Assembly: GCA_900315265.1 (NCBI GenBank)
Contig: OMYN01000008.1
Coordinates: forward strand, 1 to 64,000
Length of the DNA stretch: 64,000 nt
Direction: 5' to 3'
From: an uncultured Eubacteriales bacterium
Lineage (GTDB): Bacteria > Bacillota > Clostridia > Lachnospirales > Bianqueaceae
Shown here: positions 1 through 64,000 of the stretch, piece by piece
Layout: each line of letters begins with the position of its first letter
How positions within the stretch are numbered: position 1 is the first letter of the stretch
Program-made: the position numbers and the translations under genes
The notes under the pieces: model-generated
Databases searched by the model: none
Told to the model about the DNA's origin: nothing
The model's input: the letters and a program-made list of their open reading frames with translations, nothing else

Positions 1-1
1 T

Positions 2-877
2 AACGACTGGGTATGGAGACCGATCCGGCTCAAGCACACGGACATGCAGTTCTTAAGGAGATACTGGACCGGCGTCAACTGTTCCGCTCCGGTACTGGAA
101 CGGAAGAGAGGCAAGTGGTCCCTCAGGTTCACTTTCACGCAGACAGTCAAACTGTCGGAAACGCCGATCGAAGGCCAGCGGATCCTCAGTGTCGATCTGG
201 GACTTAATACGGATGCGGTCTGCACCATCATGGAGGCGGACGGAACGATCCTCGGAAGGAAGTTCATCGACTTTCCGGGTGATAAAGACCGTCTTTCCCA
301 TGAACTGAATCGTCTGAAGAAGTTCCAGAGGATGCACGGATCCCATAATTCCAAGTCCAGGTGGAGAAGGATACGGAGCCTCAATGAGGAACTGGCCCGC
401 AAGATCGGCCACGCCATCGCCGACTACGCGGCAGGAGCCTGCTGCGACGCTATCGTATTCGAGCATCTGGACATGAAAGGAAAGATCCGGGGCAAGTCCA
501 AGCGCCAGAAGATCCATCTGTGGCGAAAGAACGGGATCCAGCAAGTAACTGAAACAAGAGCGCATCGGTACGGGCTGCATGTATACCATGTCTGTGCCCG
601 GAATACGAGCCGCTTAGCTTTCGACGGATCCGGTTATCTTGTCCGAGACAAGAACAATCATGCGCTTTCCGTCTTCAAGAATGGGAAGCCGTATAACTGC
701 GATCTATCGGCCTCCTATAACATCGGGGCCCGGTATTTCGTAAGAGAACTCCTCAAACCCTTACCGGAGACGGCAAGGTCTCAGATCCGGGCAAATGTCC
801 CGGGTGCTGAGCATCGAACCTCCTGTACCTATCACACCCTGCTTCAGACAGCGGAAGAGCTTCGCCGTCTGGCATGA
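2..877 (+). CDS. tnpB: TnpB-family RNA-guided nuclease (IS200/IS605 OrfB), 5' end outside window
   Basis: The frame is open from base 2, so the N-terminus lies upstream of the window and 291 residues are visible. The RuvC-like core is intact. Counting from the Met at 44, the first acidic residue is Asp51 (SVDLGLN), the second Glu140 (VFEHLD) and the third Asp220 (NCDLSASYNIGAR). The zinc-ribbon cysteines usual between the second and third motifs are missing: the segment reads CARNTSRLAFDGSG instead of a Cys-x2-Cys pair. I recall the same pattern, and this style of C-terminus (KPLPETARSQ... TSCT), from other clostridial OrfB proteins, so the gene need not be decayed. TnpB proteins act as RNA-guided DNA nucleases encoded in transposons; the guide RNA is read from the element's right end. 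No TnpA transposase is visible. Confidence 0.88.
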   Translation, partial: NDWVWRPIRLKHTDMQFLRRYWTGVNCSAPVLERKRGKWSLRFTFTQTVKLSETPIEGQRILSVDLGLNTDAVCTIMEADGTILGRKFIDFPGDKDRLSHELNRLKKFQRMHGSHNSKSRWRRIRSLNEELARKIGHAIADYAAGACCDAIVFEHLDMKGKIRGKSKRQKIHLWRKNGIQQVTETRAHRYGLHVYHVCARNTSRLAFDGSGYLVRDKNNHALSVFKNGKPYNCDLSASYNIGARYFVRELLKPLPETARSQIRANVPGAEHRTSCTYHTLLQTAEELRRLA

Positions 878-879
878 TC

Positions 880-1050
880 GTATAAGGTACAGAGCAGGCA
901 GACCATGGCTGACCTTTGTGCGGAGATGGTCTCGCAGGAGACCGTCCATCTGAGCTTAGGCCGTATCCACGGCTGTATCAGCCGAAGGGTCTAAAGCCCT
1001 TTGAAGCACGCGACTTTAGTTGTGTGAGGTTCACATACACCGATGAGACC
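880..1050 (+). ncRNA. Candidate TnpB guide RNA (reRNA/omegaRNA) and IS right end
   Basis: Directly after tnpB the + strand folds into a chain of hairpins: 925-950 (GATGG...CCATC with TCTC/GAGA inside), 960-973 (GCCGT/ACGGC), 971-983 (GGCT/AGCC, competing with the previous one), 985-1002 (AAGGG/CCCTT) and 1007-1026 (CACGCGAC-TTTA-GTTGTGTG). The last hairpin is followed by AGGTTCAC at 1027-1034, the kind of hairpin-plus-short-motif that ends IS200/IS605 elements. The element would end near 1034, and the next bases (ATACACCGATGAGACC, 1035-1050) would be the guide taken from flanking DNA. Both ends are estimates; the scaffold may start inside tnpB. An open frame at 916-1140 falls here but has no family features. 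Confidence 0.6.
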
Positions 1051-1122
1051 ATTTTCATTAATATAAAAATAACACATATACTTGAACATATATACTATCT
1101 GCATAAAATATGGAATAGTCTG

Positions 1123-1151
1123 TTGAAAAAAAGGGCATGAAATTTTAAAAT
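1123..1151 (+). promoter_or_regulatory. Predicted sigma-A promoter for the cluster regulator
   Basis: TTGAAA at 1123-1128, a 17-base spacer and TAAAAT at 1146-1151. A second weaker option is TTGAAC (1082-1087), 16 bases, TAAAAT (1104-1109). The 338-base gap between tnpB and the regulator otherwise holds only the guide RNA region and A/T-rich DNA. Confidence 0.55.
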
Positions 1152-1154
1152 TAT

Positions 1155-1201
1155 ACTAAACAGAGATTAATTTAGTAAAAACAACGAAAGAATCACTAAA
1201 T
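1155..1201. promoter_or_regulatory. Repeated ACTAAA/TTTAGT words between promoter and regulator start
   Basis: ACTAAA occurs at 1155-1160 and 1195-1200 and its reverse complement TTTAGT at 1171-1176. The outer pair ATTTAGT (1170-1176) and ACTAAAT (1195-1201) forms a 7-base inverted repeat with 18 bases between. They lie just downstream of the predicted -10, a good place for autoregulation. The A/T-rich setting makes chance occurrence plausible. Confidence 0.3.
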
Positions 1202-1215
1202 GAGGGGGTCATGAA

Positions 1216-2094
1216 ATGTGGAAGAGGAGAAATAATAATGTAAAATTGTATGAAACATTTCGCGATTTTTCAGTATCGGTTCTGAGAAAATGTTATTCGG
1301 AAATCATTCAGATCGATTGTGCGAAACATCTATTAGCTGAAATCGATCCGGAAGAAGGAAAAGAACCGGTCTTTGAAAAACAGGATCAGTTGATCCCCAA
1401 GGTTTTGGAAAAACTGAGAATTCCGGGAGAAGAAAATACAAAGATCGTATACGTTCAGATTCAAAAAGTTTTTGATGAGGAGGATCGGGAAAAACTGTCT
1501 GCTTTTCGGCTAAAAGGAGAAGACGGGATCCTTTTCGAAGGGGAAGTGATGGCTTTTACTTCCTCTTTTGTTTTTCTCTGTTTTCGAGATATAACGCTTC
1601 AGGAAAAATACAGGATCCTGGAGGAACAAAGTAAGATCGAAAACCAGGAGGTAAGGCCAAAAGTCTTTGTCAGAACTTTTGGCTACTTTGATGTTTTTGT
1701 GAATGACACGCCAGTAGCCTTCAAGAATCCTAAGGCTAAGGAGCTGCTTGCACTTTTAGTCGATCACGCGGGAGGATTTATCAACAGCGAAGAAGCAGCA
1801 GGTTTGCTGTGGGGGGAAGTACCATATGATGAAAGTGTTAAGGCTAAGTACCGGAAAACGGCTTATGAACTTAGAAAGACATTAAGGGATTTAAAAATCG
1901 ACTATATTCTTTGCGAGAAGAAGGGACAACGGGGGATCGATCGTACAAGTTTTGAATGTGATTATTTTCAACTGCTGGATGGGGATAAGAAAGTAAGGGA
2001 ATCCTTTGCGGATTCCTATATGAAAGAATATGACTGGGCACAGGAAACGCTGGCAGATCTATTGGTTTTAACCAAAGAAAACGATCCGAAATGA
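1216..2094 (+). CDS. SARP/OmpR-type winged-helix transcriptional regulator of the RiPP cluster
   Basis: This 292-residue protein has an OmpR-like winged-helix domain at about residues 150-245. It opens with RTFGYFDVFVNDTPVAF, continues with KAKELLALLVDHAGG and FINSEEAAGLLWG, and resembles the DNA-binding half of SARP (BTAD) activators. Residues 20-140 are mixed alpha/beta, end in FLCFRDIT, and look PAS-like, so they may sense a signal. There is no TPR-like BTAD tail. Start ATG 1216 follows GAGGGGG by seven bases. It is the first gene of the cluster, separated by 122 bases from the biosynthetic operon, whose promoter carries phased repeats of the sort SARPs bind. Regulation of that operon is inferred from position and motif, not shown. 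Confidence 0.75.
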   Translation: MWKRRNNNVKLYETFRDFSVSVLRKCYSEIIQIDCAKHLLAEIDPEEGKEPVFEKQDQLIPKVLEKLRIPGEENTKIVYVQIQKVFDEEDREKLSAFRLKGEDGILFEGEVMAFTSSFVFLCFRDITLQEKYRILEEQSKIENQEVRPKVFVRTFGYFDVFVNDTPVAFKNPKAKELLALLVDHAGGFINSEEAAGLLWGEVPYDESVKAKYRKTAYELRKTLRDLKIDYILCEKKGQRGIDRTSFECDYFQLLDGDKKVRESFADSYMKEYDWAQETLADLLVLTKENDPK

Positions 2095-2130
2095 TTTCTG
2101 CTGAAGTATTTTTCAGAAAACGGCAGAAAA

Positions 2131-2180
2131 GGACAAACAGGAACGAATGTGAACGGACGAGAACGCAGGAAATGTATTAT
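2131..2180 (+). promoter_or_regulatory. Phased GAACG direct repeats and -10 of the biosynthetic operon (SARP-like operator)
   Basis: GAACG occurs at exactly 2141, 2151 and 2161, with a degenerate GGACA at 2131, giving four repeats on a 10-base period, one helical turn. TATTAT at 2175-2180 can serve as -10 and starts nine bases after the last repeat. No good -35 is present. Streptomyces SARP activators are known to bind short direct repeats about 11 bases apart whose last copy lies about eight bases before the -10, replacing the -35. TATAAA at 2187-2192 is an alternative -10. Confidence 0.6.
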
Positions 2181-2216
2181 TATCCGTATAAAATTTGATG
2201 CGGAGGCTTGAGTTCG

Positions 2217-3230
2217 ATGAGATATTTGATCATTTCAAATGGATGCGGGGCCGGTCATGCAGTAAGAGATTTGGTCCTGGCTGATGAAATCAGAAGGAGA
2301 AGCGATGGCGCAGAAATTTATTTTGCGTCATATGCCGCAGGGCTGTCCGTATTTCATTCCATTGGAGAAACGGTTATTGACCTGAAACAAGAGGAGCGGC
2401 CTGACCCGGATGTGATAGGGAAGGTACTGAGCCGTGTAATAAAAGAGGTACACCCGGACGTGCTGATCAGCGATGAGGTGATTGCAGCGCTGGGACATGA
2501 TCGCACGATCAAAACCTACTTTCTGACCAATCATTTGAATATTTATGAATACAGCTATGCCTACTGGGTTTGTGAAAGCATTCTTTTTGCAGAGCTTCCT
2601 GACAGTCTTGGATCATTGCTGCAGGATAGAAAGAAAATCAGAACAATCGGTCCCATTGTCCGGGAAAGATTCGATATACCGGATCTTACCGTAAGCGAGC
2701 CTTCTGACCAGTGCCTTCACGTATGGGTGGGTGGGTCGCAGTTAAAAGCCCTTCAACTTGAAAATATCTGGCTCTTCAAAAACCTCTTTGAACAGTTAGA
2801 CAACAGAAAAATCTATGTTCATGGGATAGAATATGAAAGGTTCTTTCGTAAGGTATCGCTGCCTAATGTTTTCTGGGTAGAAAGAGACTATTCTCAAAAG
2901 CCTTATCAGCAGGGCGTACAGATTACCAGAGGGGGTATTCAAACTCTATGGGAGATGGCCTTGACCGGCGCAGCGTGTATCGCTGTGCCTTATTCGGATA
3001 AAGTAAATCCGCAGGAAATAAAATATGCAAAAGTCATGGAAAAAAGAGACCTTTGTAAATTAGTGCAATACCAGGATATTCGGGAAAAAAGACTGAAAGA
3101 AGTAGTAGAAGAAGTTGAGGCGGCAAAGTCCGTAAAGTATTCCAGGTATCTTCAGAACAGAGGGTATCAATTGGTCCTGTCCTGCAGAAATGAGTGGGAA
3201 GCATGGATGAGCGAAATAACGCAGCAGTAA
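2217..3230 (+). CDS. GT-B fold glycosyltransferase, GT28/MurG-like, in RiPP cluster
   Basis: The protein has 337 residues from ATG 2217, chosen because GGAGG at 2202-2206 lies ten bases upstream; the in-frame TTG at 2208 is too close to it. The N-terminus MRYLIISNGCGAGHAVRDL matches the MurG-type glycine-rich opening where the acceptor domain begins. The C-terminal half has ITRGGIQTLWEMALTG, AACIAVPY and NPQEIKYAK, corresponding to the nucleotide-sugar binding region of GT28 and UGT enzymes. No membrane segment is seen. It heads the biosynthetic operon and overlaps the next gene by 28 bases. It probably attaches a sugar to the modified peptide, as MftF does in mycofactocin or SunS in sublancin, but donor and acceptor cannot be read from sequence. 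Confidence 0.75.
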   Translation: MRYLIISNGCGAGHAVRDLVLADEIRRRSDGAEIYFASYAAGLSVFHSIGETVIDLKQEERPDPDVIGKVLSRVIKEVHPDVLISDEVIAALGHDRTIKTYFLTNHLNIYEYSYAYWVCESILFAELPDSLGSLLQDRKKIRTIGPIVRERFDIPDLTVSEPSDQCLHVWVGGSQLKALQLENIWLFKNLFEQLDNRKIYVHGIEYERFFRKVSLPNVFWVERDYSQKPYQQGVQITRGGIQTLWEMALTGAACIAVPYSDKVNPQEIKYAKVMEKRDLCKLVQYQDIREKRLKEVVEEVEAAKSVKYSRYLQNRGYQLVLSCRNEWEAWMSEITQQ

Positions 3231-4402
3231 AGCATATTTTCAGATGGGATTTTGCATTAGAAGTATGGAATGGAAAACTTTATGCTGCCTCACAAAGCAG
3301 CGGCCTGAGGCTTCCGATCAGTAAAGTTCAAGCGTTAGCGTTAGCTTTGTTCGATGGAACAAGGACCGATGATGAAGTCGAGAACATTTGGAGCAGAATA
3401 TTTTCCGGTAAGGGTAGAAGCGCTGTTGAAACAGCATCTATCCGGTGGAACCTGCTGCTTCCGGAGAACTGTGATATGCCTCACAGCGTAAGGAAGCCGG
3501 TTACACTGGAACATTTATCGGCTATCTTGAAAAACGCGGAAGAGGATATGGGAAGGCCGATGATACCGGAGAATGTTGTTTGGAGATTTACGGATCAGTG
3601 CCGATTCTGCTGCTCCTATTGTTATGAAAAGGACTACCTTCGGAAACTGAGAAAACCACTTATTCTGAAAGAGAAAATGTCCGTTGTAGATAAGTTGTTT
3701 ATGTCCGGTGTCCGACATGTTCATTTGACGGGAGGAGACCCTTTTTGTGAAGATGATCTATACCCGATCCTTACAGAACTGCTGAAACGGAATATTCGGG
3801 TCTCTGTCTTGACCAAGTCACGGATCAATGTCGATGCAATAAGAAAGATGGAGACAAATAATCTTTCTCTTGGTTTCAGCATTGATAGTGCTGATTCGGT
3901 CATTGCAGGAAAATTAACCGGTGAAAAGGATTTTTTGCAGGGGGTGCAAAAAACGATGAGACTGCTGAAATTAAACGGAATCAAATTTTTTGCTGCTTAT
4001 ACTCTGACGCAGATGAATTATTATGATTTTGACAAGGACATGCAATGGCTTCTGGATCAAGGCACAGATAGAGTAGAAGTTACCCGGTATCAGGAAACAG
4101 GAAGAAAGCAGTCGGACCGGGAACTTTCCATTACCGATTCCATGTGGGATGAGGTAAAAAAGAAAAATGCAAGGGGAGTGCGTTTTCTGGATGACAAACC
4201 GGCACAGTGTCATTCGGGAAGGCAGTCGATGACAATTGATGCAGATGGAACGGTGATTTTCTGTGATGTTTTTCCGGATGCAGGACGTTTTGAAAATATA
4301 CGCCAGTCTTCTCTTTCAGAACTGTGGGATCAATACTCTTATAACTGCTTTTGCAGAGAAAGAGGCGGCAAATGCTATCGCTGCGAGAAAATATTTTATT
4401 AG
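3203..4402 (+). CDS. Radical SAM/SPASM peptide maturase 1
   Basis: A 399-residue protein from ATG 3203; GTG 3194 is an alternative. Residues 12-90 resemble a small PqqD-like peptide-recognition (RRE) domain, including NGKLYAASQSSGLRLPIS. The radical SAM 4Fe-4S motif is Cys133-x3-Cys137-x2-Cys140, followed by the LTGGDPF turn used for SAM binding. The C-terminus has a SPASM-like pattern: CHSGRQSMTIDADGTVIFCD, the LSELW signature, then CFC and CYRC, enough cysteines for at least one extra cluster. Such enzymes install thioether or carbon-carbon crosslinks, or epimerise residues, in peptides. It overlaps the glycosyltransferase and the next radical SAM gene, so translation is probably coupled. 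Its exact chemistry is unknown. Confidence 0.88.
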   Translation: MDERNNAAVKHIFRWDFALEVWNGKLYAASQSSGLRLPISKVQALALALFDGTRTDDEVENIWSRIFSGKGRSAVETASIRWNLLLPENCDMPHSVRKPVTLEHLSAILKNAEEDMGRPMIPENVVWRFTDQCRFCCSYCYEKDYLRKLRKPLILKEKMSVVDKLFMSGVRHVHLTGGDPFCEDDLYPILTELLKRNIRVSVLTKSRINVDAIRKMETNNLSLGFSIDSADSVIAGKLTGEKDFLQGVQKTMRLLKLNGIKFFAAYTLTQMNYYDFDKDMQWLLDQGTDRVEVTRYQETGRKQSDRELSITDSMWDEVKKKNARGVRFLDDKPAQCHSGRQSMTIDADGTVIFCDVFPDAGRFENIRQSSLSELWDQYSYNCFCRERGGKCYRCEKIFY

Positions 4403-5673
4403 GAACAGGCAGTGGACATGTTTTTCTGATTGACGACAGTCATGAAAAGCCAGAGCGTATCATTGGGAGAAAGCTTTCCGTACTTCTTTGTTATTTACTG
4501 ACAGCACCAAGTGAAGAGGCTTGTCGGGAAGCTTTACAGCAGGCAGGGATTTGCTATTCAAAGGAAGAGATCCGAAAACTTGAGATTTACTTCATCAAGA
4601 AGTTTCCCGGTGCCTTCAGTCAGGGCAGTAATGAAGGTTCCCAAAGACACGGGGCTGTAGCAAAAATGCGGATAGAAAGCGGCAGCTGTCAAAACGATCG
4701 GCTGTCATTCTTTCGTTTGGATTATCCGGTCCATTTGATTTATGTCCCTACCTGGCGCTGCAATCGAAGTTGCCGTTATTGCGGTGTCCCGAAAACCAGG
4801 GATGGAGAAAAGATCCCGGAAGACCTGTTGATTGAAAGACTGACAGAGGCTTCGAAAAAGGGATTGCAGAAGCTGGATATTCACGGAGGGGAACCTCTGT
4901 ATTACGCTTTTGAAAAAACGGAGCATTTAGTTGCAGCTATGAAGCAGGCCGAGGTGAAAACATACGTTTCGACTAAGAATCTGGTAACTGCGGAGATGGC
5001 TGAAAGGCTTAGGAAAGCAGGGCTCGATTGCATACAGCTGAGCCTTGACACGATCGATACATCGCAAGCACAGATGCTGGGGTATCCGGACGGCTATTTG
5101 GATTTTTTCAATCGTTCTTTAGAAAACATTAGAAGAGAGAACATTCCTATATCGGTGAATGTGGTCGTTTCCCAGGAAAACGAAAAAGGTTTGGAGAAAC
5201 TCCTTACTTTTCTGAAGGAAAAAAATATTGAGATGATCACTCTGTCTCCCTTGAGAAAAACAGATAAGGTCGGATTACATGAGGTCAAAGAAGAAAAGAA
5301 AGAATATCTGAATCAAAAATTAAGCAAGTTCGGTATGCGGATACCTGTTTCAGAGCCGGGTCAAAGACCGATCTGTGAGGCGGGACGAAATGGATTTCTG
5401 ATTCTTCCTAATGGTGAGTGCGCCTTTTGCGATTTTATTGCAGACCTCCCTGAGTTTCGTTTCGGAGACATCAAAACTAGTACGGTGGAAGAGATCTGGA
5501 ATGACCCGAAGCTGCTTGAATTGACCTTTCCTTCCAAGGAACGTTTGGCAGAAAAATGCCGATCGTGTGAACAAAATGAGATTTGCCGATCCAGAGGTTT
5601 TTGTTATGTAAATCAGGATTTCAGAGGAAAGGTAAAGGAGGACAGATTTTGCCTGAAAGGATGGGGAAGATGA
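4372..5673 (+). CDS. Radical SAM/SPASM peptide maturase 2
   Basis: A 433-residue protein. ATG 4372 is preferred over 4351 because GAGGCGGCAA stands before it. Residues 1-110 form a variable N-terminal region that may hold a PqqD-like recognition domain. The radical SAM motif is Cys130-x3-Cys134-x2-Cys137 (CNRSCRYC), and DIHGGEPL is the glycine-rich SAM-binding segment. The C-terminal SPASM domain is the most complete of the three: CEAGRNGFLILPNGECAFCD, VEEIWND, then CRSCEQNEICRSRGFC and a final FC, consistent with two auxiliary 4Fe-4S clusters. It differs clearly from its two neighbours, which argues for a separate reaction rather than a recent duplication. Confidence 0.9.
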   Translation: MLSLRENILLGTGSGHVFLIDDSHEKPERIIGRKLSVLLCYLLTAPSEEACREALQQAGICYSKEEIRKLEIYFIKKFPGAFSQGSNEGSQRHGAVAKMRIESGSCQNDRLSFFRLDYPVHLIYVPTWRCNRSCRYCGVPKTRDGEKIPEDLLIERLTEASKKGLQKLDIHGGEPLYYAFEKTEHLVAAMKQAEVKTYVSTKNLVTAEMAERLRKAGLDCIQLSLDTIDTSQAQMLGYPDGYLDFFNRSLENIRRENIPISVNVVVSQENEKGLEKLLTFLKEKNIEMITLSPLRKTDKVGLHEVKEEKKEYLNQKLSKFGMRIPVSEPGQRPICEAGRNGFLILPNGECAFCDFIADLPEFRFGDIKTSTVEEIWNDPKLLELTFPSKERLAEKCRSCEQNEICRSRGFCYVNQDFRGKVKEDRFCLKGWGR

Positions 5674-5677
5674 TAGC

Positions 5678-6916
5678 ATGGCCTTGAAAGAATGCTGGGC
5701 CATTCAAGTTGGTAAAGGCCGCTTGTTCTTAAAAAATACAAAACAAGAGCAGGTGTGGATCCCTCTGTCCAGTAAAGAAGCAGTAGGTATTTATTTGCAA
5801 AGCTGTGGTTTGAGTGCTGATGAAACAGTGGATTTTATGTTTCAAATGCATCTAATCAGAAACAAAGCTATGACTGCGCAAAACCTGGTCCATCGGTATA
5901 GTGTTTTTTTTAATAGTTCTGGAGAGAAACGACCAGTCGATTGGGGCTATGTAAAGAAATTACTGGCAGCAGCAGCAGTTTCACCGAAATACTTTGAGTA
6001 TCCTTTCCCCAGAGTTATGAAAGCTATTGTAACCGATCGATGCAGTGGTTTATGCAAATATTGCTATGATGAGATATACCGGAAAGCCACAGATGTACAG
6101 GAACTGAGCATTGAAGAATGGTCAAGGATCCTTAAACAGGCAGAAGAGGTCGGAATTTATCAGATGATCCTTATTGGCGGTGAACCATTCGAGAAAAAAG
6201 GGATTATGAAGGTGATCGAGGAAGCAGCAGCGGCACACATCTATGTAGAGATCGTCAGCAAGCACTTGTTTTCACAAGAAGAGGCCCAAAAGCTTGCAGA
6301 AATTCCCAGGGAATTTTTAAAAATTATTCTTAGCGCCGATCTGGTTCCCGGCCAAGAAGATGAACTGTTATATACCTTTGAAGGGGAATCTGAAAGGATT
6401 TTGCAAAGTTATAGAGAACTGAAAGCCGCAGGGATACAGCCGGCGATTCAGACAGTTGTGACAAGCAAGAATTTAAAAAGTATTCAACGATTGGTCACAT
6501 TTTATACGGATCTCGGAACAAAGGAATTTCGACTTAGTCGTTTTTGCGTGACAGAAGGAAAAGAAGATTTTTGTGTTTCCGATTCACAATGGGAGGAATT
6601 AAAGAGAAAATTGATCTCACAAAAGGACGTTGCGGTCATATGGATGTCGGAAGGAGTCGAGAAAAAGACTTCAGCTCAAGTCTGTGTGAACGGAAGTACC
6701 TGCATGGTTGTACTTCCCGATGGAGAGGTTTGTTTCTGTGACTACTTTCGCGACATACCTAATAATTACATAGGAAATCTCAAAAACAGAACTTTGCTCG
6801 ATGTTTGGAATTCGGAAATAAGAAGGGAGAGGGTGAAACAGCATGTACGCTGTTATGCCGAATTGCAATTGGAAGATCCTGCAAATTCAAAGAAAGCTGC
6901 CTTTTCTGGTTCTTGA
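5678..6916 (+). CDS. Radical SAM maturase 3 with reduced SPASM region
   Basis: A 412-residue protein starting four bases after the previous stop, behind GGGGAAG. The N-terminal 105 residues (for example WAIQVGKGRLFLKN, IYLQSCGLS) are again compatible with an RRE-like domain. The radical SAM motif is Cys122-x3-Cys126-x2-Cys129 (CSGLCKYC), and LIGGEPF follows for SAM binding. The C-terminal part keeps CVNGSTCMVVLPDG, EVCFCD and LLDVWNS, but after one more cysteine (VRCYAEL) it stops without the final CxxC group. It may therefore carry fewer auxiliary clusters than maturases 1 and 2. Its last 74 bases overlap the protease gene in another frame, which may explain the altered tail. Confidence 0.87.
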   Translation: MALKECWAIQVGKGRLFLKNTKQEQVWIPLSSKEAVGIYLQSCGLSADETVDFMFQMHLIRNKAMTAQNLVHRYSVFFNSSGEKRPVDWGYVKKLLAAAAVSPKYFEYPFPRVMKAIVTDRCSGLCKYCYDEIYRKATDVQELSIEEWSRILKQAEEVGIYQMILIGGEPFEKKGIMKVIEEAAAAHIYVEIVSKHLFSQEEAQKLAEIPREFLKIILSADLVPGQEDELLYTFEGESERILQSYRELKAAGIQPAIQTVVTSKNLKSIQRLVTFYTDLGTKEFRLSRFCVTEGKEDFCVSDSQWEELKRKLISQKDVAVIWMSEGVEKKTSAQVCVNGSTCMVVLPDGEVCFCDYFRDIPNNYIGNLKNRTLLDVWNSEIRRERVKQHVRCYAELQLEDPANSKKAAFSGS

Positions 6917-7892
6917 ATTGTGGATACCTTATGGCGCATGGGATACGGAACCGGGAAGAAGCGGAGAAGCTCATTTAGCTGAGCACGTACTGATCGGTAT
7001 CATCCGAAGAAACCTCAGTTTTTACGAACAGGTGAATTCATATGGATATACAAATTCCTATCGTATCCGTATTAGCTGGATAATGGAACCAAGCCGCTTG
7101 CAGGAGAGAATCGGGGCAATCGTTAATGACTTGAGCCGGGCAGCGCTGGATCAAAAACTATTTGATCAGGAAAAAAGTAAAGTCATTCAGGAAATAAACA
7201 CGATCAAAAAAACTGATTCACTGACATTGGTGGAAGAGGTTGAACAGATCATATATCAAAAGAAGAAAGAAGAAGTCACTGCGCAGGGTGATACACGGCA
7301 ATTGGAACAGATAGATTTCCCGTCTTTTCTCGAAAAGCTGAAGAAGGTAATGAATGAAGAAGGGATCGTCTTTACCTTGACAGGAGATATTGAGGATTTG
7401 AATCTTTTCCCAAATCGTCAGCCGTTAACGGAACATACCAGCCAAGTGTCTCTGTCTTTGAAACAAGGAAGGGATGAGATGTGCCTTTCACTGTCAACTC
7501 ATGACGGAGATATTAAAGCCTTCCGTTGGCAAATATGGGATATAGGAAGTGCGCATGCTGCAGAAATACTCGAGACTTTTCTTGAATTTCGATCGGCAGA
7601 CGAAAGGATCCGGATCCGTTCCGTCCGACACAGAAATGATATGCTCTTTATCTTTATAATTCCGAAAGATGTAAGGTCCTGGCAGGAAAAATTCAGCGGG
7701 GAGCTCTTCCAAAAAGTATACGAAATGTATTATATAGAACAACGATACCTTACGGCAGAACCTCGAAAGGAAGCAGAGAGAATAGCAGAGGATGTTTTTG
7801 AGACAACGTTTCACAAAGAAGGAAGAGAGATTTCCAGTTGGCAGATTTGGGAGCGTTTTCAGAAAATGATAAATCCGGAGGTGAAAGCATGA
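6843..7892 (+). CDS. M16-family zinc metallopeptidase (likely leader peptidase)
   Basis: The inverted zinc motif HxxEH is present as HLAEH at residues 44-48. The third ligand fits Glu117 in KVIQEINTIKKTD, aligned with the pitrilysin AELTM segment. Ligands would be His44, His48 and Glu117, with Glu47 catalytic. At 349 residues it is shorter than usual M16B proteins (about 400-430), and its second lobe is weak. Members of this family sit with radical SAM enzymes in PQQ (PqqF) and subtilosin (AlbE/F) loci. The start overlaps the preceding gene by 74 bases, behind GGGAGAGGG. Neither exporter in the cluster has a peptidase domain, so this is the best candidate to remove the leader. Confidence 0.82.
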   Translation: MYAVMPNCNWKILQIQRKLPFLVLELWIPYGAWDTEPGRSGEAHLAEHVLIGIIRRNLSFYEQVNSYGYTNSYRIRISWIMEPSRLQERIGAIVNDLSRAALDQKLFDQEKSKVIQEINTIKKTDSLTLVEEVEQIIYQKKKEEVTAQGDTRQLEQIDFPSFLEKLKKVMNEEGIVFTLTGDIEDLNLFPNRQPLTEHTSQVSLSLKQGRDEMCLSLSTHDGDIKAFRWQIWDIGSAHAAEILETFLEFRSADERIRIRSVRHRNDMLFIFIIPKDVRSWQEKFSGELFQKVYEMYYIEQRYLTAEPRKEAERIAEDVFETTFHKEGREISSWQIWERFQKMINPEVKA

Positions 7893-9601
7893 ATCAAAAA
7901 TATAGTGTTCCAACGGCTGTGGGAATAGCTGCCGGGACAATAAAAGGTATTCTTATCACATGCAATATTTATTTATTGCAGGCAATCGTGGATACGGCAG
8001 TGACAGGCAAATACTGGGATGCAATGATCCGGCTCTGCTATATGGCTGTCAGTACGGGAATCGTTCTTTTAGCGGACCTTGTTAAAAGTAAAATGATCCT
8101 GGTCCTGAATAAACGGATCGAAATCGGAGAAGGGGAATGTCTACTTAATAAAATCAGCCGTCTTCCTTATGAATTATTTGAGGACAGTGCCTTGTTCCCT
8201 AAATTCGATAGGGTCATGACGGATGGTGTGGAGCAGAAAAAAGGACTGTATCAGAGCATTTTCAATGGAGTGGAGTTTGCCGTTGAATATATCGGGATCA
8301 GTATATATGCTTGTTCTGTTAAATGGTGGTGCCTGTTAGTTATTTTCTTATTGACCATACCGGTCTGGCTGTTAACGATCGTTGGTGCTTCATCTGAAGG
8401 TAAATTTACCCAGGATAATTGGAAGTGGAATCAAAAAGCTCTTATTTTCTCTCACATCCTAAATAGCCGTGAATTTATCAAAGAAGAGAAAATATTCGGC
8501 TTTTATCCGTTGATCAGCAAAAGATGGAAAGAAAATGCCGAAAAGTACCAGCATGGAAAAATAAGAAGTTCTTTTTCTGTCAGGGTATGGATCGGTGCTG
8601 TTAATTTCCTTCAATATGCGGTCACGATCGTTCTTGCATGGCTTTTGATCCTTGATATTCGAAAAGGAAGTGTCACCATTGGTGAACTGGTAGCGACGAT
8701 GGACAGCCTTTGGAGGATGATAGGTTCAGCCTTGTTTACGGTCGTAGGTTTACTGGGCGGATTTGTCGGATATAGTGAATACGCCAAACAGCGGAAATGG
8801 TTCATGAACCTCAAGGAGGAGAAAGAAAGCGGAGAGGAACTTGAGGATATCCGCAGCGTTGAATTTCAGAATGTTTGCTATGGATACCCCGCCGAAAAAG
8901 AAGAAGACCGCCGTATGGTCCTTCAGGGTGTATCGTTCCGCATCGATCAGGGAGAAAGGACTGCCCTTGTCGGAGAGAACGGCTGTGGTAAAAGCACGGT
9001 CATTAAGCTTATGACAGGGCTTTTGAAACCGGTTTCCGGGACGATTTTGATCAATGGAAGAAATGCGGAAGATTACTCGATATCTTCCAGAAGAAGAGCT
9101 TTTTCCTGTGTTTTCCAGGATTATATGAAATATGATATTTCTCTGAAGGACAATATTCAGCTGGGGGCCCTGTGGCAAAAGGAAGATCCGTCAGAAGCGC
9201 TGAGTCGTATCGACCGGGATCTTGCAGCAAATGTGGGAGGAATGGACCAGATCTTAGGAAGATCGGTGGAAGGTGCCAGAGATGTTTCGGGAGGTCAATG
9301 GCAGAAGATCGCACTTGCCAGAGGAATTTATTCAAAGGCTTCGTTTTGGGTGCTGGATGAACCGACTGCGGCGATCGATCCGATTTCGGAACGGGACGTT
9401 ATTGAAACAATGTTGAAAGTAAGAGAGAACTGCACTAAGGTGTTTGTCACTCATAGGCTTGGATCGGTCCGTTTCATGGATAAAGTCATTGTTCTTAGAA
9501 ACGGTAAAGTAGAAAACATCGGAACACACGAAACATTGAGAAAGGAGGATCCATACTATGAAAAGCTTTACAGCACTCAGGAAAAATGGTACCGTTCGTA
9601 A
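7889..9601 (+). CDS. ABC exporter half-transporter 1
   Basis: A 570-residue membrane-ATPase fusion. ATG 7889 is chosen because CCGGAGGTGAAAGC precedes it; it overlaps the protease stop by four bases (ATGA). Residues 1-310 contain hydrophobic membrane spans (for example WWCLLVIFLLTIPVWLL, TIVLAWLLIL). The ATPase has Walker A GENGCGKST, signature VSGGQ, Walker B FWVLDEPT and a switch histidine in VFVTHRLG. There is no N-terminal C39 peptidase domain. It probably pairs with the next gene to export the finished peptide or give immunity. Confidence 0.88.
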   Translation: MNQKYSVPTAVGIAAGTIKGILITCNIYLLQAIVDTAVTGKYWDAMIRLCYMAVSTGIVLLADLVKSKMILVLNKRIEIGEGECLLNKISRLPYELFEDSALFPKFDRVMTDGVEQKKGLYQSIFNGVEFAVEYIGISIYACSVKWWCLLVIFLLTIPVWLLTIVGASSEGKFTQDNWKWNQKALIFSHILNSREFIKEEKIFGFYPLISKRWKENAEKYQHGKIRSSFSVRVWIGAVNFLQYAVTIVLAWLLILDIRKGSVTIGELVATMDSLWRMIGSALFTVVGLLGGFVGYSEYAKQRKWFMNLKEEKESGEELEDIRSVEFQNVCYGYPAEKEEDRRMVLQGVSFRIDQGERTALVGENGCGKSTVIKLMTGLLKPVSGTILINGRNAEDYSISSRRRAFSCVFQDYMKYDISLKDNIQLGALWQKEDPSEALSRIDRDLAANVGGMDQILGRSVEGARDVSGGQWQKIALARGIYSKASFWVLDEPTAAIDPISERDVIETMLKVRENCTKVFVTHRLGSVRFMDKVIVLRNGKVENIGTHETLRKEDPYYEKLYSTQEKWYRS

Positions 9602-11336
9602 TTTACGGCGCGGATGGGATTATATCTGCTATGTCTTCAAAAAATCACCGTTTATTTGCTCTGCAGATTTTTGCATGCATCTTATGGTGGTTGGTATTTG
9701 TCCGGTAGTTACTGCGACACTTTGGGGAAAATGTATCGATTCCCTTTCTACGGACCAAAGCAAATTGGGGATCCTTTTACTTATCCTTCTTTTTATAGGA
9801 GGACTAAGCAGCGGGTTTTTGTTCTGGGGTGAAATCATCGATAACTTTTATCGATGCAAAGTGTCTCTGCTGATGCAGGAAAGGATACATGAGAAAGCTA
9901 GAAGATTATCTGCCCAAGTCTATGAAAACAGCCTCGTCCGGGATATGGCGGAAAGAGCGAATAAAGTTTTCTATTATGGCCCGGCGATCAGTTTTTCGTT
10001 TTCAGGAATCATGATCCTTTCAGGTTTTGTCAGCAGTTTGCTCTCTATTATCGTATTGGCACGATACCATTACATTTATGCCTTGCTGATGCTTGGAATG
10101 CTGGCGACCGATTTAATGAAGATGTCTCTTAGCAAAAAAAGAGCTAAGGTCATAGATGGACAAACAGAAAGCAGACGATCGGCTGAGATCCTTCGGACCT
10201 ATGTGTGGAAACACGAGGCTGCTAAAGAGACCAAGATGCACCTGGCCGGCAGTTTTTTCATTGACCGATGGAAAGGTCTGACAGAAAAGATCATGACGGT
10301 AGAGTATACTTGTTTTCAAAAGATCAATCGGCAAAGTACGCTGCTTAGTCTGATATCGGGGGTACTGCTGATTGTGGGGATCGGTATCAGTATTCGTTTC
10401 CTGATCGAAGGAGAACTGACGATCGGTAGGTTTGGAACGGCGATCATCCTTTTTAGACAGTCTGAAAAATATGCGCAAACGTTTGCCGATGCACTGAGCT
10501 CTCTTAGTGGAGATCTGGAACACATTAAAGCCGGGTATGAATTTCTGGAACTTGAGGAAGCAGACGTGGACGGAACTGGGCCATCGTCTGATCCGATGAA
10601 AAAGGTACAGCTAAAACACGTTTCATTCCGTTATCCCGGTGTCGAAGCTGCTGAAGCTTTGAAAGACATTGATTTGACTTTGGAAAAAGGAAAGCTATAT
10701 GCTGTGGTAGGAGAAAACGGAGCAGGAAAGTCGACCTTGGGCAAGATCATCCTTGGTTTATATAAGCCGACAGAAGGCAGTATTTCCGTTGATGGAAAGG
10801 ATATAGTTGCAATGTCCGAAGCGGAGCGCTTTTACAGGCGTTCGGCCGTTTTTCAGGATTATAATATATATCCTTTAACGGTCAGCCAAAATATTACCTT
10901 GAGTGAAAAACCTGCAGAGTCCGTCCCTGCCTTTGTAAAGCCGGATGACCTTCTCGGCAAAGAAATCGGAGGGAAAGAACTGTCAGGCGGGCAGAAGCAG
11001 CAGATCGCGATCGCGCGGGGCAGAAATAAGAGCTCCGACCTGATCATTCTGGATGAGCCGACCAGTGCTATGGATTCCTTCACCGAAGACAAGGTTTTTC
11101 GATCCTTCCTGGATCTGTCGAAGGATAAAATATCCGTAGTTGTGACTCATCGGCTGGGTATTGCGACTCAGGCGGACCAAATCATAGTTTTGAAAGACGG
11201 AAAGGTAGAGGCTGTTGGATCCCATGACAGGCTTTTGAAAGATTGTCCTTACTATCGATTATTGTGGGACGCCGGAAAAAGTCTGTATGAGATAAATACG
11301 GACAAATTACAAGAAGGGAGGAATTCGTATGCCTGA
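9558..11336 (+). CDS. ABC exporter half-transporter 2
   Basis: A 592-residue membrane-ATPase fusion, overlapping the previous gene by 44 bases with its own AAAGGAGG site nine bases before ATG 9558. Membrane spans occupy about residues 1-320. The ATPase has GENGAGKST, LSGGQ, LIILDEPTSAMD and VVVTHRLG, so both nucleotide sites of a heterodimer could be active. It lacks a peptidase domain. Its last eight bases overlap the start of the small peptide gene, and the peptide's ribosome site lies inside its coding sequence. Confidence 0.88.
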   Translation: MKSFTALRKNGTVRNLRRGWDYICYVFKKSPFICSADFCMHLMVVGICPVVTATLWGKCIDSLSTDQSKLGILLLILLFIGGLSSGFLFWGEIIDNFYRCKVSLLMQERIHEKARRLSAQVYENSLVRDMAERANKVFYYGPAISFSFSGIMILSGFVSSLLSIIVLARYHYIYALLMLGMLATDLMKMSLSKKRAKVIDGQTESRRSAEILRTYVWKHEAAKETKMHLAGSFFIDRWKGLTEKIMTVEYTCFQKINRQSTLLSLISGVLLIVGIGISIRFLIEGELTIGRFGTAIILFRQSEKYAQTFADALSSLSGDLEHIKAGYEFLELEEADVDGTGPSSDPMKKVQLKHVSFRYPGVEAAEALKDIDLTLEKGKLYAVVGENGAGKSTLGKIILGLYKPTEGSISVDGKDIVAMSEAERFYRRSAVFQDYNIYPLTVSQNITLSEKPAESVPAFVKPDDLLGKEIGGKELSGGQKQQIAIARGRNKSSDLIILDEPTSAMDSFTEDKVFRSFLDLSKDKISVVVTHRLGIATQADQIIVLKDGKVEAVGSHDRLLKDCPYYRLLWDAGKSLYEINTDKLQEGRNSYA

Positions 11337-11475
11337 TGAAAAAGACGAACTGAATATCAAGGAACTTCAGACCCTCGTCAGTGAATTGGGCCTTGAAGAC
11401 GAGTTCGACAGCATCGAAGCAGAATACTGCGCAAGCTGCTGTGTCGTTCTTGGCGGCGGCGGGACAGGCTGCTGA
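11329..11475 (+). CDS. RiPP precursor peptide (48 aa) with Cys/Gly-rich core
   Basis: A 48-codon gene with a strong ribosome site, GGGAGG at 11316-11321, seven bases before ATG 11329. The first 33 residues form a very acidic leader: MPDEKDELNIKELQTLVSEL can form a helix of the kind recognised by RRE domains, and GLEDEFDSIEAEY follows. The last 15 residues, CASCCVVLGGGGTGC, are the likely core: four cysteines, Val-Val-Leu, four glycines and a final Thr-Gly-Cys. The CASCC spacing recalls the clustered thiol donors of sactipeptides and ranthipeptides, but I recognise no known family. It ends the operon and a terminator starts ten bases after its stop. M16 cleavage near the Glu-Ala-Glu-Tyr/Cys junction is a guess. 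Confidence 0.88.
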   Translation: MPDEKDELNIKELQTLVSELGLEDEFDSIEAEYCASCCVVLGGGGTGC

Positions 11476-11484
11476 TGTCCGGAC

Positions 11485-11514
11485 AGGGCTGCTCTTATTG
11501 AGCGGCCCTTTTTA
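11485..11514 (+). terminator. Rho-independent terminator of the RiPP operon
   Basis: AGGGC-T-GCTC, loop TTATT, GAGC-G-GCCCT, then TTTTTAT. It begins just after the precursor stop and closes the cluster. Confidence 0.85.
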
Positions 11515-11549
11515 TATGCCAAACAGAAGTAAACTGCAGTAAGAATCAG

Positions 11550-11578
11550 TTGAGAAAGTAATATAACTGTGCTAAAAT
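11550..11578 (+). promoter_or_regulatory. Sigma-A promoter for ychF
   Basis: TTGAGA at 11550-11555, 17 bases, TAAAAT at 11573-11578, about 80 bases before the ychF start. Confidence 0.65.
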
Positions 11579-11657
11579 AGTACCTTGTATTATGCCAAAA
11601 ATTTATTAACACAGAAAAGAGCAGCGCTTTGCACTTGTTCTGTAAGGAGATAGAGAA

Positions 11658-12755
11658 ATGAAATTAGGAATCGTAGGACTGCCTAACGTAGGCAAGAGTA
11701 CTTTGTTTAACTGTCTGACCAAAGCCGGAGCCGCACAGGCAGCCAACTATCCTTTCTGCACCATCGAGCCCAACATTGGCATCTCGGCTGTTCCGGATCC
11801 TCGTCTGGATGTGCTGACAAAGATGTACGATTCTAAAAAGACCACTCCCGCTATCATCGAATTCGTCGATATCGCAGGCTTGGTAAAAGGCGCCAGCAAA
11901 GGCGAAGGTCTGGGCAACCAGTTTCTGTCTCATATCCGTGAATGCGATGCCATTATTCATGTAGTACGCTGCTTTGAAAATGACGATATCATCCATGTGG
12001 ACGGCAGTATCGATGCTATGAGGGATATCGATACCATCAACATGGAGCTGATGCTGGCCGATCTGGATGTCCTGGAGCGCCGCAGGGCTAAGGTCGCAAA
12101 GGCAGCTAAACTGGATAAGACCGCTCAGCCGGAACTGGACCTGATCGAAAAATTGATGAAGGGCCTGGAGAAAGGCACCCGTGTTAAAAACATTCCGCTG
12201 ACTGATGATGAAAAGACTCTGGCGGATACCTTTGAGCTGCTTAGCGCAAAACCTGTTATCTATGCGGCCAACGTAGACGAAGATGATCTGTCCAATGACG
12301 GCGTTGATAACGAGCAGGTGCAGAAGGTCCGCGCATATGCCAAAGAACAGGGCGAAGAAGTCTTCGTTGTCTGCGCGAATATCGAGGAAGAGATCGCGGC
12401 ACTGGAACCGGATGAAAAGAAAGAATATCTGGAAGAACTGGGAGTCAAATCCTCCGGCCTTGACCGTCTGATCGCGGCTAGCTATCATCTGCTGGGTCTG
12501 ATCAGCTTTTTGACCTGCGGGCCGGATGAGAGCCGGGCCTGGACTATTAAAAAAGGTACACTGGCTCCTCAGGCTGCCGGTAAGATCCATACCGATTTTG
12601 AACGCGGTTTCATTCGCGCAGAGGTCGTTTCTTTTGACGATCTAAACCGCCTGGGTTCTATGAACGCTGCCCGTGAAAAGGGTCTGGTCCGTTCAGAGGG
12701 CAAGGATTATGTGATGAAAGACGGAGATGTGGTTCTGTTCCGTTTCAATGTCTGA
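11658..12755 (+). CDS. ychF: Redox-regulated ATPase YchF (Obg-like)
   Basis: The 365-residue length is the family norm. The P-loop GLPNVGKST is at residues 7-15 and FVDIAGLVKGASKGEGLGN is the switch II region. The C-terminus carries a TGS domain (FLTCGPDESRAW, IHTDFERGFIRAEV). YchF is an ATP-preferring Obg-family protein tied to ribosomes and stress responses. An AAGGAGATAG site precedes ATG. The gene begins the conserved host region after the accessory cluster and is far richer in CGT/CGC arginine codons than the cluster. Confidence 0.97.
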   Translation: MKLGIVGLPNVGKSTLFNCLTKAGAAQAANYPFCTIEPNIGISAVPDPRLDVLTKMYDSKKTTPAIIEFVDIAGLVKGASKGEGLGNQFLSHIRECDAIIHVVRCFENDDIIHVDGSIDAMRDIDTINMELMLADLDVLERRRAKVAKAAKLDKTAQPELDLIEKLMKGLEKGTRVKNIPLTDDEKTLADTFELLSAKPVIYAANVDEDDLSNDGVDNEQVQKVRAYAKEQGEEVFVVCANIEEEIAALEPDEKKEYLEELGVKSSGLDRLIAASYHLLGLISFLTCGPDESRAWTIKKGTLAPQAAGKIHTDFERGFIRAEVVSFDDLNRLGSMNAAREKGLVRSEGKDYVMKDGDVVLFRFNV

Positions 12756-12830
12756 TACAGCAGCCGGGCATTTACAGCCAGACCAAATGAAAATAGTAAA
12801 TCAAGCCAGGTAAGTAGAAAGGTTTTGTAA

Positions 12831-14462
12831 GTGGAACAGAATTATAGAGTTTCGGAAAGCGATCGCCAGGCTATCGAAAAAAGGCGCACCTTCGCGATCA
12901 TTTCCCACCCGGATGCCGGTAAAACGACGCTGACGGAAAAGCTGCTCTTATACGGAGGAGCTATCGTAGAAGCCGGTATGGTGAAAGGCAAAAAGAACAT
13001 GCGCCATGCGGTTTCGGACTGGATGGAGATCGAAAAGCAGCGCGGTATTTCGGTCACCTCTTCGGTCATGCAGTTCAAATATAACGGCTACTGTATTAAT
13101 ATCCTGGATACTCCCGGACATCAGGATTTCTCTGAGGATACCTACCGTACCCTGATGGCAGCGGATTCAGCCGTCATGGTCATCGACGGTTCTAAAGGGG
13201 TTGAGGCCCAGACCCGCAAATTGTTCAAGGTCTGCCGTATGCGCGGCATCCCGATTTTTACCTTCATCAACAAGATGGACCGTGAGGCCAGGGACAGTTT
13301 CGATCTGATGGCAGACATTGAAGACAACCTTGGTATTGAAACCTGTCCGATCAACTGGCCGATCGGAAGCGGCAAGAGTTTTCAGGGAGTATACGACCGG
13401 CTCAACCGGAAGATGCTGAAGTTTATGTCCGATGGCTCCGACATAGGCAGCGCTGTCAGCGGTGCCCATGAGATCGATCAGATCAGCATCGAACTGGACG
13501 ATCCCAAGCTTGGGGACATTATCGGACAAGGGCCTCTTGATCAGCTGAAAGAGGAGATCGACCTGTTGGACGGAGCGGGACATGAGCTGGATATGGACAT
13601 GGTCCGCAAGGGAGAACTGTCGCCGGTCTTCTTCGGATCGGCCCTGACTAACTTTGGTGTCGAGCCCTTTCTGAAAGAGTTTTTGAATATGACGACCTCC
13701 CCCCTGCCCAGGCAGGCCCAGGAAGAAGTGGTCGATCCTTTCGATAGCCGTATGACCGGCTTCGTTTTCAAGATCCAGGCCAACATGAACAAGGCCCACC
13801 GTGACCGGGCTGCCTTCATCCGCATCTGTTCAGGTGTCTATGAAAAGGGCATGCAGGTCTACCATACCCAGGAAGGCAAGACCATCCGTCTGTCCCAGCC
13901 TACCCAGCTGATGGCCCAGGACCGGTCGATCGTGGATAAAGCGTGGGCAGGCGATATCATCAGTGTATTCGATCCGGGGATCTTTTCCATCGGAGATACC
14001 ATCTGTGATCCATCCCATGTCATTCATTATGAGGGTATCCCCACCTTTGCTCCGGAGCATTTCTGCCGGCTGCGTCCTGAAGATTCTCTGAAAAGAAAGC
14101 AGTTCATCAAAGGTACATCTGAAATCGCCCAGGAGGGTGCCATCCAGGTCTTCAAAGAGCCTGAGGGCGGTATGGAAGAGGTAATTATCGGTGTCGTGGG
14201 TACTCTTCAGTTTGATGTTATGCAATTCAGACTGAAAACGGAGTATAATGTCGATGTGCGGATGGAGATGCTTCCCTATGAGCATATCCGCTGGATGACC
14301 AGCAGTGATATGGATCCTAAGGAGCTGACCCTTACCAGTGATACCAAAGTGGTGATGGATATGAAGGATCATTACCTTCTTCTGTTTGCCAGCGATTGGA
14401 ATATCGACTGGGCCCTGAAGCACAATCCAGGCCTTGAACTGGCCGAATTCAGCCGCGGCTGA
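12831..14462 (+). CDS. prfC: Peptide chain release factor 3
   Basis: A 543-residue translational GTPase starting with GTG. The P-loop reads SHPDAGKTTLTEKLLLYGGAI, then MEIEKQRGISVTSS (switch I), DTPGHQDF (G3) and NKMDRE (G4). RF3 removes RF1 and RF2 from the ribosome after peptide release. It is followed 20 bases later by glnS on the same strand. Confidence 0.96.
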   Translation: MEQNYRVSESDRQAIEKRRTFAIISHPDAGKTTLTEKLLLYGGAIVEAGMVKGKKNMRHAVSDWMEIEKQRGISVTSSVMQFKYNGYCINILDTPGHQDFSEDTYRTLMAADSAVMVIDGSKGVEAQTRKLFKVCRMRGIPIFTFINKMDREARDSFDLMADIEDNLGIETCPINWPIGSGKSFQGVYDRLNRKMLKFMSDGSDIGSAVSGAHEIDQISIELDDPKLGDIIGQGPLDQLKEEIDLLDGAGHELDMDMVRKGELSPVFFGSALTNFGVEPFLKEFLNMTTSPLPRQAQEEVVDPFDSRMTGFVFKIQANMNKAHRDRAAFIRICSGVYEKGMQVYHTQEGKTIRLSQPTQLMAQDRSIVDKAWAGDIISVFDPGIFSIGDTICDPSHVIHYEGIPTFAPEHFCRLRPEDSLKRKQFIKGTSEIAQEGAIQVFKEPEGGMEEVIIGVVGTLQFDVMQFRLKTEYNVDVRMEMLPYEHIRWMTSSDMDPKELTLTSDTKVVMDMKDHYLLLFASDWNIDWALKHNPGLELAEFSRG

Positions 14463-14482
14463 TAAAAAGAGAGGAATTTATC

Positions 14483-16159
14483 ATGAGCAGTGAAGACCAC
14501 AAAGTAACATTCCCCCTGCCGGAACCGGAAAACTTTATCGAACGTGAGATCAACGCTGATCTGGAGGCGCATATCAACGACCGTGTCCAGACCCGTTTCC
14601 CGCCGGAGCCCAACGGCTATATGCACATCGGACATATCAAGGCTATCTGTGTAGATTTCGGGACAGCTGAGAAGTACGGGGGCATCTGCAACCTCCGCTT
14701 CGACGACACGAATCCCAGCAAGGAAAACACGGAGTATGTGGACAGTATCATGGATGATATCCGCTGGATGGGATTCAAGTGGAACCATGTATATTACGCG
14801 TCCGAGTATTACGATAAACTGTATGAATTTGCCATCCTGCTGATCAAAAAGGGCCTGGCTTATGTCGATGACCTGACCCAGGAACAGATGCACGAGTACC
14901 GGGGCACCCTGACCGAGCCCGGTAAAAACAGCCCTTACCGTGACCGCACGGTGGAGGAGAACCTGGACCTGTTCCAGCGTATGAAGAACGGTGAGTTCAA
15001 AGAGGGAGAAAAGGTCCTGCGTGCCAAGATCGATATGGCTTCTCCCAACATGAACATGCGCGACCCGGCTATGTACCGTATTTCCTATACACCTCATCAC
15101 CGCACGGGTACCAAGTGGTGTATTTATCCCATGTACGATTTTGCCCATCCTCTGTCAGACGCATTGGAAGGAGTCACTTATTCTCTGTGCAGTTTTGAGT
15201 TTGAGGATCACCGCCCCTTGTACAACTGGTTCGTTCAGCAGGTTGGATGTTTTAAGGAGCCGCCCCGTCAGATCGAGTTTTCTCGTATGGAGATCACCAA
15301 TGTTGTGACCTCCAAGCGTAAGCTGCGTGCCTTGGTCGAAGATCATATCGTCAGCGGCTGGGACGATCCCCGCATGCCTACTCTGGCTGGCCTTCGCAAA
15401 CGCGGCTATACGCCGGCTTCCATCAAGAAGTTCATCGCCGATACCGGTGTTGCCAAATCCAGAGGAGCGACCATCGACTACCGTTTCCTGGAATATTGCA
15501 TCCGCGATGATCTGAAACTGAGCCAGAAGCGTATCATGGCCGTGCTGGATCCTTTAAAGGTCGTTGTAGACAACTATCCGGAGGGTCAGGTCGAATATTT
15601 CGAGGTAGCCAATAACCCCGAAAACGAGGCTCTGGGCAGCCGCAAGGTTCCTTTCTCCAAAGAGCTTTACATCGAACGGGATGATTTTATGGAAGTTCCG
15701 GTCAGCAAGTTCAAGAGAATGGCTCCCGGCCGTGAGGTACGCCTGATGGGCGCTTATATAGTTAAATGCGAATCCGTCGATAAGGACGAAAACGGCAATA
15801 TCACCTGCGTTCATGTCACCTATGATCCCGAGAGCCGGGGAGGAAATCCGGCGGACGGCCGCAAGATCAAAGGTACTATCCATTATGTAGCAGCAGGCAC
15901 AGCCAAGCAGGCTGTCGTTCGTATATACGACCAGCTCTTTGTGATGGACGAGGCCTCCGGTGACTATGTCGCCAACCCCGATTCTGTTACCATCATGGAT
16001 AAGGCAGTCGTTGAACCTTCTATCTGTGATGAACCTTTGGGGACCCGTTTCCAGTTCGTCCGCAGCGGCTACTATATCACCGATCCGGACGACTCCAAAG
16101 ACGGCAAGCTGGTCATCAACCAGATCGTACCGCTGAAGAGTTCCTACAAACCGGAATAA
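14483..16159 (+). CDS. glnS: Glutaminyl-tRNA synthetase
   Basis: A class I synthetase of 558 residues. The HIGH motif appears as PNGYMHIGHIKAI and the KMSKS counterpart as VVTSKRKL. The GlnRS/GluRS signature RFDDTNPSKE and a C-terminal beta-barrel anticodon domain are present. It charges tRNA-Gln directly. Many Bacillota lack this enzyme and use the GatCAB amidation route, so its presence narrows the host somewhat. GAGAGGAATTT precedes ATG 14483. Confidence 0.97.
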   Translation: MSSEDHKVTFPLPEPENFIEREINADLEAHINDRVQTRFPPEPNGYMHIGHIKAICVDFGTAEKYGGICNLRFDDTNPSKENTEYVDSIMDDIRWMGFKWNHVYYASEYYDKLYEFAILLIKKGLAYVDDLTQEQMHEYRGTLTEPGKNSPYRDRTVEENLDLFQRMKNGEFKEGEKVLRAKIDMASPNMNMRDPAMYRISYTPHHRTGTKWCIYPMYDFAHPLSDALEGVTYSLCSFEFEDHRPLYNWFVQQVGCFKEPPRQIEFSRMEITNVVTSKRKLRALVEDHIVSGWDDPRMPTLAGLRKRGYTPASIKKFIADTGVAKSRGATIDYRFLEYCIRDDLKLSQKRIMAVLDPLKVVVDNYPEGQVEYFEVANNPENEALGSRKVPFSKELYIERDDFMEVPVSKFKRMAPGREVRLMGAYIVKCESVDKDENGNITCVHVTYDPESRGGNPADGRKIKGTIHYVAAGTAKQAVVRIYDQLFVMDEASGDYVANPDSVTIMDKAVVEPSICDEPLGTRFQFVRSGYYITDPDDSKDGKLVINQIVPLKSSYKPE

Positions 16160-16206
16160 AAATTGTAAGGTCACTAAGTAAAGTTAAAAAGTACAGGTAA
16201 AAGCAT

Positions 16207-16254
16207 AACGGCGGACAAGGTCCTGATTTTTGAGGATCCTGTCCGCCGTTTTTT
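16207..16254. terminator. Terminator between convergent glnS and fucosidase genes
   Basis: AACGGCGGACA-AGGTCCT, loop, AGGATC-CTGTCCGCCGTT, then a T-run on the + strand. The minus side has a weaker T-rich tail, so it may work both ways. Confidence 0.85.
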
Positions 16255-16276
16255 CTGGCTTTTTTCATGACTTGAT

Positions 16277-17614
16277 TCAATAAACTTCGATCGGCAGTAT
16301 GCACGGTTCTGCCCGGCTCGAGGTGATGTTCAGGGTCAGCTGATCGGTCTGGCACGGTTTGTCGAGCATGCAGATCTTTTTATGTCCGATCGTGGTGCCG
16401 TTGTAAATAACGTTGACACGGACATCATCGCCGCGCTGGCGCAGCTGGAAATTTTCGACCCGCTGCCCCTTGCTGATGTCCTCTTTGATGACAACACTGT
16501 TGATGGTGACCGGCTTATCCCAGGTAAGGATGATATCCTCCTGGGTATCACTGAAAGTGCGCCGGGTGATCACCGCGTCTCCGGCTATATCGTTGGCGAA
16601 AGTAGAGCGGATCTTATCGCCCAGTTCCTTCAGACGGGCAACATCCCTTTCGTCGAAGCGTCCGTTGGGCATAGGAGGGATATTCAGGTTGAAGCAGCTG
16701 TTGCCGCCCACCGATGCCAGATAAGTCTTGAAAAGTCGGTCCAGAGAATGAGGTTCCTCGTTGGGGTGATAGAACCAGCCGGGACGGATGGACATGTTGG
16801 TTTCGGCAGGGCAGAAGACCAGCCCCTTGGAATAAATGATATTCTGCAGAGAGCCGATGTCCGGATCCGGGTTGTACATATAGGAAAGTCTGCCCTCGAA
16901 AGGCCCTGCCTGGGTCTGCACTTCGCTCCACTTGCACAGTTCCGAAGGGACGACGGCCCATTCCGCGTGGCGGGTCACGCCGGCTTCATTGCCGACCCAG
17001 CGGGTATCCGGCCCGTAATCATTGAAGATAACAGCATTGGGCTGCAGGCGGCGGATCAGCTCGATATAGCGGGGGAAGTCATATTCCTGCTTGATCCCGT
17101 TGGGGGCTTCGCCGCAGGCATTATCGAACCATACACAGAACAGATCTCCGTAACCGGTCAGCAGTTCTTCCAGCTGATTGCAGAAATAATCATTATAGGC
17201 GGGTGTGCCGTAATACTTACTGTTACGGTCCCATGGAGACAGATAAACACCGAATTTCAGACCGTGGCGGCGGCAGGCATCCGAAACTTCTTTGACCACA
17301 TCCACCTTGCAGGGGCTGTTTTTCACACAGTGTTCGGTATATTTGGAAGGCCACAGGCAGAAACCGTCATGATGTTTGGCGGTCAGGATCAATCCCTTCA
17401 TTCCCGCGGAAAGCAGCGCATCGCACCATTGATCCGGGTCCAGATCGACGGGATCAAAAATGGCTTCGTCTTCATTGCCGAGGCCCCATTCCCGGTTGGT
17501 ATACTGATTGACCGTGAAATGGACAAAGGCATAAAATTCGGTGTCGAACCATTCCAGCTGGCGCCTGGACGGCTTGACATCCGCTGCCTGACGGATAAAT
17601 CTACGAAATCCCAT
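16277..17614 (-). CDS. GH29 alpha-L-fucosidase, cytoplasmic
   Basis: A 445-residue enzyme. Start ATG 17614 is preferred over the in-frame TTG at 17623 because AGAAAGGAC lies nine bases upstream. The fold features are GH29: EFYAFVHFTVNQ, GLILTAKHHDGFCLWPSKY, GLKFGVYLSPWD, and LFCVWFDNACGE with the nucleophile Asp. HAEWAVVPSE and a C-terminal beta domain with TLNITS follow. There is no signal peptide, so it would act on fucosylated oligosaccharides already taken up. It is divergent from a sugar kinase, fitting host-glycan or plant-glycan use. Confidence 0.9.
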   Translation of the reverse strand: MGFRRFIRQAADVKPSRRQLEWFDTEFYAFVHFTVNQYTNREWGLGNEDEAIFDPVDLDPDQWCDALLSAGMKGLILTAKHHDGFCLWPSKYTEHCVKNSPCKVDVVKEVSDACRRHGLKFGVYLSPWDRNSKYYGTPAYNDYFCNQLEELLTGYGDLFCVWFDNACGEAPNGIKQEYDFPRYIELIRRLQPNAVIFNDYGPDTRWVGNEAGVTRHAEWAVVPSELCKWSEVQTQAGPFEGRLSYMYNPDPDIGSLQNIIYSKGLVFCPAETNMSIRPGWFYHPNEEPHSLDRLFKTYLASVGGNSCFNLNIPPMPNGRFDERDVARLKELGDKIRSTFANDIAGDAVITRRTFSDTQEDIILTWDKPVTINSVVIKEDISKGQRVENFQLRQRGDDVRVNVIYNGTTIGHKKICMLDKPCQTDQLTLNITSSRAEPCILPIEVY

Positions 17615-17668
17615 GTTTTTCAAGTCCTTTCTGTATTTTTCGCCGGTTTGACCGGCGACGCTACACTG

Positions 17669-17697
17669 ATTGTATGGAAAAGGAAACTTTTTGTCAA
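17669..17697 (-). promoter_or_regulatory. Sigma-A promoter for the fucosidase gene
   Basis: On the minus strand: TTGACA (17692-17697), 17 bases, TACAAT (17669-17674). Confidence 0.8.
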
Positions 17698-17728
17698 ATC
17701 AAGAAGAGTTTCATAATAGGCAGATTCG

Positions 17729-17757
17729 TTGACAAGATCAGCAGGCGGGGGTATCAT
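17729..17757 (+). promoter_or_regulatory. Sigma-A promoter for the PfkB kinase gene
   Basis: TTGACA at 17729-17734, 17 bases, TATCAT at 17752-17757. It lies back to back with the fucosidase promoter, with 31 bases between the two -35 boxes. Confidence 0.8.
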
Positions 17758-17811
17758 AACTTTGACTGTATACTTATGAACCGGCGTCAGAGGCCGGAGG
17801 AAAGGAATCCT

Positions 17812-18759
17812 ATGGCGGATATTACTTCTTTAGGCGAACTTTTGGTGGATATGACCCCTTTAAGTCCCATTTCCTACCAATATAATCCGGGCGGCGGCCC
17901 TGCCAATATGATCTGCATGGTCCGTAAACTGTCGGTGCCGGCTGCCTTTATCGGGCAGGTCGGAAACGATGCCTTTGGTAAAAAACTGCAGGCAAAGCTT
18001 GTGTCCGAGAAGGTCGATACGGAAGCGCTTTCGCTTAGCGATCAGTATCCCACCACGCTGGCTTTCGTTCACTGGGCGGAGCATGGAGAAAGAAGTTTCA
18101 GCTTTTACCGTCACGGCAGCGCGGACACCAAGATCGAAGTGACCGATATCGCCAAAGAAAAGATCCGGGCCAGCAAGATCTTCTTTTTAAGTTCGGTGCT
18201 GATGAGTGAAGGGACTTCCCGCGATACCAGTTTTGAACTGATGAAATTTGCGAAGGATCAGGGCATCACTATCGCTTTTGACCCCAATGTCCGCCTGAAT
18301 CTGTGGAGCAGTCAGGAAGAATGCGTTTCTTATATCCGAAAAGCCCTGGTTTACCCGGATATCGTTAAAGTATCCGAAGAAGAGCTGGCCATGATCACGG
18401 ATAAAGAAACGGTCGATGAGGGCATCAAGGTTATGTACCGGGCATATCCTCAGATCAAGGTACTTCTGGTCACCCTGGGAAGCAAAGGAGCAGTCGCTGC
18501 CCTGCCGGACGGGAGCAGCCGTCACTTTGAAGGATATCAGGTAGAGGCTGTCGATACGACCGGGGCCGGCGATGCCTTTACAGGGGCTTTTCTGGCCGAA
18601 GTTGTGCTTCATGATACCGATATCAACTCAGTTACGCTGGATCAGCTCGAACCGCTGATCAAAGTTGCCAACGCAGCCGGTGCTTTAACTACGACCGGCA
18701 AGGGAGGCATCGACGCACAGCCTTCTGCAAAGCAGATCGAAGAGCTTATAAAAGGTTAA
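17812..18759 (+). CDS. PfkB-family sugar kinase, probably fructokinase
   Basis: A 315-residue protein from ATG 17812, behind GGAGGAAAGG; upstream in-frame codons lie within the promoter region. The N-terminal SLGELLVDMTP and NPGGGPANM are the sugar-binding part of ribokinase-fold enzymes. DTTGAGDAFTGAFLAE near residue 250 is the anion hole with the catalytic Asp. The sequence looks closest to ScrK-type fructokinases. A class II aldolase follows under its own promoter. The exact sugar is inferred. Confidence 0.88.
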   Translation: MADITSLGELLVDMTPLSPISYQYNPGGGPANMICMVRKLSVPAAFIGQVGNDAFGKKLQAKLVSEKVDTEALSLSDQYPTTLAFVHWAEHGERSFSFYRHGSADTKIEVTDIAKEKIRASKIFFLSSVLMSEGTSRDTSFELMKFAKDQGITIAFDPNVRLNLWSSQEECVSYIRKALVYPDIVKVSEEELAMITDKETVDEGIKVMYRAYPQIKVLLVTLGSKGAVAALPDGSSRHFEGYQVEAVDTTGAGDAFTGAFLAEVVLHDTDINSVTLDQLEPLIKVANAAGALTTTGKGGIDAQPSAKQIEELIKG

Positions 18760-18775
18760 GCGACGGGCTCCAAGG

Positions 18776-18804
18776 TTGAATTAGGCATAAAAGAAGCGTA
18801 TAAT
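18776..18804 (+). promoter_or_regulatory. Sigma-A promoter for fba
   Basis: TTGAAT at 18776-18781, 17 bases, TATAAT at 18799-18804. Confidence 0.8.
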
Positions 18805-18857
18805 TGACCTTGTTCTAAAGTTATCAATAGTTCGATTCAATAAGGAGGACTTATATT

Positions 18858-19721
18858 ATGTTAGTATCCGCAACCGAAATGCTGAAAAAGGCCAAAGCAG
18901 GCCATTACGCAGTCGGTCAGTTCAACATTAACAACCTTGAGTGGACTAAAGAGATCCTGAAAGCCGCTCAGGACAACAATTCTCCTGTTATCCTTGGCGT
19001 TTCCGAAGGCGCCGGCAAATATATGACCGGTTTCTCTACGGTTGCCGCTATGGTAGCAGCTATGGACAAGTCTCTGGGCATTACCGTTCCGGTAGCCCTG
19101 CATCTGGATCATGGTACTTATGAAGGCGCCAAGACCTGCATCGAGGTCGGTTTCACCTCCGTAATGTTCGATGGTTCCCATTACGACATCGAAGAGAACG
19201 TTGCCAAAAGTAAGGAGATCATTGCCCTGGCCCATGCAAAGGGACTGTCCTGCGAGTGCGAGGTAGGTTCTATCGGCGGTACCGAAGACGGTGTTACCGG
19301 TATGGGCGAGATCGCAGATCCTCAGGAGTGCAAACGTGTTGCGGATCTGGGTGTTGATATGCTGGCAGCAGGTATCGGCAATATCCACGGCATTTATCCG
19401 GCTAACTGGAAAGGCCTTGATTTCAACGCTCTGGACCGTATCCAGCAGTTGACCGGAGATATGCCTCTGGTACTTCACGGCGGCACCGGTATCCCGGATG
19501 ATATGATCGCCAAAGCCATCAGCCTGGGTGTTTCCAAGATCAACGTCAACACCGAGTGCCAGCTGGTATTTGCAGCTGCTACCCGCAAATATATCGAAGA
19601 GGGCAAAGATCAGATCGGCAAGGGCTACGATCCTCGTAAGCTTCTTGCTCCCGGAGCACAGGCTATCTACGACAAAGTTGTCGAGAAGATGAAACTGTTC
19701 GGTTCCATTGATAAAGCCTGA
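18858..19721 (+). CDS. fba: Class II fructose-bisphosphate aldolase
   Basis: A 287-residue zinc aldolase. ALHLDHGTYE holds the catalytic Asp and a metal-binding His. GTEDGVTG, GNIHGIYP and LHGGTGIPDD carry further ligand and phosphate-binding residues, and ISKINVNTE-like KINVNTE is the substrate phosphate site. It cleaves fructose 1,6-bisphosphate to triose phosphates. AAGGAGGAC precedes ATG. Codon use is strongly biased, as expected for an abundant glycolytic enzyme. Confidence 0.96.
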   Translation: MLVSATEMLKKAKAGHYAVGQFNINNLEWTKEILKAAQDNNSPVILGVSEGAGKYMTGFSTVAAMVAAMDKSLGITVPVALHLDHGTYEGAKTCIEVGFTSVMFDGSHYDIEENVAKSKEIIALAHAKGLSCECEVGSIGGTEDGVTGMGEIADPQECKRVADLGVDMLAAGIGNIHGIYPANWKGLDFNALDRIQQLTGDMPLVLHGGTGIPDDMIAKAISLGVSKINVNTECQLVFAAATRKYIEEGKDQIGKGYDPRKLLAPGAQAIYDKVVEKMKLFGSIDKA

Positions 19722-19756
19722 TCCTCATCGGTAAATAAAACATACATAAAATAAAG

Positions 19757-19808
19757 AAGCCCGCATCTTATCGACCCGGCACAAGAGCCGGGGGTAAGAT
19801 GCGGGCTT
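19757..19808. terminator. Terminator between convergent fba and sufU
   Basis: AAGCCCGCATCTTA pairs with TAAGATGCGGGCTT around an inner CCCGGC/GCCGGG hairpin. The T-rich tail is better on the minus side (CTTCTTTATTTTATG), so it mainly serves the suf operon and probably also fba. Confidence 0.85.
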
Positions 19809-19863
19809 ACCGTTTATTATTAGGTTTTTATTAAATGGTACCAATGCCGGAGAAAGGCGATGT

Positions 19864-20328
19864 TTAGGATCTATCATCCTCGGGATCCGATTTATCATCC
19901 TTGAACATTTCTTCTAATGTATGCCAGCCCAGGACGGCGCATTTGACACGGGAGGGCATATGGGCGACATCTTCCAGAGAGGCTGCTTCTTCCAGTTGGT
20001 CTTTTTCCTCGTCGGTGACGGAAGCCGGGTCTTTGATCATGCGGATAAAGATGTCCGCTAATTTGAGTGCTTCCTCTTTTGACCGCCCGATGACCAGGTC
20101 CATCATCATGTCCGCCGAAGCCTGGGAAACGGCGCATCCGTCTCCGGTGTAGCCGCCGTCAACGATGGTTCCTTTGTCATCGACTTTGAGCTGAATGACC
20201 ACATCATCGCCGCAGCTGGGATTGACGCCTTCCAGGGTCAGGTTGGCTCCGTCGATCAGCTGTTTGTGATAGGGGTGCAGATTATGCTCGGTCAGGATCT
20301 CACTGTAAAAGGTACGATTATTCGCCAT
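19864..20328 (-). CDS. sufU: Fe-S assembly protein SufU (zinc sulfurtransferase)
   Basis: A 154-residue protein with the three conserved cysteines: PSCGDD, DGCAVSQAS and VKCAVLGW, plus the TGDGCA loop with its Asp. In Gram-positives SufU takes sulfur from SufS and passes it to SufBCD. It overlaps sufS by 11 bases and ends the operon. Confidence 0.95.
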   Translation of the reverse strand: MANNRTFYSEILTEHNLHPYHKQLIDGANLTLEGVNPSCGDDVVIQLKVDDKGTIVDGGYTGDGCAVSQASADMMMDLVIGRSKEEALKLADIFIRMIKDPASVTDEEKDQLEEAASLEDVAHMPSRVKCAVLGWHTLEEMFKDDKSDPEDDRS

Positions 20329-21550
20329 ATCCCATTTGGCTCCTTATTGTTTCAAGTACGTTCAGGAAACGGTCCACTTCTTCGATGGTGTTATAAAACA
20401 TCAAAGAAGCGCGGCTGGAAGAGGGGATGCCTAAAAACTTATGAAGAGGCTGAGCGCAGTGGTGGCCGGCCCGAATGCAGATATTGCTGTCGGAGAAGAT
20501 GGCAGATACATCATGCGGATGGACACCGTCGATCTTGAAAGCGACGATACCCTGATGCTCCCTGGGATCCTGAGAACCCAGCATGGTAACATGAGGTACG
20601 CTCTTGACTCCTTCTGCCAGATGAAGAGACAGCCGGCCTTCCTGCTTTTCGATCCAGTCCCAGCCCAGTTTTTCATAATAGTCGCAGGCTGCGGCCAGAG
20701 CCAGGGCACCGCCCGTATTAACGGTCCCGGCTTCAAATTTATGGGGAAGAGGAGAGTAAACGACCCGGTCAAAGGTGACCATGTCGATCATCTCGCCGCC
20801 TTCCATAAAGGGAGGCATTTGTTCCAACAGGTCCTTTTTGCCATATAAAACGCCTATGCCCATGGGAGCCAGCATTTTATGGCCGGAAAAGGACAGAAAG
20901 TCACAGTCCAGATCCTGAACATCCACTTTCATGTGAGGAACGGACTGAGCTCCGTCAGCTACCAGAAGGGTGCCGTTTTCGTGGCAGATCCTGGCAAACG
21001 TTTTGATATCGTTGACACGGCCGAAGACATTGGAAACCTGGGTCACAGCCACGATCTTGGTTTTCTCGTTCAGGATATTCTTAAGAGACTCCGGATCGTA
21101 ATAGCCTTCCGGATCACATTCCCAATAGACGATTTCAGCGCCTAAACGCCGGGCAGCCGCTCTCCAGGGCAGCATATTGCTGTGATGCTCGGTAACGCCT
21201 ACGACGATCTGATCACCGGGTTTGATGACCATGTTGGTCAGGCTGTAAGCCAGAAGATTGAGGCTTTCGGAGGCGTTGCGGGTGAAGATAATGTCTTCCG
21301 AAGTGGGAGCGTTGATGAAGCGGGCCACTGTAGAGCGGGCATTTTCATAAGCTTCCGTTGCTTTTTCGCTCAGATCATATAGGCCGCGGAAGGGGCTGGC
21401 GTTGCCGGCAAAGTAATACTGTTCCTCCGCATCGATGGCTGCTTTAAGTCGCTGGCTGGTAGCGGAGCTGTCCAGATAGGTAAGCTCCGGATGTAAGCCG
21501 AAAAAGGGAAAATCCCTGCGGACATCTTCAACAGTTATCGGATTCATCAT
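20318..21550 (-). CDS. sufS: Cysteine desulfurase SufS
   Basis: A 410-residue PLP enzyme. The PLP lysine is in LSFSGHKMLAPMG and the catalytic cysteine in IRAGHHCAQPLH. TEHHSNMLPW is the cofactor phosphate region. It releases sulfur from cysteine for Fe-S assembly. It overlaps sufD by four bases (ATGA) and sufU by 11. Confidence 0.96.
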   Translation of the reverse strand: MMNPITVEDVRRDFPFFGLHPELTYLDSSATSQRLKAAIDAEEQYYFAGNASPFRGLYDLSEKATEAYENARSTVARFINAPTSEDIIFTRNASESLNLLAYSLTNMVIKPGDQIVVGVTEHHSNMLPWRAAARRLGAEIVYWECDPEGYYDPESLKNILNEKTKIVAVTQVSNVFGRVNDIKTFARICHENGTLLVADGAQSVPHMKVDVQDLDCDFLSFSGHKMLAPMGIGVLYGKKDLLEQMPPFMEGGEMIDMVTFDRVVYSPLPHKFEAGTVNTGGALALAAACDYYEKLGWDWIEKQEGRLSLHLAEGVKSVPHVTMLGSQDPREHQGIVAFKIDGVHPHDVSAIFSDSNICIRAGHHCAQPLHKFLGIPSSSRASLMFYNTIEEVDRFLNVLETIRSQMGYGE

Positions 21551-22602
21551 TCTTCGGTCCTTTCTATGTAGTCCTTGATCTCGCCCTTGACAGCCGGATC
21601 GGGGATCTGGCTGATGACCGAAAGAAGATGGGATTTAGCCAGCATCTCGTAGACCTCCTGCTCGGACAGGCCCCTGGATTCCAGGTAGAAGAGGGTCGCA
21701 TTGTCGATCTTACCGATCGAAGCGCCGTGAGCACCTTCTACATCTTCCTCGTGGCACAGGATGACCGGCAGCGACTTATTGACGACTCCGTCATCGATCA
21801 GCAGTACGTTTTCGCGCTCCGCCCCTTTGGAAGCGGACGAGCCTTTCAGAAAATCAATAGTCCCTCGGAAATTTTTAACGGCCTTGTCCCGAAGCACTCC
21901 GTTGAGCACGATATTGCTGTTGGTACGGCGTCCGGTCTGGGGGATATAGTAATTCATATCCAGCAGGTGGTCGCCAAGGACCTGGTAGCCGTTTTTGATG
22001 TCCAGGCGGCTCTTATACCCGGCAAGTTCTACCTGGACCCCGATAATATTCTGTTTGCCGCTGATGACGACCTGGATCAGGGTAAGCAGGGCCCGGTCGC
22101 CTACCTGTCCCTTTACATCATTGATCACACGGAATTGGTCGTTCTCGCGGTGGATCTGCACCAAGGTCAGGTGAGAACCGGCTTTCAGATCTACCTGAGT
22201 CTGGATCAGGGCAGTGCCTTCTTTTTCCTGCGGGGTGACATAGTCCATGACGGCTGTCATCTCGGCATTTTCAGCCAGGACCAGGCCGACCTGTCCTGCC
22301 TGGGTCTTCTCATTTGTCGTCAGATCATAGGTCAGTCGGACGCGCTGGCTCTGACCGGAGGTCGTAAAGACGGAAGGAGTCAGTGCAGCCTCTTTAAGAA
22401 GGTCATTAAACTGGGGACCGCAGCCTCCGACAGTTTCTATATCGAAGCCGTCCGGGGAAAGGGTGACCTTATCGGACATTTCGGGCTTAAAGACGGCCGG
22501 GGACAGGTCTGTGTCCACCGTCAATTTGATGTCATTGAGTCTCAGCCAGTACCAGGTCTTGCGGTGGATCTGGTTGAGGGTCAAAGCGATTTCATTACTC
22601 AT
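21547..22602 (-). CDS. sufD: Fe-S assembly protein SufD
   Basis: A 351-residue SufBD-core protein. The C-terminal beta-helix has RRTNSNIVLNGVLRDKAVKNFRG and HEEDVEGAHGASIGKID, the conserved His and Asp/Glu region at the SufB-SufD interface. AGGAGGATAGAT precedes the start. It is shorter in the N-terminal part than E. coli SufD (423 residues), which is common in Bacillota. Confidence 0.93.
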   Translation of the reverse strand: MSNEIALTLNQIHRKTWYWLRLNDIKLTVDTDLSPAVFKPEMSDKVTLSPDGFDIETVGGCGPQFNDLLKEAALTPSVFTTSGQSQRVRLTYDLTTNEKTQAGQVGLVLAENAEMTAVMDYVTPQEKEGTALIQTQVDLKAGSHLTLVQIHRENDQFRVINDVKGQVGDRALLTLIQVVISGKQNIIGVQVELAGYKSRLDIKNGYQVLGDHLLDMNYYIPQTGRRTNSNIVLNGVLRDKAVKNFRGTIDFLKGSSASKGAERENVLLIDDGVVNKSLPVILCHEEDVEGAHGASIGKIDNATLFYLESRGLSEQEVYEMLAKSHLLSVISQIPDPAVKGEIKDYIERTEE

Positions 22603-22613
22603 ATCTATCCTCC

Positions 22614-24035
22614 TCAGCCGATACTTCCGACCATTTCAAGACGGATCAGGTTGTTCATTTCGACCGCGTATTCCAGCGGCAGTTCTTTGGAAACATTATC
22701 GGCAAAACCACTGACGATCAGGGCGCGGGCGTTTTCTTCGCTCATACCGCGGCTCATCAGATAAAAGACGGCTTCGTCGCTTATGCGGCCGATCTTGGCC
22801 TCATGCCCGACATCCGCGTCATTGGTGCGGACATCCATGGTAGGAATGGTATCGGATGTGGATTCGGAGTCCAGCATCAGGGATTCGCAGTTAGCCGAAG
22901 ATTTGGAGCCTTTGGCCTGAGGTTTGATGACGACGCCGCTGCGGTAGGTGTTTTTGCCCCCGCTCTTGCTGATGGATTTGGCGTTGATAACGGAGGTGGT
23001 ATGAGGAGCGTTGTGGACGACCTTGACGCCGGTATCCAGATCCTGTCCGGCTCCGGCAAAGGTAATGCCCGTATACTCCATGTGAGCCCCTTCACCGTTC
23101 AGGATGGCCATGGGGTAGAGGTAGGAAGTATGGGAACCGAAGGAACCGGTGACCCATTCCATGGTGCCTCCCTTACTGACGATGGCTCGTTTGGTGTTGA
23201 GGTTATACATGTTTTTGGACCAGTTCTCGATGGTGGAATAGCGCAGTTTCGCATTGTCGCCTACGAACAACTCGACGCAGCCGGCATGAAGGTTGGCTAT
23301 ATTATATTTGGGAGCAGAGCAGCCCTCGATAAAATGAAGGTAGGCATCGTGATCGACAATGATCAGGGTATGCTCGAACTGGCCGGCTCCCGGTGCGTTG
23401 AGACGGAAATATGACTGCAGCGGGATCTCGACCGATACGTGCGGCGGCACATACACAAAGGAACCGCCTGACCACACGGCCCCGTGCAGAGCGGCAAATT
23501 TATGGTCGGTCGGAGGGACAAGTTTCATAAAATGAGTGCGGATCATATCCCCGTAGGGACCGTGCAGAGCGCTTTCGATATCCGTGTAAATGACGCCCTG
23601 TTCTGCGACTTCCTTTTTGATATTATGGTAGACCAGCTCGGAGTCGTATTGGGCTCCGACACCTGCCAGAGACTCCCTCTCCGCCTGTGGGATGCCCAGT
23701 CGTTCAAAGGTATTTTTGATATCGTCCGGGACCTCGGACCATTTCGCACTCATCTTTGTTTTAGGACGGACATAGGTGACGATATTGTTCATGTCCAGTC
23801 CGCTGATGGAAGGTCCCCAGTCGGGCATTTTCATCTTGTTGAAAATCTCCAGAGAACGCAGGCGGAACTCGTGCATCCATTCCGGGTCATTCTTTTCTTT
23901 GGAGATCTGGTCGACGATATCAGGGGTCAGACCGGCGTCGACCTTATAAAAGTTTTCGTCGTTTTCTTCATCTTTGTAATCGTACATGGTACGATTGATG
24001 TCTTCGACGTAGGTTTTCTCTTTTTCTTGACTCAT
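22614..24035 (-). CDS. sufB: Fe-S assembly scaffold SufB
   Basis: A 473-residue scaffold, the standard size. Highly conserved stretches include VYVPPHVSVEIPLQSYFR, HFIEGCSAPKY, MEWVTGSFGSHTSYLYP and GHEAKIGRISDEAVFYLMSRG. The cysteine in EGCSAPKY and those in the beta-helix belong to the cluster-building site. It works with SufC and SufD as SufBC2D. Confidence 0.97.
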   Translation of the reverse strand: MSQEKEKTYVEDINRTMYDYKDEENDENFYKVDAGLTPDIVDQISKEKNDPEWMHEFRLRSLEIFNKMKMPDWGPSISGLDMNNIVTYVRPKTKMSAKWSEVPDDIKNTFERLGIPQAERESLAGVGAQYDSELVYHNIKKEVAEQGVIYTDIESALHGPYGDMIRTHFMKLVPPTDHKFAALHGAVWSGGSFVYVPPHVSVEIPLQSYFRLNAPGAGQFEHTLIIVDHDAYLHFIEGCSAPKYNIANLHAGCVELFVGDNAKLRYSTIENWSKNMYNLNTKRAIVSKGGTMEWVTGSFGSHTSYLYPMAILNGEGAHMEYTGITFAGAGQDLDTGVKVVHNAPHTTSVINAKSISKSGGKNTYRSGVVIKPQAKGSKSSANCESLMLDSESTSDTIPTMDVRTNDADVGHEAKIGRISDEAVFYLMSRGMSEENARALIVSGFADNVSKELPLEYAVEMNNLIRLEMVGSIG

Positions 24036-24038
24036 CGG

Positions 24039-24809
24039 TTATTCCTTATCCTCAGCGGCCATGGACGTATATTTTTCAAAACCGTTTTCGTTGATGTCAT
24101 CGATCAGGGACGCATCGCCTTCGGTCACAAGACGGCCGTTGATGATGACATGTACCTTATAGACATGAAGGGCTTCCAGGATACGGGTGGAGTGGGTGAT
24201 GATGATCAGCGAGCGGCCTCCCTCTTTCATGTAAGCTTCGACCCCCTGGCTGACGGTGCGGACGGCGTCAACGTCCAGACCGGAGTCGGTCTCATCCAGG
24301 ATGGCAAGCTTGGGTTCCAGAGTAAGGAGCTGAAGGATCTCGGCTTTCTTTTTCTCACCGCCGGAAAAGCCTACATTCAGGTCACGGTCCAGGTAGGACT
24401 CGTCCATCTGAAGAAGGTCCGTGTTTTCTTTCAGCTGTTTGCGGAAATTCCACAGGCGGACGCGGGTGCCGGTGATCTCCTCTTTGGCGGACCGGATGAA
24501 GTTGGACAGGGTGATGCCGGGTACTTCGATGGGAGTCTGGAAGGATAAAAACAGACCCATTTTTGCCCGCTTATTAGTGGGCTCGCCGGTGATGTCCTGA
24601 CCGTCGAAAAGAATGGAGCCATCGGTCACTTTATAGGCCGGATTGCCCATGATGGCATTGCCCATGGTAGATTTGCCCGCGCCGTTGGGGCCCATCAGAA
24701 CATGGACCTCTCCCGGATCGATGGTAAGTGAAATACCGTGGAGCAGCTCCGTCTCGTCTTCGGTCGTTGAAACGTGCAGATTTTGTATCTGTAATAAGGG
24801 CTGAGACAT
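24039..24809 (-). CDS. sufC: Fe-S assembly ATPase SufC
   Basis: A 256-residue ABC ATPase. Walker A is GPNGAGKST, the signature is GFSGGEKKKAEI, and Walker B is LAILDETDSGLDVDA with the SufC-type DETDSGLD. IITHSTRILE holds the switch His. It is first in the operon, behind a GGAGGT site. Confidence 0.97.
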   Translation of the reverse strand: MSQPLLQIQNLHVSTTEDETELLHGISLTIDPGEVHVLMGPNGAGKSTMGNAIMGNPAYKVTDGSILFDGQDITGEPTNKRAKMGLFLSFQTPIEVPGITLSNFIRSAKEEITGTRVRLWNFRKQLKENTDLLQMDESYLDRDLNVGFSGGEKKKAEILQLLTLEPKLAILDETDSGLDVDAVRTVSQGVEAYMKEGGRSLIIITHSTRILEALHVYKVHVIINGRLVTEGDASLIDDINENGFEKYTSMAAEDKE

Positions 24810-24887
24810 AACGTAAAAACCTCCAATGATCTATAAGTCTTTAGGAAAGAGGGAAGATCCGTATCCGGATCGATTTATGATCGGATC

Positions 24888-24908
24888 AACCCACTAAATT
24901 TAAGGGTT
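24888..24908. promoter_or_regulatory. Inverted repeat downstream of the suf start point
   Basis: AACCC (24888-24892) and GGGTT (24904-24908) enclose an A/T core with AAATTT. It lies a few bases downstream of the suf -10 on the minus strand, where a repressor could act. It may also be chance. Confidence 0.3.
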
Positions 24909-24918
24909 TAACGATGAA

Positions 24919-24947
24919 AGTATATACTAAACCTGAATAAATTGCAA
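24919..24947 (-). promoter_or_regulatory. Sigma-A promoter of the suf operon
   Basis: On the minus strand: TTGCAA (24942-24947), 17 bases, TATACT (24919-24924), about 110 bases before sufC. Confidence 0.75.
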
Positions 24948-24974
24948 CCGAAAAACCCACAAAATTACCGGGAT

Positions 24975-25343
24975 TTAGGACCCAGGATCGGAAAGATGCG
25001 AGTCTTCGAATTCTTCCAGTTCTCCGTCGGAATGGCGGGACTTCCAGCGCATGAAAAGGATAAAGTCGTTGACCCTGGCCCGGTCTTCCAGGTCCATCGT
25101 TTTCATATAGCAGTAGCGGGACGGGCAGGCCGACGCCTGGCGGACCGGATTGTCGAATAAATAATCCAAAGAGACCTGGAAAGCACGGGCTATCGAGATC
25201 AGTGTTTCCTCATCCTTAGGGAAGCGTTCCCCGGATTCGTAGTAACCCAGTACCCTGGCCGAGATTCCTAATTTTTCAGCCAGCTGCTGCTGCGAAAGTC
25301 CCGCGTCCTTGCGGAGCTGTTTCAATCTGTCTGCAAATGCCAT
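24975..25343 (-). CDS. XRE-family helix-turn-helix regulator
   Basis: A 122-residue protein with a Cro/C1 helix-turn-helix at residues 5-60 (LKQLRKDAGLSQQQLAEKLG, SARVLGYYESGERFP). The 60-residue tail is polar and holds two cysteines (ACPSRYCYM), which might bind metal or sense redox state. It shares one base with the flavin reductase stop and lies just upstream of the suf promoter, so a role in suf control is possible but unproven. Confidence 0.85.
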   Translation of the reverse strand: MAFADRLKQLRKDAGLSQQQLAEKLGISARVLGYYESGERFPKDEETLISIARAFQVSLDYLFDNPVRQASACPSRYCYMKTMDLEDRARVNDFILFMRWKSRHSDGELEEFEDSHLSDPGS

Positions 25344-25957
25344 CAGGCTTTGCCTCCTTTACGCGATTTTTTACTGTTTGACCGTTTTTTGCGTACCGAA
25401 AAACCGAAGGATCCCAAAGATCTTCCCAACGTAAGATACTGACCGTGTGAGTAGCTGATAAGGTCAGCTTTGGCAAGGTCGAGACGGCCCTTTTCATCTA
25501 TCAGGCGGTCATCAACCCATACGGCGGTCACTTTGGCCAGGAACATATCATGGCTGCCCAGGCGCAGGACCTGTGTGACCTTGCACTCGATGTTGACCGG
25601 GCACTCCTGGATCAGGGGAGCTTTGATCGTAGAGGAAGCAATAGGAGTCAGTCCCTGGGTTTCAAACTTGTTTTCATCCCGGCCGGATATAACTCCGCAG
25701 TGGTCAAGCTGCCTGGCCAGAGAAGCAGTTGGCAGATTGAGGGCAAATTCCATGTGTTTTTCAATGATATCATGAGAATAGCGGGAAGGCCGGATCGAGA
25801 CATAGGTCATAGCCGGGTCGGAGCAGACCGTACCGGTCCAGGCGGCTGTCATCAGGCAAAAATCGGAAGGATCCCCGGACGACAAGTCGCCGCCTGTTAC
25901 AAAAACGGCCGGAAGGGGGTACAGCATATTGCCGGGCTTGAACGGCAGCTTGGACAT
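25343..25957 (-). CDS. Flavin reductase-like FMN-binding protein
   Basis: A 204-residue protein of the flavin reductase-like split-barrel family: the N-terminus has PLPAVFVTGGD, MTAAWTGTVCSDPAMTYVSIRPSRYS and EFALNLPTASLARQLDHCG, where FMN-binding and oligomer residues lie. The last 20 residues are Lys/Arg/Ser rich (VRKKRSNSKKSRKGGK) and likely disordered. The substrate is unknown. A -10 (TATAAT, 25996-26001) lies on the minus strand upstream, without a clear -35. Confidence 0.82.
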   Translation of the reverse strand: MSKLPFKPGNMLYPLPAVFVTGGDLSSGDPSDFCLMTAAWTGTVCSDPAMTYVSIRPSRYSHDIIEKHMEFALNLPTASLARQLDHCGVISGRDENKFETQGLTPIASSTIKAPLIQECPVNIECKVTQVLRLGSHDMFLAKVTAVWVDDRLIDEKGRLDLAKADLISYSHGQYLTLGRSLGSFGFSVRKKRSNSKKSRKGGKA

Positions 25958-26057
25958 GGTTTCTCCTTAGGTTTATATATTTCCAAATTCATGATATTAT
26001 AACAAAAATACAGACCATTTTGTAGGAAGGAAGTCTTAAAATTTTAAAGGACAGGGC

Positions 26058-26087
26058 TTGCATTCACTCAGAAGGATATGGTATAAT
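26058..26087 (+). promoter_or_regulatory. Sigma-A promoter for rpmE
   Basis: TTGCAT at 26058-26063, 18 bases, TATAAT at 26082-26087. Confidence 0.75.
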
Positions 26088-26096
26088 CCCATAGTA

Positions 26097-26117
26097 CGTT
26101 TGGTCGGAAATCAAACG
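26097..26117 (+). promoter_or_regulatory. Hairpin in the rpmE leader
   Basis: CGTTTG (26097-26102) pairs with CAAACG (26112-26117) in the roughly 55-base untranslated leader. Ribosomal protein L31 genes in Bacillota are known to carry autoregulatory leaders, but I cannot match this hairpin to a defined motif. Confidence 0.35.
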
Positions 26118-26150
26118 CGCAAATTTTCCATAGAAAGAGGTGAATCCCAC

Positions 26151-26360
26151 ATGAAGGAAGGAATCCATCCTAAATATTATCAGGCAAAAGTTAAATGCCA
26201 TTGCGGTAATGAATTCACGGTTGGTTCTACCGTTCCGGAGATCACAGTTGAAATCTGCTCCAAATGCCATCCGTTCTATACCGGACAGCAGAAGGCGGTT
26301 ACCGCTCGCGGTCGTATCGAGAAATTCAATCGTAAGTATAATCTCGGCGGCAATAACTAA
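26151..26360 (+). CDS. rpmE: Ribosomal protein bL31, zinc-binding form
   Basis: A 69-residue protein from ATG 26151, behind AAAGAGGTG. It holds the zinc-binding cysteines CHCGNEF and [12 protein letters not shown] and the conserved tail [14 protein letters not shown]. The upstream in-frame ATG at 26058 lies inside the promoter and is not used. Confidence 0.96.
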
Positions 26361-26374
26361 AGATACAGGAAACC

Positions 26375-26412
26375 ATAACCGGCTGGGGCGATGCTCTGGC
26401 CGGTTATTCTTT
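26375..26412 (+). terminator. Terminator after rpmE
   Basis: ATAACCGGC and GCCGGTTAT flank a loop with an inner GGGC/GCTC pairing, followed by TCTTTT. Confidence 0.8.
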
Positions 26413-26462
26413 TAATACAAATTAAATCATATAGGCACAGGCCTTCGAAAAGGAGACTTTGC

Positions 26463-27401
26463 ATGAAATATACAGCACATGAGGGGGTAAAGATGCCCAG
26501 CATCGGCGGCCAGGCCGTCATGGAAGGGGTCATGATGAATGGCAGCCATCATTATTCCCTGGCGGTCCGCAAACAGGACGGATCCATCGTATCCCACATC
26601 TTTCCCCACGAGTCGGTCACCGAAAAAAATAAATTCTACAATCTGCCAATCATCCGGGGCATCATTCGTTTCGGCGAATCGTTAAGTATCGGTACCAAGA
26701 CCTTAAACCTGTCCGCCGATTATTATCTGGAAGAGCCGGATCAGCAGCCGCTGAGTCAGCAGGAAAAAGCAAAGCAGAAAAAGAAGGAGGCGGCCGAGAC
26801 GGCAGTGACCATGGTCCTGGCTTTTGTCCTGGCCCTGGGCCTGTTTGTGGCGCTTCCCATCTATATTTCCCGCCTGCTCAGCCTATATGTTTTTCATAAT
26901 CATTATCTGCTGGGCGTTATGGAAGGGGTCATCCGCATGATCCTCTTTTTGGCTTATTTATTGTCCATTTCCAAGATCAAAGATGTCCACCGCCTTTTCA
27001 AATATCACGGAGCGGAACATAAAAGCATCAACTGCTTTGAAGCGGGCCTGGATATGACGGTGGAAAACGTTAAAAAAATGAGCCGCTACAACCGCCGCTG
27101 CGGCACCAGTTTTTTGTTCATTATCATGTTTGTCAGCATTCTGATCTTCTCGTTGATCCAGATCACACAGCCTCTGGCCCGTTTCCTGATCCATCTGGCC
27201 ATGATCCCGGTCATCGCCGGTGTCTCTTATGAAATACTGAAACTGTCCGCCCGCTCCGATAACAAGTTTCTGAAGGCCCTGACTCAGCCCGGCATCTGGA
27301 TCCAGCACATCACTACCCAGGAACCGGATGACGAACAGATCGAAGTCGGCATCGAATCGGTCCGCAAATTATTTGAAACGGAGCATCCCGAATACCTATG
27401 A
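26463..27401 (+). CDS. DUF1385 membrane protein (YqhQ-like)
   Basis: A 312-residue protein from ATG 26463, behind AAAGGAGAC. The N-terminus MPSIGGQAVMEGVMMNG is the family hallmark. Membrane spans lie near residues 115-140, 160-180, 215-240 and 240-265. FKYHGAEHKSINCFEAG and RYNRRCGTSFL are further conserved segments with possible metal ligands. The function is not established. It overlaps prmC by four bases, an arrangement conserved in many Clostridia. Confidence 0.9.
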   Translation: MKYTAHEGVKMPSIGGQAVMEGVMMNGSHHYSLAVRKQDGSIVSHIFPHESVTEKNKFYNLPIIRGIIRFGESLSIGTKTLNLSADYYLEEPDQQPLSQQEKAKQKKKEAAETAVTMVLAFVLALGLFVALPIYISRLLSLYVFHNHYLLGVMEGVIRMILFLAYLLSISKIKDVHRLFKYHGAEHKSINCFEAGLDMTVENVKKMSRYNRRCGTSFLFIIMFVSILIFSLIQITQPLARFLIHLAMIPVIAGVSYEILKLSARSDNKFLKALTQPGIWIQHITTQEPDDEQIEVGIESVRKLFETEHPEYL

Positions 27402-28276
27402 CATTAAGAGAAGCGCTGCGAAAAGGCAGAAATAAACTGATGCCCCTGGGAGCGGAGGATGACGCCGAGCTGTTATTTCTGGCGGCTTTCGGCCTTGACC
27501 GGACCCGGTATCTGATCTGTGAGAACGATCCTGCCGATCCGGAAGCGCTGGCTGTTTATAAAGGATATCTGGAGCGGCGCCTTCGTTATGAGCCGGCGGC
27601 CTATATCCTGGGCCGCTGGGAATTTATGGGTTTCCCGCTCAGAGTCGATCCTACCGTTCTGATCCCCCGCCTGGACACCGAGATCCTTGCCGGGACGGCC
27701 GTTGAGGAGGCTTCCGCGCACATCCTAAGGCAGGCTCCGGCTTCTTTTAGCATGCTGGATCTGTGTACCGGCAGCGGGTGCCTGGCGATCGCGGTCCTTT
27801 CCATGGTGGCTGATCAATGTCCCGGCGCCTGCCTTGTCATGGATGCCTGCGACCTTTCCGAAAAGGCGCTGAAGACAGCCCGGACCAATGCAAAGGTCAA
27901 TAAAAAAGATATCAACTTTTATCAGGGAGATTTGTTTGAGGCTGTCCCAAACAAGACCTATGATCTGATCGTGTCCAACCCTCCTTATATCGAAAGTGAT
28001 GTCATTGATGGACTGGATCCCCAGGTAAAAGATTATGAGCCTCGCCTGGCCCTGGATGGGGGAAAGGACGGGTTGGATATATACCGCCGCATCATCGCGG
28101 AGGCAGCCGATCATTTGAAACCGGACGGATCGTTATTGATGGAGATCGGAGACGAGCAGGGGCAGACAGTACCGGATCTTGCCCGAAAGGAAAGCAGCCT
28201 TGCCTTTGTCAAGGTCGTAAAGGATCTGGAAAAAAGAGACAGGGTGTGCGTATTCAGAAAGGAACCCAATGTTTGA
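27398..28276 (+). CDS. prmC: Release factor glutamine N5-methyltransferase
   Basis: A 292-residue SAM methyltransferase. The SAM site is LDLCTGSGCLAIA and the catalytic motif is SNPPYIE. FPLRVDPTVLIPRLDTE is the conserved pre-SAM segment. It methylates the Gln of the GGQ motif of release factors and overlaps its substrate gene prfA by eight bases. Confidence 0.95.
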   Translation: MTLREALRKGRNKLMPLGAEDDAELLFLAAFGLDRTRYLICENDPADPEALAVYKGYLERRLRYEPAAYILGRWEFMGFPLRVDPTVLIPRLDTEILAGTAVEEASAHILRQAPASFSMLDLCTGSGCLAIAVLSMVADQCPGACLVMDACDLSEKALKTARTNAKVNKKDINFYQGDLFEAVPNKTYDLIVSNPPYIESDVIDGLDPQVKDYEPRLALDGGKDGLDIYRRIIAEAADHLKPDGSLLMEIGDEQGQTVPDLARKESSLAFVKVVKDLEKRDRVCVFRKEPNV

Positions 28277-29351
28277 GAACTTGAAACAGCTTCCTTTGCA
28301 GTTAGAAGAGCTGGACCAGAGGATCAACGACCCGGATACGATAAAAAATCAGCAGCTGTGGCAGCAGCTGATCCAGCAGCGGGCGTCACTGGCTCCTATC
28401 GTGGACGATTATCAACATTATCTTTCGGCCCAAAAAGACCTGGAAGAGGCCAAGGCGCTGCTGGAAAGCGAAGATGATGAGGAGATGCGCCTTCTGGCCA
28501 AAGAAGAGATCGGCGACAAGGAAAGAGCCATTCAGACTTTACAGGATCGGCTGCTCAGGCGGATGCTCCCCAAAGATCCCCGTGATGACCGCAACGTCTT
28601 TGTAGAGATCCGGCAGGGGGCCGGAGGAGACGAGGCCTCTTTGTTCGCGGCGGACGTTTTCCGCATGTACGCCCGCTATGCCGAGCGTATGGGGTGGACG
28701 CTGAAAGTCCTGAGTTGTAACGAAAACGGACTGGGCGGCTATAAAGAGATCATTTTCGGCATCGAGGGAAAAGAAGTCTATTCCCGCATGAAGTACGAAA
28801 GCGGCGTCCATCTGGTCAAGAGGGTCCCTGTTACCGAATCCAATGGCAAGCTGCAGACTTCGACCATTACGGTGGCGGTCCTGCCGGAAACCAGCGAAGC
28901 GGAAGTCCAGATCAAACCGGAAGATCTTCGGATCGATGTCTACCGGTCGACCGGACACGGAGGGCAGTCGGTCAATACTACCGATTCGGCCGTTCGTGTT
29001 ACCCACCTGCCTACCGGTATGGTCGTCACCTGCCAGGATGAAAAAAGCCAGCTGAAAAACCGGGATCAGGCCATCCGGGTCCTTAGGGCCAGGCTGCTGG
29101 AGATGGAGAGGCAGAAAAGGCATCAGACGGTTGCCGACGACCGTAAAAATCAGATCGGCAGCGGTCAGAGGAGCGAAAAGATCCGTACCTATCATTTTCC
29201 TCAGAACCGCATCACCGATCACCGCATCGGTTTTACCACTCACCGGGTAAGCGAGGTCATGGACGGAGACCTGACCGAACTGCACCAAAGGCTGATGGAA
29301 GAGGATCAAAGCCGCCGTTTAAAAGAATCACAACAGACAGGCATGGCCTGA
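28269..29351 (+). CDS. prfA: Peptide chain release factor 1
   Basis: A 360-residue class I release factor. The GGQ motif is GHGGQSVNTTDSAVR and the codon-recognition tripeptide is PVT in KRVPVTESNG, which marks RF1 (UAA/UAG) rather than RF2. It overlaps prmC. Confidence 0.97.
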   Translation: MFENLKQLPLQLEELDQRINDPDTIKNQQLWQQLIQQRASLAPIVDDYQHYLSAQKDLEEAKALLESEDDEEMRLLAKEEIGDKERAIQTLQDRLLRRMLPKDPRDDRNVFVEIRQGAGGDEASLFAADVFRMYARYAERMGWTLKVLSCNENGLGGYKEIIFGIEGKEVYSRMKYESGVHLVKRVPVTESNGKLQTSTITVAVLPETSEAEVQIKPEDLRIDVYRSTGHGGQSVNTTDSAVRVTHLPTGMVVTCQDEKSQLKNRDQAIRVLRARLLEMERQKRHQTVADDRKNQIGSGQRSEKIRTYHFPQNRITDHRIGFTTHRVSEVMDGDLTELHQRLMEEDQSRRLKESQQTGMA

Positions 29352-29387
29352 GCGATCGATAAGCTCGGCCGGGTGCCTGTCTTTTTA
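29337..29387 (+). terminator. Terminator overlapping the prfA stop
   Basis: ACAGGCA, GGCC and GAGC pair with GCTC, GGCC and TGCCTGT, followed by CTTTTTAT. The left arm includes the last prfA codons. Confidence 0.8.
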
Positions 29388-29538
29388 TATGCAATGATTA
29401 CATGAAAATTTTCAGGCATTTTGGAATAATATACAAAAAACTATTTAATTTTCTGAAAAATGTGGTAATATCAAACAAGAAGCTTTGATTGAAGACAAAC
29501 CAAAGCAAAATAAAAATACTACCAAGGAGGTCAGTCAG

Positions 29539-31641
29539 ATGGAAGTTTATTCAGCGGAGAACATCCGAAATATTGTGCTGTTGGGTCATGGCGGAGTAGG
29601 CAAAACGACGATTGCCGAGCGCATGGCCCTGATTTCAAAAGCAACGACTCGTATGGGGAGCATCGCCGAGAAGAATACTATCAGTGACTATGACCCCGAA
29701 GAGACCAAAAGAGGCTTTTCGATCAATACGTCTCTGATCCCGATCGAGTGGAGCAGCAGCTTTATCAAACATAAGATCAATATCCTTGATACCCCCGGTT
29801 TCTTTGATTTCGCAGGCGAGCAGGAAGAAGCCATCCGGGCCGCCGGCGGAGCTGTCATCGTGGTTTCGGCAAAAAGCGGCGTACAGGTAGGTACGGAGAT
29901 CGCCTGGGACAAATGTGAAAAGGCTCGTCTTCCCCGTTTGATCTTTGTCAACCAGATGGATGATCCCGAAGCGGATCTGACCCGTGTCCTTCAGCAGCTG
30001 CAGGATAAATTCGGCAAGACTATCGCTCCTTTCCAGGTTCCTTTCAAGGAAAACGGAGAATTTTCCGGATTTGTTAATATCCCCAAGATGGAAGGCCGCC
30101 GTTTCGTTGGCAACCGTGTAGAGGACTGCCCGGTCCCTGAAGGCCTTGATACCCAGATTCATCCCATCCGTCAAATGATCCTGGAGGCCGTTGCCTCAAC
30201 CAGCGATGATCTGATGGAGAAATTCTTCAATGACGAAGAATTCACTCAGGAAGAGATCATGACGGCCTTGCGCACCGGTATCAACGAGCGTGAGATCGTT
30301 CCGGTCCTGTGTGGGTCCGCGATAAACGGTATGGGTATCGGTGTCCTGATGAGTTCCATCTGCAGTTATCTTCCCAACCCGGTCATGGCTTATCCGACTC
30401 ATGCGGCGGTGGATACCAACGGAAATACCGTTACCGTACCCTGCCAGCCTGCGGGTGCTTTTACCGGTACCGTCTTCAAAACGACCGTTGACCCCTTCCT
30501 TGGTAAAATCAGTTATATTAAAGTTATGTCCGGCACCCTTCGCCCCAACGATACGATCATCAACGTGCAGAAACAGGCAGAAAACCGTGTCAGCCGTGTG
30601 TATGTCATGCGCGGTAAAGAGCAGATCGAAGTGCCCGAGCTTCGAGCGGGCGATATCGGTGCGCTGACCAAGCTGGCCGTTACACAGACCGGCGACAGCC
30701 TGACTTCCAAAGACTTCCAGGTGACCTATCCCGGCGTACCTTTTGCCAAGTCTCTGATGTGCATGGCCATCAGCCCCAAGACCAAGGGCGATGATGCCCG
30801 CATGAACGGCGCCCTTACCCGCATCATGGAAGAAGATCCCACGATCCGTGTGGTCAACGATGCGGAAATGAAACAGGAGTTGATCTACGGTACCGGAGAA
30901 CAGCATCTGGATGTTACCGTCAACAAGCTTAAGAACCTGTTCAAAGTCGATGTCGTCCTTTCCAAACCCAAAGTATCCTACCGTGAGACGATCCGCGGCA
31001 AAGCAGAAGTACGTGACAAGTATAAGAAACAGTCCGGCGGCCACGGTCAGTACGGTGACGTGCAGATCATCTTCGAGCCCTCGGGCGACCTGTCCAAGCC
31101 CTACGAATTTGAAGAACAGATCTTCGGCGGTTCTGTACCCAAGAACTACTTCCCTGCTGTTGAAAAGGGTATCGCTGAGAGTGTCCAGGAAGGTGTCCTT
31201 GCCGGTTATCCTATGGTGGGTGTCAAAGCCATCCTGACAGACGGATCCTATCATCCGGTCGATTCTTCCGAAATGGCCTTCAAGACGGCTACTTCCATGG
31301 CCTTCAAAGATGGTATCCCCAAGGCTAAACCGGTCATCCTGGAGCCGATCATGAACGTTACGGTCACTGTTCCCGAAGAGTACCTGGGAGACATCATGGG
31401 CGATCTGAACAAGCGGCGCGGCCGTGTCATGGGTATGGATCATGACGAAAGCGGAAAACAGGTCATCCAGGCAGAGGTTCCCATGTCCGAGATGTTTACC
31501 TATACGGCCGATCTTCGTTCCATGACCCAGGGCAGAGGTACCTTTGATATGGAATTTGCCCGCTATGAAGAAACGCTTCCGGATGTTCAGAGGAAGATCA
31601 TCGAAGAAGCTGAGAAAGAAAAAGCCGCTAAAGCGGAATAA
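29539..31641 (+). CDS. Elongation factor G-like GTPase (EF-G paralogue)
   Basis: A 700-residue protein from ATG 29539, behind AAGGAGG; the longer frame from TTG 29485 lacks a ribosome site. The P-loop is GHGGVGKTT, distinct from the AHIDAGKTT of canonical EF-G. ETKRGFSINTS (switch I), DTPGFFDF (G3) and NQMDD (G4, normally NKMD) follow. Domains II-V are present (for example GGHGQYGDV, GYPMVGVKAILTDGSYH). This matches EF-G-like paralogues whose role is uncertain, not the essential translocase. It is monocistronic, with a terminator after it. Confidence 0.92.
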   Translation: MEVYSAENIRNIVLLGHGGVGKTTIAERMALISKATTRMGSIAEKNTISDYDPEETKRGFSINTSLIPIEWSSSFIKHKINILDTPGFFDFAGEQEEAIRAAGGAVIVVSAKSGVQVGTEIAWDKCEKARLPRLIFVNQMDDPEADLTRVLQQLQDKFGKTIAPFQVPFKENGEFSGFVNIPKMEGRRFVGNRVEDCPVPEGLDTQIHPIRQMILEAVASTSDDLMEKFFNDEEFTQEEIMTALRTGINEREIVPVLCGSAINGMGIGVLMSSICSYLPNPVMAYPTHAAVDTNGNTVTVPCQPAGAFTGTVFKTTVDPFLGKISYIKVMSGTLRPNDTIINVQKQAENRVSRVYVMRGKEQIEVPELRAGDIGALTKLAVTQTGDSLTSKDFQVTYPGVPFAKSLMCMAISPKTKGDDARMNGALTRIMEEDPTIRVVNDAEMKQELIYGTGEQHLDVTVNKLKNLFKVDVVLSKPKVSYRETIRGKAEVRDKYKKQSGGHGQYGDVQIIFEPSGDLSKPYEFEEQIFGGSVPKNYFPAVEKGIAESVQEGVLAGYPMVGVKAILTDGSYHPVDSSEMAFKTATSMAFKDGIPKAKPVILEPIMNVTVTVPEEYLGDIMGDLNKRRGRVMGMDHDESGKQVIQAEVPMSEMFTYTADLRSMTQGRGTFDMEFARYEETLPDVQRKIIEEAEKEKAAKAE

Positions 31642-31682
31642 ACTCAAATATTCATAAAACTTACTGAATATTATTAGGATAC

Positions 31683-31716
31683 GGTCGGCCTTCTTGGTAA
31701 GGCCGGCCTATTCTTT
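31683..31716 (+). terminator. Terminator after the EF-G-like gene
   Basis: GGTCGGCCTT, loop CTTGGT, AAGGCCGGCC, then TATTCTTTT. Its tail runs into the next promoter. Confidence 0.85.
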
Positions 31717-31719
31717 TGA

Positions 31720-31748
31720 TTGAAATTCTATCTGCCTTTCTGTATAAT
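31720..31748 (+). promoter_or_regulatory. Sigma-A promoter for the LytR-CpsA-Psr gene
   Basis: TTGAAA at 31720-31725, 17 bases, TATAAT at 31743-31748. Confidence 0.8.
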
Positions 31749-31754
31749 AGTCTA

Positions 31755-31887
31755 AGTCTTTTTGACCCCGGCAGTATGGGGACAGCCGCCGGACGGTGAG
31801 TGTAACTGCAGGGGATAAAGCAGGTCTAAAAAGCCTGAACGTGTTTTTATTACGAACGTTATCATTTGATGATTTCGAGGTAGCAGA
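31755..31887 (+). promoter_or_regulatory. Long structured 5' leader of the LCP gene
   Basis: About 130 transcribed bases precede the start codon. Visible pairings are CCGGC (near 31774) with GCCGG (near 31790), CTGC with GCAG around GGGGATAAA (about 31808-31825), and CAGG with CCTG (about 31822-31838). I could not assign it to a known riboswitch, T-box or protein-binding leader. Confidence 0.35.
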
Positions 31888-33987
31888 TTGAGTAAAAATA
31901 AAAAGACCCAGAACAAGGGTAAAGGGTCCGGTAAAGATTATTACGATTACGAAGAAACCAATACAAGGGAAACCGATGTAAAAGACAGAGCGGCCAAACC
32001 AAGACCCGAAAAGTATGAACTGGAAGAGGAAGAGAACTTCGACCGCCGTGCATACGCAAAAAAGAGTGCCCAGCGGTCTTCCGAACGCCGCAGCAAAGAG
32101 CAGGAAGAAAAGTCGTCCCGCAATATTTCCGGTATGATACTGGTCATTCTGCAGGGGCTTGTTTCGGTCGTATTCGGAGTGCTCCTGGGCATTTTGAATA
32201 TTCTTAACACCAGTTATATGGCCGTTATCATTATCGTACTGGCCCTTCTGTTCCTTTTCACTTTGATCACGCAGTTCTATCGTAACGGCCGCCCGGTCGG
32301 GAAAGTTTTTGCGGTGCTGATCTCGGTCGTTCTGATCATCGGCAGCCTGTATCTATGGAAGACCTATTCCACGGTCTCAAAAGTTTCCGCAGGCTCGCAG
32401 ATCACTACCAAAGAGACAAAAATGTCCTTTATTGTCATGAAGGATTCACCGCTGACCGGACAGGAAGATCTGTCCGGAAAACAGATCGGCATCATGAAGA
32501 CACAGGACCGTCAGACGACAGATCAGGCCCTGGACAATCTTAAAGGAAAAGTGGCTGAAGCTCCGGTCACCATGGAATTCACCAGCCAGGAGAACTTGAT
32601 CAATGCCCTCTATGACGGAAGAGTCGACTGTATCCTGATGAATGAAGCGCTTAGGTCTATCGTCGTAGAGGATATCAAACCGAATTTCAACGAGGAGACA
32701 AGGCTCCTGGACACTTTTACCGTTGAGGAAAAAGTAGAGACTAGTACTAAAAAGAATATCTCCGTCGATGAAGATCCATTTACCGTCTATTTATCAGGCA
32801 ACGATCAGTGGGGCGAAGTGACCATCGACAGCGGCCGGTCCGATGTCAATATCATCGCGACCGTCAATCCAAAGACCAAGACCATCCTGCTGACCACGAC
32901 CCCTCGGGATTACTATGTTCCCTTGTATTTCAGCGATACCGAAGGAGGCGGGGACGAGTACCTGGATAAGCTTACTCATTCCGGCGTATACGGTATGGAC
33001 TGCTCCATGAGCACCCTTGAAAAACTCTACGGTATCGATCTGGATTATTATGTCCGCATCAACTTCTCCGGCTTCCAGAACATCATAGACGCTTTGGGCG
33101 GGATCGATATCGATTCGCCCTATACCTTTACTACGTCGGATGGTTCTCATACCTATCAGAAGGGCATGAACCACTTGGACGGCTACAGAGCGCTTTTGTT
33201 CTGCCGTGAGCGTTATGCTTTTTCCAATGGTGACCTGCAGCGCGGTCAGAACCAGATGCTGATGATCAAGGCCATGGTCAAGAAGATCATGTCCCCGGCC
33301 ATCCTGGCCAACTTTATGAACCTGATGGATCAGATGAGCAACTGTTTTATTACCGATATCCCCATGTCTTCCATCACCGATCTGGTCAAATATCAGCTGT
33401 CCACCAATACAGACTGGACGATCATCACCGACAGTGTTACCGGTTACGGAGCCAGCCGCATCTCTTATGCCATGGGTTCCTACGTATCTGTTATCGTTCC
33501 GGATTACGATGACGTGGATCAGGCCAAAGAGCTGATCCGGAAATGCCTGAAAGGTGAAAAGATCACCCAGCCCAAAGAGAACAGTGATATCGAAGTCTAC
33601 CAGAATAACGGAGGCAATGACAGCGGGCAGGCGCCGCAATACGAATACAACAGCGGCACCAGCACGGTTATCGAGGATCCCGGATCTTCCGTAGAGGAAA
33701 GCAGTCAGGAAATCGTCACACCGATCGTAGATCCGGGCCAAAGCATCGATCCGGGTTCAGAGGAAAGCAGCGGCGAATCGAGTGAGGAAAGCAGTAACAT
33801 CAGTGACCCGTCGCAAAGCGATCCCAATTCTTCCGGAAGCGGCGAAAGCAGCTCCGAAAGCTCCGGCCAAAACAGCTCGGGCGGTGAAAACTCTTCGGGC
33901 AGCGAAAGCAGCGGTGGTTCTGAAAGCCAGGATAACAGCTCAGAAGGAGGAGATGGAAATACCACCGATAACACGACGGATAACTAG
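31888..33987 (+). CDS. LytR-CpsA-Psr family protein with extra ectodomain and Ser-rich tail
   Basis: A 699-residue protein starting with TTG behind GAGGT. Residues 1-75 are charged and cytoplasmic. Three membrane spans follow (about 78-160). Residues 175-270 (SFIVMKDSPLTG, LSGKQIGIMKTQDRQTTDQA, ALYDGRVDCILMNE) resemble one lobe of a solute-binding protein, an unusual addition. The LCP domain spans about 285-530: TTPRDYYVPLYF, YYVRINFSGFQNIIDALGG and FCRERYAFSNGDLQRGQNQ hold the conserved Arg and Asp residues that bind the polyprenyl-phosphate donor. Such enzymes attach glycopolymers to peptidoglycan. The tail is almost only Ser, Glu, Gly and Asn. Confidence 0.88.
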   Translation: MSKNKKTQNKGKGSGKDYYDYEETNTRETDVKDRAAKPRPEKYELEEEENFDRRAYAKKSAQRSSERRSKEQEEKSSRNISGMILVILQGLVSVVFGVLLGILNILNTSYMAVIIIVLALLFLFTLITQFYRNGRPVGKVFAVLISVVLIIGSLYLWKTYSTVSKVSAGSQITTKETKMSFIVMKDSPLTGQEDLSGKQIGIMKTQDRQTTDQALDNLKGKVAEAPVTMEFTSQENLINALYDGRVDCILMNEALRSIVVEDIKPNFNEETRLLDTFTVEEKVETSTKKNISVDEDPFTVYLSGNDQWGEVTIDSGRSDVNIIATVNPKTKTILLTTTPRDYYVPLYFSDTEGGGDEYLDKLTHSGVYGMDCSMSTLEKLYGIDLDYYVRINFSGFQNIIDALGGIDIDSPYTFTTSDGSHTYQKGMNHLDGYRALLFCRERYAFSNGDLQRGQNQMLMIKAMVKKIMSPAILANFMNLMDQMSNCFITDIPMSSITDLVKYQLSTNTDWTIITDSVTGYGASRISYAMGSYVSVIVPDYDDVDQAKELIRKCLKGEKITQPKENSDIEVYQNNGGNDSGQAPQYEYNSGTSTVIEDPGSSVEESSQEIVTPIVDPGQSIDPGSEESSGESSEESSNISDPSQSDPNSSGSGESSSESSGQNSSGGENSSGSESSGGSESQDNSSEGGDGNTTDNTTDN
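33760..33985 (+). repeat. Low-complexity Ser/Glu/Gly-coding tract
   Basis: The last 75 codons of the LCP gene repeat short words such as ESSGES, GSESSGGSES and SSGGENSSG in AGC/TCG/GAA-rich DNA. The tract probably encodes a flexible wall-side linker and may vary in length between strains. Confidence 0.75.
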
Positions 33988-34060
33988 GTGAACGGCCAGG
34001 TGAATCCGGATGCGACAGGCAACTGAACGCCATCATGTACAGTAAAATAGCAAAGTATGT

Positions 34061-34093
34061 AAAAAGGGCCTTCCCATCGGAAGGTCCTTTTTA
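34061..34093. terminator. Bidirectional terminator between LCP and DUF6062 genes
   Basis: AAAAAGGGCCTTCC, loop CATC, GGAAGGTCCTTTTT. A-run and T-run on both sides suit the two converging genes. Confidence 0.88.
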
Positions 34094-34121
34094 CATGAAG
34101 CCCTTTTACGAAAGGTCCTTT

Positions 34122-34859
34122 TCATTTTTTCGGAGGCAGGAATTGGCTGTTCAATTTGAGTACAGCCCTGGGGACTGCGTCTTTACTGTTTTTCCAGGGC
34201 TGATCCCGGTACTGGTAGTCGAATTTCTTTTCGAACCATTCCAGATCGCTTTCGATCCGGGTCAGGCTCTGGTCCATCTGATCACGGAGCATAGTCCTGA
34301 AAGAGGTCAGCTGATCCTTGGCCAGGTATTGGGGAGCCTTTTCCCACAAGAGGAGAAAATGGTCCACGCAGTATCCTTTTCCCATTTCAACAGACTTTCT
34401 AAAATCGCCATCCTTCTTATAAAGCTGGAAGAAGGTGTCGATGTAACGGTCGAAGGTAGTATCGATACGGTTGCAGATGTAGCAGCTTTTCTTGTATGAA
34501 GCTCTGAAAGCGGCAACGTCGGATCCCTCGTCCTTGTTTTTTCGACCGAAGATACCCTTAGAGGATGAAGAGGAGGCATCTTTTGTCAGGCCCATTAGTT
34601 TCTGATGTTGGTGTTTCATGCCGGATTCCAGCATCAGACACAGACCAAGGACATTGCCCTCGTTATAAAGACGGCTCATATGTTGAGGGCAGAACCCCAG
34701 GTCATTGGTCTGGCCCCGGACATCTTCTTCCATGTAGGAAGGGGAAAGGACAAAAGCGACCGCGGCGTCCTCCAGATCTTTATGCATGCGGCATAAGGGG
34801 CACTCGCAGTCGGAAGAAAAGGCATCCTTGACAGGAATCGTGTATATCTGTTCTTTCAT
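34122..34859 (-). CDS. DUF6062-like cysteine/histidine-rich protein
   Basis: A 245-residue soluble protein of unknown function. It shows two similar Cys/His groups: CECPLC with FCPQHMSRL in the first half, and CYICNRID with YCVDHFLLL in the second. Each could bind a metal ion as CxxC plus CxxH, suggesting an internal duplication. A lysine/serine stretch lies between them (SSSSKGIFGRKNKDEG). AAAGGAAAAT precedes the start, 28 bases after the SGNH gene, so the two are probably co-transcribed. The DUF assignment is from memory of this pattern. Confidence 0.72.
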   Translation of the reverse strand: MKEQIYTIPVKDAFSSDCECPLCRMHKDLEDAAVAFVLSPSYMEEDVRGQTNDLGFCPQHMSRLYNEGNVLGLCLMLESGMKHQHQKLMGLTKDASSSSSKGIFGRKNKDEGSDVAAFRASYKKSCYICNRIDTTFDRYIDTFFQLYKKDGDFRKSVEMGKGYCVDHFLLLWEKAPQYLAKDQLTSFRTMLRDQMDQSLTRIESDLEWFEKKFDYQYRDQPWKNSKDAVPRAVLKLNSQFLPPKK

Positions 34860-34887
34860 AATTTATTTTCCTTTCTGACGGATTTTT

Positions 34888-35649
34888 TTATCTGACTTTT
34901 GAGGCAATGGCTTTTGCCAGGATACCGGCCAGGATATCCGAGCCCTTGTCGGACGGATGCAGACCGTCGTAGGTCATATTGGCAGCCTCCTCGGGATACG
35001 GATAATCATCTTTGCCCGGATCATAGGGGACATTCAGATACCTGGGATAGGGTAGATCCGTTTCCTTGCCGCCTACTCTTTTTCTTTGAAAGTGCACGGC
35101 ATTTTCCGGGGTGAACCCGCTCAGACCGTGCAGATCGACCGGATATACCTTATCTCCGTGTACACAGGTATAAATGGCCCGGGCTACATCTTTCAGCTCC
35201 TGGCCTCCTGCCGCCTCGTAGCTTCCGTGATCGACGTGGCCATGATCCAATATGTAAATAAACTCACTGCGTTCGACGGGATTAAGGACAAAGATAGGGC
35301 AGGGGGAGACTTCCCGGATATGGCGGATGATCGTGGCCAGATTGCCAACGATCGTCCCCTGCCTTTCCTGATCAAAGTCACTCTGCGAACCTGCCGGATA
35401 GATGGCACGGAACCAGTCGTTCGTCCCCAGAAGGATCGTATAAAAATCGGCCGGCTCAAACCGCATATTCAGAAAGTCCTGGGTAATTGCCCCATTGATA
35501 CCGTGGTTGATGACCGAGATCTCCCCGAGAAGAGGAGTAAGTTTTTCAACGGTCCTTGTGATATACCCTTTATGAAGCCGGTAACCGGTCTCATCCAGGT
35601 GATCGTTCAGATATGTGAACGAATCACCGATCGCACACCATACTTTCAT
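34888..35649 (-). CDS. SGNH/GDSL-family hydrolase
   Basis: A 253-residue protein without signal peptide. Block I is AIGDSFTYLND with the catalytic Ser, block II is the Gly in INHGINGA, block III is LLGTNDWF, and block V is DGLHPSDKGSD with the catalytic Asp and His. These enzymes hydrolyse esters such as acetyl groups on carbohydrates; the substrate is unknown. CAGGAGAAAAG precedes ATG. Confidence 0.88.
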   Translation of the reverse strand: MKVWCAIGDSFTYLNDHLDETGYRLHKGYITRTVEKLTPLLGEISVINHGINGAITQDFLNMRFEPADFYTILLGTNDWFRAIYPAGSQSDFDQERQGTIVGNLATIIRHIREVSPCPIFVLNPVERSEFIYILDHGHVDHGSYEAAGGQELKDVARAIYTCVHGDKVYPVDLHGLSGFTPENAVHFQRKRVGGKETDLPYPRYLNVPYDPGKDDYPYPEEAANMTYDGLHPSDKGSDILAGILAKAIASKVR

Positions 35650-35733
35650 CTGCTTTTCTCCTGAATTTCAGGGATCATTTAGTGTCTTCGAATCCCGGCG
35701 CTTTTACAGCCTGTCTGATAGGTTCTGACCGAT

Positions 35734-35762
35734 ATTATTATTAAAAGAAGGAGCTTTGTCAA
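35734..35762 (-). promoter_or_regulatory. Sigma-A promoter for SGNH-DUF6062
   Basis: On the minus strand: TTGACA (35757-35762), 17 bases, AATAAT (35734-35739). Confidence 0.65.
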
Positions 35763-35766
35763 CTGC

Positions 35767-35803
35767 AGGGCCTTTACCGCCGTAAACAAAAGGCGGCAGC
35801 CCT
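35767..35803. promoter_or_regulatory. Interrupted inverted repeat between divergent SGNH and pta promoters
   Basis: AGGGC (35767-35771) and CCGCC (35777-35781) pair with GGCGG (35792-35796) and GCCCT (35799-35803). It exactly fills the gap between the two -35 boxes and its last base overlaps the pta -35. It could be a shared operator. Confidence 0.4.
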
Positions 35804-35831
35804 TGCAATGAACGCTTTTTAAGCATATAAT
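35803..35831 (+). promoter_or_regulatory. Sigma-A promoter for pta-ackA
   Basis: TTGCAA at 35803-35808, 17 bases, TATAAT at 35826-35831. Confidence 0.8.
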
Positions 35832-35884
35832 AATTTTGTATGTTTTGCTTATAATTCTTTCATAAGAAAGGGGAACCATATTTT

Positions 35885-36895
35885 ATGAGCGCATTTCTTG
35901 ATAGCATCAAAGCAAAAGCTAAAGCTGACAAAAAAACCATCGTACTTCCCGAATCAATGGACAGACGTACCTTCGAGGCTGCTGCCGTTGTTTTGAAAGA
36001 AGACCTGGCTGATCTGATCATCCTGGGAAATCCTGAAGACATCGCCAAAAACAGCGAAGGCCTTGACGTTTCCAAAGCCCAGTTCATCGATCCCAAAACC
36101 AGCGATAAACTGGACGGATTCGTTGATCTTCTGGTAGAACTTCGTAAGAAAAAAGGTCTGACTCCCGAAGATGCCCGCAAGCTGCTGACCACCGACAACA
36201 TGTATTTCGCCTGCATGATGGTAAAGACCGGTATGGCTGACGGTGTCGTTTCCGGAGCCTGCCATTCTACCGCCAATACCCTTCGTCCCGCTCTGCAAAT
36301 CATCAAGACGGCTCCCGGCACTAAAATGGTTTCCGGTTTCTTCGTTATGGTCGTTCCGGACTGCGAGTACGGTGAGAAAGGTACCTTCGTCTTCAGTGAC
36401 TGCGGCCTGAACCAGAACCCGGATGCGGAAGGCCTTGCCGCTATTGCCGCTTCCTCCGCTCAGTCCTTCAAGATGCTGGTCGGTGCAGAGCCCAAGGTTG
36501 CTATGATGAGCTATTCTACCTATGGTTCCGCTAAAGACCCCGAAGGTCATGACGATATCGCCCGTGTCCGCAAAGCGGCTCAGATCGCAAAAGAGCAGAA
36601 CCCCGGCCTTCTGGTAGACGGTGAGATGCAGGCGGATGCCGCTATGGTTCCCAGCGTCGGCGCTTCCAAAGCACCCGGAAGCTCGGTAGCCGGTCAGGCA
36701 AACGTCCTGATTTTCCCTGATCTCGGTGCAGGCAACATCGGCTACAAACTGGTACAGCGTCTGGCTAAAGCGGAAGCTTACGGTCCTATGCTGCAGGGTA
36801 TCGCCGCTCCGGTCAATGACCTGTCCCGCGGATGCTCCGCTGCGGATATTGTCGGTGTAATCGCTATCACCGCTGTTCAGGCACAGAATAAATAA
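35885..36895 (+). CDS. pta: Phosphate acetyltransferase
   Basis: A 336-residue enzyme of the short Pta type. It contains KTIVLPESMDRRTFEAA, DGVVSGACHSTANTLRPALQ and NVLIFPDLGAGNIGYKLVQR, the CoA and active-site segments. It converts acetyl-CoA to acetyl phosphate and is 18 bases from ackA, together giving ATP from acetyl-CoA during fermentation. Confidence 0.97.
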   Translation: MSAFLDSIKAKAKADKKTIVLPESMDRRTFEAAAVVLKEDLADLIILGNPEDIAKNSEGLDVSKAQFIDPKTSDKLDGFVDLLVELRKKKGLTPEDARKLLTTDNMYFACMMVKTGMADGVVSGACHSTANTLRPALQIIKTAPGTKMVSGFFVMVVPDCEYGEKGTFVFSDCGLNQNPDAEGLAAIAASSAQSFKMLVGAEPKVAMMSYSTYGSAKDPEGHDDIARVRKAAQIAKEQNPGLLVDGEMQADAAMVPSVGASKAPGSSVAGQANVLIFPDLGAGNIGYKLVQRLAKAEAYGPMLQGIAAPVNDLSRGCSAADIVGVIAITAVQAQNK

Positions 36896-36913
36896 TCGTT
36901 AGGAGTTAGCAGA

Positions 36914-38116
36914 ATGTCTAAAGTACTTGTTATTAACTGCGGAAGTTCTTCTTTAAAATATCAGCTGATCGATATGGACAACGAACAGCTGCTGGCAAAA
37001 GGCCTGTGCGAACGTATCGGCATCGAAGGTTCGCTGCTGACTCATAAACCGGTCGGCAAGGAGCCTTATGTGGACGATTCTCCGCTGCCCGATCACAAAG
37101 TAGCGGTCACCAACGTTCTGAAAGCACTGGTCGATCCTGAGCACGGTGTTATCAAGAGTGTCGACGAGATCGCTGCGATCGGCCACCGCGTCCTGCACGG
37201 CGGCACCAAATACAGCGAGTCCATCATCGTTAATGACGATGTCAAAAAGGTGATCCGTGAGTGCTTCGATCTGGGTCCTCTTCACAACCCGGCTAACCTG
37301 ATCGGTATCGAGGCGGCTGAGGCTGCCATGCCCGGAAAACCGAATGTAGCGGTATTTGATACGGCTTTCGGTATGGCAATGCCCGAAAAGGCATACATGT
37401 ACGCCATCCCTCATGAGTATTACGAAAAATACGGCATCCGCCGCTATGGTTTCCACGGAACCAGCCATATGTTCGTTTCTCACGAAGCTTTGAAGTTCCT
37501 TGATCTGGATCCTGAAAAAGGCCGTGTGATCGTATGTCACCTGGGCAACGGTTCTTCCGTTTCCGCTTCTGTCGGAGGCAAATGTGTGGATACCAGTATG
37601 GGCCTGACCCCGCTGGAAGGCCTGATCATGGGAACCCGTTCCGGTGATGTCGATCCCGCTGTCCTGCAGTTTATCATGAACCATGAGCATATCGACATCA
37701 ATGAGATGCTGAATATCCTCAATAAAAAGTCCGGCTATCTTGGTATGACCGACGGCCTGTCTTCCGATAACCGCGATGTTGCCAAAGCTGCCAAAGAAGG
37801 CAATCATCTGGCTCAGGTCGCTATTTCCGCCTGCCGCTATCGTGTCGCCAAGTATATTGGTGCATACACCGCGGCAATGAACGGCACTGACGCGATCGTC
37901 TTCACCGGCGGTATCGGTGAGAACGATGTCGAGTTCCGCAAAGAAGTATGCGATTATCTTGACTATCTGGGTATCACGATCGATGACGAGAAGAATAGCA
38001 AACGCGGAGAGCGTCTGGTTATTTCTACTCCGGATTCCAAGATCAAGGTAGCTGTCATTCCTACCAACGAAGAGCTGGCGATCGCCCGTGAGACCAAGAG
38101 GCTGACCCACTGCTGA
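36914..38116 (+). CDS. ackA: Acetate kinase
   Basis: A 400-residue ASKHA-fold kinase. Landmarks are VINCGSSSLKYQL, HRVLHGG, FDTAFG, RRYGFHGTSHMFV and CHLGNGSSVSA, including the catalytic Asp and His and phosphate-binding loops. It makes ATP and acetate from acetyl phosphate. AGGAG precedes ATG. Confidence 0.98.
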   Translation: MSKVLVINCGSSSLKYQLIDMDNEQLLAKGLCERIGIEGSLLTHKPVGKEPYVDDSPLPDHKVAVTNVLKALVDPEHGVIKSVDEIAAIGHRVLHGGTKYSESIIVNDDVKKVIRECFDLGPLHNPANLIGIEAAEAAMPGKPNVAVFDTAFGMAMPEKAYMYAIPHEYYEKYGIRRYGFHGTSHMFVSHEALKFLDLDPEKGRVIVCHLGNGSSVSASVGGKCVDTSMGLTPLEGLIMGTRSGDVDPAVLQFIMNHEHIDINEMLNILNKKSGYLGMTDGLSSDNRDVAKAAKEGNHLAQVAISACRYRVAKYIGAYTAAMNGTDAIVFTGGIGENDVEFRKEVCDYLDYLGITIDDEKNSKRGERLVISTPDSKIKVAVIPTNEELAIARETKRLTHC

Positions 38117-38132
38117 TTTCGTAAAATTTTTG

Positions 38133-38161
38133 TTGACAAAGCAAAGAAATCAGCGTATAAT
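38133..38161 (+). promoter_or_regulatory. Sigma-A promoter for yceD-rpmF
   Basis: TTGACA at 38133-38138, 17 bases, TATAAT at 38156-38161: both boxes match consensus exactly. Confidence 0.88.
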
Positions 38162-38186
38162 TTTCAAAGTGTGAAAGGGGAAAGGT

Positions 38187-38717
38187 ATGTTTTCGTATCC
38201 TGTACGAGATCTGCTGGCAGATCCCAGCCTGCAGATACCGGTCGAAGCGACCTGGACGATAAGTTCGGTCAAAAGCGGCCCTGAAACGTATAAATGCCTT
38301 TCGCCGTGGGTGATCAAAGGGATCCTTAAAGGGATTTCCGATCGTGTCGTTGAGTTCAACGGTACAGTCGATACGTCCATTCAGATGCGGTGTGCCCGTT
38401 GTCTGAGACCCGTTGTGCAGCCTCTTCACATAGAGATCCGCCAGAGGTTCGTCAAAGGACCGCAGGATAAGGATCTTATGGTATTATCGGATGAAGATGA
38501 TTTTGACATCCTTCCCATCGTAAATGACCGGGTCGATCTTGATGATACCATCCATTATGAAGTACAGCTCGGCGTACCAATGCGGGTCCTCTGCAAAGAG
38601 GACTGCAAAGGACTTTGCCCGATCTGCGGCAAGGACTTGAATGAAGGACCCTGCAACTGCAAGGAAGATGATTCGGATCCGCGTTGGGATGCGCTGAAGA
38701 ATCTGTTTTCAGATTGA
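38187..38717 (+). CDS. yceD: YceD (DUF177) ribosome-assembly protein
   Basis: A 176-residue protein with a YceD core containing MRCARCLRPV and a C-terminal cysteine group CKEDCKGLCPICGKDLNEG, likely zinc-binding. YceD is coupled to rpmF across bacteria and is linked to 23S rRNA or large-subunit assembly. rpmF follows 56 bases later. Confidence 0.9.
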   Translation: MFSYPVRDLLADPSLQIPVEATWTISSVKSGPETYKCLSPWVIKGILKGISDRVVEFNGTVDTSIQMRCARCLRPVVQPLHIEIRQRFVKGPQDKDLMVLSDEDDFDILPIVNDRVDLDDTIHYEVQLGVPMRVLCKEDCKGLCPICGKDLNEGPCNCKEDDSDPRWDALKNLFSD

Positions 38718-38773
38718 TCACGTCCTTTTCATAAAAAAGGATGTGGACTTTATAACTGACAGGAGGTGTAATC

Positions 38774-38962
38774 ATGGGTGCAATTGGACCAAAGCACAGA
38801 ACATCCAGAGCTCGTCGCGATAAGAGAAGAGCACAGTGGAAGCTGTCCGTTCCGAGTTTAGCAAAATGCAGCAAATGCGGCGCATTAATTATGCCTCATC
38901 GCGTTTGCCCCAACTGCGGGACCTATAACAAGAGACAGGTCATCAAAGTTGAAAACGACTGA
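38774..38962 (+). CDS. rpmF: Ribosomal protein bL32, zinc-binding form
   Basis: A 62-residue basic protein. KHRTSRARRDKRRAQWKL is the family start and CSKCG with CPNCG forms the zinc site. AGGAGGTG precedes ATG. Confidence 0.97.
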   Translation: MGAIGPKHRTSRARRDKRRAQWKLSVPSLAKCSKCGALIMPHRVCPNCGTYNKRQVIKVEND

Positions 38963-38983
38963 TTTTTGACGAAACGAAATACG

Positions 38984-39009
38984 AGCGGTGCCATATGGCA
39001 CCGCTTATT
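38984..39009 (+). terminator. Hairpin after rpmF, weak terminator
   Basis: AGCGGTGCC, ATAT, GGCACCGCT: a perfect 9-base stem, followed only by TATTTC. Readthrough into the MocR gene is possible. Confidence 0.55.
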
Positions 39010-39053
39010 TCATATCCTGTACTTTCCCGTTCTTACGACGAAAGGAAACTGCT

Positions 39054-40505
39054 TTGTTTGACTTTACTATTGCTCTGCAGGCAAACAGTAAAACACCTTT
39101 GTATGAACAGCTGTACCAGGCGATCGCGGATCAGATCCGTAAAGGCAACCTGAAATATCCAGACCTTCTTCCCAGTAAAAGGGCTTTGGAAGAAATGATG
39201 AAAGTCAGCCACAGTACGATCGAAACGGCCTATTCTCTGCTGTCGGCGGAAGGCTATATCGAATCGATCCCCCGTGTCGGATATAGGGTCAACCGCCGTA
39301 TCCCTATGCCTTTCACTGTGCTTTCGATGGCAAAACCAGGCATGGACAGAATAAGGTCTGTATCCGGCAGCAAGACGCAGGAACCCAAAGAAGAAAATGC
39401 GGACCGGTATCTCTCCTTTTCGACGGGAGATGTGGATACCAGCCTTTTCCCCTACAGTTCCTGGGCCAGGATCTATAAAGAGGTCGTTTATCAGAATCCG
39501 GATCTTTTGCAAAGGGGAGAGGCGGTCGGAGACCTGCATCTGAGAAAGACGCTGGCGGCATTTCTGAATCAGTACCGGGGAGTCGTCTGCGGACCGCAGC
39601 AGATCATCGTAGGATCCGGAGCAGAGTATCTGCTGGGCCTGTTGATCCAGCTGTTTGATGAGGATATTACCATAGGGCTGGAGGACCCCGGCTATCCTGC
39701 CGTACGGCGCATCCTGACCAATTACGGACGATTCTATCTATCCCTTGATATGGATCAGAAGGGACTTAAAGAGGAACAGCTGTATCAGAAAAAGATAGAC
39801 CTTGTCTATGTAACACCTTCTCATCAATTCCCTATGGGGACGACCATGCCGGCCGAGCGGCGCAGCCGTATCCTGAGTTGGGCTGAAAAATGCGGGGGCT
39901 ATATCATCGAAGATGATTACGACAGTGAGTTCCGCTACCGTTCGCGGCCTTTAAAAGCCCTTCAGGGGCTGGATAAAGCAGGCAGGGTCATTTATATGGG
40001 TACCTTCAGCCGCAGCCTTGCTCCGTCCATAAGGGTCGCCTTTATGGTCCTGCCGCAGGAATTGATGAAGCGGTATCAGCAGAAGTTCGGTAAGCAGTCC
40101 TGCACGGTTTCTCGTTTTGAGCAGCAGGTGCTGGCCGAGTTCATCGACAGGGGTCTGTATGTAAGGCACCTGAGACGCTGCACCAATTTGTATAAAAAGA
40201 AAGAGGCCCGCCTGATCGAAGATCTGACTGCCATTAAGGGCAGTTTCGTCTCCGGTCAGGGGGCCGGCCTTCATTTCCTGCTTCACCTGCCGTCGGTCAG
40301 CCGGGAAGGGCTGATCCGGGCGGCGCAAACCTATCGCCTGCAGCTTCATTTTCTGGATGAATACGCGGAAAAGGCACAAATGCCGTATCCGATCTTAGTT
40401 ATCGGATTCGGAGGGCTTTCTTTTGAACAGATGAGTCAAAATGCTCAGGCCCTTACCAAAGCGGTGGAAACGGCGCAAGAGGGTCAGACATTAAGATCCC
40501 AGTAA
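39054..40505 (+). CDS. MocR-type (GntR plus aminotransferase) regulator with Lys-to-Arg change
   Basis: A 483-residue protein. TTG 39054 is preferred, with AAAGGAAA seven bases upstream; GTG 38988 lies inside the terminator hairpin. Residues 1-75 are a GntR winged helix (KTPLYEQLYQAIADQIRKG, HSTIETAYSLLSAEGY). The rest is a class I aminotransferase fold: GSGAEYLLGLL, EDPGYPAVR, IIEDDYDSEFR. The position that normally holds the PLP-binding lysine (TFSK) reads TFSR, Arg320, codon CGC at 40011. The protein may bind PLP non-covalently or another ligand, or not at all. Targets are unknown. It converges on and overlaps lysA by 22 bases. Confidence 0.88.
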   Translation: MFDFTIALQANSKTPLYEQLYQAIADQIRKGNLKYPDLLPSKRALEEMMKVSHSTIETAYSLLSAEGYIESIPRVGYRVNRRIPMPFTVLSMAKPGMDRIRSVSGSKTQEPKEENADRYLSFSTGDVDTSLFPYSSWARIYKEVVYQNPDLLQRGEAVGDLHLRKTLAAFLNQYRGVVCGPQQIIVGSGAEYLLGLLIQLFDEDITIGLEDPGYPAVRRILTNYGRFYLSLDMDQKGLKEEQLYQKKIDLVYVTPSHQFPMGTTMPAERRSRILSWAEKCGGYIIEDDYDSEFRYRSRPLKALQGLDKAGRVIYMGTFSRSLAPSIRVAFMVLPQELMKRYQQKFGKQSCTVSRFEQQVLAEFIDRGLYVRHLRRCTNLYKKKEARLIEDLTAIKGSFVSGQGAGLHFLLHLPSVSREGLIRAAQTYRLQLHFLDEYAEKAQMPYPILVIGFGGLSFEQMSQNAQALTKAVETAQEGQTLRSQ

Positions 40506-41743
40506 CCGTCCAGAGTAGCGAAATAATCCTCGATGGTCTCCGGCCGGCGGATCTGGAGGACAGAACCATTCTCCCGCAGTAAAAGTTCCGATGACCACAG
40601 GCGGCCGTTATAGTTGTATCCCATAGAAAAACCATGGGCGCCGGTATCATGGATGACAAGATAGTCGCCAATGTCGATCTTGGGCAGTGGCCGGTCGACC
40701 GCAAATTTATCGTTGTTCTCGCATAGGGCGCCTGTCACGTCGTAGACGTGGTCTAAAGGCTCCTTTTCTTTACCCAGCACGGTGATGTGGTGGTAGGCTC
40801 CGTACATGGCCGGCCGCATCAGGTTGGAGGCGCAGGCGTCGACTCCGATATAGTCTTTATAAGTCTTTTTTTCATGCAGGACTTTGGTGACCAGATGCCC
40901 GTTGGGACCCAGCATGAAACGGCCGCATTCAGTATAAATGGAGACATTTCCCAGGCCGTTAGGCACCAGGATCTGATCATAGGCTCTATGGACGCCTTCT
41001 CCGATAACGGCAATGTCATTGGCCTTCTGATCGGGACGATAGGGGATGCCGACGCCTCCGGACAGGTTGATGAATGACATGCTGATACCGGTCAGCTGCT
41101 TGATCTTTACTACCAGCCTGAAAAGGATCCCGGCCAGTACCGGATAATACTCATTGGATACTGTGTTGCTGGCCAGAAAAGCATGGATGCCGAATTCCTC
41201 GGCCCCCATAGCTTTTAGACGCCGGTAGGCTTCAATGATCTGGTCTTCGGTCATACCGTACTTGGCATCGCCGGGATTATCCATGATAGCGTTGGAAATG
41301 GCAAATTTCCCGCCCGGGTTAAAGCGGCAGCTGATCCTTTTGGGAATGGTGCCGGTCACCCGCTTCAGATCGTCGATCAGGCTGATGTCATCAAGGTTGA
41401 TGGTAGCGCCTAACACATAAGCTTTCAGAAACTCCTGATCCGGTGTGTCGTTGGAAGAGAACATGATCTCGGTGCCGGTGATGCCGACCCGCTCCGACAT
41501 GATCAGTTCGGCCATGGAAGAGCAGTCGGTCCCGCAGCCTTCTTCGTGCAGGATGCGCAGAATGGTGGGATTTGGAGTTGCCTTGACGGCAAAGTATTCC
41601 TTAAAACCGGGATTCCAAGCGAAAGCCTTGCGAAAATCCCGAGCTGTTTTACGGATGCCCTTCTCGTCGTAAATATGAAAAGGAGTGGGGTAGGTCTGTA
41701 CGATTTTTTCGACTTGGTCTTTGGTAACGAAAGGTGTTTTCAT
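40484..41743 (-). CDS. lysA: Diaminopimelate decarboxylase
   Basis: A 419-residue fold III PLP decarboxylase. The PLP lysine is in EYFAVKATPNPTIL. SGGVGIPYRP is the phosphate loop, TECGRFMLGPNG replaces the usual EPGR segment, and ALCENNDKFAVDR holds the active-site Cys. HDTGAHGFSMGYNYNGR is near the C-terminus. It belongs to a LysA subgroup in which a decarboxylase for a related diamino acid cannot be fully excluded. It would make lysine from meso-diaminopimelate. No lysine riboswitch is seen upstream. Confidence 0.87.
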   Translation of the reverse strand: MKTPFVTKDQVEKIVQTYPTPFHIYDEKGIRKTARDFRKAFAWNPGFKEYFAVKATPNPTILRILHEEGCGTDCSSMAELIMSERVGITGTEIMFSSNDTPDQEFLKAYVLGATINLDDISLIDDLKRVTGTIPKRISCRFNPGGKFAISNAIMDNPGDAKYGMTEDQIIEAYRRLKAMGAEEFGIHAFLASNTVSNEYYPVLAGILFRLVVKIKQLTGISMSFINLSGGVGIPYRPDQKANDIAVIGEGVHRAYDQILVPNGLGNVSIYTECGRFMLGPNGHLVTKVLHEKKTYKDYIGVDACASNLMRPAMYGAYHHITVLGKEKEPLDHVYDVTGALCENNDKFAVDRPLPKIDIGDYLVIHDTGAHGFSMGYNYNGRLWSSELLLRENGSVLQIRRPETIEDYFATLDGYWDLNV

Positions 41744-41780
41744 AATTTCTTTCTCACAGCATTTCTTTTTTATCTTACTT

Positions 41781-41823
41781 AAAAACCGTCGGAGATTGCC
41801 GCTTTGCCGGGATCTCCGACGGT
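41781..41823 (-). terminator. Terminator of the BMP transporter operon
   Basis: On the minus strand: ACCGTCGGAGAT, 15-base loop, ATCTCCGACGGT, TTTTTAAG. lysA lies just beyond with no clear promoter, so it may depend on leakage. Confidence 0.85.
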
Positions 41824-41848
41824 CTTTGTGTATGGATCTTGTATTTCT

Positions 41849-42787
41849 TCAGCGTATGCCCTTGTCGTAGGGAATACCTTCAGCCTTAGGTGCTTTGGAG
41901 TTCTTGGAAGTAAACATCAGTACCAGCAGGGAGATGATGTAAGGCAGCATGTTATAAACGGTACCGGAAATGTGAAGGCTTGCCAGCCAGTCAAAACCGG
42001 TATAGACATTGGACAAGGCCCTGAAGAAACCGTACAGCAGGGCTGCCAGGGCGATCTTGATAGGATGCCAGTCGCCGAAGATCATAACGGCAAGAGCCAG
42101 GAAACCGAAGCCGGCTACACCGGTCTCGAACTTCCACTCGGAGACGCTGGCGGTGATATAGACGATACCGCCGATGCCGCCCAAAAGTCCGGAGATCAGG
42201 ACGCCCGACCAACGCATCTTGTACACGTCGATACCAACGGAAGCAGCTGCCTGAGGATGTTCGCCGCAGGCCCTGAGGCGAAGGCCGAAGCTTGTCTTAT
42301 AAAGAAGGACGTAGGCGGCGATCAGAGCGATCAGAGCGATCAGCATGAACCAGTTGAAATTGAAGGCGCCGATGGAAACAGTAAAGGCTTTTTTGGCATC
42401 GACATAGTTGATAGTAGCGGAAACGTTATCCGGGTCAGAAGCCATATTGATGGCCTTTACGATAACGGTGGCAGCTGCTGTTGCCAGAATGTTCATGGCC
42501 GTACCGATCAGGGTCTGGTCTGCCTTGAAGTTGATGCAGGCGACGGCCAGAAGCAGCGAATAGATGACGCCTGACAGACCGGCTGTCAAAGTAGTTACCA
42601 GAATGGTGACGGCGGCCGGAGCAGTGGAAAGAGCGTTCATAACCAAGGCTCCTCCCAGGGCGCCCATAACCATGATGCCTTCAAGCCCCAGGTTGATAAC
42701 ACCGGAATGCTCGGAGAAGCAGCCGCCCAAAGCGACCAGGATCAGCACCGATGCGAAAATCAAAGTATATTGGATCAGCAGGATCAT
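41849..42787 (-). CDS. Nucleoside ABC importer permease (BmpC/NupQ type)
   Basis: A 312-residue membrane protein of the RbsC/YufQ permease family, with about eight hydrophobic spans. GCFSEHSGVINLGLEGIMVMGA near the N-terminus and LRACGEHPQAAASVGIDVYKMRW are family signatures. It overlaps the next permease by four bases. Confidence 0.9.
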   Translation of the reverse strand: MILLIQYTLIFASVLILVALGGCFSEHSGVINLGLEGIMVMGALGGALVMNALSTAPAAVTILVTTLTAGLSGVIYSLLLAVACINFKADQTLIGTAMNILATAAATVIVKAINMASDPDNVSATINYVDAKKAFTVSIGAFNFNWFMLIALIALIAAYVLLYKTSFGLRLRACGEHPQAAASVGIDVYKMRWSGVLISGLLGGIGGIVYITASVSEWKFETGVAGFGFLALAVMIFGDWHPIKIALAALLYGFFRALSNVYTGFDWLASLHISGTVYNMLPYIISLLVLMFTSKNSKAPKAEGIPYDKGIR

Positions 42788-43944
42788 TTGTCAGCACCTC
42801 CTTTTTCCGGCTCTTTCTCTTCGTCTTTTTGTTTGAGCAGGGCTTTTTCACTGCGGGCAGCGCTGCGTTTTGCCATAACCTGCTTGAAGAAGAGAACGAA
42901 TCCGCACAGATAAATGATGATCGAAGAGATCAGGTCAGATATCTGGGAAGGATAAATAGCTTTATCCAGGTAAGAACCTCCGCTGGTGATGTGCTGAATA
43001 AAGTAGGAGGCAAAGATCGTGCCGATCGGGTTCAGGCCTCCCAGGAAGGTAGCGGCGATACCGTTGAAACCCATCTGCGGGACCGAAGACTGAGTTACCG
43101 ACCACTGCTCGAAACCGGTCAGATACAAAAGGGCAGCACCCATACCGGCCAGGACTCCTCCGATGACCAGGGTGACGATGATATTACGATTGCCGTTCAT
43201 GCCGGCATATTTGGCAGCGTCACGGTTGTAACCGGTCGCCTTCAGCTCGTAGCCGAAGGTCGTCTTTTCCAGGATCACCCAAACTAGGATGGCAATGATG
43301 ATGGAAAGCGGAACGGCAATGGTCACATAACGGTTATTGGTAAACAGGGAAGGAAGCCCTGCCGTGGGAAGCAAGGCACTGGGATTGACGGATTTGATCG
43401 TCTTCGTATAAGGACTTGTTTCTTCTTTGACGGTCTTCAGCAGGATATTGACCAGATAAAGGCCGATCCAATTGAGCATGATGCCGGAAATGACTTCGTT
43501 TACATTGAAGTAAGCCTTTAGGACACCTACGATCAGGCCCCAGATCGCTCCGGCCAGCATGGCCATCAAAAGGCACAGGTACCAGGGAAGGCCCAGACCC
43601 AGTGCTCCGTACAGGCAGGCGCCTGCCCCGACAACATACTGCCCGGCTGCCCCGATGTTGAACAGGCCGACCTTATAGCAGAAGTTGATGGACAGCGCGC
43701 ACATGAGAAGGGGAGCCGTCTTGACCAGTGTGTTGCCGAAGTATTTCAAAGCGGCCGGTCCCGAAGGATAGTTAAAGAAGTTTTTGATGATGGTCAGGAT
43801 CGCCTGAAAGGCTCCCTTGGAATCAATAAAAAGAAGAACGATAAATCCGATCAGAAGTCCCGCCAGGATGCAGATCAGAGAAGCGGCAACCGACCTAAGT
43901 CCGTTGACCAGTTTTTCATTTGAACCTTTACTTTTCCGGCTCAT
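42784..43944 (-). CDS. Nucleoside ABC importer permease (BmpB/NupP type)
   Basis: A 386-residue membrane protein of the YufP family with about nine spans. KTAPLLMCALSINFCYKVG, FNIGAAGQYVVGAGA and ELKATGYNRDAAKYAGMN are landmarks. The C-terminus is charged (SEKALLKQKDEEKEPEKGG). It forms the heteromeric channel with its neighbour and overlaps the ATPase gene by four bases. Confidence 0.9.
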   Translation of the reverse strand: MSRKSKGSNEKLVNGLRSVAASLICILAGLLIGFIVLLFIDSKGAFQAILTIIKNFFNYPSGPAALKYFGNTLVKTAPLLMCALSINFCYKVGLFNIGAAGQYVVGAGACLYGALGLGLPWYLCLLMAMLAGAIWGLIVGVLKAYFNVNEVISGIMLNWIGLYLVNILLKTVKEETSPYTKTIKSVNPSALLPTAGLPSLFTNNRYVTIAVPLSIIIAILVWVILEKTTFGYELKATGYNRDAAKYAGMNGNRNIIVTLVIGGVLAGMGAALLYLTGFEQWSVTQSSVPQMGFNGIAATFLGGLNPIGTIFASYFIQHITSGGSYLDKAIYPSQISDLISSIIIYLCGFVLFFKQVMAKRSAARSEKALLKQKDEEKEPEKGGADK

Positions 43945-45506
43945 GCCTTTACCTCCTGCCGGCGGGCACCGGCCATATAAAGACCCAATTCTTCCGGATC
44001 GGTCTTTTTCGGATCGAACTGGCCGACGATCTGACCTTCATACATGACCAGGATCCGGTCGGAAACGTTCATGACCTCTTCTAGTTCCAGTGAGACAAGC
44101 AGAACGGCGGTTCCTTTATCCCGCTCTGCGATCAGCTCTTTATGAATAAATTCTATGGCGCCGACGTCCAGACCGCGGGTAGGCTGTACAGCTACCAGTA
44201 ATTTATGATCTTTGTCCAATTCCCTTGCCAGGATGGCCTTCTGCTGGTTGCCGCCCGACATGGACCGGGTGATGGTGGCAGCACCCTGTCCGGAACGAAC
44301 GTCGAATTTGTCGATCAGCTGATTTGCATAACTGCGGATAGCAGCCCGGCGCAAAAATCCCCCTTTGGTGAATTCCTTCTGCCAGTAGCGCTCCAGCACC
44401 ATGTTGTAGTCCAGAGGATAATCCAGGACCAGACCGTGTTTCTGACGGTCTTCGGGGATATGGCTCAGGTATTGTGACCTCTGTCGGATCGAGGCGTGGG
44501 TGATATCCTGGCCGCACAGGGTGACTGTACCGGAAGAGACCGGTTCAAGACCCGTAAGGCCATAGACCAGTTCGGTCTGTCCGTTGCCGTCGATACCGGC
44601 AATGCAGACGATCTCGCCGGCCCGGACATGGAAAGAAACTCCTTTAACGGCATCGATCTTATGATGTCTGGACGGAACGGTCATATTCTCAACGGATAGG
44701 ACAGTATCACCGGGCGTTGCATCTTTTTTCTGGGCGACCAGCTGTACGTCGCGGCCGACCATCATGCGGGACAGTTCCTGCTCGTTGGTATCTTTTACAT
44801 TTACGGTACCGATGCATTTGCCCCGGCGCAGAACGGTGCAGCGGTCAGCGATCTCCATGATCTCGTTCAGTTTATGGGAAATGAAGAGGATGGATTTGCC
44901 TTCTTTAGCCAGGTTCTTCATGATCTGCATCAGTTCTTCGATTTCCTGAGGCGTCAGGACGGCGGTAGGCTCGTCGAAAATGAGGACGTCGTTATCCCGG
45001 TAAAGCATTTTCAGGATCTCGGTACGCTGCTGCATACCGACCGTGATATCCGAAATGACCGCGTCCGGATCGACTTTCAGACCGTACTGCTCGGAAAGAG
45101 CCAGCACCTTTTTGCGTGCCTCATCCTTCTGCAGGATCCCGTGACGGGTCGTTTCCACGCCCAGGATGATGTTTTCAAGGACAGTAAAGCACTGCACCAG
45201 TTTGAAATGCTGATGCACCATACCGATACCGAGATCGTTGGCATCGTTAGGGCTGTTAATGGATACTTTTCTGCCATTTCGGTAGATCTCGCCTTCTTCG
45301 GGCTGATACATACCGAACAGGACACTCATCAAAGTGGATTTTCCGGCGCCGTTTTCTCCAAGAAGGGCATGGATCTCGCCCTGCTTCAACTGGAGCGTAA
45401 CGTCATCGTTGGCGATAATACCGGGGAAACGTTTGGTAATATGGCGCATCTCGACCGCATACTGGCTTGCGGGGGAAGCGGCCTTGTCCGCTGCGTTGCT
45501 TCCCAT
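43941..45506 (-). CDS. Nucleoside ABC importer ATPase (duplicated ABC domains)
   Basis: A 521-residue protein with two ABC domains. The first has GENGAGKST and LIFDEPTAVLTP. Its signature reads TVGMQQR rather than LSGGQ, as in other YufO/RbsA-type proteins. The second has a degenerate Walker A (GIDGNGQTE) with MSGGNQQKAILARE and VAVQPTRGLDVGA. This is the sugar/nucleoside import type. A 206-base gap upstream holds a terminator and a possible weak minus-strand promoter (TATAAT near 45611-45616). Confidence 0.92.
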   Translation of the reverse strand: MGSNAADKAASPASQYAVEMRHITKRFPGIIANDDVTLQLKQGEIHALLGENGAGKSTLMSVLFGMYQPEEGEIYRNGRKVSINSPNDANDLGIGMVHQHFKLVQCFTVLENIILGVETTRHGILQKDEARKKVLALSEQYGLKVDPDAVISDITVGMQQRTEILKMLYRDNDVLIFDEPTAVLTPQEIEELMQIMKNLAKEGKSILFISHKLNEIMEIADRCTVLRRGKCIGTVNVKDTNEQELSRMMVGRDVQLVAQKKDATPGDTVLSVENMTVPSRHHKIDAVKGVSFHVRAGEIVCIAGIDGNGQTELVYGLTGLEPVSSGTVTLCGQDITHASIRQRSQYLSHIPEDRQKHGLVLDYPLDYNMVLERYWQKEFTKGGFLRRAAIRSYANQLIDKFDVRSGQGAATITRSMSGGNQQKAILARELDKDHKLLVAVQPTRGLDVGAIEFIHKELIAERDKGTAVLLVSLELEEVMNVSDRILVMYEGQIVGQFDPKKTDPEELGLYMAGARRQEVKA

Positions 45507-45658
45507 ATGTCATCGCCCCCTTTCTTCATTTTTCTTATAAAGGCGTTAAAGAGCCCGGCTGCCGGTAGAGCATGATCCGGAACGCAGGCCGAAATACTTT
45601 CTTTATTATATACTTTTATAAGGAGTTAGAAAATGCTTTGTTACAGAAAAAAGACATA

Positions 45659-45697
45659 AAAAAGAAGGCCGGCATCACAAATACCGGTCTTCTTTTT
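45659..45697 (-). terminator. Intra-operon terminator after the BMP gene
   Basis: On the minus strand: AAGAAG-A-CCGG, loop, CCGG-C-CTTCTT, TTTTTT. It separates the binding protein from ATPase and permeases and would give more binding protein than transporter. Confidence 0.82.
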
Positions 45698-45713
45698 CAG
45701 AAATTCATTTTGA

Positions 45714-46934
45714 TTATTTGAGGTTACCCTGGAAGTTAACAGTGACATTTTCGGCAGCAGGTTCATCTGCGGAAGTGTCGTTGCTGACGGTGATGGTACC
45801 GTCAAAGATCTTGCCGACCAGTGCTTCATAATCTTCTTTGGTGAAGGAATCCGTCCAAACGGTGGAATCCTCGGGAAGACCTACATAGTTCTCGGACATG
45901 TCGGTCCCGGAAACAAGACCCAGCGTCTGGACCTGTCCTTTGTAGTCATCCCACTTGCCGTCTTTAACAGCGGCCAGCAGGGTGTTAACCGTTGCAGCCA
46001 GACCCTTCATAGCGGAGGTGATGGTCATGCCGTCGCCGTAGGTTCCGTCGATGATGGCTTTCTGGTCAACATCGACACCGATGACCTTGCCATTGACCTT
46101 GGCAGCTGCTTCAGCAGCAGAAGAGTAGATACCGCCGCCGCAGGCAAATACGACTTCGGTACCGCCGTTATACCAGGTAGCCATGGCTGCAGTGATATCA
46201 TTGTCGCCGTAGAACTGGTTGCCGTAAGCGTAGTTGATCTCAACGCCGCTGACGGACAGGTCTTTGGCAGCAGCATCAGCACCTTGAACGAAGCCGTAGC
46301 CGTAGCGCTGTACAGCGGGAACAGCCATGCCGCCCAGGAAGCCGAGTTTGGTGTAACCGGAAGCCACTGCATAGTAGCCGGCCATATAACCGGGCAGCTC
46401 TTCCTGGTATACCGCGCAGTAAACATTGTCACGGGAATAGCCGTCTTCACCGGAAGACTTATCCAGATCATACTGCGAAACATCCAGTGCGATGAATTTT
46501 ACATCCGGATAGGTATCAGCAGTTTCGGTGATGGTCTCTGCAAAGGCGTAGCCGGGCATAACCACGACGTTATAGCCGTCGGAAACGGCTTTATCGACCA
46601 TCGCTACACGCTCGGGGGTAGAGTTGCCTTCGGGTTTGTAGTAGGTGAAATCAAAACCATTGGACTCTGCAAAAGCCTTGCAGGCTTCATAGGTGGTCTG
46701 GTTGAAGGACTGGTCAGTGATATCGCCGTAGTCTGTGATCATTGCGATCTTGATGTCGGAATCACCGGCAGCAGCGGACGTGGAAGATTCACCGGCAGCC
46801 GTTGAAGACTCAGCAGCGGTAGAAGTCTCAGCGGTAGAACTTTCAGTAGAACTCTCTTCCTTTGAAGAAGAGCAGCCTGCCAGGCTGAAGACAGCCAGTG
46901 CCAGAGCCAGAGTCAGAGCAAGAATTCTTTTCAT
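45714..46934 (-). CDS. BMP-family nucleoside-binding lipoprotein
   Basis: A 406-residue lipoprotein from ATG 46934, behind TAGGAGGGAAC; the upstream Met at 46979 has no ribosome site. Signal peptide and lipobox are MKRILALTLALALAVFSLAGC, with lipidation at the LAGC cysteine. A Ser/Thr/Glu linker follows (about residues 22-55). The binding domain has KIAMITDYGDITDQSFNQTTYEA, VVMPGYAFAETI and GFLGGMAVPAVQRYGYGFVQG, typical of PnrA/BmpA nucleoside receptors. Confidence 0.92.
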   Translation of the reverse strand: MKRILALTLALALAVFSLAGCSSSKEESSTESSTAETSTAAESSTAAGESSTSAAAGDSDIKIAMITDYGDITDQSFNQTTYEACKAFAESNGFDFTYYKPEGNSTPERVAMVDKAVSDGYNVVVMPGYAFAETITETADTYPDVKFIALDVSQYDLDKSSGEDGYSRDNVYCAVYQEELPGYMAGYYAVASGYTKLGFLGGMAVPAVQRYGYGFVQGADAAAKDLSVSGVEINYAYGNQFYGDNDITAAMATWYNGGTEVVFACGGGIYSSAAEAAAKVNGKVIGVDVDQKAIIDGTYGDGMTITSAMKGLAATVNTLLAAVKDGKWDDYKGQVQTLGLVSGTDMSENYVGLPEDSTVWTDSFTKEDYEALVGKIFDGTITVSNDTSADEPAAENVTVNFQGNLK

Positions 46935-46990
46935 GTTCCCTCCTAGAATAATGACAGAAAAGTATGCATTTTGTAACATGCATTGCTCTT

Positions 46991-47018
46991 ATTATAGCCT
47001 ATCTTTACGACTTGGCAA
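46991..47018 (-). promoter_or_regulatory. Sigma-A promoter for the BMP operon
   Basis: On the minus strand: TTGCCA (47013-47018), 16 bases, TATAAT (46991-46996). Two ATGCAT palindromes at 46964-46969 and 46978-46983 lie in the leader, 14 bases apart, and could be an operator. Confidence 0.7.
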
Positions 47019-47073
47019 GAACAAGAATTGCTATACAAACTAAGCAATTGTTTAAAACAGCCGTGGACTTTCT

Positions 47074-47083
47074 GTGATATAAT
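47074..47083 (+). promoter_or_regulatory. Extended -10 promoter for udk-tdk
   Basis: TGTGATATAAT contains the TGn-TATAAT extended -10 with no clear -35, 41 bases before udk. It is divergent from the BMP promoter. Confidence 0.55.
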
Positions 47084-47124
47084 GGCGGAAAATCAACTGA
47101 AACAGCGGCAAGGAGGATCCTTTC

Positions 47125-47754
47125 ATGGACGGTATTATGGTGATCGGCATCGCAGGCGGCACCGGAAGCGGCAAAACGACCATTACCAATAAGATCAAAC
47201 AGGCTTTCGGAAGTGATGTGACGGTCATCTATCACGATAATTACTACAAGGCTCATCACGACCTTTCTCTGGAAGAAAGGTCCAAGTTGAATTACGACCA
47301 TCCCGATGCTTATGATACGGATCTTCTGATCCGGGATCTTAGTGGCCTGAAAGCCGGTAAAACGGTCAATTCGCCCGTATATGATTTTACCATCCATGAC
47401 CGTACTCCCAACATCCTGGTCATCAAACCGGCCCGTGTGATCATTGTCGAAGGGATCCTGATTTTTGTCAATCCTGCGCTCCGGAGTTTGATGGACATCA
47501 AACTCTTTGTCGATACCGATGCCGATGTCCGTATCCTCCGCAGGATCCGCCGCGATGTAAAGGAAAGGGGAAGGTCGCTGGACAGCGTGATCGACCAGTA
47601 CATCACGACCGTAAAACCTATGCACGAGGCTTTTGTCGAGCCTTCCAAACGTTACGCGGATCTGATCATACCGGACGGAGGACAGAACGAAGTCGCCATG
47701 GAAATGGTACTGGGCAGAGTCAAGGCCCATCTGGAAACAAGCCCTGTAAAATAA
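47125..47754 (+). CDS. udk: Uridine kinase
   Basis: A 209-residue P-loop kinase: GIAGGTGSGKTTI, YHDNYYKAHHDLS, YDHPDAYDTDLL and the lid RRIRRDVKERGRS. It phosphorylates uridine and cytidine. It lies opposite a nucleoside importer and 16 bases before tdk. Confidence 0.96.
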   Translation: MDGIMVIGIAGGTGSGKTTITNKIKQAFGSDVTVIYHDNYYKAHHDLSLEERSKLNYDHPDAYDTDLLIRDLSGLKAGKTVNSPVYDFTIHDRTPNILVIKPARVIIVEGILIFVNPALRSLMDIKLFVDTDADVRILRRIRRDVKERGRSLDSVIDQYITTVKPMHEAFVEPSKRYADLIIPDGGQNEVAMEMVLGRVKAHLETSPVK

Positions 47755-47770
47755 GAGAGGAGCCGCTTAA

Positions 47771-48367
47771 ATGGCAAAATTATACTTCAAATACGGAGCG
47801 ATGGGTTCGTCCAAGTCTGCCCAGGCTCTGATCACCAAATTCAATTATGAAGAAAAGCATATGACCGTCTGGCTGATCAAGCCTTCCACCGATACCCGTG
47901 ACGGAGCGGATATGATCAAGAGCCGCATCGGTCTTTATGCTCACGCTCAGATCATTACGCCGGACCAGGATATCATCGCCGAATACCATAAGGCCGGAAG
48001 AGCAGACGTGATCATTTCCGATGAATGTCAGTTTTTTACCCCTCAGCAGGTCGATCAGCTGCGTCAGCTGGTGGATGAGGACAATATCCCGGTCCTGTGC
48101 TTCGGCCTCAGGACTGATTTCACCACGCATTTCTTCCCGGGGTCCATGCGGCTGATGGAACTGGCGGATTCGATCACCGAGATCAAAACCATCTGTTCCT
48201 GCGGCAACAAGGCTACGGTCAACGCCCGGCTGGACGAAAACGGAAATATCATCACGACCGGTGCTCAGGTCCTTTTGGGAGGCAATGATCGTTATGAAGC
48301 TATGTGCCATAAATGCTGGATGAAGAAGATCCGGGAGCAGAAAGCCAGGATGACTGAAACCAAATAA
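47771..48367 (+). CDS. tdk: Thymidine kinase, type II
   Basis: A 198-residue enzyme: P-loop GAMGSSKSAQ, IISDECQFFTPQQV with the catalytic Glu, and lasso/zinc cysteines CSCGNKATVNAR and CHKCW. It salvages thymidine imported by the neighbouring transporter. Confidence 0.96.
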   Translation: MAKLYFKYGAMGSSKSAQALITKFNYEEKHMTVWLIKPSTDTRDGADMIKSRIGLYAHAQIITPDQDIIAEYHKAGRADVIISDECQFFTPQQVDQLRQLVDEDNIPVLCFGLRTDFTTHFFPGSMRLMELADSITEIKTICSCGNKATVNARLDENGNIITTGAQVLLGGNDRYEAMCHKCWMKKIREQKARMTETK

Positions 48368-48370
48368 AAA

Positions 48371-48416
48371 ACCTCCCTGAACGGTCTCATTTGGTACCGT
48401 TTCGGGGAGGCGTTTT
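48371..48416. terminator. Terminator between convergent tdk and reductase genes
   Basis: CCTCCCTGAACGGT, loop, ACCGTTTCGGGGAGG, CGTTTTC, with an A-run upstream for the opposite strand. Confidence 0.8.
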
Positions 48417-48430
48417 CTATTCCGGAAATA

Positions 48431-49348
48431 TCAGGGCAGCATATTGCCGGCTGAAATGTAAAGCTCGTACCATTCTTTGCGAGTCAGGGCCAGATCGGAA
48501 CCGTCCGCTACGTCTTTCATGCGGGAGGGTTTGGTCGAACCGGCAATGACCTGAATGTTGGCCGGATGACGGGTGATCCAGGCAGTCGCTATAGCTGTGT
48601 TGGATACCTGGTACTTGGCAGCCAGTTCGTCCATCTTTTCGTTCAGCTTCTGATATTTGGGATCGCCGAAGATCAGCCCTTCGAAATAGCCGTACTGGAA
48701 GGGAGACCAGGCCTGGATAGTAATGCCGTTCAGGCGGGCATATTCCAGAAAACCGATGCTGCGTTCCGTGCTCTGATCGATGCGCATGTTGGAGGCAAGG
48801 CCGGAATCCACCAAAGGAGTATGGCCCAGACCGAACTGCAGCTGGTTGACGGCCAGCTTGAAGGGAACATAGGACTGCAGCAGTTCTACCTGAGCTGAGT
48901 TCTGGTTGGAAACACCGAACGCCCTTACTTTACCGCTGCGGTGAAGTTCGGTGAAAGCATCGGCCACATCCTCAGGCTCCATCAGAGAGTCGGGACGGTG
49001 AAGGAGCAGAACGTCAAGGTAGTCGGTGTTCAAGCGCTTCAGAGAAGCGTCGACACTTTCAAGGATGTGCTCTTTGGAAAAATCGAACCAGCCTCCGCGA
49101 ATGCCGCATTTGGTCTGAATGATCATCTGATCACGCAGAGAGGAGTGAAGGTCGACGGCCCGGCCGAATTTTTCTTCGCATTTGCCGCCGCCGTAGATGT
49201 CGGCATGGTCGAAATAGTTGATGCCCAGGTCCATATTAGTGCGGATCAAGGTTTCCAGATCCTTGTTATCCATATTGCTGATACGCATACAGCCCATGAC
49301 AATGTTGGAAGCATTGGGGCTGACGGTATCGATGGGAATATACTTCAT
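48431..49348 (-). CDS. Aldo/keto reductase
   Basis: A 305-residue TIM-barrel oxidoreductase. The catalytic tetrad fits Asp and Tyr in YFDHADIYGGG, Lys in IIQTKCGI and His in DVLLLHRPD. IAGSTKPSRMKD is the NADPH-binding end. It resembles the YdhF-type group. The substrate is unknown. AAGGAGGTTTAATC precedes ATG. Confidence 0.92.
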   Translation of the reverse strand: MKYIPIDTVSPNASNIVMGCMRISNMDNKDLETLIRTNMDLGINYFDHADIYGGGKCEEKFGRAVDLHSSLRDQMIIQTKCGIRGGWFDFSKEHILESVDASLKRLNTDYLDVLLLHRPDSLMEPEDVADAFTELHRSGKVRAFGVSNQNSAQVELLQSYVPFKLAVNQLQFGLGHTPLVDSGLASNMRIDQSTERSIGFLEYARLNGITIQAWSPFQYGYFEGLIFGDPKYQKLNEKMDELAAKYQVSNTAIATAWITRHPANIQVIAGSTKPSRMKDVADGSDLALTRKEWYELYISAGNMLP

Positions 49349-49377
49349 GATTAAACCTCCTTGCAGGGAATGGCTTT

Positions 49378-49405
49378 ATTATAATCAAAAATAAGGACAG
49401 AGCAA
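49378..49405 (-). promoter_or_regulatory. Sigma-A promoter for the aldo/keto reductase
   Basis: On the minus strand: TTGCTC (49400-49405), 16 bases, TATAAT (49378-49383). Confidence 0.65.
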
Positions 49406-49490
49406 GAAAAAAGGAGAGCATGATGTCATTCCTTTTGGAAGCGGAAGCTGAGAAAAGGGAAAACCATACAAAAAATTTTTGAATTTCCGG

Positions 49491-49519
49491 TTGACATCAT
49501 TCTTAACATTTGATATTAT
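49491..49519 (+). promoter_or_regulatory. Sigma-A promoter for the tRNA cluster
   Basis: TTGACA at 49491-49496, 17 bases, TATTAT at 49514-49519, about 50 bases before the first tRNA. Confidence 0.82.
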
Positions 49520-49568
49520 ACATATCGCTGACCGCGAAAGTGAGATGTAAGGCGAGCGGAAAGTATAT

Positions 49569-49640
49569 GGCCCTGTGGTCAAGCGGCTAAGACGCCGCCC
49601 TCTCACGGCGGAAACAAGAGTTCGATTCTCTTCGGGGTCA
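49569..49640 (+). tRNA. tRNA-Glu (CTC)
   Basis: 72 bases. Acceptor GGCCCTG pairs with CGGGGTC (with G-T pairs). The anticodon stem CCGCC/GGCGG holds loop CTCTCAC, anticodon CTC. TTCGATT is the T-loop. CCA is not encoded. Confidence 0.93.
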
Positions 49641-49645
49641 TTCAT

Positions 49646-49719
49646 GGGCCTTTAGCTCAGTTGGTTAGAGCTCCCGGCTCATAACCGGTTGGTCCCGGGT
49701 TCGAGTCCCTGAAGGCCCA
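49646..49719 (+). tRNA. tRNA-Ile2 (CAT, lysidine-modified)
   Basis: 74 bases. Acceptor GGGCCTT/AAGGCCC, anticodon loop CTCATAA with CAT. The body (TTTAGCTCAGTTGGTTAGAGC, GGCTCATAACC) closely follows my recollection of B. subtilis tRNA-Ile2 rather than elongator Met. It would read AUA after TilS converts C34 to lysidine. CCA is not encoded. Elongator Met is the alternative. Confidence 0.82.
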
Positions 49720-49754
49720 TCGTTTTCCTGTTTTTCAGGAACAAACAATTTTAT

Positions 49755-49828
49755 GGCGGAGTAGCTCAGTTGGCTAGAGCACGCGGTTCATACCCGCGGT
49801 GTCAAGAGTTCGAATCTCCTCTCCGCTA
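49755..49828 (+). tRNA. tRNA-Met (CAT), elongator
   Basis: 74 bases. Acceptor GGCGGAG/CTCCGCT, anticodon arm GCGGTTCATACCCGC with CAT, T-arm GAGTTCGAATCTC. GGTTCATACCCG is typical of elongator Met. CCA is not encoded. Confidence 0.9.
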
Positions 49829-49833
49829 CTTAT

Positions 49834-49905
49834 GCGCGAATGGCTCAGAGGTAGAGCATCGCCTTGCCAAGGCGAGGGTCGCGAGTTCGAATCTCGTTTC
49901 GCGCT
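49834..49905 (+). tRNA. tRNA-Gly (GCC)
   Basis: 72 bases. Acceptor GCGCGAA/TTCGCGC, anticodon stem TCGCC/GGCGA with loop TTGCCAA, anticodon GCC. T-arm CGAGTTCGAATCTCG. CCA is not encoded. Confidence 0.93.
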
Positions 49906-49911
49906 CTGTTT

Positions 49912-49958
49912 AAAAGCCCTTAGAAACCGTATGGCTGCGGTTATCTAAGGGCTTTTTA
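49912..49958 (+). terminator. Terminator of the tRNA cluster
   Basis: AAAGCCCTTAGA and TCTAAGGGCTTT enclose an inner AACCG/CGGTT hairpin, followed by TTTACT. Confidence 0.87.
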
Positions 49959-50025
49959 CTGTTGAAAACCATAATTTATATTCATTCCGACTGTCGGAAG
50001 TTTTTACTGGCAGATATATTAATTT

Positions 50026-50622
50026 TTATTTATTGAACTCAAAGACATATTTTTCGAAGGCATTGATGACTTTGGTGGAACCGTAGGTTTCCTCGCGTTT
50101 GATCCGGTAATCGTAGTTCATGTGATTATGGCCGTGTACCATATAAGCCGGGTGATAACGGTCCATCAGATCGTTGAATGCTTTAAAACCACGGTGGGCC
50201 AGATCCTCGCCGTCTCCTATACCGACGGCCGGCGCGTGAGTCAGCAGGATATCGAAGCCTTTATGAAAGAGGATAGAGAAGGCCATGGAAGAGACCCGTT
50301 TTTTCATCTGGTTTTCTGTATACTGAAAAGGACCGTCGTTATATTTCATGGAACCGCCGAAACCTAAGATACGCACTCCGTTGACTGTGATCAGGCGGTC
50401 GTCAGCCTCAAGGCATCCTTCCGGAGGCTTGGTCAGATACTGTTTATCATGGTTTCCGGGAACGTATACGACCGGGGCTTTGCACATGGTTGCCAGAAAG
50501 GTAAGATATTCGGATTTCAGATCGCCGCAGCAAAGGATCAGATCGATATCCTTAACGTAGTTCTTGTCAAAATAGTCCCACAGGAACTTGGATTCCTGGT
50601 CTGCAACTGCAAGGATCTTCAT
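50026..50622 (-). CDS. Calcineurin-like metallophosphoesterase
   Basis: A 198-residue protein from ATG 50622, behind AAAGGGAG; an upstream frame extension has no site. Motifs are MKILAVADQES (the first Asp-x-His motif altered to AD-Q), CCGDL, VPGNHDK, THAP and HGHNHMNY, giving most of the two-metal site. The change of the first metal motif from DxH to DQE is notable but seen in some subfamilies. The substrate is unknown. Confidence 0.85.
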   Translation of the reverse strand: MKILAVADQESKFLWDYFDKNYVKDIDLILCCGDLKSEYLTFLATMCKAPVVYVPGNHDKQYLTKPPEGCLEADDRLITVNGVRILGFGGSMKYNDGPFQYTENQMKKRVSSMAFSILFHKGFDILLTHAPAVGIGDGEDLAHRGFKAFNDLMDRYHPAYMVHGHNHMNYDYRIKREETYGSTKVINAFEKYVFEFNK

Positions 50623-50669
50623 GGAGGCTCCCTTTCTTTTCAATATAAGCAAAGTCCGTTAATACGGGC

Positions 50670-50699
50670 ATTATAGCATTTTCGGTCAAGGGCAGGCAA
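50670..50699 (-). promoter_or_regulatory. Sigma-A promoter for the phosphoesterase
   Basis: On the minus strand: TTGCCT (50694-50699), 18 bases, TATAAT (50670-50675). Confidence 0.55.
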
Positions 50700-50746
50700 A
50701 TTGTTTGTAAAGGCAAGTCTGTGCTTAATTTTTAACAAGTTGTTCA

Positions 50747-50775
50747 TTGAAAACAGATCCCGGGCAACCTATAAT
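50747..50775 (+). promoter_or_regulatory. Sigma-A promoter for the aromatic amino acid operon
   Basis: TTGAAA at 50747-50752, 17 bases, TATAAT at 50770-50775. No T-box, trp leader or TRAP-type repeat is seen in the short leader. Confidence 0.8.
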
Positions 50776-50829
50776 AGGTTAGAATTAGATAATTGCCGTA
50801 TTGTCTGAAATTGTAGGAGCATGTTTGCT

Positions 50830-51732
50830 ATGAAAAAAGCTGCGTTACCTTTTACCACGATCTCGGTCGTTGGGCTGGGCCTGATGGGGACTTCCCTGAT
50901 CGAAGCCTGCGAAGACGCCGGGACGGTTACTGCTTACGGGATGGGCCGCAATCCGGTATCCATTCAAAAAGGGATCCGGGATAAAGTACTTGCTGACGGT
51001 GCAGTGCTGGGGCAGGAAGACGATCATGCAAGGAAGCTTCTTGCCGGAAGCGATCTGATCGTACTGGCCATGTATCCGTCCGGCCTGCTTCCCTTTATTG
51101 AGACTTACCGTGACAGCTTTTCCAAGGGAACGATCGTGATCGATATCTGCGGCCTTAAAGGGGCTTTTGTGGATAAAGCCCAGGCCCTGATGCCGGAGGG
51201 AGTCGAATATATCGGTACCCATCCCATGGCGGGACGGGAAACCAGCGGATACGACGCGGCCAACAGCGAATTGTTTCTGGGCACCAGCTTTCTGATCGCA
51301 CCGACGGACAAGAATACGGAAGAAAATATCGACAGGATCATCCGGCTGGCAAAAGCGATCGGCTGCGCCCGCATCCGCAAAGTCAGCCCTGAAGAACACG
51401 ATGTCATCATAGCTTATACCAGCCACATGCCGCATGTGCTGGCCTCATCCCTGATCAATTGCTGGAACGGGACAGAGGACATTGCTTCCTTTACCGGCGG
51501 TTCCTTCAGGGACGCGACAAGGGTCGCGCAGATCAACAGCCGTTTGTGGACCCAGCTTTTTCTGGATAACAAGGGGCCGCTGATGAAGGAGCTGGACGAT
51601 TTTCAAAAGGAGCTGGACACCTTTAAAAAGGCCCTGGCAGAAGACGATGCGGAAGCCATGAATGCTTTTCTGGACCGGTCCTGCCAGCGTAAAACTGCCT
51701 GGAACGAAAGACGGGACCGTTATCATGAGTGA
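50830..51732 (+). CDS. tyrA: Prephenate dehydrogenase
   Basis: A 300-residue protein. ATG 50830 is preferred over 50821 because the GGAG site lies ten bases upstream of it and only one from the other. The Rossmann motif VVGLGLMGTSLIEA begins the protein. GTHPMAGRETSGYD and SHMPHVLASSLIN hold substrate-binding and catalytic His residues. It makes 4-hydroxyphenylpyruvate for tyrosine. It lacks an ACT domain, so feedback control may differ. It overlaps aroA by eight bases. Confidence 0.93.
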   Translation: MKKAALPFTTISVVGLGLMGTSLIEACEDAGTVTAYGMGRNPVSIQKGIRDKVLADGAVLGQEDDHARKLLAGSDLIVLAMYPSGLLPFIETYRDSFSKGTIVIDICGLKGAFVDKAQALMPEGVEYIGTHPMAGRETSGYDAANSELFLGTSFLIAPTDKNTEENIDRIIRLAKAIGCARIRKVSPEEHDVIIAYTSHMPHVLASSLINCWNGTEDIASFTGGSFRDATRVAQINSRLWTQLFLDNKGPLMKELDDFQKELDTFKKALAEDDAEAMNAFLDRSCQRKTAWNERRDRYHE

Positions 51733-53011
51733 AAAGTATATAGGACCCGGCAGGGTAGGGGGCAGTATCGTCATACCGGCTTCCAAGAGCCTTTGCCACA
51801 GGGCTATCCTGATGGCCTCACTGGCACAGGGACGGTCCCTTATCGATAATGTTTATTTTTCCAAGGACGTAGAGGCGACTTTGCAGGTGGCCCGCATACT
51901 GGGAACTAAGGTTCAGGCAGACGGAAGCCGGGTCCTGATCGACGGCTGCGGGATCCATGCGGGAAGCAGTCAAAGAGCTGCCAGTGGACCGACCCTGATC
52001 GACTGTTCCGAATCCGGTTCGACCCTTCGTTTTGTTGTGCCGATCCTGTCGATCGCGGGCATACCGGCAACCTTTACCGGCCGCGGCAAACTTCCCGAGC
52101 GCCCCATGGATGTTTACTACCGATTATTCGATCAGCAGGGTATAGCCTATCAGACGAGAAACGGGAAACTGCCTCTTACGGTGACCGGCCGTCTTTCGGG
52201 CGGTCAGATCTGTATCGACGGCAGTGTCAGCTCCCAATTTGTTACCGGCCTTTTGATGGCGCTTCCTCTGGCAAAGGAAGATTCCGTGCTGACGATCAGC
52301 GGGACCTTTGCCTCTCGTCCATATGTTGACCTGACACTGGGTATGTCCCGGCGCTTCGGCATCCGGATCGATGAAAAAGACGACCATACCTTTGTAATCA
52401 AAGGAAATCAGACCTACCGGGCGGCCAATCTTTCTGTCGAAGCAGATGCTTCCCAGGCTGCCTTCATGGCAGCGGCAGGGTTGATCGCTGCCGGTGATCA
52501 GGGCCTTATGATCGAGGGACTTGACCCTGAGACCAGGCAGGGAGACCTTGCCTTTTTGAAATTTGCCGCCTCCATGGGAGGACACATCGAGTGGACAGAG
52601 AAAGGCTTGAAGGTCAAAAGGTCGGATCTTAGAGGGGATCACGTATTCGACTGCGAAAACTGCCCGGATATCGTGCCTATCTTAGCCGTACTGGCTGCCT
52701 ACGATCACGGAACAGTTACCATTACCCATGCCGAACGGCTGAGGATCAAAGAATCCGACCGCCTGCAGGCGATGACGGAAGAAATGACAAAAGCAGGAGC
52801 TGCCATTGAGCAGACGCCGGATGGATTGATCATTAAAGGAGGACGCCCCCTTCAGGGTGGAACGGTCCAGGCCTGGAATGATCACCGCATTGCCATGAGT
52901 ATGGCGGTCGCTGCGCTGGGGAGCCGGGAGGGTATCACCATCCGGGGAGCCGAGTGCATCAGTAAATCATGGCCTACCTTTTTTGAGGATCTGGCAGCGG
53001 TCACACAATAA
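51725..53011 (+). CDS. aroA: 3-phosphoshikimate 1-carboxyvinyltransferase (EPSP synthase)
   Basis: A 428-residue protein from ATG 51725, the family length; longer starts lie inside tyrA. IPASKSLCHRAIL, SESGSTLRFVVPI, GRGKLPERPM and NDHRIAMSMAVAALGS are the shikimate-phosphate and PEP sites. It carries out step six of the shikimate pathway. Confidence 0.96.
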   Translation: MSEKYIGPGRVGGSIVIPASKSLCHRAILMASLAQGRSLIDNVYFSKDVEATLQVARILGTKVQADGSRVLIDGCGIHAGSSQRAASGPTLIDCSESGSTLRFVVPILSIAGIPATFTGRGKLPERPMDVYYRLFDQQGIAYQTRNGKLPLTVTGRLSGGQICIDGSVSSQFVTGLLMALPLAKEDSVLTISGTFASRPYVDLTLGMSRRFGIRIDEKDDHTFVIKGNQTYRAANLSVEADASQAAFMAAAGLIAAGDQGLMIEGLDPETRQGDLAFLKFAASMGGHIEWTEKGLKVKRSDLRGDHVFDCENCPDIVPILAVLAAYDHGTVTITHAERLRIKESDRLQAMTEEMTKAGAAIEQTPDGLIIKGGRPLQGGTVQAWNDHRIAMSMAVAALGSREGITIRGAECISKSWPTFFEDLAAVTQ

Positions 53012-53025
53012 TATTTGAGGAAATT

Positions 53026-54099
53026 ATGAGTAATACCTACGGACAGAGTATCAGACTTTCGATTTTCGGAGAATCGCACGGCAAGGCGATCGGCATGGTG
53101 CTGGACGGTGTCGAGCCGGGCGTTTCCATCGACATGGATCAGCTGGAATTCCAGATGAAAAGGCGGGCGCCGGGCGGAGCTCTGGCGACTTCCCGCAAAG
53201 AAGCCGATCAGGTAGAGTTCGTTTCAGGCATTTTGAACGGAAAGACCTGCGCCAGCCCTATCTGCGGGATCATTGCCAACACCAACACTCATTCTCAGGA
53301 TTATGCCAATCTGGCAGCCTGGATGAGGCCTTCCCACGCCGATTATCCCGCATATATGAAATATCACGGTTTTAATGACATCCGGGGAGGCGGCCATTTT
53401 TCTGGACGCCTGACAACGCCTTTGGTAGCCGCCGGTGAGATCTGCAACCGTGCCTTATGCAATCACATGCCTCTGCAGGCAGGAAGCCACATCGTCAAAC
53501 TGGGAGAATATGAGGAACCATTATGGTCGGATATCCTGCCGGACGTGCTGGCATCTCATGAGAAATTGGCCATCCCCTGCCAGGATCCGGATCGGGTTGC
53601 TTCGATCATTGAAAAAGCCCGTATGGATATGGACAGCGTGGGCGGCATCGTGGAAACAGCTTTATGGGGCGTTCCCGTCGGCCTGGGCGATCCCTTCTTT
53701 GACTCGATGGAAAGCCGCCTGTCCCATATCCTGTTCTCGGTACCGGCGGTCAAAGGGGTCATGTTCGGCGCCGGCGACGGATTTGCCTCGATGAAAGGTT
53801 CCGAAGCAAACGATCCTTATTACTTTGACAACGAAGCCCTGGTCAAGACGAGGACCAATCATAACGGCGGGATCTTAGGCGGTATTACGACGGGAATGCC
53901 CATCGTTTTCCGCACCATCATCAAACCGACTGCTTCGATTGGTAAAAAGCAGATGTCCGTCAACCTTCAGACAGGGCAGGAGGAAGAGGGGCAGATCAAG
54001 GGACGGCACGATCCCTGTATCGTTTTACGGGCGGTCCCGGTACTGGAAGCTGCGGCCAAGATTGCGGTCTACGACGCGTTCAGGGAGGGTAAATTTTAA
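53026..54099 (+). CDS. aroC: Chorismate synthase
   Basis: A 357-residue FMN-dependent enzyme. SIFGESHGKAIGMVLDG, HADYPAYMKY, RGGGHFSGRLTTPLVAAGEI and KQMSVNLQTG are its signatures. It completes chorismate and shares one base with pheA. Confidence 0.97.
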   Translation: MSNTYGQSIRLSIFGESHGKAIGMVLDGVEPGVSIDMDQLEFQMKRRAPGGALATSRKEADQVEFVSGILNGKTCASPICGIIANTNTHSQDYANLAAWMRPSHADYPAYMKYHGFNDIRGGGHFSGRLTTPLVAAGEICNRALCNHMPLQAGSHIVKLGEYEEPLWSDILPDVLASHEKLAIPCQDPDRVASIIEKARMDMDSVGGIVETALWGVPVGLGDPFFDSMESRLSHILFSVPAVKGVMFGAGDGFASMKGSEANDPYYFDNEALVKTRTNHNGGILGGITTGMPIVFRTIIKPTASIGKKQMSVNLQTGQEEEGQIKGRHDPCIVLRAVPVLEAAAKIAVYDAFREGKF

Positions 54100-55190
54100 T
54101 GAGAGATCTGTCAGAAGTCCGCAAGGATATCAACAAAGTCGACGATCAGATGAGCCGCCTGTTCGCGGAGCGCATGGATCTTGCCAAAGAAGTCGGCGAA
54201 TATAAAAAAGCTCATGATCTTCCGGTCTTCGTTCCCGAACGGGAAGCCGAGATCCTGGAGAAAAAAAGGCAGGCCTTCCCCAACCGCGACGAGGAATTTT
54301 TAAAAGCACTGACGGAATTTTACCAGACCCTGATGGACCTTTCCAAAGAGGAACAGAAGCGCATCATCGGAAAGCCTCTGCCTATTGGCTTTTACGGAGT
54401 GGAAGGTTCCTTTACCCAGGAAGCCTTTTTCCAAATGTTCGGCCGTATGACCCAGGGCATTTCCTACCAGACCTTCCGGTCCATGTTTGAAGCGGTCCGG
54501 GACGGCTCCCTTCGCTACGCCGTTGTGCCTTTGGAAAATTCCCTTACCGGTATCATCGATGATGTCTACGACCTTATGGGTGAGTTCAATTTTTACATCA
54601 TCAGGGAATGCTCGGTACGCATCCGTCAGAATCTGCTGGGCCCGGAAGGCAGTCAGATCTCGGATATCCGGCAGGTATATTCACATCCCCAAGGTTTTGC
54701 CCAGTCTTCGGACTTTTTGAGCGCCTATCCGGACTGGCAGCTGATCCCCTACTATAACACCTCCCGCAGCGCCAAGCTGGTAGCGGATTCCAAGGACAAG
54801 AGCAAGGCCTGCATCGCGTCGGGAGAATGTGCCCGCCTGTACGGTTTGAAAGTCCTGTCACCGGACATTATGGATAATGCCGAGAATTTTACCCGCTTTG
54901 CCGCGATCAGCCCTAATATGGAGAGCAGTCAGGATGCGGACGCTATCAGCCTGTATTTTACACTGACCCATAAACCGGGCAGTCTGTACGGGGTGCTGGA
55001 GGAATTTTCCAAGCATGATCTGAATATCTTTCGTATCGATTCGAGGCCTATCAAGGGCAAGGTGTGGGAGTATGCCTTTTTCGTAGATGTCGAGGGAAAT
55101 CTGCAGGATCCGGATGTGGTCGAGGCTCTTAAAGGAGTCCGGTCCCACTGCCTGTCCTGGCACGTCCTTGGCAATTATAAGAAGCCATGA
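54099..55190 (+). CDS. pheA: Chorismate mutase/prephenate dehydratase (P-protein)
   Basis: A 363-residue fusion. Residues 1-90 are an AroQ mutase ([20 protein letters not shown]). The dehydratase spans about 95-280 ([44 protein letters not shown]). The ACT domain lies at about 290-363 ([20 protein letters not shown] with RIDSRPI). It makes phenylpyruvate and is probably inhibited by phenylalanine through the ACT domain. Confidence 0.95.
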
Positions 55191-55678
55191 CAGATGTGAC
55201 CATTTACACTGACGGAGCCTGCCGGGGAAATCCCGGCCCTGGCGGTTACGGCTGCCTACTATTGTATACGGACCCTAACGGGCAGGAACATAAGAAAGAA
55301 ATCAGCGCCGGCTACCGGCTGACGACTAACAATCGTATGGAGATCATGGCCGTTATAGCCGGACTGGAACTATTGAAGGTGCCCTGCCGGGTAGAGCTGT
55401 ATTCCGATTCCCAGTATGTCGTCAACGCCGTTGAAAAAGGATGGGCGGCCAAATGGCAGCGTTTCGGCTGGTATAAAGACAGCAAACATAAAGAAAAAGC
55501 AAAAAACGAGGACCTTTGGAAAAGGCTGCTGCCTCTTCTTGAAATGCATCAGGTGACCTTTCACTGGGTCAAAGGGCATGCGGACAACGATTATAACAAC
55601 CGCTGCGATGCCCTGGCGGTAGCCGCCGCTCAGGATAAGCAGCATCTATTGGAAGATCATCATTATCAAGCGGGGTGA
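55187..55678 (+). CDS. rnhA: Ribonuclease HI
   Basis: A 163-residue enzyme. [38 protein letters not shown] and [15 protein letters not shown] hold the acidic catalytic residues (Asp, Glu, Asp, Asp). It removes RNA from RNA-DNA hybrids. It overlaps pheA by four bases. Confidence 0.96.
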
Positions 55679-55683
55679 TAAAG

Positions 55684-56496
55684 ATGGAAATACAGGATTG
55701 GCGTACTTTTTTAGTCCCATATAACCAGGCGGTAGCGGAGCTTCTGGTAAAATTCCGCAATATCCAGTATGAATACAAGAACCTGGGGACTTATTCGCCG
55801 GTCGAACAGGTGACCGGACGGGTTAAGACCATCAGCAGTATCCTGCAGAAGATGGCCAAAAATAACATTGCTTTTGAAGATCTGGAAGAAAGAATGTCCG
55901 ATATCGCCGGTATCCGTATCATCTGCCAGTTCGTGGAAGACATCGATATCGTGGTAAAGCTGATCCGTGAACGTAAAGATATGGAGATCACGGAAGAGAC
56001 CAACTATATTTCTCATAAAAAAGCCAGCGGCTACCGCAGCTATCACATTATCATCAATTATCCGGTCTATACGGCTCTGGGCACCAAAAACGTAAGGGCT
56101 GAGATCCAGATCCGGACCCTGGGCATGAATTTCTGGTCCATCATCGAACATTCTCTTTCTTACAAATACCGCGGCCAGCTCCCGCCGGGAGTTTCGGAAA
56201 GGCTGACCAACGCTGCGGAAGCCGCTTTTAATATGGATCAGGAAATGTCAGCGATCCGCAGTGAGATCCTGAATGCCCAGGGCACCTTCGAACACCAGGC
56301 AAAAGTGGTAAGCGATGCCATGAATAATATTCAATCCATTTATCAGCAGAGTGAAAAGATCGCCATGAGAGAGGCGCAGGAAACACTGCTTGAACTGGTA
56401 AAGGAAAATAAAATGGATGAGATCCGTGATTTCAGCCACCAGCTGGATGCGATCGCGGCCCACCACAAGATACAGAATCTGAGTAATCAGGATTAA
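55684..56496 (+). CDS. Small alarmone synthetase ((p)ppGpp synthetase, RelA/SpoT domain)
   Basis: A 270-residue protein from ATG 55684; GTG 55675 overlaps the ribosome site GCGGGGTGAT. The synthetase domain is at about 20-200: GRVKTISSILQKMAK, MSDIAGIRIICQF, SHKKASGYRSYHIII, AEIQIRTLGMNFWSIIEHS. There is no HD hydrolase, TGS or ACT domain. It resembles RelQ-type enzymes but has a C-terminal helical extension of about 60 residues. It makes (p)ppGpp. Confidence 0.93.
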   Translation: MEIQDWRTFLVPYNQAVAELLVKFRNIQYEYKNLGTYSPVEQVTGRVKTISSILQKMAKNNIAFEDLEERMSDIAGIRIICQFVEDIDIVVKLIRERKDMEITEETNYISHKKASGYRSYHIIINYPVYTALGTKNVRAEIQIRTLGMNFWSIIEHSLSYKYRGQLPPGVSERLTNAAEAAFNMDQEMSAIRSEILNAQGTFEHQAKVVSDAMNNIQSIYQQSEKIAMREAQETLLELVKENKMDEIRDFSHQLDAIAAHHKIQNLSNQD

Positions 56497-56535
56497 ATAA
56501 TCAAAACGGGGCTCAAGTAAAACGGAGGCAGCAAG

Positions 56536-57030
56536 ATGAGATGTCCTTATTGCGGAGCGGAAGACACAAGGGTCGTTGATTCACGGTCGCTTGACGACGG
56601 GATCGCGATCCGCAGGCGCCGGGAGTGTGAAAAATGCGGAAAGCGCTTTACAACAAAAGAAATCGTGGAGTCCGTGCCCATCGTCGTCATCAAAAAGGAT
56701 GGCAGCCGTCAGGAATTCGACCGTAAAAAACTGATCGAGAGGATCCTCAGAGCCTGTCAGAAGCGAAAGGTTTCGATGGAATCGATCGAACAGCTGGCGG
56801 ACCATATCGAAAATGAGGCCATGAAAAAGCCGCGCCGGGAGATCTCGACCCGTGAGATCGGAGACCTGGTCCTTCAGGGCCTGTGGTCGATCGATCAGGT
56901 GGCATATGTGCGTTTCGCGTCGGTCTACCGCGATTTCGAAAGCCTGGACTCTTTCATGGATGCCATCAAAAACCTGAAAGATACCGAGCCGGACAAGGAA
57001 GGAAAAGATCCGCAGAAAGAAACGGAATAA
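56536..57030 (+). CDS. nrdR: Transcriptional repressor NrdR
   Basis: A 164-residue protein. MRCPYCGAEDTRVVDSR and RRRECEKCGKRFTT form the zinc ribbon, and the ATP-cone spans about 49-139 (VVIKKDGSRQEFDRKKL). It represses ribonucleotide reductase genes when dATP is high. The last 15 residues are acidic and polar. Confidence 0.96.
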   Translation: MRCPYCGAEDTRVVDSRSLDDGIAIRRRRECEKCGKRFTTKEIVESVPIVVIKKDGSRQEFDRKKLIERILRACQKRKVSMESIEQLADHIENEAMKKPRREISTREIGDLVLQGLWSIDQVAYVRFASVYRDFESLDSFMDAIKNLKDTEPDKEGKDPQKETE

Positions 57031-57055
57031 GGCTAAAACAAGAGGGGGCATCAAA

Positions 57056-60000
57056 GTGGCTGGAACGTTTTCACCTTCGATCCGTCAGAAAAACATCATC
57101 CGGCACCGCGACGGCAATCTGCTGGTTTCGGCAGCCGCCGGTTCGGGTAAAACAGCCGTATTGGTGGAGCGAGTCGCCGCTTTACTGACCAGTCCCAAAG
57201 ACCCGGTCTCGATCGATCAGCTGCTGATCGTGACCTTTTCCAATGAAGCGGCCCGCCAGATGAAAGAGCGGATCAGCAGCCGTCTGGAGGAATTGGCGGA
57301 CGAAGCCCAGGGCCCTCTTAAGGACCGGCTGCTGGATCAGATCCGCCTGATCCCCATGGCCTCGATCTGTACCAATAACGCCTTCTCGCTGTCCTTATTG
57401 AAGGATTATGTAACCCGTATCGAAATGGTCGATCCGGGCTTTCGGGTAGCGGACGAGGCAGAAATACAGCTTTTGAACAGTGACTGCTTGAAAACGGTCA
57501 TGGAACGTTTCTATACCGATAGTTTAGCGGATCCGGATAAGCCTGCCAGTAAGGATTTCTTTGCTTTTGTCGCCTCCTATGGGTCCAATTATGATGATTC
57601 CGGGGCCCAGGAAATGCTGCTGGATATCTACAGCTTTATGATGAACGATCCCGATCCGGTCGGCTGGCTGAACCGGTCGGTCGATCAGCAGGATCCGGAT
57701 ACCTGGAAAGAAAGGGATCCTTGGCAGGAAGATGCCCGGAAAGCTCTTCTTTCTTCTATCACTGACTATATGGACCAGATCCGTCTCAGGCAGTCCATCT
57801 ACCAAAGATATGCCGGCAATAAAACAGCCGATAAGATAACTGCGGAATGCCGGGACCTTCTGACGGAACTGGAAACGCTGCAGAAGCAGGGACAGATCTC
57901 ACAGATGGCTGTGAAAATAGAAGACACAGAACTAAGCCGCAATCTGAAGACCATTCTGTCGGAAGAAGACAAAGCTTTGCTGGACACGATACAGCCCGGC
58001 AATATTAAAGTAGATATAAGGAAAGAGTATAACTACGTATATTCGACAGGAAACCGTGAACGCATGCGGTCCTTTACGGCTCCTGCCATGAGAGGCATGC
58101 GGATGGTCCTGTTAGCTTTTCTCGATGAAGTCGTTCATGAAAAGCAGCAGCGTAACATTCTGGAATTTCATGATTTCGAACAATATGCTCTGAAGATCCT
58201 GTCTGACCCCAAGGGGCCGGACGGCGACAGCGATGTAGCCAGGAACCTTCAAAACCGGTACCGCTATATTTTTATCGACGAATATCAGGACAGCAACGAG
58301 ATCCAGGAACAGACTATTTACCATATAGCCAGAAAGGTCAAGGGACGGCCTGTCGATGTCTTTATGGTAGGAGACGTCAAGCAAAGCATCTATCAGTTCC
58401 GCCATGCCGATCCTACTTTATTTGCGGATAAATATAACCATTATGGGATCGATCCCATTGAAAAAAGGCTGAGGACGGAAAAAACCGATAAGTACCACCT
58501 GGAAGGTCTTATGAAAACGGGCAGGCAGGACGTACGGAATAGTCTTCGCAATGACCGTAAGATCCTGCTGTCGGTCAACTACCGCAGCCAGCAGCCTGTT
58601 CTGGACGCAGTCAACTATATCTTCCAGTCGGTCATGATCAAAGAAGTCGGAGATATTGCCTACGGGCCCAAGGAAAGGCTCAATCCCAGGCCGGGCCTGG
58701 ATCCATCTTCCTGTAAAGGGAAAAGCGGCCCCTCCTGTGGACTTACGGTCATTGAAAATTGTCAGACCACAGCTGACGGCATCCGGCAGGAAGGGGAATT
58801 TATCGGAAAGACTATAGGCAGATTAGTCAAGAAGGACGGTTATCAATATCACGATATCGTGGTCCTGGTCAGGACTGCCGAGACGGGACGGATCATCGCG
58901 GACGCGCTGGGGCAGCTTTCGATCCCCTGTTATGCGGAGTCCAAAGAAAACTTTTATTCAGCACTGGAGATCAGGACTATGATCAACCTGCTCAGGGTCA
59001 TTGATAACCCCCGCCAGGACATTCCATTGCTGGGTGTGCTTTTGTCGCCGATCGGAGGGATGACCGATCAGGATCTGGCCCTGATGCGCCTTTGTGCTGC
59101 CAAGGATCCGGAACATAAGGAAATTCTGCTGGATTCGCTCAAAAAGGCGGCGGAAGAAGTAAAAGAGACGGACCATATGGATCCGGAAGAGGCCGCTATG
59201 TGCCGAAAAGCCGCTGATTTCCTGACAAGGCTGGAAAGATGGCGGACGCTGTCAAGGCGTCTTATCGTGCATGATCTGATCTGGCAGCTTTATCAGGAGA
59301 CCGGTTATTATCTGTATGCTTCGGCCATGCAGGGGGGCAGCCGCCGGCGTATGAATCTGGATCTTTTATTGAATAAGGCCATCGATTTTGAAAGGGGTAG
59401 TTTCAGCGGCCTTTACCAATTCCTTCGTTTTATCGAGAAAATGGAGGAGAGACAGGTCATCGAGAACGAAGCCCGTCTGTACAGCGAAAGTGAAAATATA
59501 GTCCGCATCATGACCATCCACAAAAGCAAGGGTCTGGAATTCCCGGTCGTTTTTCTTGCCGGCCTGAACAAGTCTTTCAATAAGCGCGATATCGTTAAAA
59601 ATTATGTCGTCGATGATAAGCTGGGGATCGGGGCTAAGGCGGTAGATTACGAACAAAAGGCCGTTTATTCATCTCCCTCTTTTGATATCGTTTCGGAGCA
59701 TAAGAAGCAGTCTCAGATGGCGGAAGAGGTGCGTATCCTTTACGTTGCCATGACCAGGGCCGTTGAAAAGCTTTATCTGATGGCCTCGGATAAAAACGAG
59801 TGCGCGATCGATATGACTTCGGCCGGGGAAAAAGATAAGGATCCGCATTTTCGTTTAAACCCCGATGAACTGATGGCCTGCAAGAGTTATTACGATATGA
59901 TCTCAAAGGTCATCAACGGAAAGGGAGGAAAGGTCTTCGATCTGTCGGTCATCCAGGCTGAGGCAGGACAGGAACAGGGCTTGATGACTGTACCGGACCA

Positions 60001-60829
60001 GGACCCTGACCGGCCGGACTCGATCGCGGTTTCGCAGGGACTGTCTGATACGGGAATGTCCGATACGGATGAAGAAGAAGGGGTGACCATCGACCGGTCC
60101 GATCCTGCCGTCATCGACCGCCTTCTCAGGTGGAAATACGATCTGTGGAAAAATCGCATCCCGCAGGTGCTGTCCGTTTCCGAAATCAAAGAGGAAAGGA
60201 TGGAAGAGGTAAAGGAAGAGGTCCAAGATGGCACCGAACCTATAGCCGCTTCACTGTCCTTTGCGGATGGGACCGATCAGGAAAGCGTTGAATCAAAGCG
60301 AGGGGAAGGCGCCCGCCGGGGTACTGCCTTTCACCAGATCCTGGCTTTGGCGGATCTGAAGATGCTGGGGCAAAAAGGCGGTATCCAAAAGGAGATAGAC
60401 CGTCTGGTCGGGGAAAAGAAGATCCTTAAAGAAGATGCGGATCTGGTGGATCCCCGCTGGATCGAAACCTTTACCAACTCCCAGCTTTACGGGCGGATCC
60501 TGGCATCAGACGCATATTTCAGAGAGAAACCTTTCGTGATGAGCCTTAGCATGAAAGAGCTCAGCGGGCTGACCGACCGCTATCCGGTCAAGGATCCGGA
60601 CGCTGCCGAAAAAGTGGTGGTGCAGGGCATCGTAGATCTGTATTTTATCGAGCAGGGACATATCGTCCTGGTCGATTATAAGACAGATAAATGGCTGGAT
60701 AAGGTCCGCATCGGCGGCTACGGCCGCCAGCTGGCTCTGTATGCGGATGCCCTGTCCCGTGTTTACGGAAAGCCGGTAACCGAAAAGTGGCTTTATGCCG
60801 CCCGAAAAGGAGACCTGATTTCATGCTGA
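57056..60829 (+). CDS. addA: AddA helicase-nuclease subunit (RexA)
   Basis: A 1257-residue protein starting with GTG behind GAGGGGG. Helicase motifs are AAAGSGKTAVLVERV (I), IDEYQDSNEIQEQ (II), VGDVKQSIYQFRHAD (III), TIHKSKGLEFPVVFL (V) and YVAMTRAVEKLY (VI). The C-terminal PD-(D/E)xK nuclease has GIVDLYFIEQ and LVDYKTDKW. It processes DNA double-strand breaks with AddB, which is normally next door but is not here; nrdR lies upstream. Confidence 0.95.
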   Translation: MAGTFSPSIRQKNIIRHRDGNLLVSAAAGSGKTAVLVERVAALLTSPKDPVSIDQLLIVTFSNEAARQMKERISSRLEELADEAQGPLKDRLLDQIRLIPMASICTNNAFSLSLLKDYVTRIEMVDPGFRVADEAEIQLLNSDCLKTVMERFYTDSLADPDKPASKDFFAFVASYGSNYDDSGAQEMLLDIYSFMMNDPDPVGWLNRSVDQQDPDTWKERDPWQEDARKALLSSITDYMDQIRLRQSIYQRYAGNKTADKITAECRDLLTELETLQKQGQISQMAVKIEDTELSRNLKTILSEEDKALLDTIQPGNIKVDIRKEYNYVYSTGNRERMRSFTAPAMRGMRMVLLAFLDEVVHEKQQRNILEFHDFEQYALKILSDPKGPDGDSDVARNLQNRYRYIFIDEYQDSNEIQEQTIYHIARKVKGRPVDVFMVGDVKQSIYQFRHADPTLFADKYNHYGIDPIEKRLRTEKTDKYHLEGLMKTGRQDVRNSLRNDRKILLSVNYRSQQPVLDAVNYIFQSVMIKEVGDIAYGPKERLNPRPGLDPSSCKGKSGPSCGLTVIENCQTTADGIRQEGEFIGKTIGRLVKKDGYQYHDIVVLVRTAETGRIIADALGQLSIPCYAESKENFYSALEIRTMINLLRVIDNPRQDIPLLGVLLSPIGGMTDQDLALMRLCAAKDPEHKEILLDSLKKAAEEVKETDHMDPEEAAMCRKAADFLTRLERWRTLSRRLIVHDLIWQLYQETGYYLYASAMQGGSRRRMNLDLLLNKAIDFERGSFSGLYQFLRFIEKMEERQVIENEARLYSESENIVRIMTIHKSKGLEFPVVFLAGLNKSFNKRDIVKNYVVDDKLGIGAKAVDYEQKAVYSSPSFDIVSEHKKQSQMAEEVRILYVAMTRAVEKLYLMASDKNECAIDMTSAGEKDKDPHFRLNPDELMACKSYYDMISKVINGKGGKVFDLSVIQAEAGQEQGLMTVPDQDPDRPDSIAVSQGLSDTGMSDTDEEEGVTIDRSDPAVIDRLLRWKYDLWKNRIPQVLSVSEIKEERMEEVKEEVQDGTEPIAASLSFADGTDQESVESKRGEGARRGTAFHQILALADLKMLGQKGGIQKEIDRLVGEKKILKEDADLVDPRWIETFTNSQLYGRILASDAYFREKPFVMSLSMKELSGLTDRYPVKDPDAAEKVVVQGIVDLYFIEQGHIVLVDYKTDKWLDKVRIGGYGRQLALYADALSRVYGKPVTEKWLYAARKGDLISC

Positions 60830-62589
60830 CACCGCAGCAAAGGCTGGCTGTCGAACATGTCTACGGCCCCATGATGGTAACCGCTGGACCCGGTTCCGGC
60901 AAGACCAGGGTGCTGACCGAAAGGGTCAGGCGCCTGATGGCGGTCACCGATCCTTGTCGGATAGCGGTTTTTACTTTTGCCAGAAAAGCTGCCCGGGAAA
61001 TGCAAGACCGCTTTTTAAGCATGACCGATGAGAAGAATGCTGATATGGTCCGGTTCGGTACCTTCCATTCCATATTTTTTGGGTGGCTGAAGGAGTGGGG
61101 CTGCCTTAAGGCAGATGTTCATATCGTCGAAGAAAGCGAACGGCTGGAATTTTTATATGACAGAGGCTGGGATCCTGACAGGATCTTGGCCTTTTTTGAT
61201 GATAAGGGGGACGGTTCTTTAGAGGAAATCACCGCTTTGATGCCGGAGGAATATGCATCTTGGAAACGAGCTCGGAATGCCATTGATTTTACCGATATCC
61301 TGACCATGACCGACCGGGTCATGGAAGACCATTGTCTATATAAGGATATCGATTTCTTCCTGATCGATGAATTTCAGGATATCGATCCTCTGCAGTACCG
61401 GATCGTCCGTCACATGGTCTGTCCGCCGGGCGGAGAAGGAAAGGCCAACCTTTTTGTGGTCGGTGACGAGGACCAGTCCATCTATGCCTTCAGAGGGTCA
61501 GACCCGGGAATTTTTCTTCATTTTCAGGAGGATTTCCCGGGCTGCCGCCGGGTCGATCTGGATACGAATTTCCGCTGCGCCTCTTTGATAACCGGCTACA
61601 GTCAGAAACTGATCCGTCATAACGAGCACCGATTTGATAAGACCATCAAACCGGCTCCGGGAGCGCCGGATGGTTCGGTTACGGTCCTGGCTTACTTTGA
61701 CGAAAAGGAGGAAGCCCGTTCTTTATGCAGACGCCTGTCCAGGCAAAGATGGTTTAGACCTGGAAAAAATACAGCCGTCTTATGCAGGACCAGGGCGGAG
61801 TGCCGGCGAATGATGGAATATCTGCAGCAGGAAGGATGTCCTTATCAAAGTCCCTTGGTCGCGGCAGAAGAAGAAGATCCTTCTGCTGACAATACCGCAG
61901 GGCCTTCTGACCAGGGCAGGAAACGGGAGGTAATCCTGGTCAGGCGGGATATGGAAGATCTGATCCGGTTTGCTAAAAATCCGTGTGATAAAAACTGCCT
62001 GGAAAACGCTCTGCCTTTACTGAAAGTGCTGGCCGACAATCCCGAATGGAGGCGCTGTCCGGAGGGGGAGGATCTGCTGGGCTATCTTCTTAAGCAGCCG
62101 ACGGTTTCCCTGAAAGACGCCATGGAAATCAGCGAATTAAAAGACACATTGGAGGTTGTAAGAAGGCAGAAAGACGGGGATTTTCTGAAGAACTGCCGCC
62201 TGATCTGGCTCCATACCGATTACCTTTCCCAGGCGTCCAAAAGGCTCAAGCGAAAAGGGCTCGGCTGGCCCCAGCTGATCCGACAAATGCTAAGATTATA
62301 TGATCAGGGGAAGGACCCTGTCGCCGTCCTCACCATGCACGGAGCCAAGGGACTGGAATTTGACCGGGTCATCCTGCCCGGGCTTGCGGAAGGAAAGTGC
62401 CCCCGTAAGGAAGCGATCGAAAAGGCTGAGCGGGGCGGCCAAGAAGAGTCAGCCATGGAAGAGGAGCGGCGTTTGTTTTATGTGGCCGTGACAAGAGCTA
62501 AGAAAAAGCTGGTGCTGTCTTATTACCGGGGCATGGGAAGGGGAGCGTCGCGTTTTCTGAAAGAGATGGGGCTTGACGTGAGGAATTAA
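60823..62589 (+). CDS. UvrD/Rep-like superfamily 1 helicase
   Basis: A 588-residue protein from ATG 60823, behind AAAGGAG, overlapping addA by seven bases. Motifs are TAGPGSGKTRVL (I), LIDEFQDIDPLQYR (II), VGDEDQSIYAFRGSD (III), TMHGAKGLEFDRVIL (V) and YVAVTRAKKKLVLSYY (VI). It is shorter than UvrD or PcrA (about 720-740), so accessory subdomains are reduced. It is probably co-transcribed with addA. Its specific role is not clear. Confidence 0.9.
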   Translation: MLTPQQRLAVEHVYGPMMVTAGPGSGKTRVLTERVRRLMAVTDPCRIAVFTFARKAAREMQDRFLSMTDEKNADMVRFGTFHSIFFGWLKEWGCLKADVHIVEESERLEFLYDRGWDPDRILAFFDDKGDGSLEEITALMPEEYASWKRARNAIDFTDILTMTDRVMEDHCLYKDIDFFLIDEFQDIDPLQYRIVRHMVCPPGGEGKANLFVVGDEDQSIYAFRGSDPGIFLHFQEDFPGCRRVDLDTNFRCASLITGYSQKLIRHNEHRFDKTIKPAPGAPDGSVTVLAYFDEKEEARSLCRRLSRQRWFRPGKNTAVLCRTRAECRRMMEYLQQEGCPYQSPLVAAEEEDPSADNTAGPSDQGRKREVILVRRDMEDLIRFAKNPCDKNCLENALPLLKVLADNPEWRRCPEGEDLLGYLLKQPTVSLKDAMEISELKDTLEVVRRQKDGDFLKNCRLIWLHTDYLSQASKRLKRKGLGWPQLIRQMLRLYDQGKDPVAVLTMHGAKGLEFDRVILPGLAEGKCPRKEAIEKAERGGQEESAMEEERRLFYVAVTRAKKKLVLSYYRGMGRGASRFLKEMGLDVRN

Positions 62590-62619
62590 GTTTCTGTTAA
62601 ATTTGTCCTCTCACTTTCG

Positions 62620-62648
62620 TTGACGGATACAGAAGGCGATGCTATAAT
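62620..62648 (+). promoter_or_regulatory. Sigma-A promoter for the amidase gene
   Basis: TTGACG at 62620-62625, 17 bases, TATAAT at 62643-62648. Confidence 0.8.
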
Positions 62649-62686
62649 TCTGTATTACATCATACTATGATATGGAGGTAGATGAT

Positions 62687-64000
62687 GTGAAAAGACTGAG
62701 GAAATGGATTCTGGGTGCAGCGCTTGCCGGTATGATGGCAGTCATCGCAATGCCATTCAGTGCGGCTGCTTCCGACCAGGTTCCCCCGGTTGACGCGCAG
62801 AGTTCGGATGAGGTATCCGAAGAGGGCAGCGGGCCGGGCATCGATCCGGGTCAGGAAACCGAAAGCACTCAAGAGTCCGGGCCTGATGTAAACAGCAGTT
62901 TGACAGAGTCAGAATCCGAAAGCTACCAAGAGGCCGATCCTTCCCAAAACAGCAGTTTGAAGGAGGAAGACCTCAGCGAAAGCAGTTCTGCGGAAGAAAG
63001 CGCGGACAGCGATTCTTCTGAAAATGCAGAGACTGCAGAGGATTCTGATGTATCGCTGACACTGTTCAGCAACCAGGACCCGCAACTTTTCAGCACCATG
63101 GCAGTCAGTCTTGCTGCTGTCTCTGACCAGAGCGCACAGACCGATCATCACGGACTGAGGAGCAACATCGAGTTTAAGAAATTTGAGATCAACTACAACA
63201 AGTATTCGGTCAACTCGGTGGAGTATATCGTTATTCATGACACCGGCAATTCGGCTGCAGGCGCAGATGCGATGGCGCATTACAACTATTTCGCCGGCGG
63301 AGACAGGGACGCTTCAGCCCATTATTTTGTCGATGATCATGAGGTCGTCCAGATCATCGATGACAGCGAAGCATCCTGGCACAGCGGCGTTCCGTATAAG
63401 ACTTATGCGACGCCTATTTCCAACACAAACTCGATCGGTATCGAGTTGTGTATCAATTCTGACGGCAACTATAATGAAATGGTCAAGAACGGGGTCGACC
63501 TGGCAGCTTATCTGCTTTGGAAATACGACCTTCCCATCGATCATCTGGTCCGTCATTATGACTGCAATGGTAAGACCTGCCCCCTTACCATGTCGGGCAG
63601 CAACTGGGCAGTCTGGAACGAATTCAAAGCAGCGGTAAAGGCAAAACTTGCGACCTACAGCGGTTCCAATTCCGGTTCGGATACCGAAGTCGGCACCGAT
63701 CAGACCTGGCATTACAACGCTATCATCGGTGACAGCAAAATGAGCGCCGATACGATGGCACAGGCTGCACTAATGAATAACTCAGGCCTTTCCGAGTCGA
63801 CCGCTTACGAACTTGCCAATGATTATCTGGAACTCGGCAAGATCTATCACATCCGCGGCGACATCGCATTCTTCCAGGCAGCGTTGGAGACCGGATGGTT
63901 TGCCAGCGATGTATTCAGAGGCTACAAGAATTTCTGCGGCCTGTTCAACTCGACGGGATCCGATTACGAACAGTATTCGACCTACGAGGAGGGCATTGAA
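62687..64000 (+). CDS. Secreted N-acetylmuramoyl-L-alanine amidase with glucosaminidase domain, 3' end outside window
   Basis: The frame is open from GTG 62687 to the window end (438 residues). GGAGG lies eight bases before the start. A signal peptide (VKRLRKWILGAALAGMMAV, cleavage near SAAAS) leads to a Ser/Glu/Asp-rich linker of about 95 residues. The Amidase_2 domain (about 178-325) has YIVIHDTGNS, SAHYFVDD, RHYDCNGKTCP with the zinc His, His and Cys. A glucosaminidase-like domain begins near residue 345, with AALETGWFASDVF and the catalytic Glu. It would cut peptidoglycan at two sites during growth or division. Confidence 0.9.
   Translation, partial: MKRLRKWILGAALAGMMAVIAMPFSAAASDQVPPVDAQSSDEVSEEGSGPGIDPGQETESTQESGPDVNSSLTESESESYQEADPSQNSSLKEEDLSESSSAEESADSDSSENAETAEDSDVSLTLFSNQDPQLFSTMAVSLAAVSDQSAQTDHHGLRSNIEFKKFEINYNKYSVNSVEYIVIHDTGNSAAGADAMAHYNYFAGGDRDASAHYFVDDHEVVQIIDDSEASWHSGVPYKTYATPISNTNSIGIELCINSDGNYNEMVKNGVDLAAYLLWKYDLPIDHLVRHYDCNGKTCPLTMSGSNWAVWNEFKAAVKAKLATYSGSNSGSDTEVGTDQTWHYNAIIGDSKMSADTMAQAALMNNSGLSESTAYELANDYLELGKIYHIRGDIAFFQAALETGWFASDVFRGYKNFCGLFNSTGSDYEQYSTYEEGIE

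Follow-up and report, generated by a model that had tools for sequence, protein, structure and literature searches.

Subtilosin A is a head-to-tail macrocycle whose alb locus encodes a single AlbA-type radical SAM enzyme (rSAM), an exporter, and the M16-family proteases AlbE and AlbF, but no glycosyltransferase. Glycocins such as sublancin are Cys-rich, secreted, glycosylated peptides that provide the precedent for S-glycosylation, and are built with GT-A (GT2) enzymes and disulfides; to our knowledge, no known glycosylated bacteriocin uses a radical SAM enzyme. Cys-to-C-alpha thioethers are set by rSAM/SPASM enzymes in streptosactin (GggA/GggB), where Gly is among the acceptors, and in sporulation killing factor (SkfA/SkfB), both encoded by short clusters with one rSAM for which the reviews searched mention no glycosyltransferase (PMC8172795, PMC8326336). 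Clusters for thuricin CD and thuricin Z contain more than one distantly related rSAM, two in each case, with two different precursors in the former, two identical ones in the latter, and no glycosyltransferase in either (PMC8172795, PMC12093266). Ranthipeptides (SCIFF/CteB, PapB) share the rSAM/SPASM thioether chemistry and have no glycosyltransferase in the defined class; glycosylation of sactipeptides or ranthipeptides is not described in the reviews searched. The StsA/StsB/StsC sactipeptide of Actinomycetota (NF045558/NF045574) pairs a small Cys/Gly-rich precursor with a SPASM rSAM maturase and the RRE described for StsC (PMC12710340). Finally, mycofactocin is an intracellular redox cofactor with one rSAM and a conserved precursor end, in whose pathway the peptide-derived product is a target of the glycosyltransferase MftF (PMC7491314).

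The locus described here lies within a 64-kb stretch of DNA (the window) and consists of a regulator followed by a run of eight genes at positions 1216–11509, all on the + strand and with six of the run's seven junctions overlapping. The run encodes a GT28-like glycosyltransferase (GT), three radical SAM/SPASM enzymes (rSAM1–rSAM3), an M16-type protease, two ABC exporters, and a 48-aa precursor peptide, and the operon is flanked by an IS605 TnpB remnant and by ychF-prfC-glnS. An initial annotation had recognized this gene set, its overlaps, the preceding regulator, and the closing terminator, and gene calls with family searches confirm that the RiPP-like gene run at this place is real. It shares an AlbA-type rSAM, an exporter, and M16-family protease with alb, to whose precursor its peptide is unrelated, and its Cys/Gly-rich precursor, SPASM maturases, and RRE with Sts. 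Unlike the single-rSAM systems it has three such enzymes, each apparently with its own N-terminal domain, and unlike Sts it adds the M16 protease, two exporters, and the GT. We propose, with a probability of roughly 0.58, that the locus makes a secreted radical SAM thioether RiPP that is probably glycosylated as well. The case for a RiPP is strong; thioether chemistry is likely, given homology to SkfB/StsB/AlbA; peptide glycosylation is probable from genomic association, and the sugar plausibly sits on cysteine.

The precursor gene (11329..11475), MPDEKDELNIKELQTLVSELGLEDEFDSIEAEYCASCCVVLGGGGTGC, starts behind a strong Shine-Dalgarno sequence, AAGGGAGG, and is followed by an intrinsic terminator (11485..11509), a G+C-rich hairpin with a 10-bp stem containing seven G-C pairs and a T-run, TTTTTAT, that marks the operon end. 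The peptide has no family match in Pfam or NCBIfam. We place its leader at about residues 1–32 and its core at about 33–48, as the probable division. Its orthologue in another species of the same genus (G001) is 71% identical, with pN (0.18) far below pS (0.72), which indicates purifying selection on the peptide. The window's own genome encodes a second precursor (G000:C3), behind a cut-off ABC gene, that keeps the LEDEFD leader and has a different core, CSSCCDKCNGGNC; LEDEFD is identical across three precursors whose cores differ. The general features of a RiPP are therefore all found, namely a conserved leader, a separate core, and modifying enzymes alongside. The G001 core, ICGQCCIILGGGGVGC, lacks Ser, Thr, and Tyr, leaving Cys as the sole conserved side-chain nucleophile, and the C-terminal residue is Cys in all six precursors from the window, its relatives, and the GT-sharing clusters. 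An ORF scan of the window for at least four Cys and at least two Gly in the last 16 codons and Cys at the end (thresholds chosen after the peptides had been seen) returned exactly one match, the 48-aa peptide, where a Markov null predicts 0–0.017 such ORFs per 10 kb. The peptide is a genuine gene.

The initial annotation held that a peptide gene never conserved beside the enzymes would count against its reading; the opposite is seen in G001. Its orthologous cluster sits at a different genomic site and is split between two contigs, each of which ends within it: one contig end carries the regulator, GT, rSAM1, and the start of rSAM2, and the other ABC exporter 1, ABC exporter 2, and the peptide. 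rSAM3 and the M16 protease were searched for in G001 and not found, because the contigs break within the cluster. With the middle (the end of rSAM2, rSAM3, and the M16 protease) missing from that assembly, these parts are confirmed in one genome only.

All three rSAMs, rSAM1 (3203..4402; PF04055 4.5e-15, PF13186 6.5e-9), rSAM2 (4372..5673; 8.1e-22, 1.6e-11, with a full SPASM domain), and rSAM3 (5678..6916; PF04055 2.2e-11, SPASM 3.9e-9, with a shortened SPASM), score above gathering for Radical_SAM and SPASM and carry a CxxxCxxC motif. The pairing of a radical SAM enzyme with a SPASM/twitch auxiliary cluster domain that characterizes sactipeptide pathways is thus present. Sactipeptide or RiPP maturases are among the relatives of the three enzymes, with PqqE/SkfB/AlbA for rSAM1 and PqqE/SuiB for rSAM2 (PDB matches SuiB 1.8e-8, PqqE 2.3e-8); a fragment of the rSAM2 orthologue in G001 is 46% identical. 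rSAM3, with relatives SkfB/StsB, a best PDB match to SkfB (4.3e-9), and NCBIfam matches to PqqE (1.1e-22) and StsB (5.7e-20) that are both below cut-offs, appears closest to sactipeptide maturases. Since the NCBIfam matches to named maturases all fall below cut-offs, we infer the type of cross-link from homology. The initial annotation had also named RRE domains as recurrent in RiPP and redox-cofactor loci. An RRE-like N-terminal domain is supported for rSAM1: its predicted structure has an N-terminal bbb-aaa topology (pLDDT 64, moderate confidence), the best full-length Foldseek matches (400+ columns) include the RRE-bearing maturases SuiB, SkfB, and CteB, and a tblastn alignment with PqqE reaches into the N-terminus, so that a RiPP recognition element can be assigned. 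For rSAM2 and rSAM3 such domains are only suggested. A contig scan with rSAM2 gave a single distant match, and plasmid tblastn with rSAM1 returned distant PqqE only. Two other rSAMs of the same genome (C33, C24) lie outside RiPP contexts and were set aside.

The M16-type metalloprotease (6855..7892, or from 6843) is the candidate leader peptidase. Its family score is weak (PF00675 0.029, below gathering), but the HxxEH zinc site (HLAEH) and the downstream Glu expected of Peptidase M16 are both in place, the Glu lying 68 residues further on in KVIQEI, and the sequence aligns to MPP-beta (phmmer 7e-4) and matches the YfmF model (4.9e-7). M16 proteases serve as leader peptidases for some RiPPs, and the AlbEF structure is cited in the same source (PMC10885120). 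ABC exporter 1 (7889..9601; PF00005 5.4e-31, PF00664 2.9e-7) and ABC exporter 2 (9558..11336; PF00005 2.7e-29) each combine membrane and ATPase regions and have G001 orthologues at 67% and 57% identity, respectively. The 292-aa regulator (1216..2094) has no significant Pfam match; its C-terminal part resembles a Trans_reg_C/SARP winged helix, from which we read it as SARP/OmpR-like, and the orthologue, 56% identical and directly 5′ of the GT in G001, scores only 0.17 against PF00486.

The GT (2217..3230, 337 aa, with ATG 2217 preferred over an alternative TTG at 2208) is of GT-B type and GT28/MurG-like. It matches the GT28 C-terminal domain (PF04101 2.6e-8) and the MurG model (4.5e-7), the latter at 29.2 bits against an equivalog cut-off of 250; its AlphaFold model, predicted alone, has a pLDDT of 39, too low to be of use. 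The G001 orthologue is 51% identical. A profile of these two proteins found just one further gene among 392 genomes of the order, in the window's own genome (G000:C34), next to an StsB-like rSAM (7e-51), an StsA-like peptide (2e-4), a PqqD RRE (4.9e-10), a peptidase, and an ABC exporter. This sister cluster resembles StsA/StsB; its PqqD RRE is discrete, and its leader contains a YxxP motif. A search of 399 genomes of the phylum with the next profile added a single gene, in a different family (G1078), where its neighbours are a PapB/SCIFF-like rSAM (1.8e-42, 8.5e-38), two precursors in tandem with Cys/Gly tails, a JAB protease, and an ABC exporter; the class of G1078, represented by 17 genomes only, contained no further GT. 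Viral contig scans with peptide and GT profiles, and plasmid tblastn with two GTs, gave no match. Every GT homologue found in the genome searches therefore sits in a radical SAM RiPP-like cluster, in three mutually independent contexts. The initial annotation had called the product possibly glycosylated; the presence of this GT family in two further radical SAM RiPP-like clusters lends that view independent support.

Scores against the named systems fall short of their cut-offs. For StsA/StsB, the window peptide has no match and rSAM3 reaches 71.6 bits against 625 for StsB, while the sister cluster reaches 21.3 against 42 for StsA and 173.5 against 625 for StsB. Of the top-ranking models of the window rSAMs, no SCIFF or PapB one exceeds its cut-off, and these enzymes are not PapB-like; the G1078 maturase scores 145.7 against 340 for PapB. 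The three-rSAM combination is specific to the window cluster and is not the defining trait of the wider group.

In the pathway we propose, the SARP-like regulator would switch the operon on, and the RRE-type N-terminal domains of the rSAMs would bind the conserved leader (a helix plus LEDEFD). Within the core, YCASCCVVLGGGGTGC, the three rSAM/SPASM enzymes could then form cross-links that differ from one another, presumably dividing the bonds among themselves; thioethers from Cys-S to C-alpha (or beta/gamma) are the likeliest type. The GT28-like enzyme would attach a sugar to the peptide as its presumed acceptor, plausibly at a cysteine thiol, the M16 protease would cut off the leader, and the two ABC exporters would secrete the product and/or confer self-protection. 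The product may act as a bacteriocin or a signal.

The GT might instead spare the peptide. The thioether RiPP would still be made, and the enzyme would act as a MurG-like self-immunity factor on the attacked lipid-linked cell-wall precursor or envelope glycolipid. Bacteriocin operons commonly contain immunity genes, no dedicated immunity protein is evident in the locus besides the two exporters, and the nearest curated models of the GT include MurG, whose substrate is lipid-linked. However, the resemblance to MurG is weak and lies largely in the C-terminal nucleotide-sugar domain, the two exporters could already serve immunity, and no context of the GT lacks a peptide maturase, exporter, or protease, while in two of the three contexts the GT is the first operon gene. 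We consider this reading unlikely, though it is the most credible of the alternatives.

Far less probable is a redox-cofactor precursor built by the rSAMs, the M16 protease, and the GT in the manner of MftC/MftF or PqqE/PqqF, which the initial annotation had offered as an alternative. PqqE is among the best NCBIfam models for all three rSAMs, and M16 proteases and glycosyltransferases occur in the pathways to PQQ and to mycofactocin (for MftF, PMC7491314). Yet a cofactor core should be invariant, whereas the same-genome paralogue and the GT-sharing clusters have quite different cores; the distribution is extremely narrow, two dedicated exporters are present, no dehydrogenase partner adjoins the operon, and the peptide has no PqqA- or MftA-like residues. 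The PqqE matches reach 55.5–81.1 bits against 381, with no PqqA-like Glu/Tyr core, and the best mycofactocin rSAM match 54.8 against 265; the GT matches MurG/GT28, a family other than that of MftF, and the Cys/Gly-rich peptide matches nothing. Least credible is the notion that the rSAMs have some other small molecule or protein as their substrate, the 48-aa ORF being there by chance or for regulation. The ORF is short, closes the operon, and belongs to no known family, but its purifying selection, strong ribosome-binding site, and same-leader paralogue, and the Cys/Gly-tailed peptides adjoining all GT-family clusters where few are expected by chance, appear to come close to refuting this on sequence evidence.

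The glycosylated thioether RiPP thus remains our preferred reading. Searches of the open-licence literature found no class matching glycosylated sactipeptides or triple-rSAM RiPPs, and no characterized homologous locus, in agreement with the initial annotation, which knew of no described class with this combination. The recurrence of the same rare GT family beside other peptide pathways is a hint that bacteria make cross-linked, sugar-decorated peptides of a kind not yet described. More tentatively, the GT28-like family may mark S-glycosylated radical SAM thioether peptides not described before, united chemically by a sugar attached to the invariant C-terminal Cys or by a reaction there, and made with very different maturases (triple rSAM, StsB-like, or PapB/SCIFF-like) and leader proteases (M16, S24/S26-like, or JAB). 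Three distinct rSAMs on one 16-residue core would pose an unusually dense cross-linking problem. If the proposal is true, a GT travelling with three different radical SAM peptide pathways would join glycosylation and radical SAM chemistries, and would represent both a handle for genome mining and a new family of peptide-glycosylating enzymes.

The cluster is a compact operon on the plus strand (window positions 1216–11509) with overlaps at six of seven gene junctions. A regulator (1216–2094), which has no significant match to a Pfam or NCBIfam family, precedes a MurG-like glycosyltransferase with a GT28 C-terminal domain (GT, 2217–3230), followed by three enzymes with Radical_SAM and SPASM domains (rSAM1, 3203–4402; rSAM2, 4372–5673; rSAM3, 5678–6916). 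The next product (6855–7892) carries an HLAEH motif with a glutamate 68 residues on; because its Pfam score is weak, its assignment as an M16-type protease is based on this motif together with similarity to mitochondrial processing peptidase beta. Two ABC exporter family genes (ABC1, 7889–9601; ABC2, 9558–11336) and a 48-residue precursor peptide (11329–11475) follow, and a terminator (11485–11509) closes the operon.

The peptide is a true gene; no Pfam or NCBIfam family matched it. Its orthologue in another species of the same genus (G001), MLAETDELTIEELQELVDELGLEDEFDNIEAEICGQCCIILGGGGVGC, is 71% identical (pN 0.18, pS 0.72), and all other cluster genes compared are less conserved (46–67%). 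A second precursor of this type in the window's own genome, MQEKTEINFEELKELVKQMHLEDEFDLMEIGRCSSCCDKCNGGNC (contig C3, locus L009, 14991–15128, minus strand), sits immediately behind an ABC gene cut off at the contig end. LEDEFD is unchanged in the three precursors and their cores differ, the leader/core pattern of RiPPs. No matching radical SAM genes were found elsewhere in that assembly; the enzymes acting on the L009 precursor may be those of the window or dedicated ones missing from the assembly.

The G001 cluster occupies two contig ends, one with the regulator, GT, rSAM1 and the start of rSAM2, the other with ABC1, ABC2 and the peptide; a search of the assembly for the genes between them found none. 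Its neighbours differ from those in the window, indicating that conservation applies to the cluster as a unit. Upstream in the window lies an IS200/IS605 TnpB-type gene cut by the contig start (2–1040; NF040570, 5.5e-18, below cut-off), followed by a hairpin-rich end that by eye resembles an IS605 right end, and downstream a housekeeping block of ychF, prfC (RF3) and glnS (11658–16159). This position, with an IS remnant on one side and conserved genes on the other, together with the different neighbours in G001, is consistent with horizontal movement.

The closest solved relatives of the radical SAM enzymes are PqqE and SkfB for rSAM1, SuiB and PqqE for rSAM2, and the sactipeptide maturase SkfB for rSAM3 (4.3e-9). 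In NCBIfam, all three score far below the equivalog cut-offs of named maturases, which places them outside every such family. A moderate AlphaFold model of rSAM1 (pLDDT 64) shows a domain of three strands and three helices N-terminal to the barrel, and the model matches SuiB, SkfB and CteB, RiPP maturases each with a RiPP recognition element (RRE), across >400 columns; a tblastn alignment to PqqE also reaches into the N-terminal region. The SPASM domain of rSAM3 is shortened and its 3′ end overlaps the M16 gene by 62–74 bp in a different frame; in G001 this stretch falls within the assembly gap.

GT is the informative gene of the cluster. A profile built from the GTs of the window and G001 recovered just one additional gene from 392 genomes of the order; this gene opens a separate cluster in the window's own genome (contig C34, locus L022, 5101–10369). 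This GT (5101–6102) is followed by a radical SAM/SPASM enzyme (6136–7461; StsB model, 7e-51), a 34-residue peptide, MTMYEKPAMEETELIVYTKCGCGCGGHNGEGAGC (7483–7587; StsA model, 2e-4), a PqqD RRE (7683–7940; 4.9e-10), an S24/S26-like peptidase and an ABC exporter. The peptide's leader contains YEKP, which fits the Y/WxxP leader motif bound by RREs of this kind (PMC12710340). Searching 399 genomes of the phylum with an improved profile added a single GT (E 9e-44), in G1078. Here (contig C7, locus L028, 5558–12007) it accompanies one PapB/SCIFF-like radical SAM enzyme (1.8e-42, 8.5e-38), together with a protease of the JAB type and an ABC exporter, a third, different architecture. Two tandem Cys/Gly-tailed precursors, MVDQETILVDENALDIEELDLSDLETLGELCFTLDAGCGAVIVCGGCRIC and MANEDQVLLRELEMEELDLSELNDLAELCYTLDAGCGALIWCGGCC, lie upstream of the radical SAM gene, and the roughly 900-bp gap before it holds no convincing gene. 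Thus, both GT homologues found blind sit in radical-SAM RiPP-like clusters. Small ORFs that end in a Cys/Gly-rich tail, a criterion defined once the peptides were already known, were sought by a mechanical scan. The 64-kb window contains one, the 20 kb of G1078 two and the 20 kb of C34 one, every one inside a GT/radical SAM cluster (expected 0–0.017 per 10 kb).

The G001 core, ICGQCCIILGGGGVGC, lacks Ser, Thr and Tyr, so an O-linked site would not be common to it and YCASCCVVLGGGGTGC, the core of the window peptide. The only nucleophilic side chains that the two cores share are the four cysteines, and a C-terminal Cys is found in all six precursors. Should the peptide be the acceptor, S-glycosylation, perhaps on the terminal Cys, would therefore be the simplest reading; other possible acceptors are a hydroxyl that a radical SAM enzyme has introduced and the N-terminus exposed when the leader is removed. 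The main rival to peptide glycosylation is self-protection, in which the MurG-like GT would modify a lipid-linked cell-wall precursor of the producer. Several features speak against a redox cofactor: the cores diverge, the exporters are dedicated, no dehydrogenase partner adjoins the operon, and the system is very rare (2 of 96 relatives and 1 of 391 class genomes, with rSAM1 in 1 of 291, the window's own genome counted each time).

The open literature, in partial coverage, yields reviews on sactipeptides, ranthipeptides, RiPP proteases and RREs, and no class joining such a GT with radical-SAM thioether maturases; because coverage is partial, this absence is weak evidence. By kind the cluster is a radical-SAM RiPP cluster, and its composition appears to be new. 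The sequence data establish which genes are present, how they are conserved, the division of the precursors into leader and core, the families of the enzymes and the recurrence of the GT. Beyond this, we propose that RRE domains would capture the leader, the three enzymes would install thioether cross-links, glycosylation would follow as a putative step, the M16 protease would take the leader off, and the ABC pair would export a product that may act as a bacteriocin or in signalling.

Follow-up and report, generated by a model that had tools for sequence, protein, structure and literature searches.

Gene content of the locus

The window, by which we mean the whole 64-kb stretch of DNA analysed here, carries a regulator gene, a row of direct repeats in the intergenic region that follows it, and an operon of eight closely packed or overlapping genes. 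The coordinates of these features are given in Table 1, together with the bearing of a second genome of the same genus, hereafter G016, on each of them (the window's own genome is referred to as G000).

Table 1. Features of the regulator gene, the repeat row and the operon in the window.
Feature	Position	Strand	Details	Basis
Candidate sigma-A promoter of regulator gene	1123..1157	+	TTGAAA-17-TAAAAT, or TATACT at 1152-1157	Alignment to the G016 promoter
Regulator	1216..2094	+	292 aa	AF2 model; fold and profile matches; 56% identical G016 orthologue
Repeat 1	2131..2135	+	GGACA (GAACG in G016)	Sequence read; comparison with G016
Repeat 2	2141..2145	+	GAACG	Sequence read; comparison with G016
Repeat 3	2151..2155	+	GAACG	Sequence read; comparison with G016
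Repeat 4	2161..2165	+	GAACG (GAACA in G016)	Sequence read; comparison with G016
Operon -10	2175..2183	+	TATTAT 2175-2180 or overlapping TATTAT 2178-2183 (TATAAT in G016); no -35	
Ribosome binding site	2202..2206	+	GGAGG; operon ATG at 2217	Sequence read
GT28/MurG-like glycosyltransferase	2217..3230	+	First operon gene	
Radical SAM/SPASM protein 1	3203..4402	+		
Radical SAM/SPASM protein 2	4372..5673	+	ORF listed from TTG 4351	
Radical SAM/SPASM protein 3	5678..6916	+		
M16-like peptidase	6855..7892	+	HLAEH motif; start uncertain, 6843 or 6855	
ABC exporter (permease-ATPase) 1	7883..9601	+		
ABC exporter (permease-ATPase) 2	9558..11336	+		
Candidate RiPP precursor	11329..11475	+	48 aa, end ...EAEYCASCCVVLGGGGTGC; start overlaps end of ABC exporter 2; strong RBS	
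Intrinsic terminator	11485..11509	+	Closes the operon	

The last gene of the operon encodes the sequence MPDEKDELNIKELQTLVSELGLEDEFDSIEAEYCASCCVVLGGGGTGC, for which no match to a known family was found. Because of its position, its length and its Cys/Gly-rich end, this Cys-rich ORF is likely to be a RiPP precursor. Directly upstream of the regulator gene lies the C-terminal part of a TnpB-like protein of the IS200/IS605 type (44-877, plus strand), which was not seen at this place in G016. The regulator gene has a candidate promoter of conventional hexamers without repeats, as does its orthologue (TTGACA-18-TATACT in G016), whereas the promoter of the operon has no -35.

A phased repeat row in place of the -35

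Read in ten-base units from position 2131, the DNA before the operon is GGACAAACAG GAACGAATGT GAACGGACGA GAACGCAGGA, followed by AATGTATTATTATCCGTATAAAATTTGATGCGGAGGCTTGAGTTCGATG, giving a repeat period of 10/10/10, or one helical turn. The original prediction had named GGACA at 2131, GAACG at 2141, 2151 and 2161, TATTAT at 2175 and a missing -35, and all of these coordinates are right: a promoter-pair search found no -35/-10 pair scoring at least 9/12 across the repeat region, and the promoter of the operon consists of a fair -10 with the repeats standing where the -35 would be. Its figure of about eight bases between the last repeat and the -10 is likewise a fair one, as 9 bases separate the last pentamer from TATTAT 2175 and 12 separate it from TATTAT 2178. 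Counted from the end of the heptamer GAACGRA, which together with three variable bases is the unit consensus across the window and G016, the gap to the -10 is 7 or 10 bp in the window and 8 bp in G016; measured from where the last unit begins, the window has 14 or 17 bp and G016 has 15 bp, so that this distance is not strictly fixed. With TATTAT 2178 as the -10 (counted as -12 to -7), units 3 and 4 start near -39 and -29; with TATTAT 2175 they start near -36 and -26, and in G016 near -37 and -27. Self-identity at a lag of 10 is 0.59 across 2105-2175, and the row may begin further upstream than 2131. The 10-bp phase is extended 5' of the GAACG units by AGAAAA at 2115 and 2125 (within 2111-2130), which is not kept in G016. 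A search of Rfam for a leader RNA element returned nothing meaningful.

Conservation of the repeats and the question of their reader

In G016, a full-length orthologue of the regulator is followed by an orthologous glycosyltransferase (51% identical) and then by the first radical SAM genes. The repeats pass the comparison with a homologous locus that the original prediction had proposed: G016 keeps four units at a spacing of 11/10/10 bp (GAACG at 2532, 2543 and 2553 and GAACA at 2563 of locus L003) and TATAAT at 2578, close to the start of the operon. The unit cores of the two loci are identical at 17/20 positions and the spacers at 6/20 (Fisher p 5e-4). The G016 intergenic region is longer, with an extra hairpin directly after the regulator stop, and the intergenic DNA between the two genomes has been rebuilt except for the operator and the -10, with the operator adjoining both regulator and operon in each.

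The repeat row is not a chance product. The 2.16-Mb genome has a single copy of GAACGN5GAACGN5GAACG and the reversed control has none, and when exact 5-mer triplets were sought in the 64-kb window at periods of 6-24, the GAACG row was the only one whose period is not a multiple of 3; the period of 10 and the intergenic position rule out a coding origin. Any 5-mer triplet at 10/11 spacing appeared in 0.035% of dinucleotide shuffles of the window's intergenic region and in 0.095% of those of the G016 region, and the same word appeared in both shuffled regions in 0/20,000. Among the 392 genomes of the order, the pattern GAACGN{5,6}GAACGN5GAACN{10,13}TATNAT is present in two (control 0), and these are the same two that have the full-length regulator, the glycosyltransferase orthologue and the operon. 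It is thus very improbable that the phased G-A-A steps reflect DNA curvature or chance rather than recognition by a specific protein. Upstream A-runs, at 2117 and 2127, do share the 10-bp spacing, but against this reading stand the shuffle pairs, the co-occurrence with the regulator, and the fact that what is conserved is a specific word, not just A-runs, in a poorly conserved spacer background.

A different reader for the repeats must also be weighed, since direct repeats are common to many regulator families and the site could be the operator of another protein, for example a LytTR-type regulator or a response regulator encoded elsewhere, with the neighbouring gene uninvolved. A LytTR-type response regulator is indeed encoded about 2 kb upstream of the regulator in G016 (L015 8258-9034, plus strand), and ACCGTTCAT, one G016 unit read on the complementary strand, fits a LytTR half-site. 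LytTR sites, however, consist of two repeats about two turns (21-22 bp) apart, as opposed to four units at 10-11 bp here, and no counterpart of the LytTR protein turned up in G000 in a search that recovers it in G016, on which ground it is rejected as the reader. Since the only regulator gene found next to the operator in the window and in G016 alike is that at 1216-2094 (or its orthologue), we consider another reader unlikely, and we take the SARP-like regulator described below to be the one that would bind the repeats. Also upstream of the G016 regulator (L015 10290-10090, minus strand) is a divergently oriented ORF of 66 aa that includes a hydrophobic stretch (MDEDEKRLRSAKITVGIAALL...).

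Further convincing sites were sought in G000 and G016 with up to 2 mismatches allowed, and none rose above the control level in either genome; we would therefore assign the regulator a single local target.

Predicted architecture of the SARP-like regulator

The regulator is predicted to comprise a PAS-like N-terminal domain (~25-142), an OmpR-type winged helix (~148-245) and a short helical tail (249-288) that resembles the beginning of the BTA domain of SARPs. Its AF2 model has a pLDDT of 89.8, with a block at pLDDT >= 95 in the winged-helix region, where the elements are E150-153, E159-162, H172-183, H191-199, H206-225, E232-235 and E238-241, followed by three short helices. Its closest counterparts by fold are two SARPs, EmbR of Mycobacterium tuberculosis and AfsR of Streptomyces coelicolor (Z 14.5-13.7, rmsd 2.7-3.1, 140-145 residues); other OmpR-type proteins fit to the winged helix only (Z <= 9.6), and among the fold matches the helical tail is aligned in the SARP rows only. 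Regulator residues 147-292 align with EmbR 8-178 and AfsR 21-187, so that only the first part of the BTA domain can be present. Profile comparison of the winged helix and tail, made with an alignment built on the winged helix alone (A7), places EmbR at the top and AfsR among the next (E-values ~1e-3 to 1e-2). This profile replaced one from a mixed alignment (A4), which matched mostly receiver domains because most of its rows carry one. Fold and profile together corroborate the OmpR/SARP-like winged helix that the original prediction had seen in the upstream gene.

Pfam gave no match to the regulator at 0.01: Trans_reg_C stayed below the cut-off for it and stood at the cut-off for the relative L005, BTAD was found neither in the window protein at this level nor in any of the 18 family members scanned, and there was no Response_reg (receiver domain) hit in the regulator. 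A working definition of SARPs has PF00486 and PF03704 both detectable (PMC10663231), and the regulator, with PF03704 undetected by Pfam, falls outside it. The most fitting description is that of a SARP-like protein which has a PAS-like domain and a shortened BTA part, not that of a textbook SARP; judged by its predicted fold and its operator, it looks to work like one. Modelled alone, the N-terminal part has the same PAS-type strand-helix order, and its matches are nearly all PAS/LOV proteins; as their Z values are modest (up to 8.1), we regard the PAS-like assignment as likely but short of proof. Between the window and G016, the recognition-helix stretch KA(K/R)YRKTAYELR hardly changes, whereas other relatives have a different sequence there; in these sequences, conservation of the stretch is in step with that of the operator.

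By sequence, the relatives of the regulator come from Clostridia, in agreement with the earlier description of the genome as Firmicute-like. They include response regulators that combine a receiver with a SARP-like winged helix, which we take to be of the COG3947 'SAPR' type, and the PAS-winged-helix proteins of L010, L011, L012 and L014. All have the same winged helix and share the C-terminal motif CDYY..L.G...F.GEYM..YSWAE, but they carry a receiver or several PAS-like regions where the regulator has one PAS-like domain; scans did not find GAACG repeats near them, and no operator for them was found in the literature searched. OmpR/PhoB response regulators are alike in winged-helix fold (Z ~9) and have the receiver domain that is absent here; the pho box is a tandem array of 10-11 bp repeats that overlaps the -35.

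Comparison with known SARP operators

AfsR and EmbR resemble the regulator, by fold and profile, in the winged helix and the start of the BTA domain, and differ from it in that the protein described here has a PAS-like domain in front, a BTA part of ~45 residues and an origin in Clostridia, not actinobacteria. The afs box is, like the operator here, made of direct repeats one turn apart that replace the -35, but it has two units against four at a period of 10 (11 once). In each of its units AfsR makes contact with the first 8 bp (PMC10936776), which the GAACGRA-n3 layout fits. At afsS, the target of AfsR, the two units start at -40 and -29 (PMC10936776); with a -10 assumed to start at -12, these positions put the start of the last unit ~17 bp before the -10, compared with 14-17 bp at the operator of the window and G016. 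The unit positions of both loci are a SARP layout within ~4 bp of afsS. The AfsR site CGTT(T/C)ATCG (PMC10972967) resembles CGTTC, which is GAACG read on the complementary strand, so that relative to the -10 the two sites are alike on opposite strands.

Classical SARP operators have repeats 11 (or 22) bp apart, against 10/10/10 in the window and 11/10/10 in G016, which is also one helical turn but not the classical value. Both loci share with them a 3' repeat that lies some 8 bp upstream of the -10, and an operator that overlaps or replaces a poor -35, there being no -35/-10 pair in the window or in G016. For the period of 10 there is a precedent in PimR, a SARP-LAL of Streptomyces natalensis whose secondary operator has 10-bp units instead of 11 (PMC5930380). 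The PimR operators likewise consist of multiple heptamers; they differ in the heptamer itself (CGGCAAG), in having two or three units, in not overlapping the -35 and in serving a large SARP-LAL protein.

To our knowledge, SARPs have been described almost only from actinobacteria. In the limited collection of literature searched, no paper brought together SARP, BTAD, direct repeats and Firmicutes, and nothing directly relevant was found on SARPs in Firmicutes or with RiPP clusters.

A model for activation of the operon

From the repeats, their phase and conservation, the missing -35, the co-occurrence and gene order read in these sequences, and from the predicted domain folds, we infer binding, activation, sensing and product as follows. 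With a probability of roughly 0.78, the four GAACGRA units (~2131-2167) are the operator of the cluster-situated SARP-like activator encoded just upstream, replacing the -35 and driving a radical-SAM RiPP operon. The original prediction of a SARP-type operator for this regulator and operon is thus supported by the conservation in G016, by the SARP fold and profile, and by the co-occurrence, with binding and activation as its conditional part. The regulator would be made from its own sigma-A-type promoter, and its protomers would bind side by side on one DNA face, from about -59 to -20 relative to the start site. The winged helices and the short helical tail would compensate for the lack of a -35 by retaining sigma region 4 and RNA polymerase, and so help a promoter weak on its own, much as AfsR helps afsS; because the BTA part is cut to ~45 residues, the AfsR-like contacts to polymerase may be incomplete. 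The PAS-like domain would gate activation in response to a signal, and the regulator would then switch on a single unit comprising the glycosyltransferase, the three radical SAM proteins, the M16-like peptidase, the two ABC exporters, the 48-aa precursor and the terminator. As the operon holds enzymes, a peptidase, exporters, a candidate precursor and a terminator, the operator seems to control a whole peptide cluster, which is the sort of target that SARPs have.

The sign of regulation is not readable from sequence, and units bound at about -59 to -20 could hinder polymerase, so that the regulator might bind the repeats and repress the operon. Yet a promoter without a -35 is expected to need help, and SARPs with such geometry are activators (PMC10936776, PMC10972967); repression strikes us as improbable, and activation by the upstream regulator is the reading that we carry forward.

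A layout known from Streptomyces antibiotic regulators is thus met in a Clostridia-type bacterium. We suggest tentatively, and at somewhat less than even odds, that a Clostridia branch of PAS- or receiver-linked, truncated-BTA regulators acts as SARPs do, by sigma adaptation at -35-less promoters with one-turn repeats. If true, the SARP mechanism would not be an actinobacterial speciality but would reach beyond that group, needing the first BTA helices only, and the locus raises the question of whether sigma adaptation can be achieved with a truncated BTA domain. The conserved operator beside its regulator, available as an orthologous pair, makes the mechanism directly testable, and the operator is a possible switch for an uncharacterised RiPP cluster.

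Distribution of the regulator family and related loci

On the sequences compared, the coupling of operator, regulator and operon appears strong for the G000/G016 pair, two orthologous loci. Within the family, 6/19 genomes (the window's own included) have some match to the regulator, and the full-length protein is confined to the same two genomes; a related winged helix is present in 63/392 genomes of the order. No orthologous locus beyond these two was found with a glycosyltransferase profile against 391 genomes of the class, among viral contigs, or among plasmids with regulator and glycosyltransferase, where one response regulator of a Butyrivibrio plasmid matched the winged helix only. Exact and degenerate phased-repeat scans of ~350 kb of loci revealed no convincing repeats near the genes of other family members, and hits in L010 and L013 (mostly AT-rich) and one in L029 were taken as chance. 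In L010, units of the ATCATAAAAA type with a period of 10 and CATAAT downstream (8853-8898, plus strand) lie ~2.6 kb from a PAS-winged-helix regulator, in AT-rich DNA and perhaps by chance.

The window's genome has a second GT28-like and radical SAM/SPASM cluster (G000:C34, L048 5101-10369), which also encodes PqqD-like and peptidase-like proteins, one of each, along with an ABC exporter (names assigned by eye), and which adjoins a transposase-like gene (3828-4985); searched for both, this paralogous cluster has neither a SARP-like regulator of this family nor the repeats. In two different Clostridia, the PAS-winged-helix relatives (L010 from 6207, L014 from 8412) are directly followed by a gene that is thioesterase-like by eye, a second conserved neighbourhood of the regulator family.

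What the first reader, a model, noticed from the sequence alone, without database searches (positions are those of the whole stretch)
11329..11475. Hidden 48-codon precursor gene at the far end of the operon
Seen: ATG 11329 with a strong GGGAGG site, an acidic 33-residue leader, and tail CASCCVVLGGGGTGC. The gene is short, starts inside the exporter gene, and is easily missed by gene callers. Its last-but-not-first position in the operon is less usual. The core mixes clustered thiols (CASCC) with a Gly4 stretch and a C-terminal Thr-Gly-Cys, which suggests several crosslinks; Cys-to-alpha-carbon thioethers are one option.
Basis: partly seen in the sequence, partly recalled or inferred. Interest (0 to 1): 0.88.

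Follow-up and report, generated by a model that had tools for sequence, protein, structure and literature searches.

The report
Hidden precursor of a modified peptide
A very short gene at the end of an operon with three radical SAM enzymes almost certainly encodes the raw peptide that those enzymes turn into a cross-linked, exported natural product; two relatives of it, found in the same arrangement, show it is a real gene of a small, undescribed peptide family.

Summary
Confirmed. Frame 11329-11475 (48 aa) exists as described: AAGGGAGG ribosome site, 7-nt spacer, 8-nt overlap with the exporter gene, and an intrinsic terminator 10 nt after the stop. Two homologues show that it is a gene: a same-genus genome (Lachnospiraceae MAG20; 71% identical, no indels, changes by codon position 8/11/24) and a paralogue on another contig of the same genome (51%). 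In all three, the peptide is the last gene after an ABC exporter, before a hairpin. Leader (LEDEFD) and core (C..CC....GG...C) are conserved, and no rival short frame is. The operon reads: regulator, GT28-type glycosyltransferase, three radical SAM/SPASM proteins, M16-type protease with HxxEH, two ABC exporters, precursor.

Best explanation: precursor of a radical-SAM RiPP (new subfamily). The enzymes probably cross-link core cysteines, more likely to alpha-carbons (Gly/aliphatic) than to Asp/Asn/Thr side chains, which the orthologous core lacks. The M16 protein would remove the leader and the ABC pair would export the product. The chemistry is inferred. The precursor matches no Pfam or NCBIfam family, and no relative was found outside the genus in about 570 sampled genomes. 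Most novel open reading: a cross-linked peptide also glycosylated on cysteine.

The parts
11329..11475 (+). precursor peptide gene: leader residues 1-33, core CASCCVVLGGGGTGC (residues 34-48); the leader/core boundary is assumed, not shown
11314..11321 (+). ribosome-binding site AAGGGAGG, 7 nt before the ATG
   Evidence: read from sequence; counterpart AAAGGAGG in the orthologue
11485..11514 (+). intrinsic terminator (10-bp stem, T-run) closing the operon
   Evidence: fold -20.1 kcal/mol, z -4.2
9558..11336 (+). ABC exporter 2 (57% identical to the exporter next to the orthologous precursor)
7892..9601 (+). ABC exporter 1 (67% identical in the orthologous locus)
6843..7892 (+). single-unit M16-type protease: HLAEH at residues 44-48 plus Glu117; candidate leader peptidase
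5678..6916 (+). radical SAM protein 3 (CSGLCKYC; SPASM model matched only over 52 of 67 positions)
4381..5673 (+). radical SAM/SPASM protein 2 (CNRSCRYC; full SPASM match; N-terminal RRE-like domain by fold). The longest open frame starts at 4351
3194..4402 (+). radical SAM/SPASM protein 1 (CRFCCSYC; 45% identical in the orthologous locus)
2217..3230 (+). GT28-type glycosyltransferase (49-51% in the orthologous locus; a 26-31% relative in a second RiPP locus of this genome)
1216..2094 (+). putative winged-helix regulator (SARP-like by eye, no Pfam match), first gene of the operon, 55% identical in the orthologous locus

Best explanation
11329-11475 is the precursor gene of a radical-SAM RiPP. 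Shown: a conserved coding frame with a conserved acidic leader and a cysteine/glycine core; a conserved place after the ABC exporter and before a terminator; and an operon of a regulator, GT28-type glycosyltransferase, three radical SAM proteins with SPASM-type C-termini, an M16-type protease with its zinc motif, and two ABC exporters. Inferred: the maturases bind the leader through N-terminal RRE domains and form thioether crosslinks from the core cysteines, most likely to alpha-carbons of Gly or aliphatic residues. The M16 protein cuts the leader and the ABC pair exports the product. The glycosyltransferase may add a sugar. The product is probably a bacteriocin-like or signalling peptide.
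For: Homologues and the paralogue, all directly after ABC exporters. Coding-type substitution pattern. The orthologous operon is split over two contigs that carry regulator, GT, rS1 and the start of rS2 on one, and ABC1, ABC2 and precursor on the other. Three CxxxCxxC/SPASM proteins. Top fold matches of the rS1 and rS2 models include the RiPP maturases SuiB, SkfB and CteB; the rS2 alignment with SkfB runs from model residue 4 and with SuiB (5v1t) from residue 6, so it includes the N-terminal domain. M16 motif. No competing conserved short frame. The review PMC8326336 gives RRE plus SPASM/twitch as the usual make-up of RiPP radical SAM enzymes.
Against: No transcript, peptide or product is known. 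The contig break in the relative hides its rS3 and protease. The structure models are of modest confidence (mean pLDDT 58 and 64), and the N-terminal domains of rS1 and rS3 remain unproven as RREs. All three radical SAM proteins score far below the curated cut-offs of the listed family models. The paralogous locus is cut off before any maturase gene, so pairing with the full set of maturases is seen only here.
Confidence: 0.88

Rival explanations
1. Ranthipeptide-type product: the radical SAM enzymes link cysteines to beta- or gamma-carbons of side chains rather than to alpha-carbons.
For: Clostridial host group; cysteine-rich core; such enzymes also carry RRE and SPASM.
Against: Ranthipeptide acceptors named in the review are Asp, Asn and Thr. 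The orthologous core CGQCCIILGGGGVGC contains none of these. No SCIFF or other ranthipeptide precursor model matched.
Confidence: 0.12
2. The peptide is primarily glycosylated (glycocin-like), and the radical SAM enzymes make another change such as epimerisation or carbon-carbon links.
For: A GT28-type glycosyltransferase sits inside the conserved operon in both genomes, and a relative sits in a second RiPP locus. Two radical SAM enzymes can act together on one substrate, as with TrnC/TrnD (PMC12093266).
Against: Three radical SAM enzymes and conserved clustered cysteines argue for more than glycosylation. The GT is of a different family from glycocin synthases (own knowledge: SunS is GT2).
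Confidence: 0.1
3. A small metal-binding or other unmodified cysteine-rich protein that happens to end the operon.
For: CxxCC motif; no product known.
Against: Cys-free acidic leader plus Cys/Gly tail, and exporter linkage in three loci, fit a precursor far better. No Pfam or NCBIfam match to any such protein.
Confidence: 0.04
4. A chance open frame in the 3' end of the operon.
For: 48 codons alone are not significant.
Against: Conserved frame, third-position-biased changes, conserved ribosome site, and a paralogue.
Confidence: 0.01

Closest known systems
Sactipeptides, StsA/StsB (streptosactin) type
   Same: Short leader-core precursor with Cys and Gly, radical SAM/SPASM maturase. Radical SAM protein 3 has StsB as its second-best NCBIfam model (71.6 bits). 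The same genome holds an StsA/StsB-like locus with a related glycosyltransferase.
   Different: The precursor matches no sactipeptide model; three maturases instead of one; glycosyltransferase, M16-type protease and double ABC exporter; maturases far below the StsB cut-off of 625 bits.
Subtilosin A system (AlbA with the AlbEF protease complex)
   Same: Sactisynthase with RRE; a dedicated protease complex AlbEF (reference cited; its M16 type is my own knowledge).
   Different: One protease gene of M16 type here instead of two; three radical SAM proteins; precursor last, not first (own knowledge for subtilosin); no similarity of the precursor to any NCBIfam model.
Thuricin CD (TrnC/TrnD)
   Same: More than one radical SAM enzyme; TrnC and TrnD act as a complex (PMC12093266).
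   Different: Two precursors and two enzymes there; one precursor, three enzymes and a glycosyltransferase here.
Mycofactocin and glycocins
   Same: RiPPs whose pathways include a glycosyltransferase (PMC7491314 and PMC12457901, listed).
   Different: Different glycosyltransferase families (own knowledge) and unrelated precursors.

Membership tests
radical SAM-modified RiPP | leader-core precursor gene linked to radical SAM/SPASM enzyme genes | tested here: met
   same operon in this genome, gene order consistent in the relative
radical SAM-modified RiPP | RRE domain in a maturase | tested here: inconclusive
   rS2: strands then helices, fold alignment with SkfB and SuiB that includes the RRE region; rS1 low confidence; no Pfam PqqD match
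radical SAM-modified RiPP | enzymatic modification of the core | not testable with these tools
   needs co-expression and mass spectrometry
sactipeptide | Cys sulfur to alpha-carbon thioether | not testable with these tools
   compatible acceptors (Gly, and aliphatic residues in two of the three cores) are present
sactipeptide | maturase or precursor scores above a curated sactipeptide model | tested here: not met
   best 71.6 bits against StsB cut-off 625; precursor no match
ranthipeptide | conserved Asp/Asn/Thr acceptors in the core | tested here: not met
   absent from the orthologous core CGQCCIILGGGGVGC
ranthipeptide | SCIFF or PapB-type family model match | tested here: inconclusive
   the precursor matched no such model; these models were not among the best 25 listed for the three maturases, but the lists were cut at 25
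glycocin | glycosyltransferase of the known glycocin family acting on the core | tested here: not met
   the operon GT matches the Pfam GT28 C-terminal domain only; activity not testable
lanthipeptide | dehydratase/cyclase genes in the cluster | tested here: not met
   none among operon genes 1216-11475

The most novel reading that the evidence does not exclude
A hybrid RiPP: a polycyclic thioether peptide made by three cooperating radical SAM enzymes that is also sugar-modified by a dedicated GT28-type enzyme. Since the orthologous core has no Ser, Thr, Tyr or Asn, a sugar on the core side chains would most likely have to sit on cysteine sulfur, which would join sactipeptide and glycocin chemistry in one product.
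Probability: 0.2. Interest if true: 0.75.

Novelty: new variant of a known kind. Interest (0 to 1): 0.56.

Why it matters
The operon without its precursor could not be tested; with the substrate named, a four-gene co-expression (precursor plus three maturases) becomes possible. It adds a rare precursor family to Clostridia with an unusual enzyme set (three radical SAM proteins, a glycosyltransferase, a single M16-type protease), and the conserved end-of-operon position next to the exporter tells genome miners where to look for missed precursors.

Tried and rejected
Wider homologues: none found for the precursor outside the genus. Searches were 19 family genomes, 295 of the order, 274 of the class, IMG/VR twice, plasmids and phages; the weak extra hits lie inside long frames, cover only part of the model or carry stops, and were taken as chance. 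Relatives of the glycosyltransferase: only the same-genus MAG, in 392 genomes of the order and in the GTDB 220 scan, which needs exact short motifs. Protease: only this genome in 391 of the class; its absence from the relative cannot be judged because of the contig break. rS1 and rS3: no close relatives in the order apart from the MAG for rS1. Missing maturases for the paralogue: the other SPASM genes checked are not tandem and not at a contig end next to an exporter; two other exporter loci have no plausible precursor. A glycosyltransferase relative with a solved structure: none by sequence. Rfam: nothing in 1-13000. Plasmid search with rS2 gave only PqqE-like enzymes at 25%.

Full report
Observation. 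The frame 11329-11475 encodes MPDEKDELNIKELQTLVSELGLEDEFDSIEAEYCASCCVVLGGGGTGC. It has the ribosome site AAGGGAGG with a 7-nt spacer, and it starts 8 nt before the end of the exporter gene 9558-11336. Ten nucleotides after its stop comes a 10-bp hairpin with a T-run that folds at -20.1 kcal/mol, z -4.2. It is therefore the last gene of the operon.

Is it a gene? A search of the genome in which the window lies found a paralogue on contig C3, MQEKTEINFEELKELVKQMHLEDEFDLMEIGRCSSCCDKCNGGNC (E 8.3e-9). One of six other genomes of the genus has an orthologue, MLAETDELTIEELQELVDELGLEDEFDNIEAEICGQCCIILGGGGVGC (E 3.4e-18). Window and orthologue align without gaps; differences fall 8/11/24 on the three codon positions (binomial P 0.002). 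NG86 gives dN 0.21 with saturated dS, and YN00 gives 0.29 against 0.70. The three peptides share LEDEFD in the leader and C..CC....GG...C in the core, with a gap in the paralogue.

Place of the gene. In all three loci the peptide comes directly after an ABC exporter gene and before a hairpin. The overlap with the exporter is 8 nt here and 20 nt in the orthologue; in the paralogue there is a gap of about 20 nt (the overlaps and the hairpins of the two relatives were read from those sequences). No other short frame of the operon is conserved except shadows of large genes. A window-wide scan for short frames with a ribosome site and a Cys-rich tail gave this frame and one spurious one.

The operon. 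Genes in order: 1216-2094, putative regulator (no Pfam match); 2217-3230, GT28-type glycosyltransferase; 3194-4402, 4381-5673 and 5678-6916, radical SAM proteins with SPASM domains; 6843-7892, M16-type protein with HLAEH and Glu117; 7892-9601 and 9558-11336, ABC exporters; then the precursor. The relative shows the same order on two contig ends: regulator 55%, GT 49%, rS1 45%, rS2 45% (cut) on one, and ABC1 67%, ABC2 57%, precursor on the other. Its rS3 and protease would lie in the gap and are not seen.

The maturases. All three have CxxxCxxC. The SPASM model is matched in full by rS2 and only over 52 of 67 positions by rS3. AlphaFold models from alignments of five and six sequences are of modest confidence (mean pLDDT 57.8 and 64.2). 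Foldseek ranks the RiPP maturases SuiB, SkfB and CteB at or near the top for both. For rS2 the structural alignment with SkfB starts at residue 4 and with SuiB (5v1t) at residue 6, so it includes the N-terminal strand-helix domain where RREs sit. For rS1 the N-terminus stays inconclusive.

Which crosslink? Ranthipeptide acceptors named in the review PMC8326336 are Asp, Asn and Thr. The orthologous core CGQCCIILGGGGVGC has none of them, while Gly and aliphatic residues are conserved between it and the window core, so alpha-carbon thioethers are the better guess. This is inference. The membership test for sactipeptides fails on the curated models (StsB 71.6 bits against a cut-off of 625; precursor no match), so the product is not filed as a sactipeptide.

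The glycosyltransferase. It is conserved in the operon of both genomes. A relative (26-31% identical) lies in a second RiPP locus of this genome on contig C34. There an StsB-like maturase (E 6.9e-51, below cut-off) stands next to a 34-residue peptide ending KCGCGCGGHNGEGAGC that weakly matches StsA (1.9e-4), with PqqD, signal peptidase-like and ABC genes. Both the window core and the C34 core end in Gly-x-Gly-Cys. The orthologous core lacks Ser, Thr, Tyr and Asn, so a sugar on its side chains would most likely have to be on Cys. Whether the enzyme acts on the peptide at all is unknown.

Distribution. Outside the genus no relative of the precursor was found in samples of the family, order and class or in viral, plasmid and phage collections. 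The glycosyltransferase was found only in the MAG. The system is rare, or its relatives have diverged too far.

Verdict. It is the precursor of a radical SAM RiPP of an undescribed subfamily. The modification, cleavage and function are inferred from gene content and not shown.

Noticed in passing
L025 (G000:C34) 5101-10369, precursor 7483-7587: A second RiPP locus in the same genome, StsA/StsB-like: glycosyltransferase, radical SAM, 34-aa precursor ending KCGCGCGGHNGEGAGC, PqqD, signal peptidase-like protein, ABC exporter. Its glycosyltransferase is related to the window's.
   Followed up: partly
L009 (G000:C3) 14994-15128, - strand: A paralogous precursor with a five-cysteine core (RCSSCCDKCNGGNC) directly after an ABC exporter cut off by the contig end; no maturase genes visible.
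   Followed up: partly
window 3194-6916: The three radical SAM proteins differ in their C-terminal Cys sets: rS2 matches the full SPASM model, rS3 only part of it, which suggests different auxiliary clusters and division of labour.
   Followed up: partly
window 1-877: A TnpB/IS605 OrfB-like reading frame, open at the window's start, lies just upstream of the operon; the Pfam match is weak (E 0.018).
   Followed up: no
L024 8012-8550 (G004:C10 end): The rS2 frame of the relative meets an early stop close to the contig end although similarity to the window protein continues further; probably an assembly-edge error or a frameshift.
   Followed up: no
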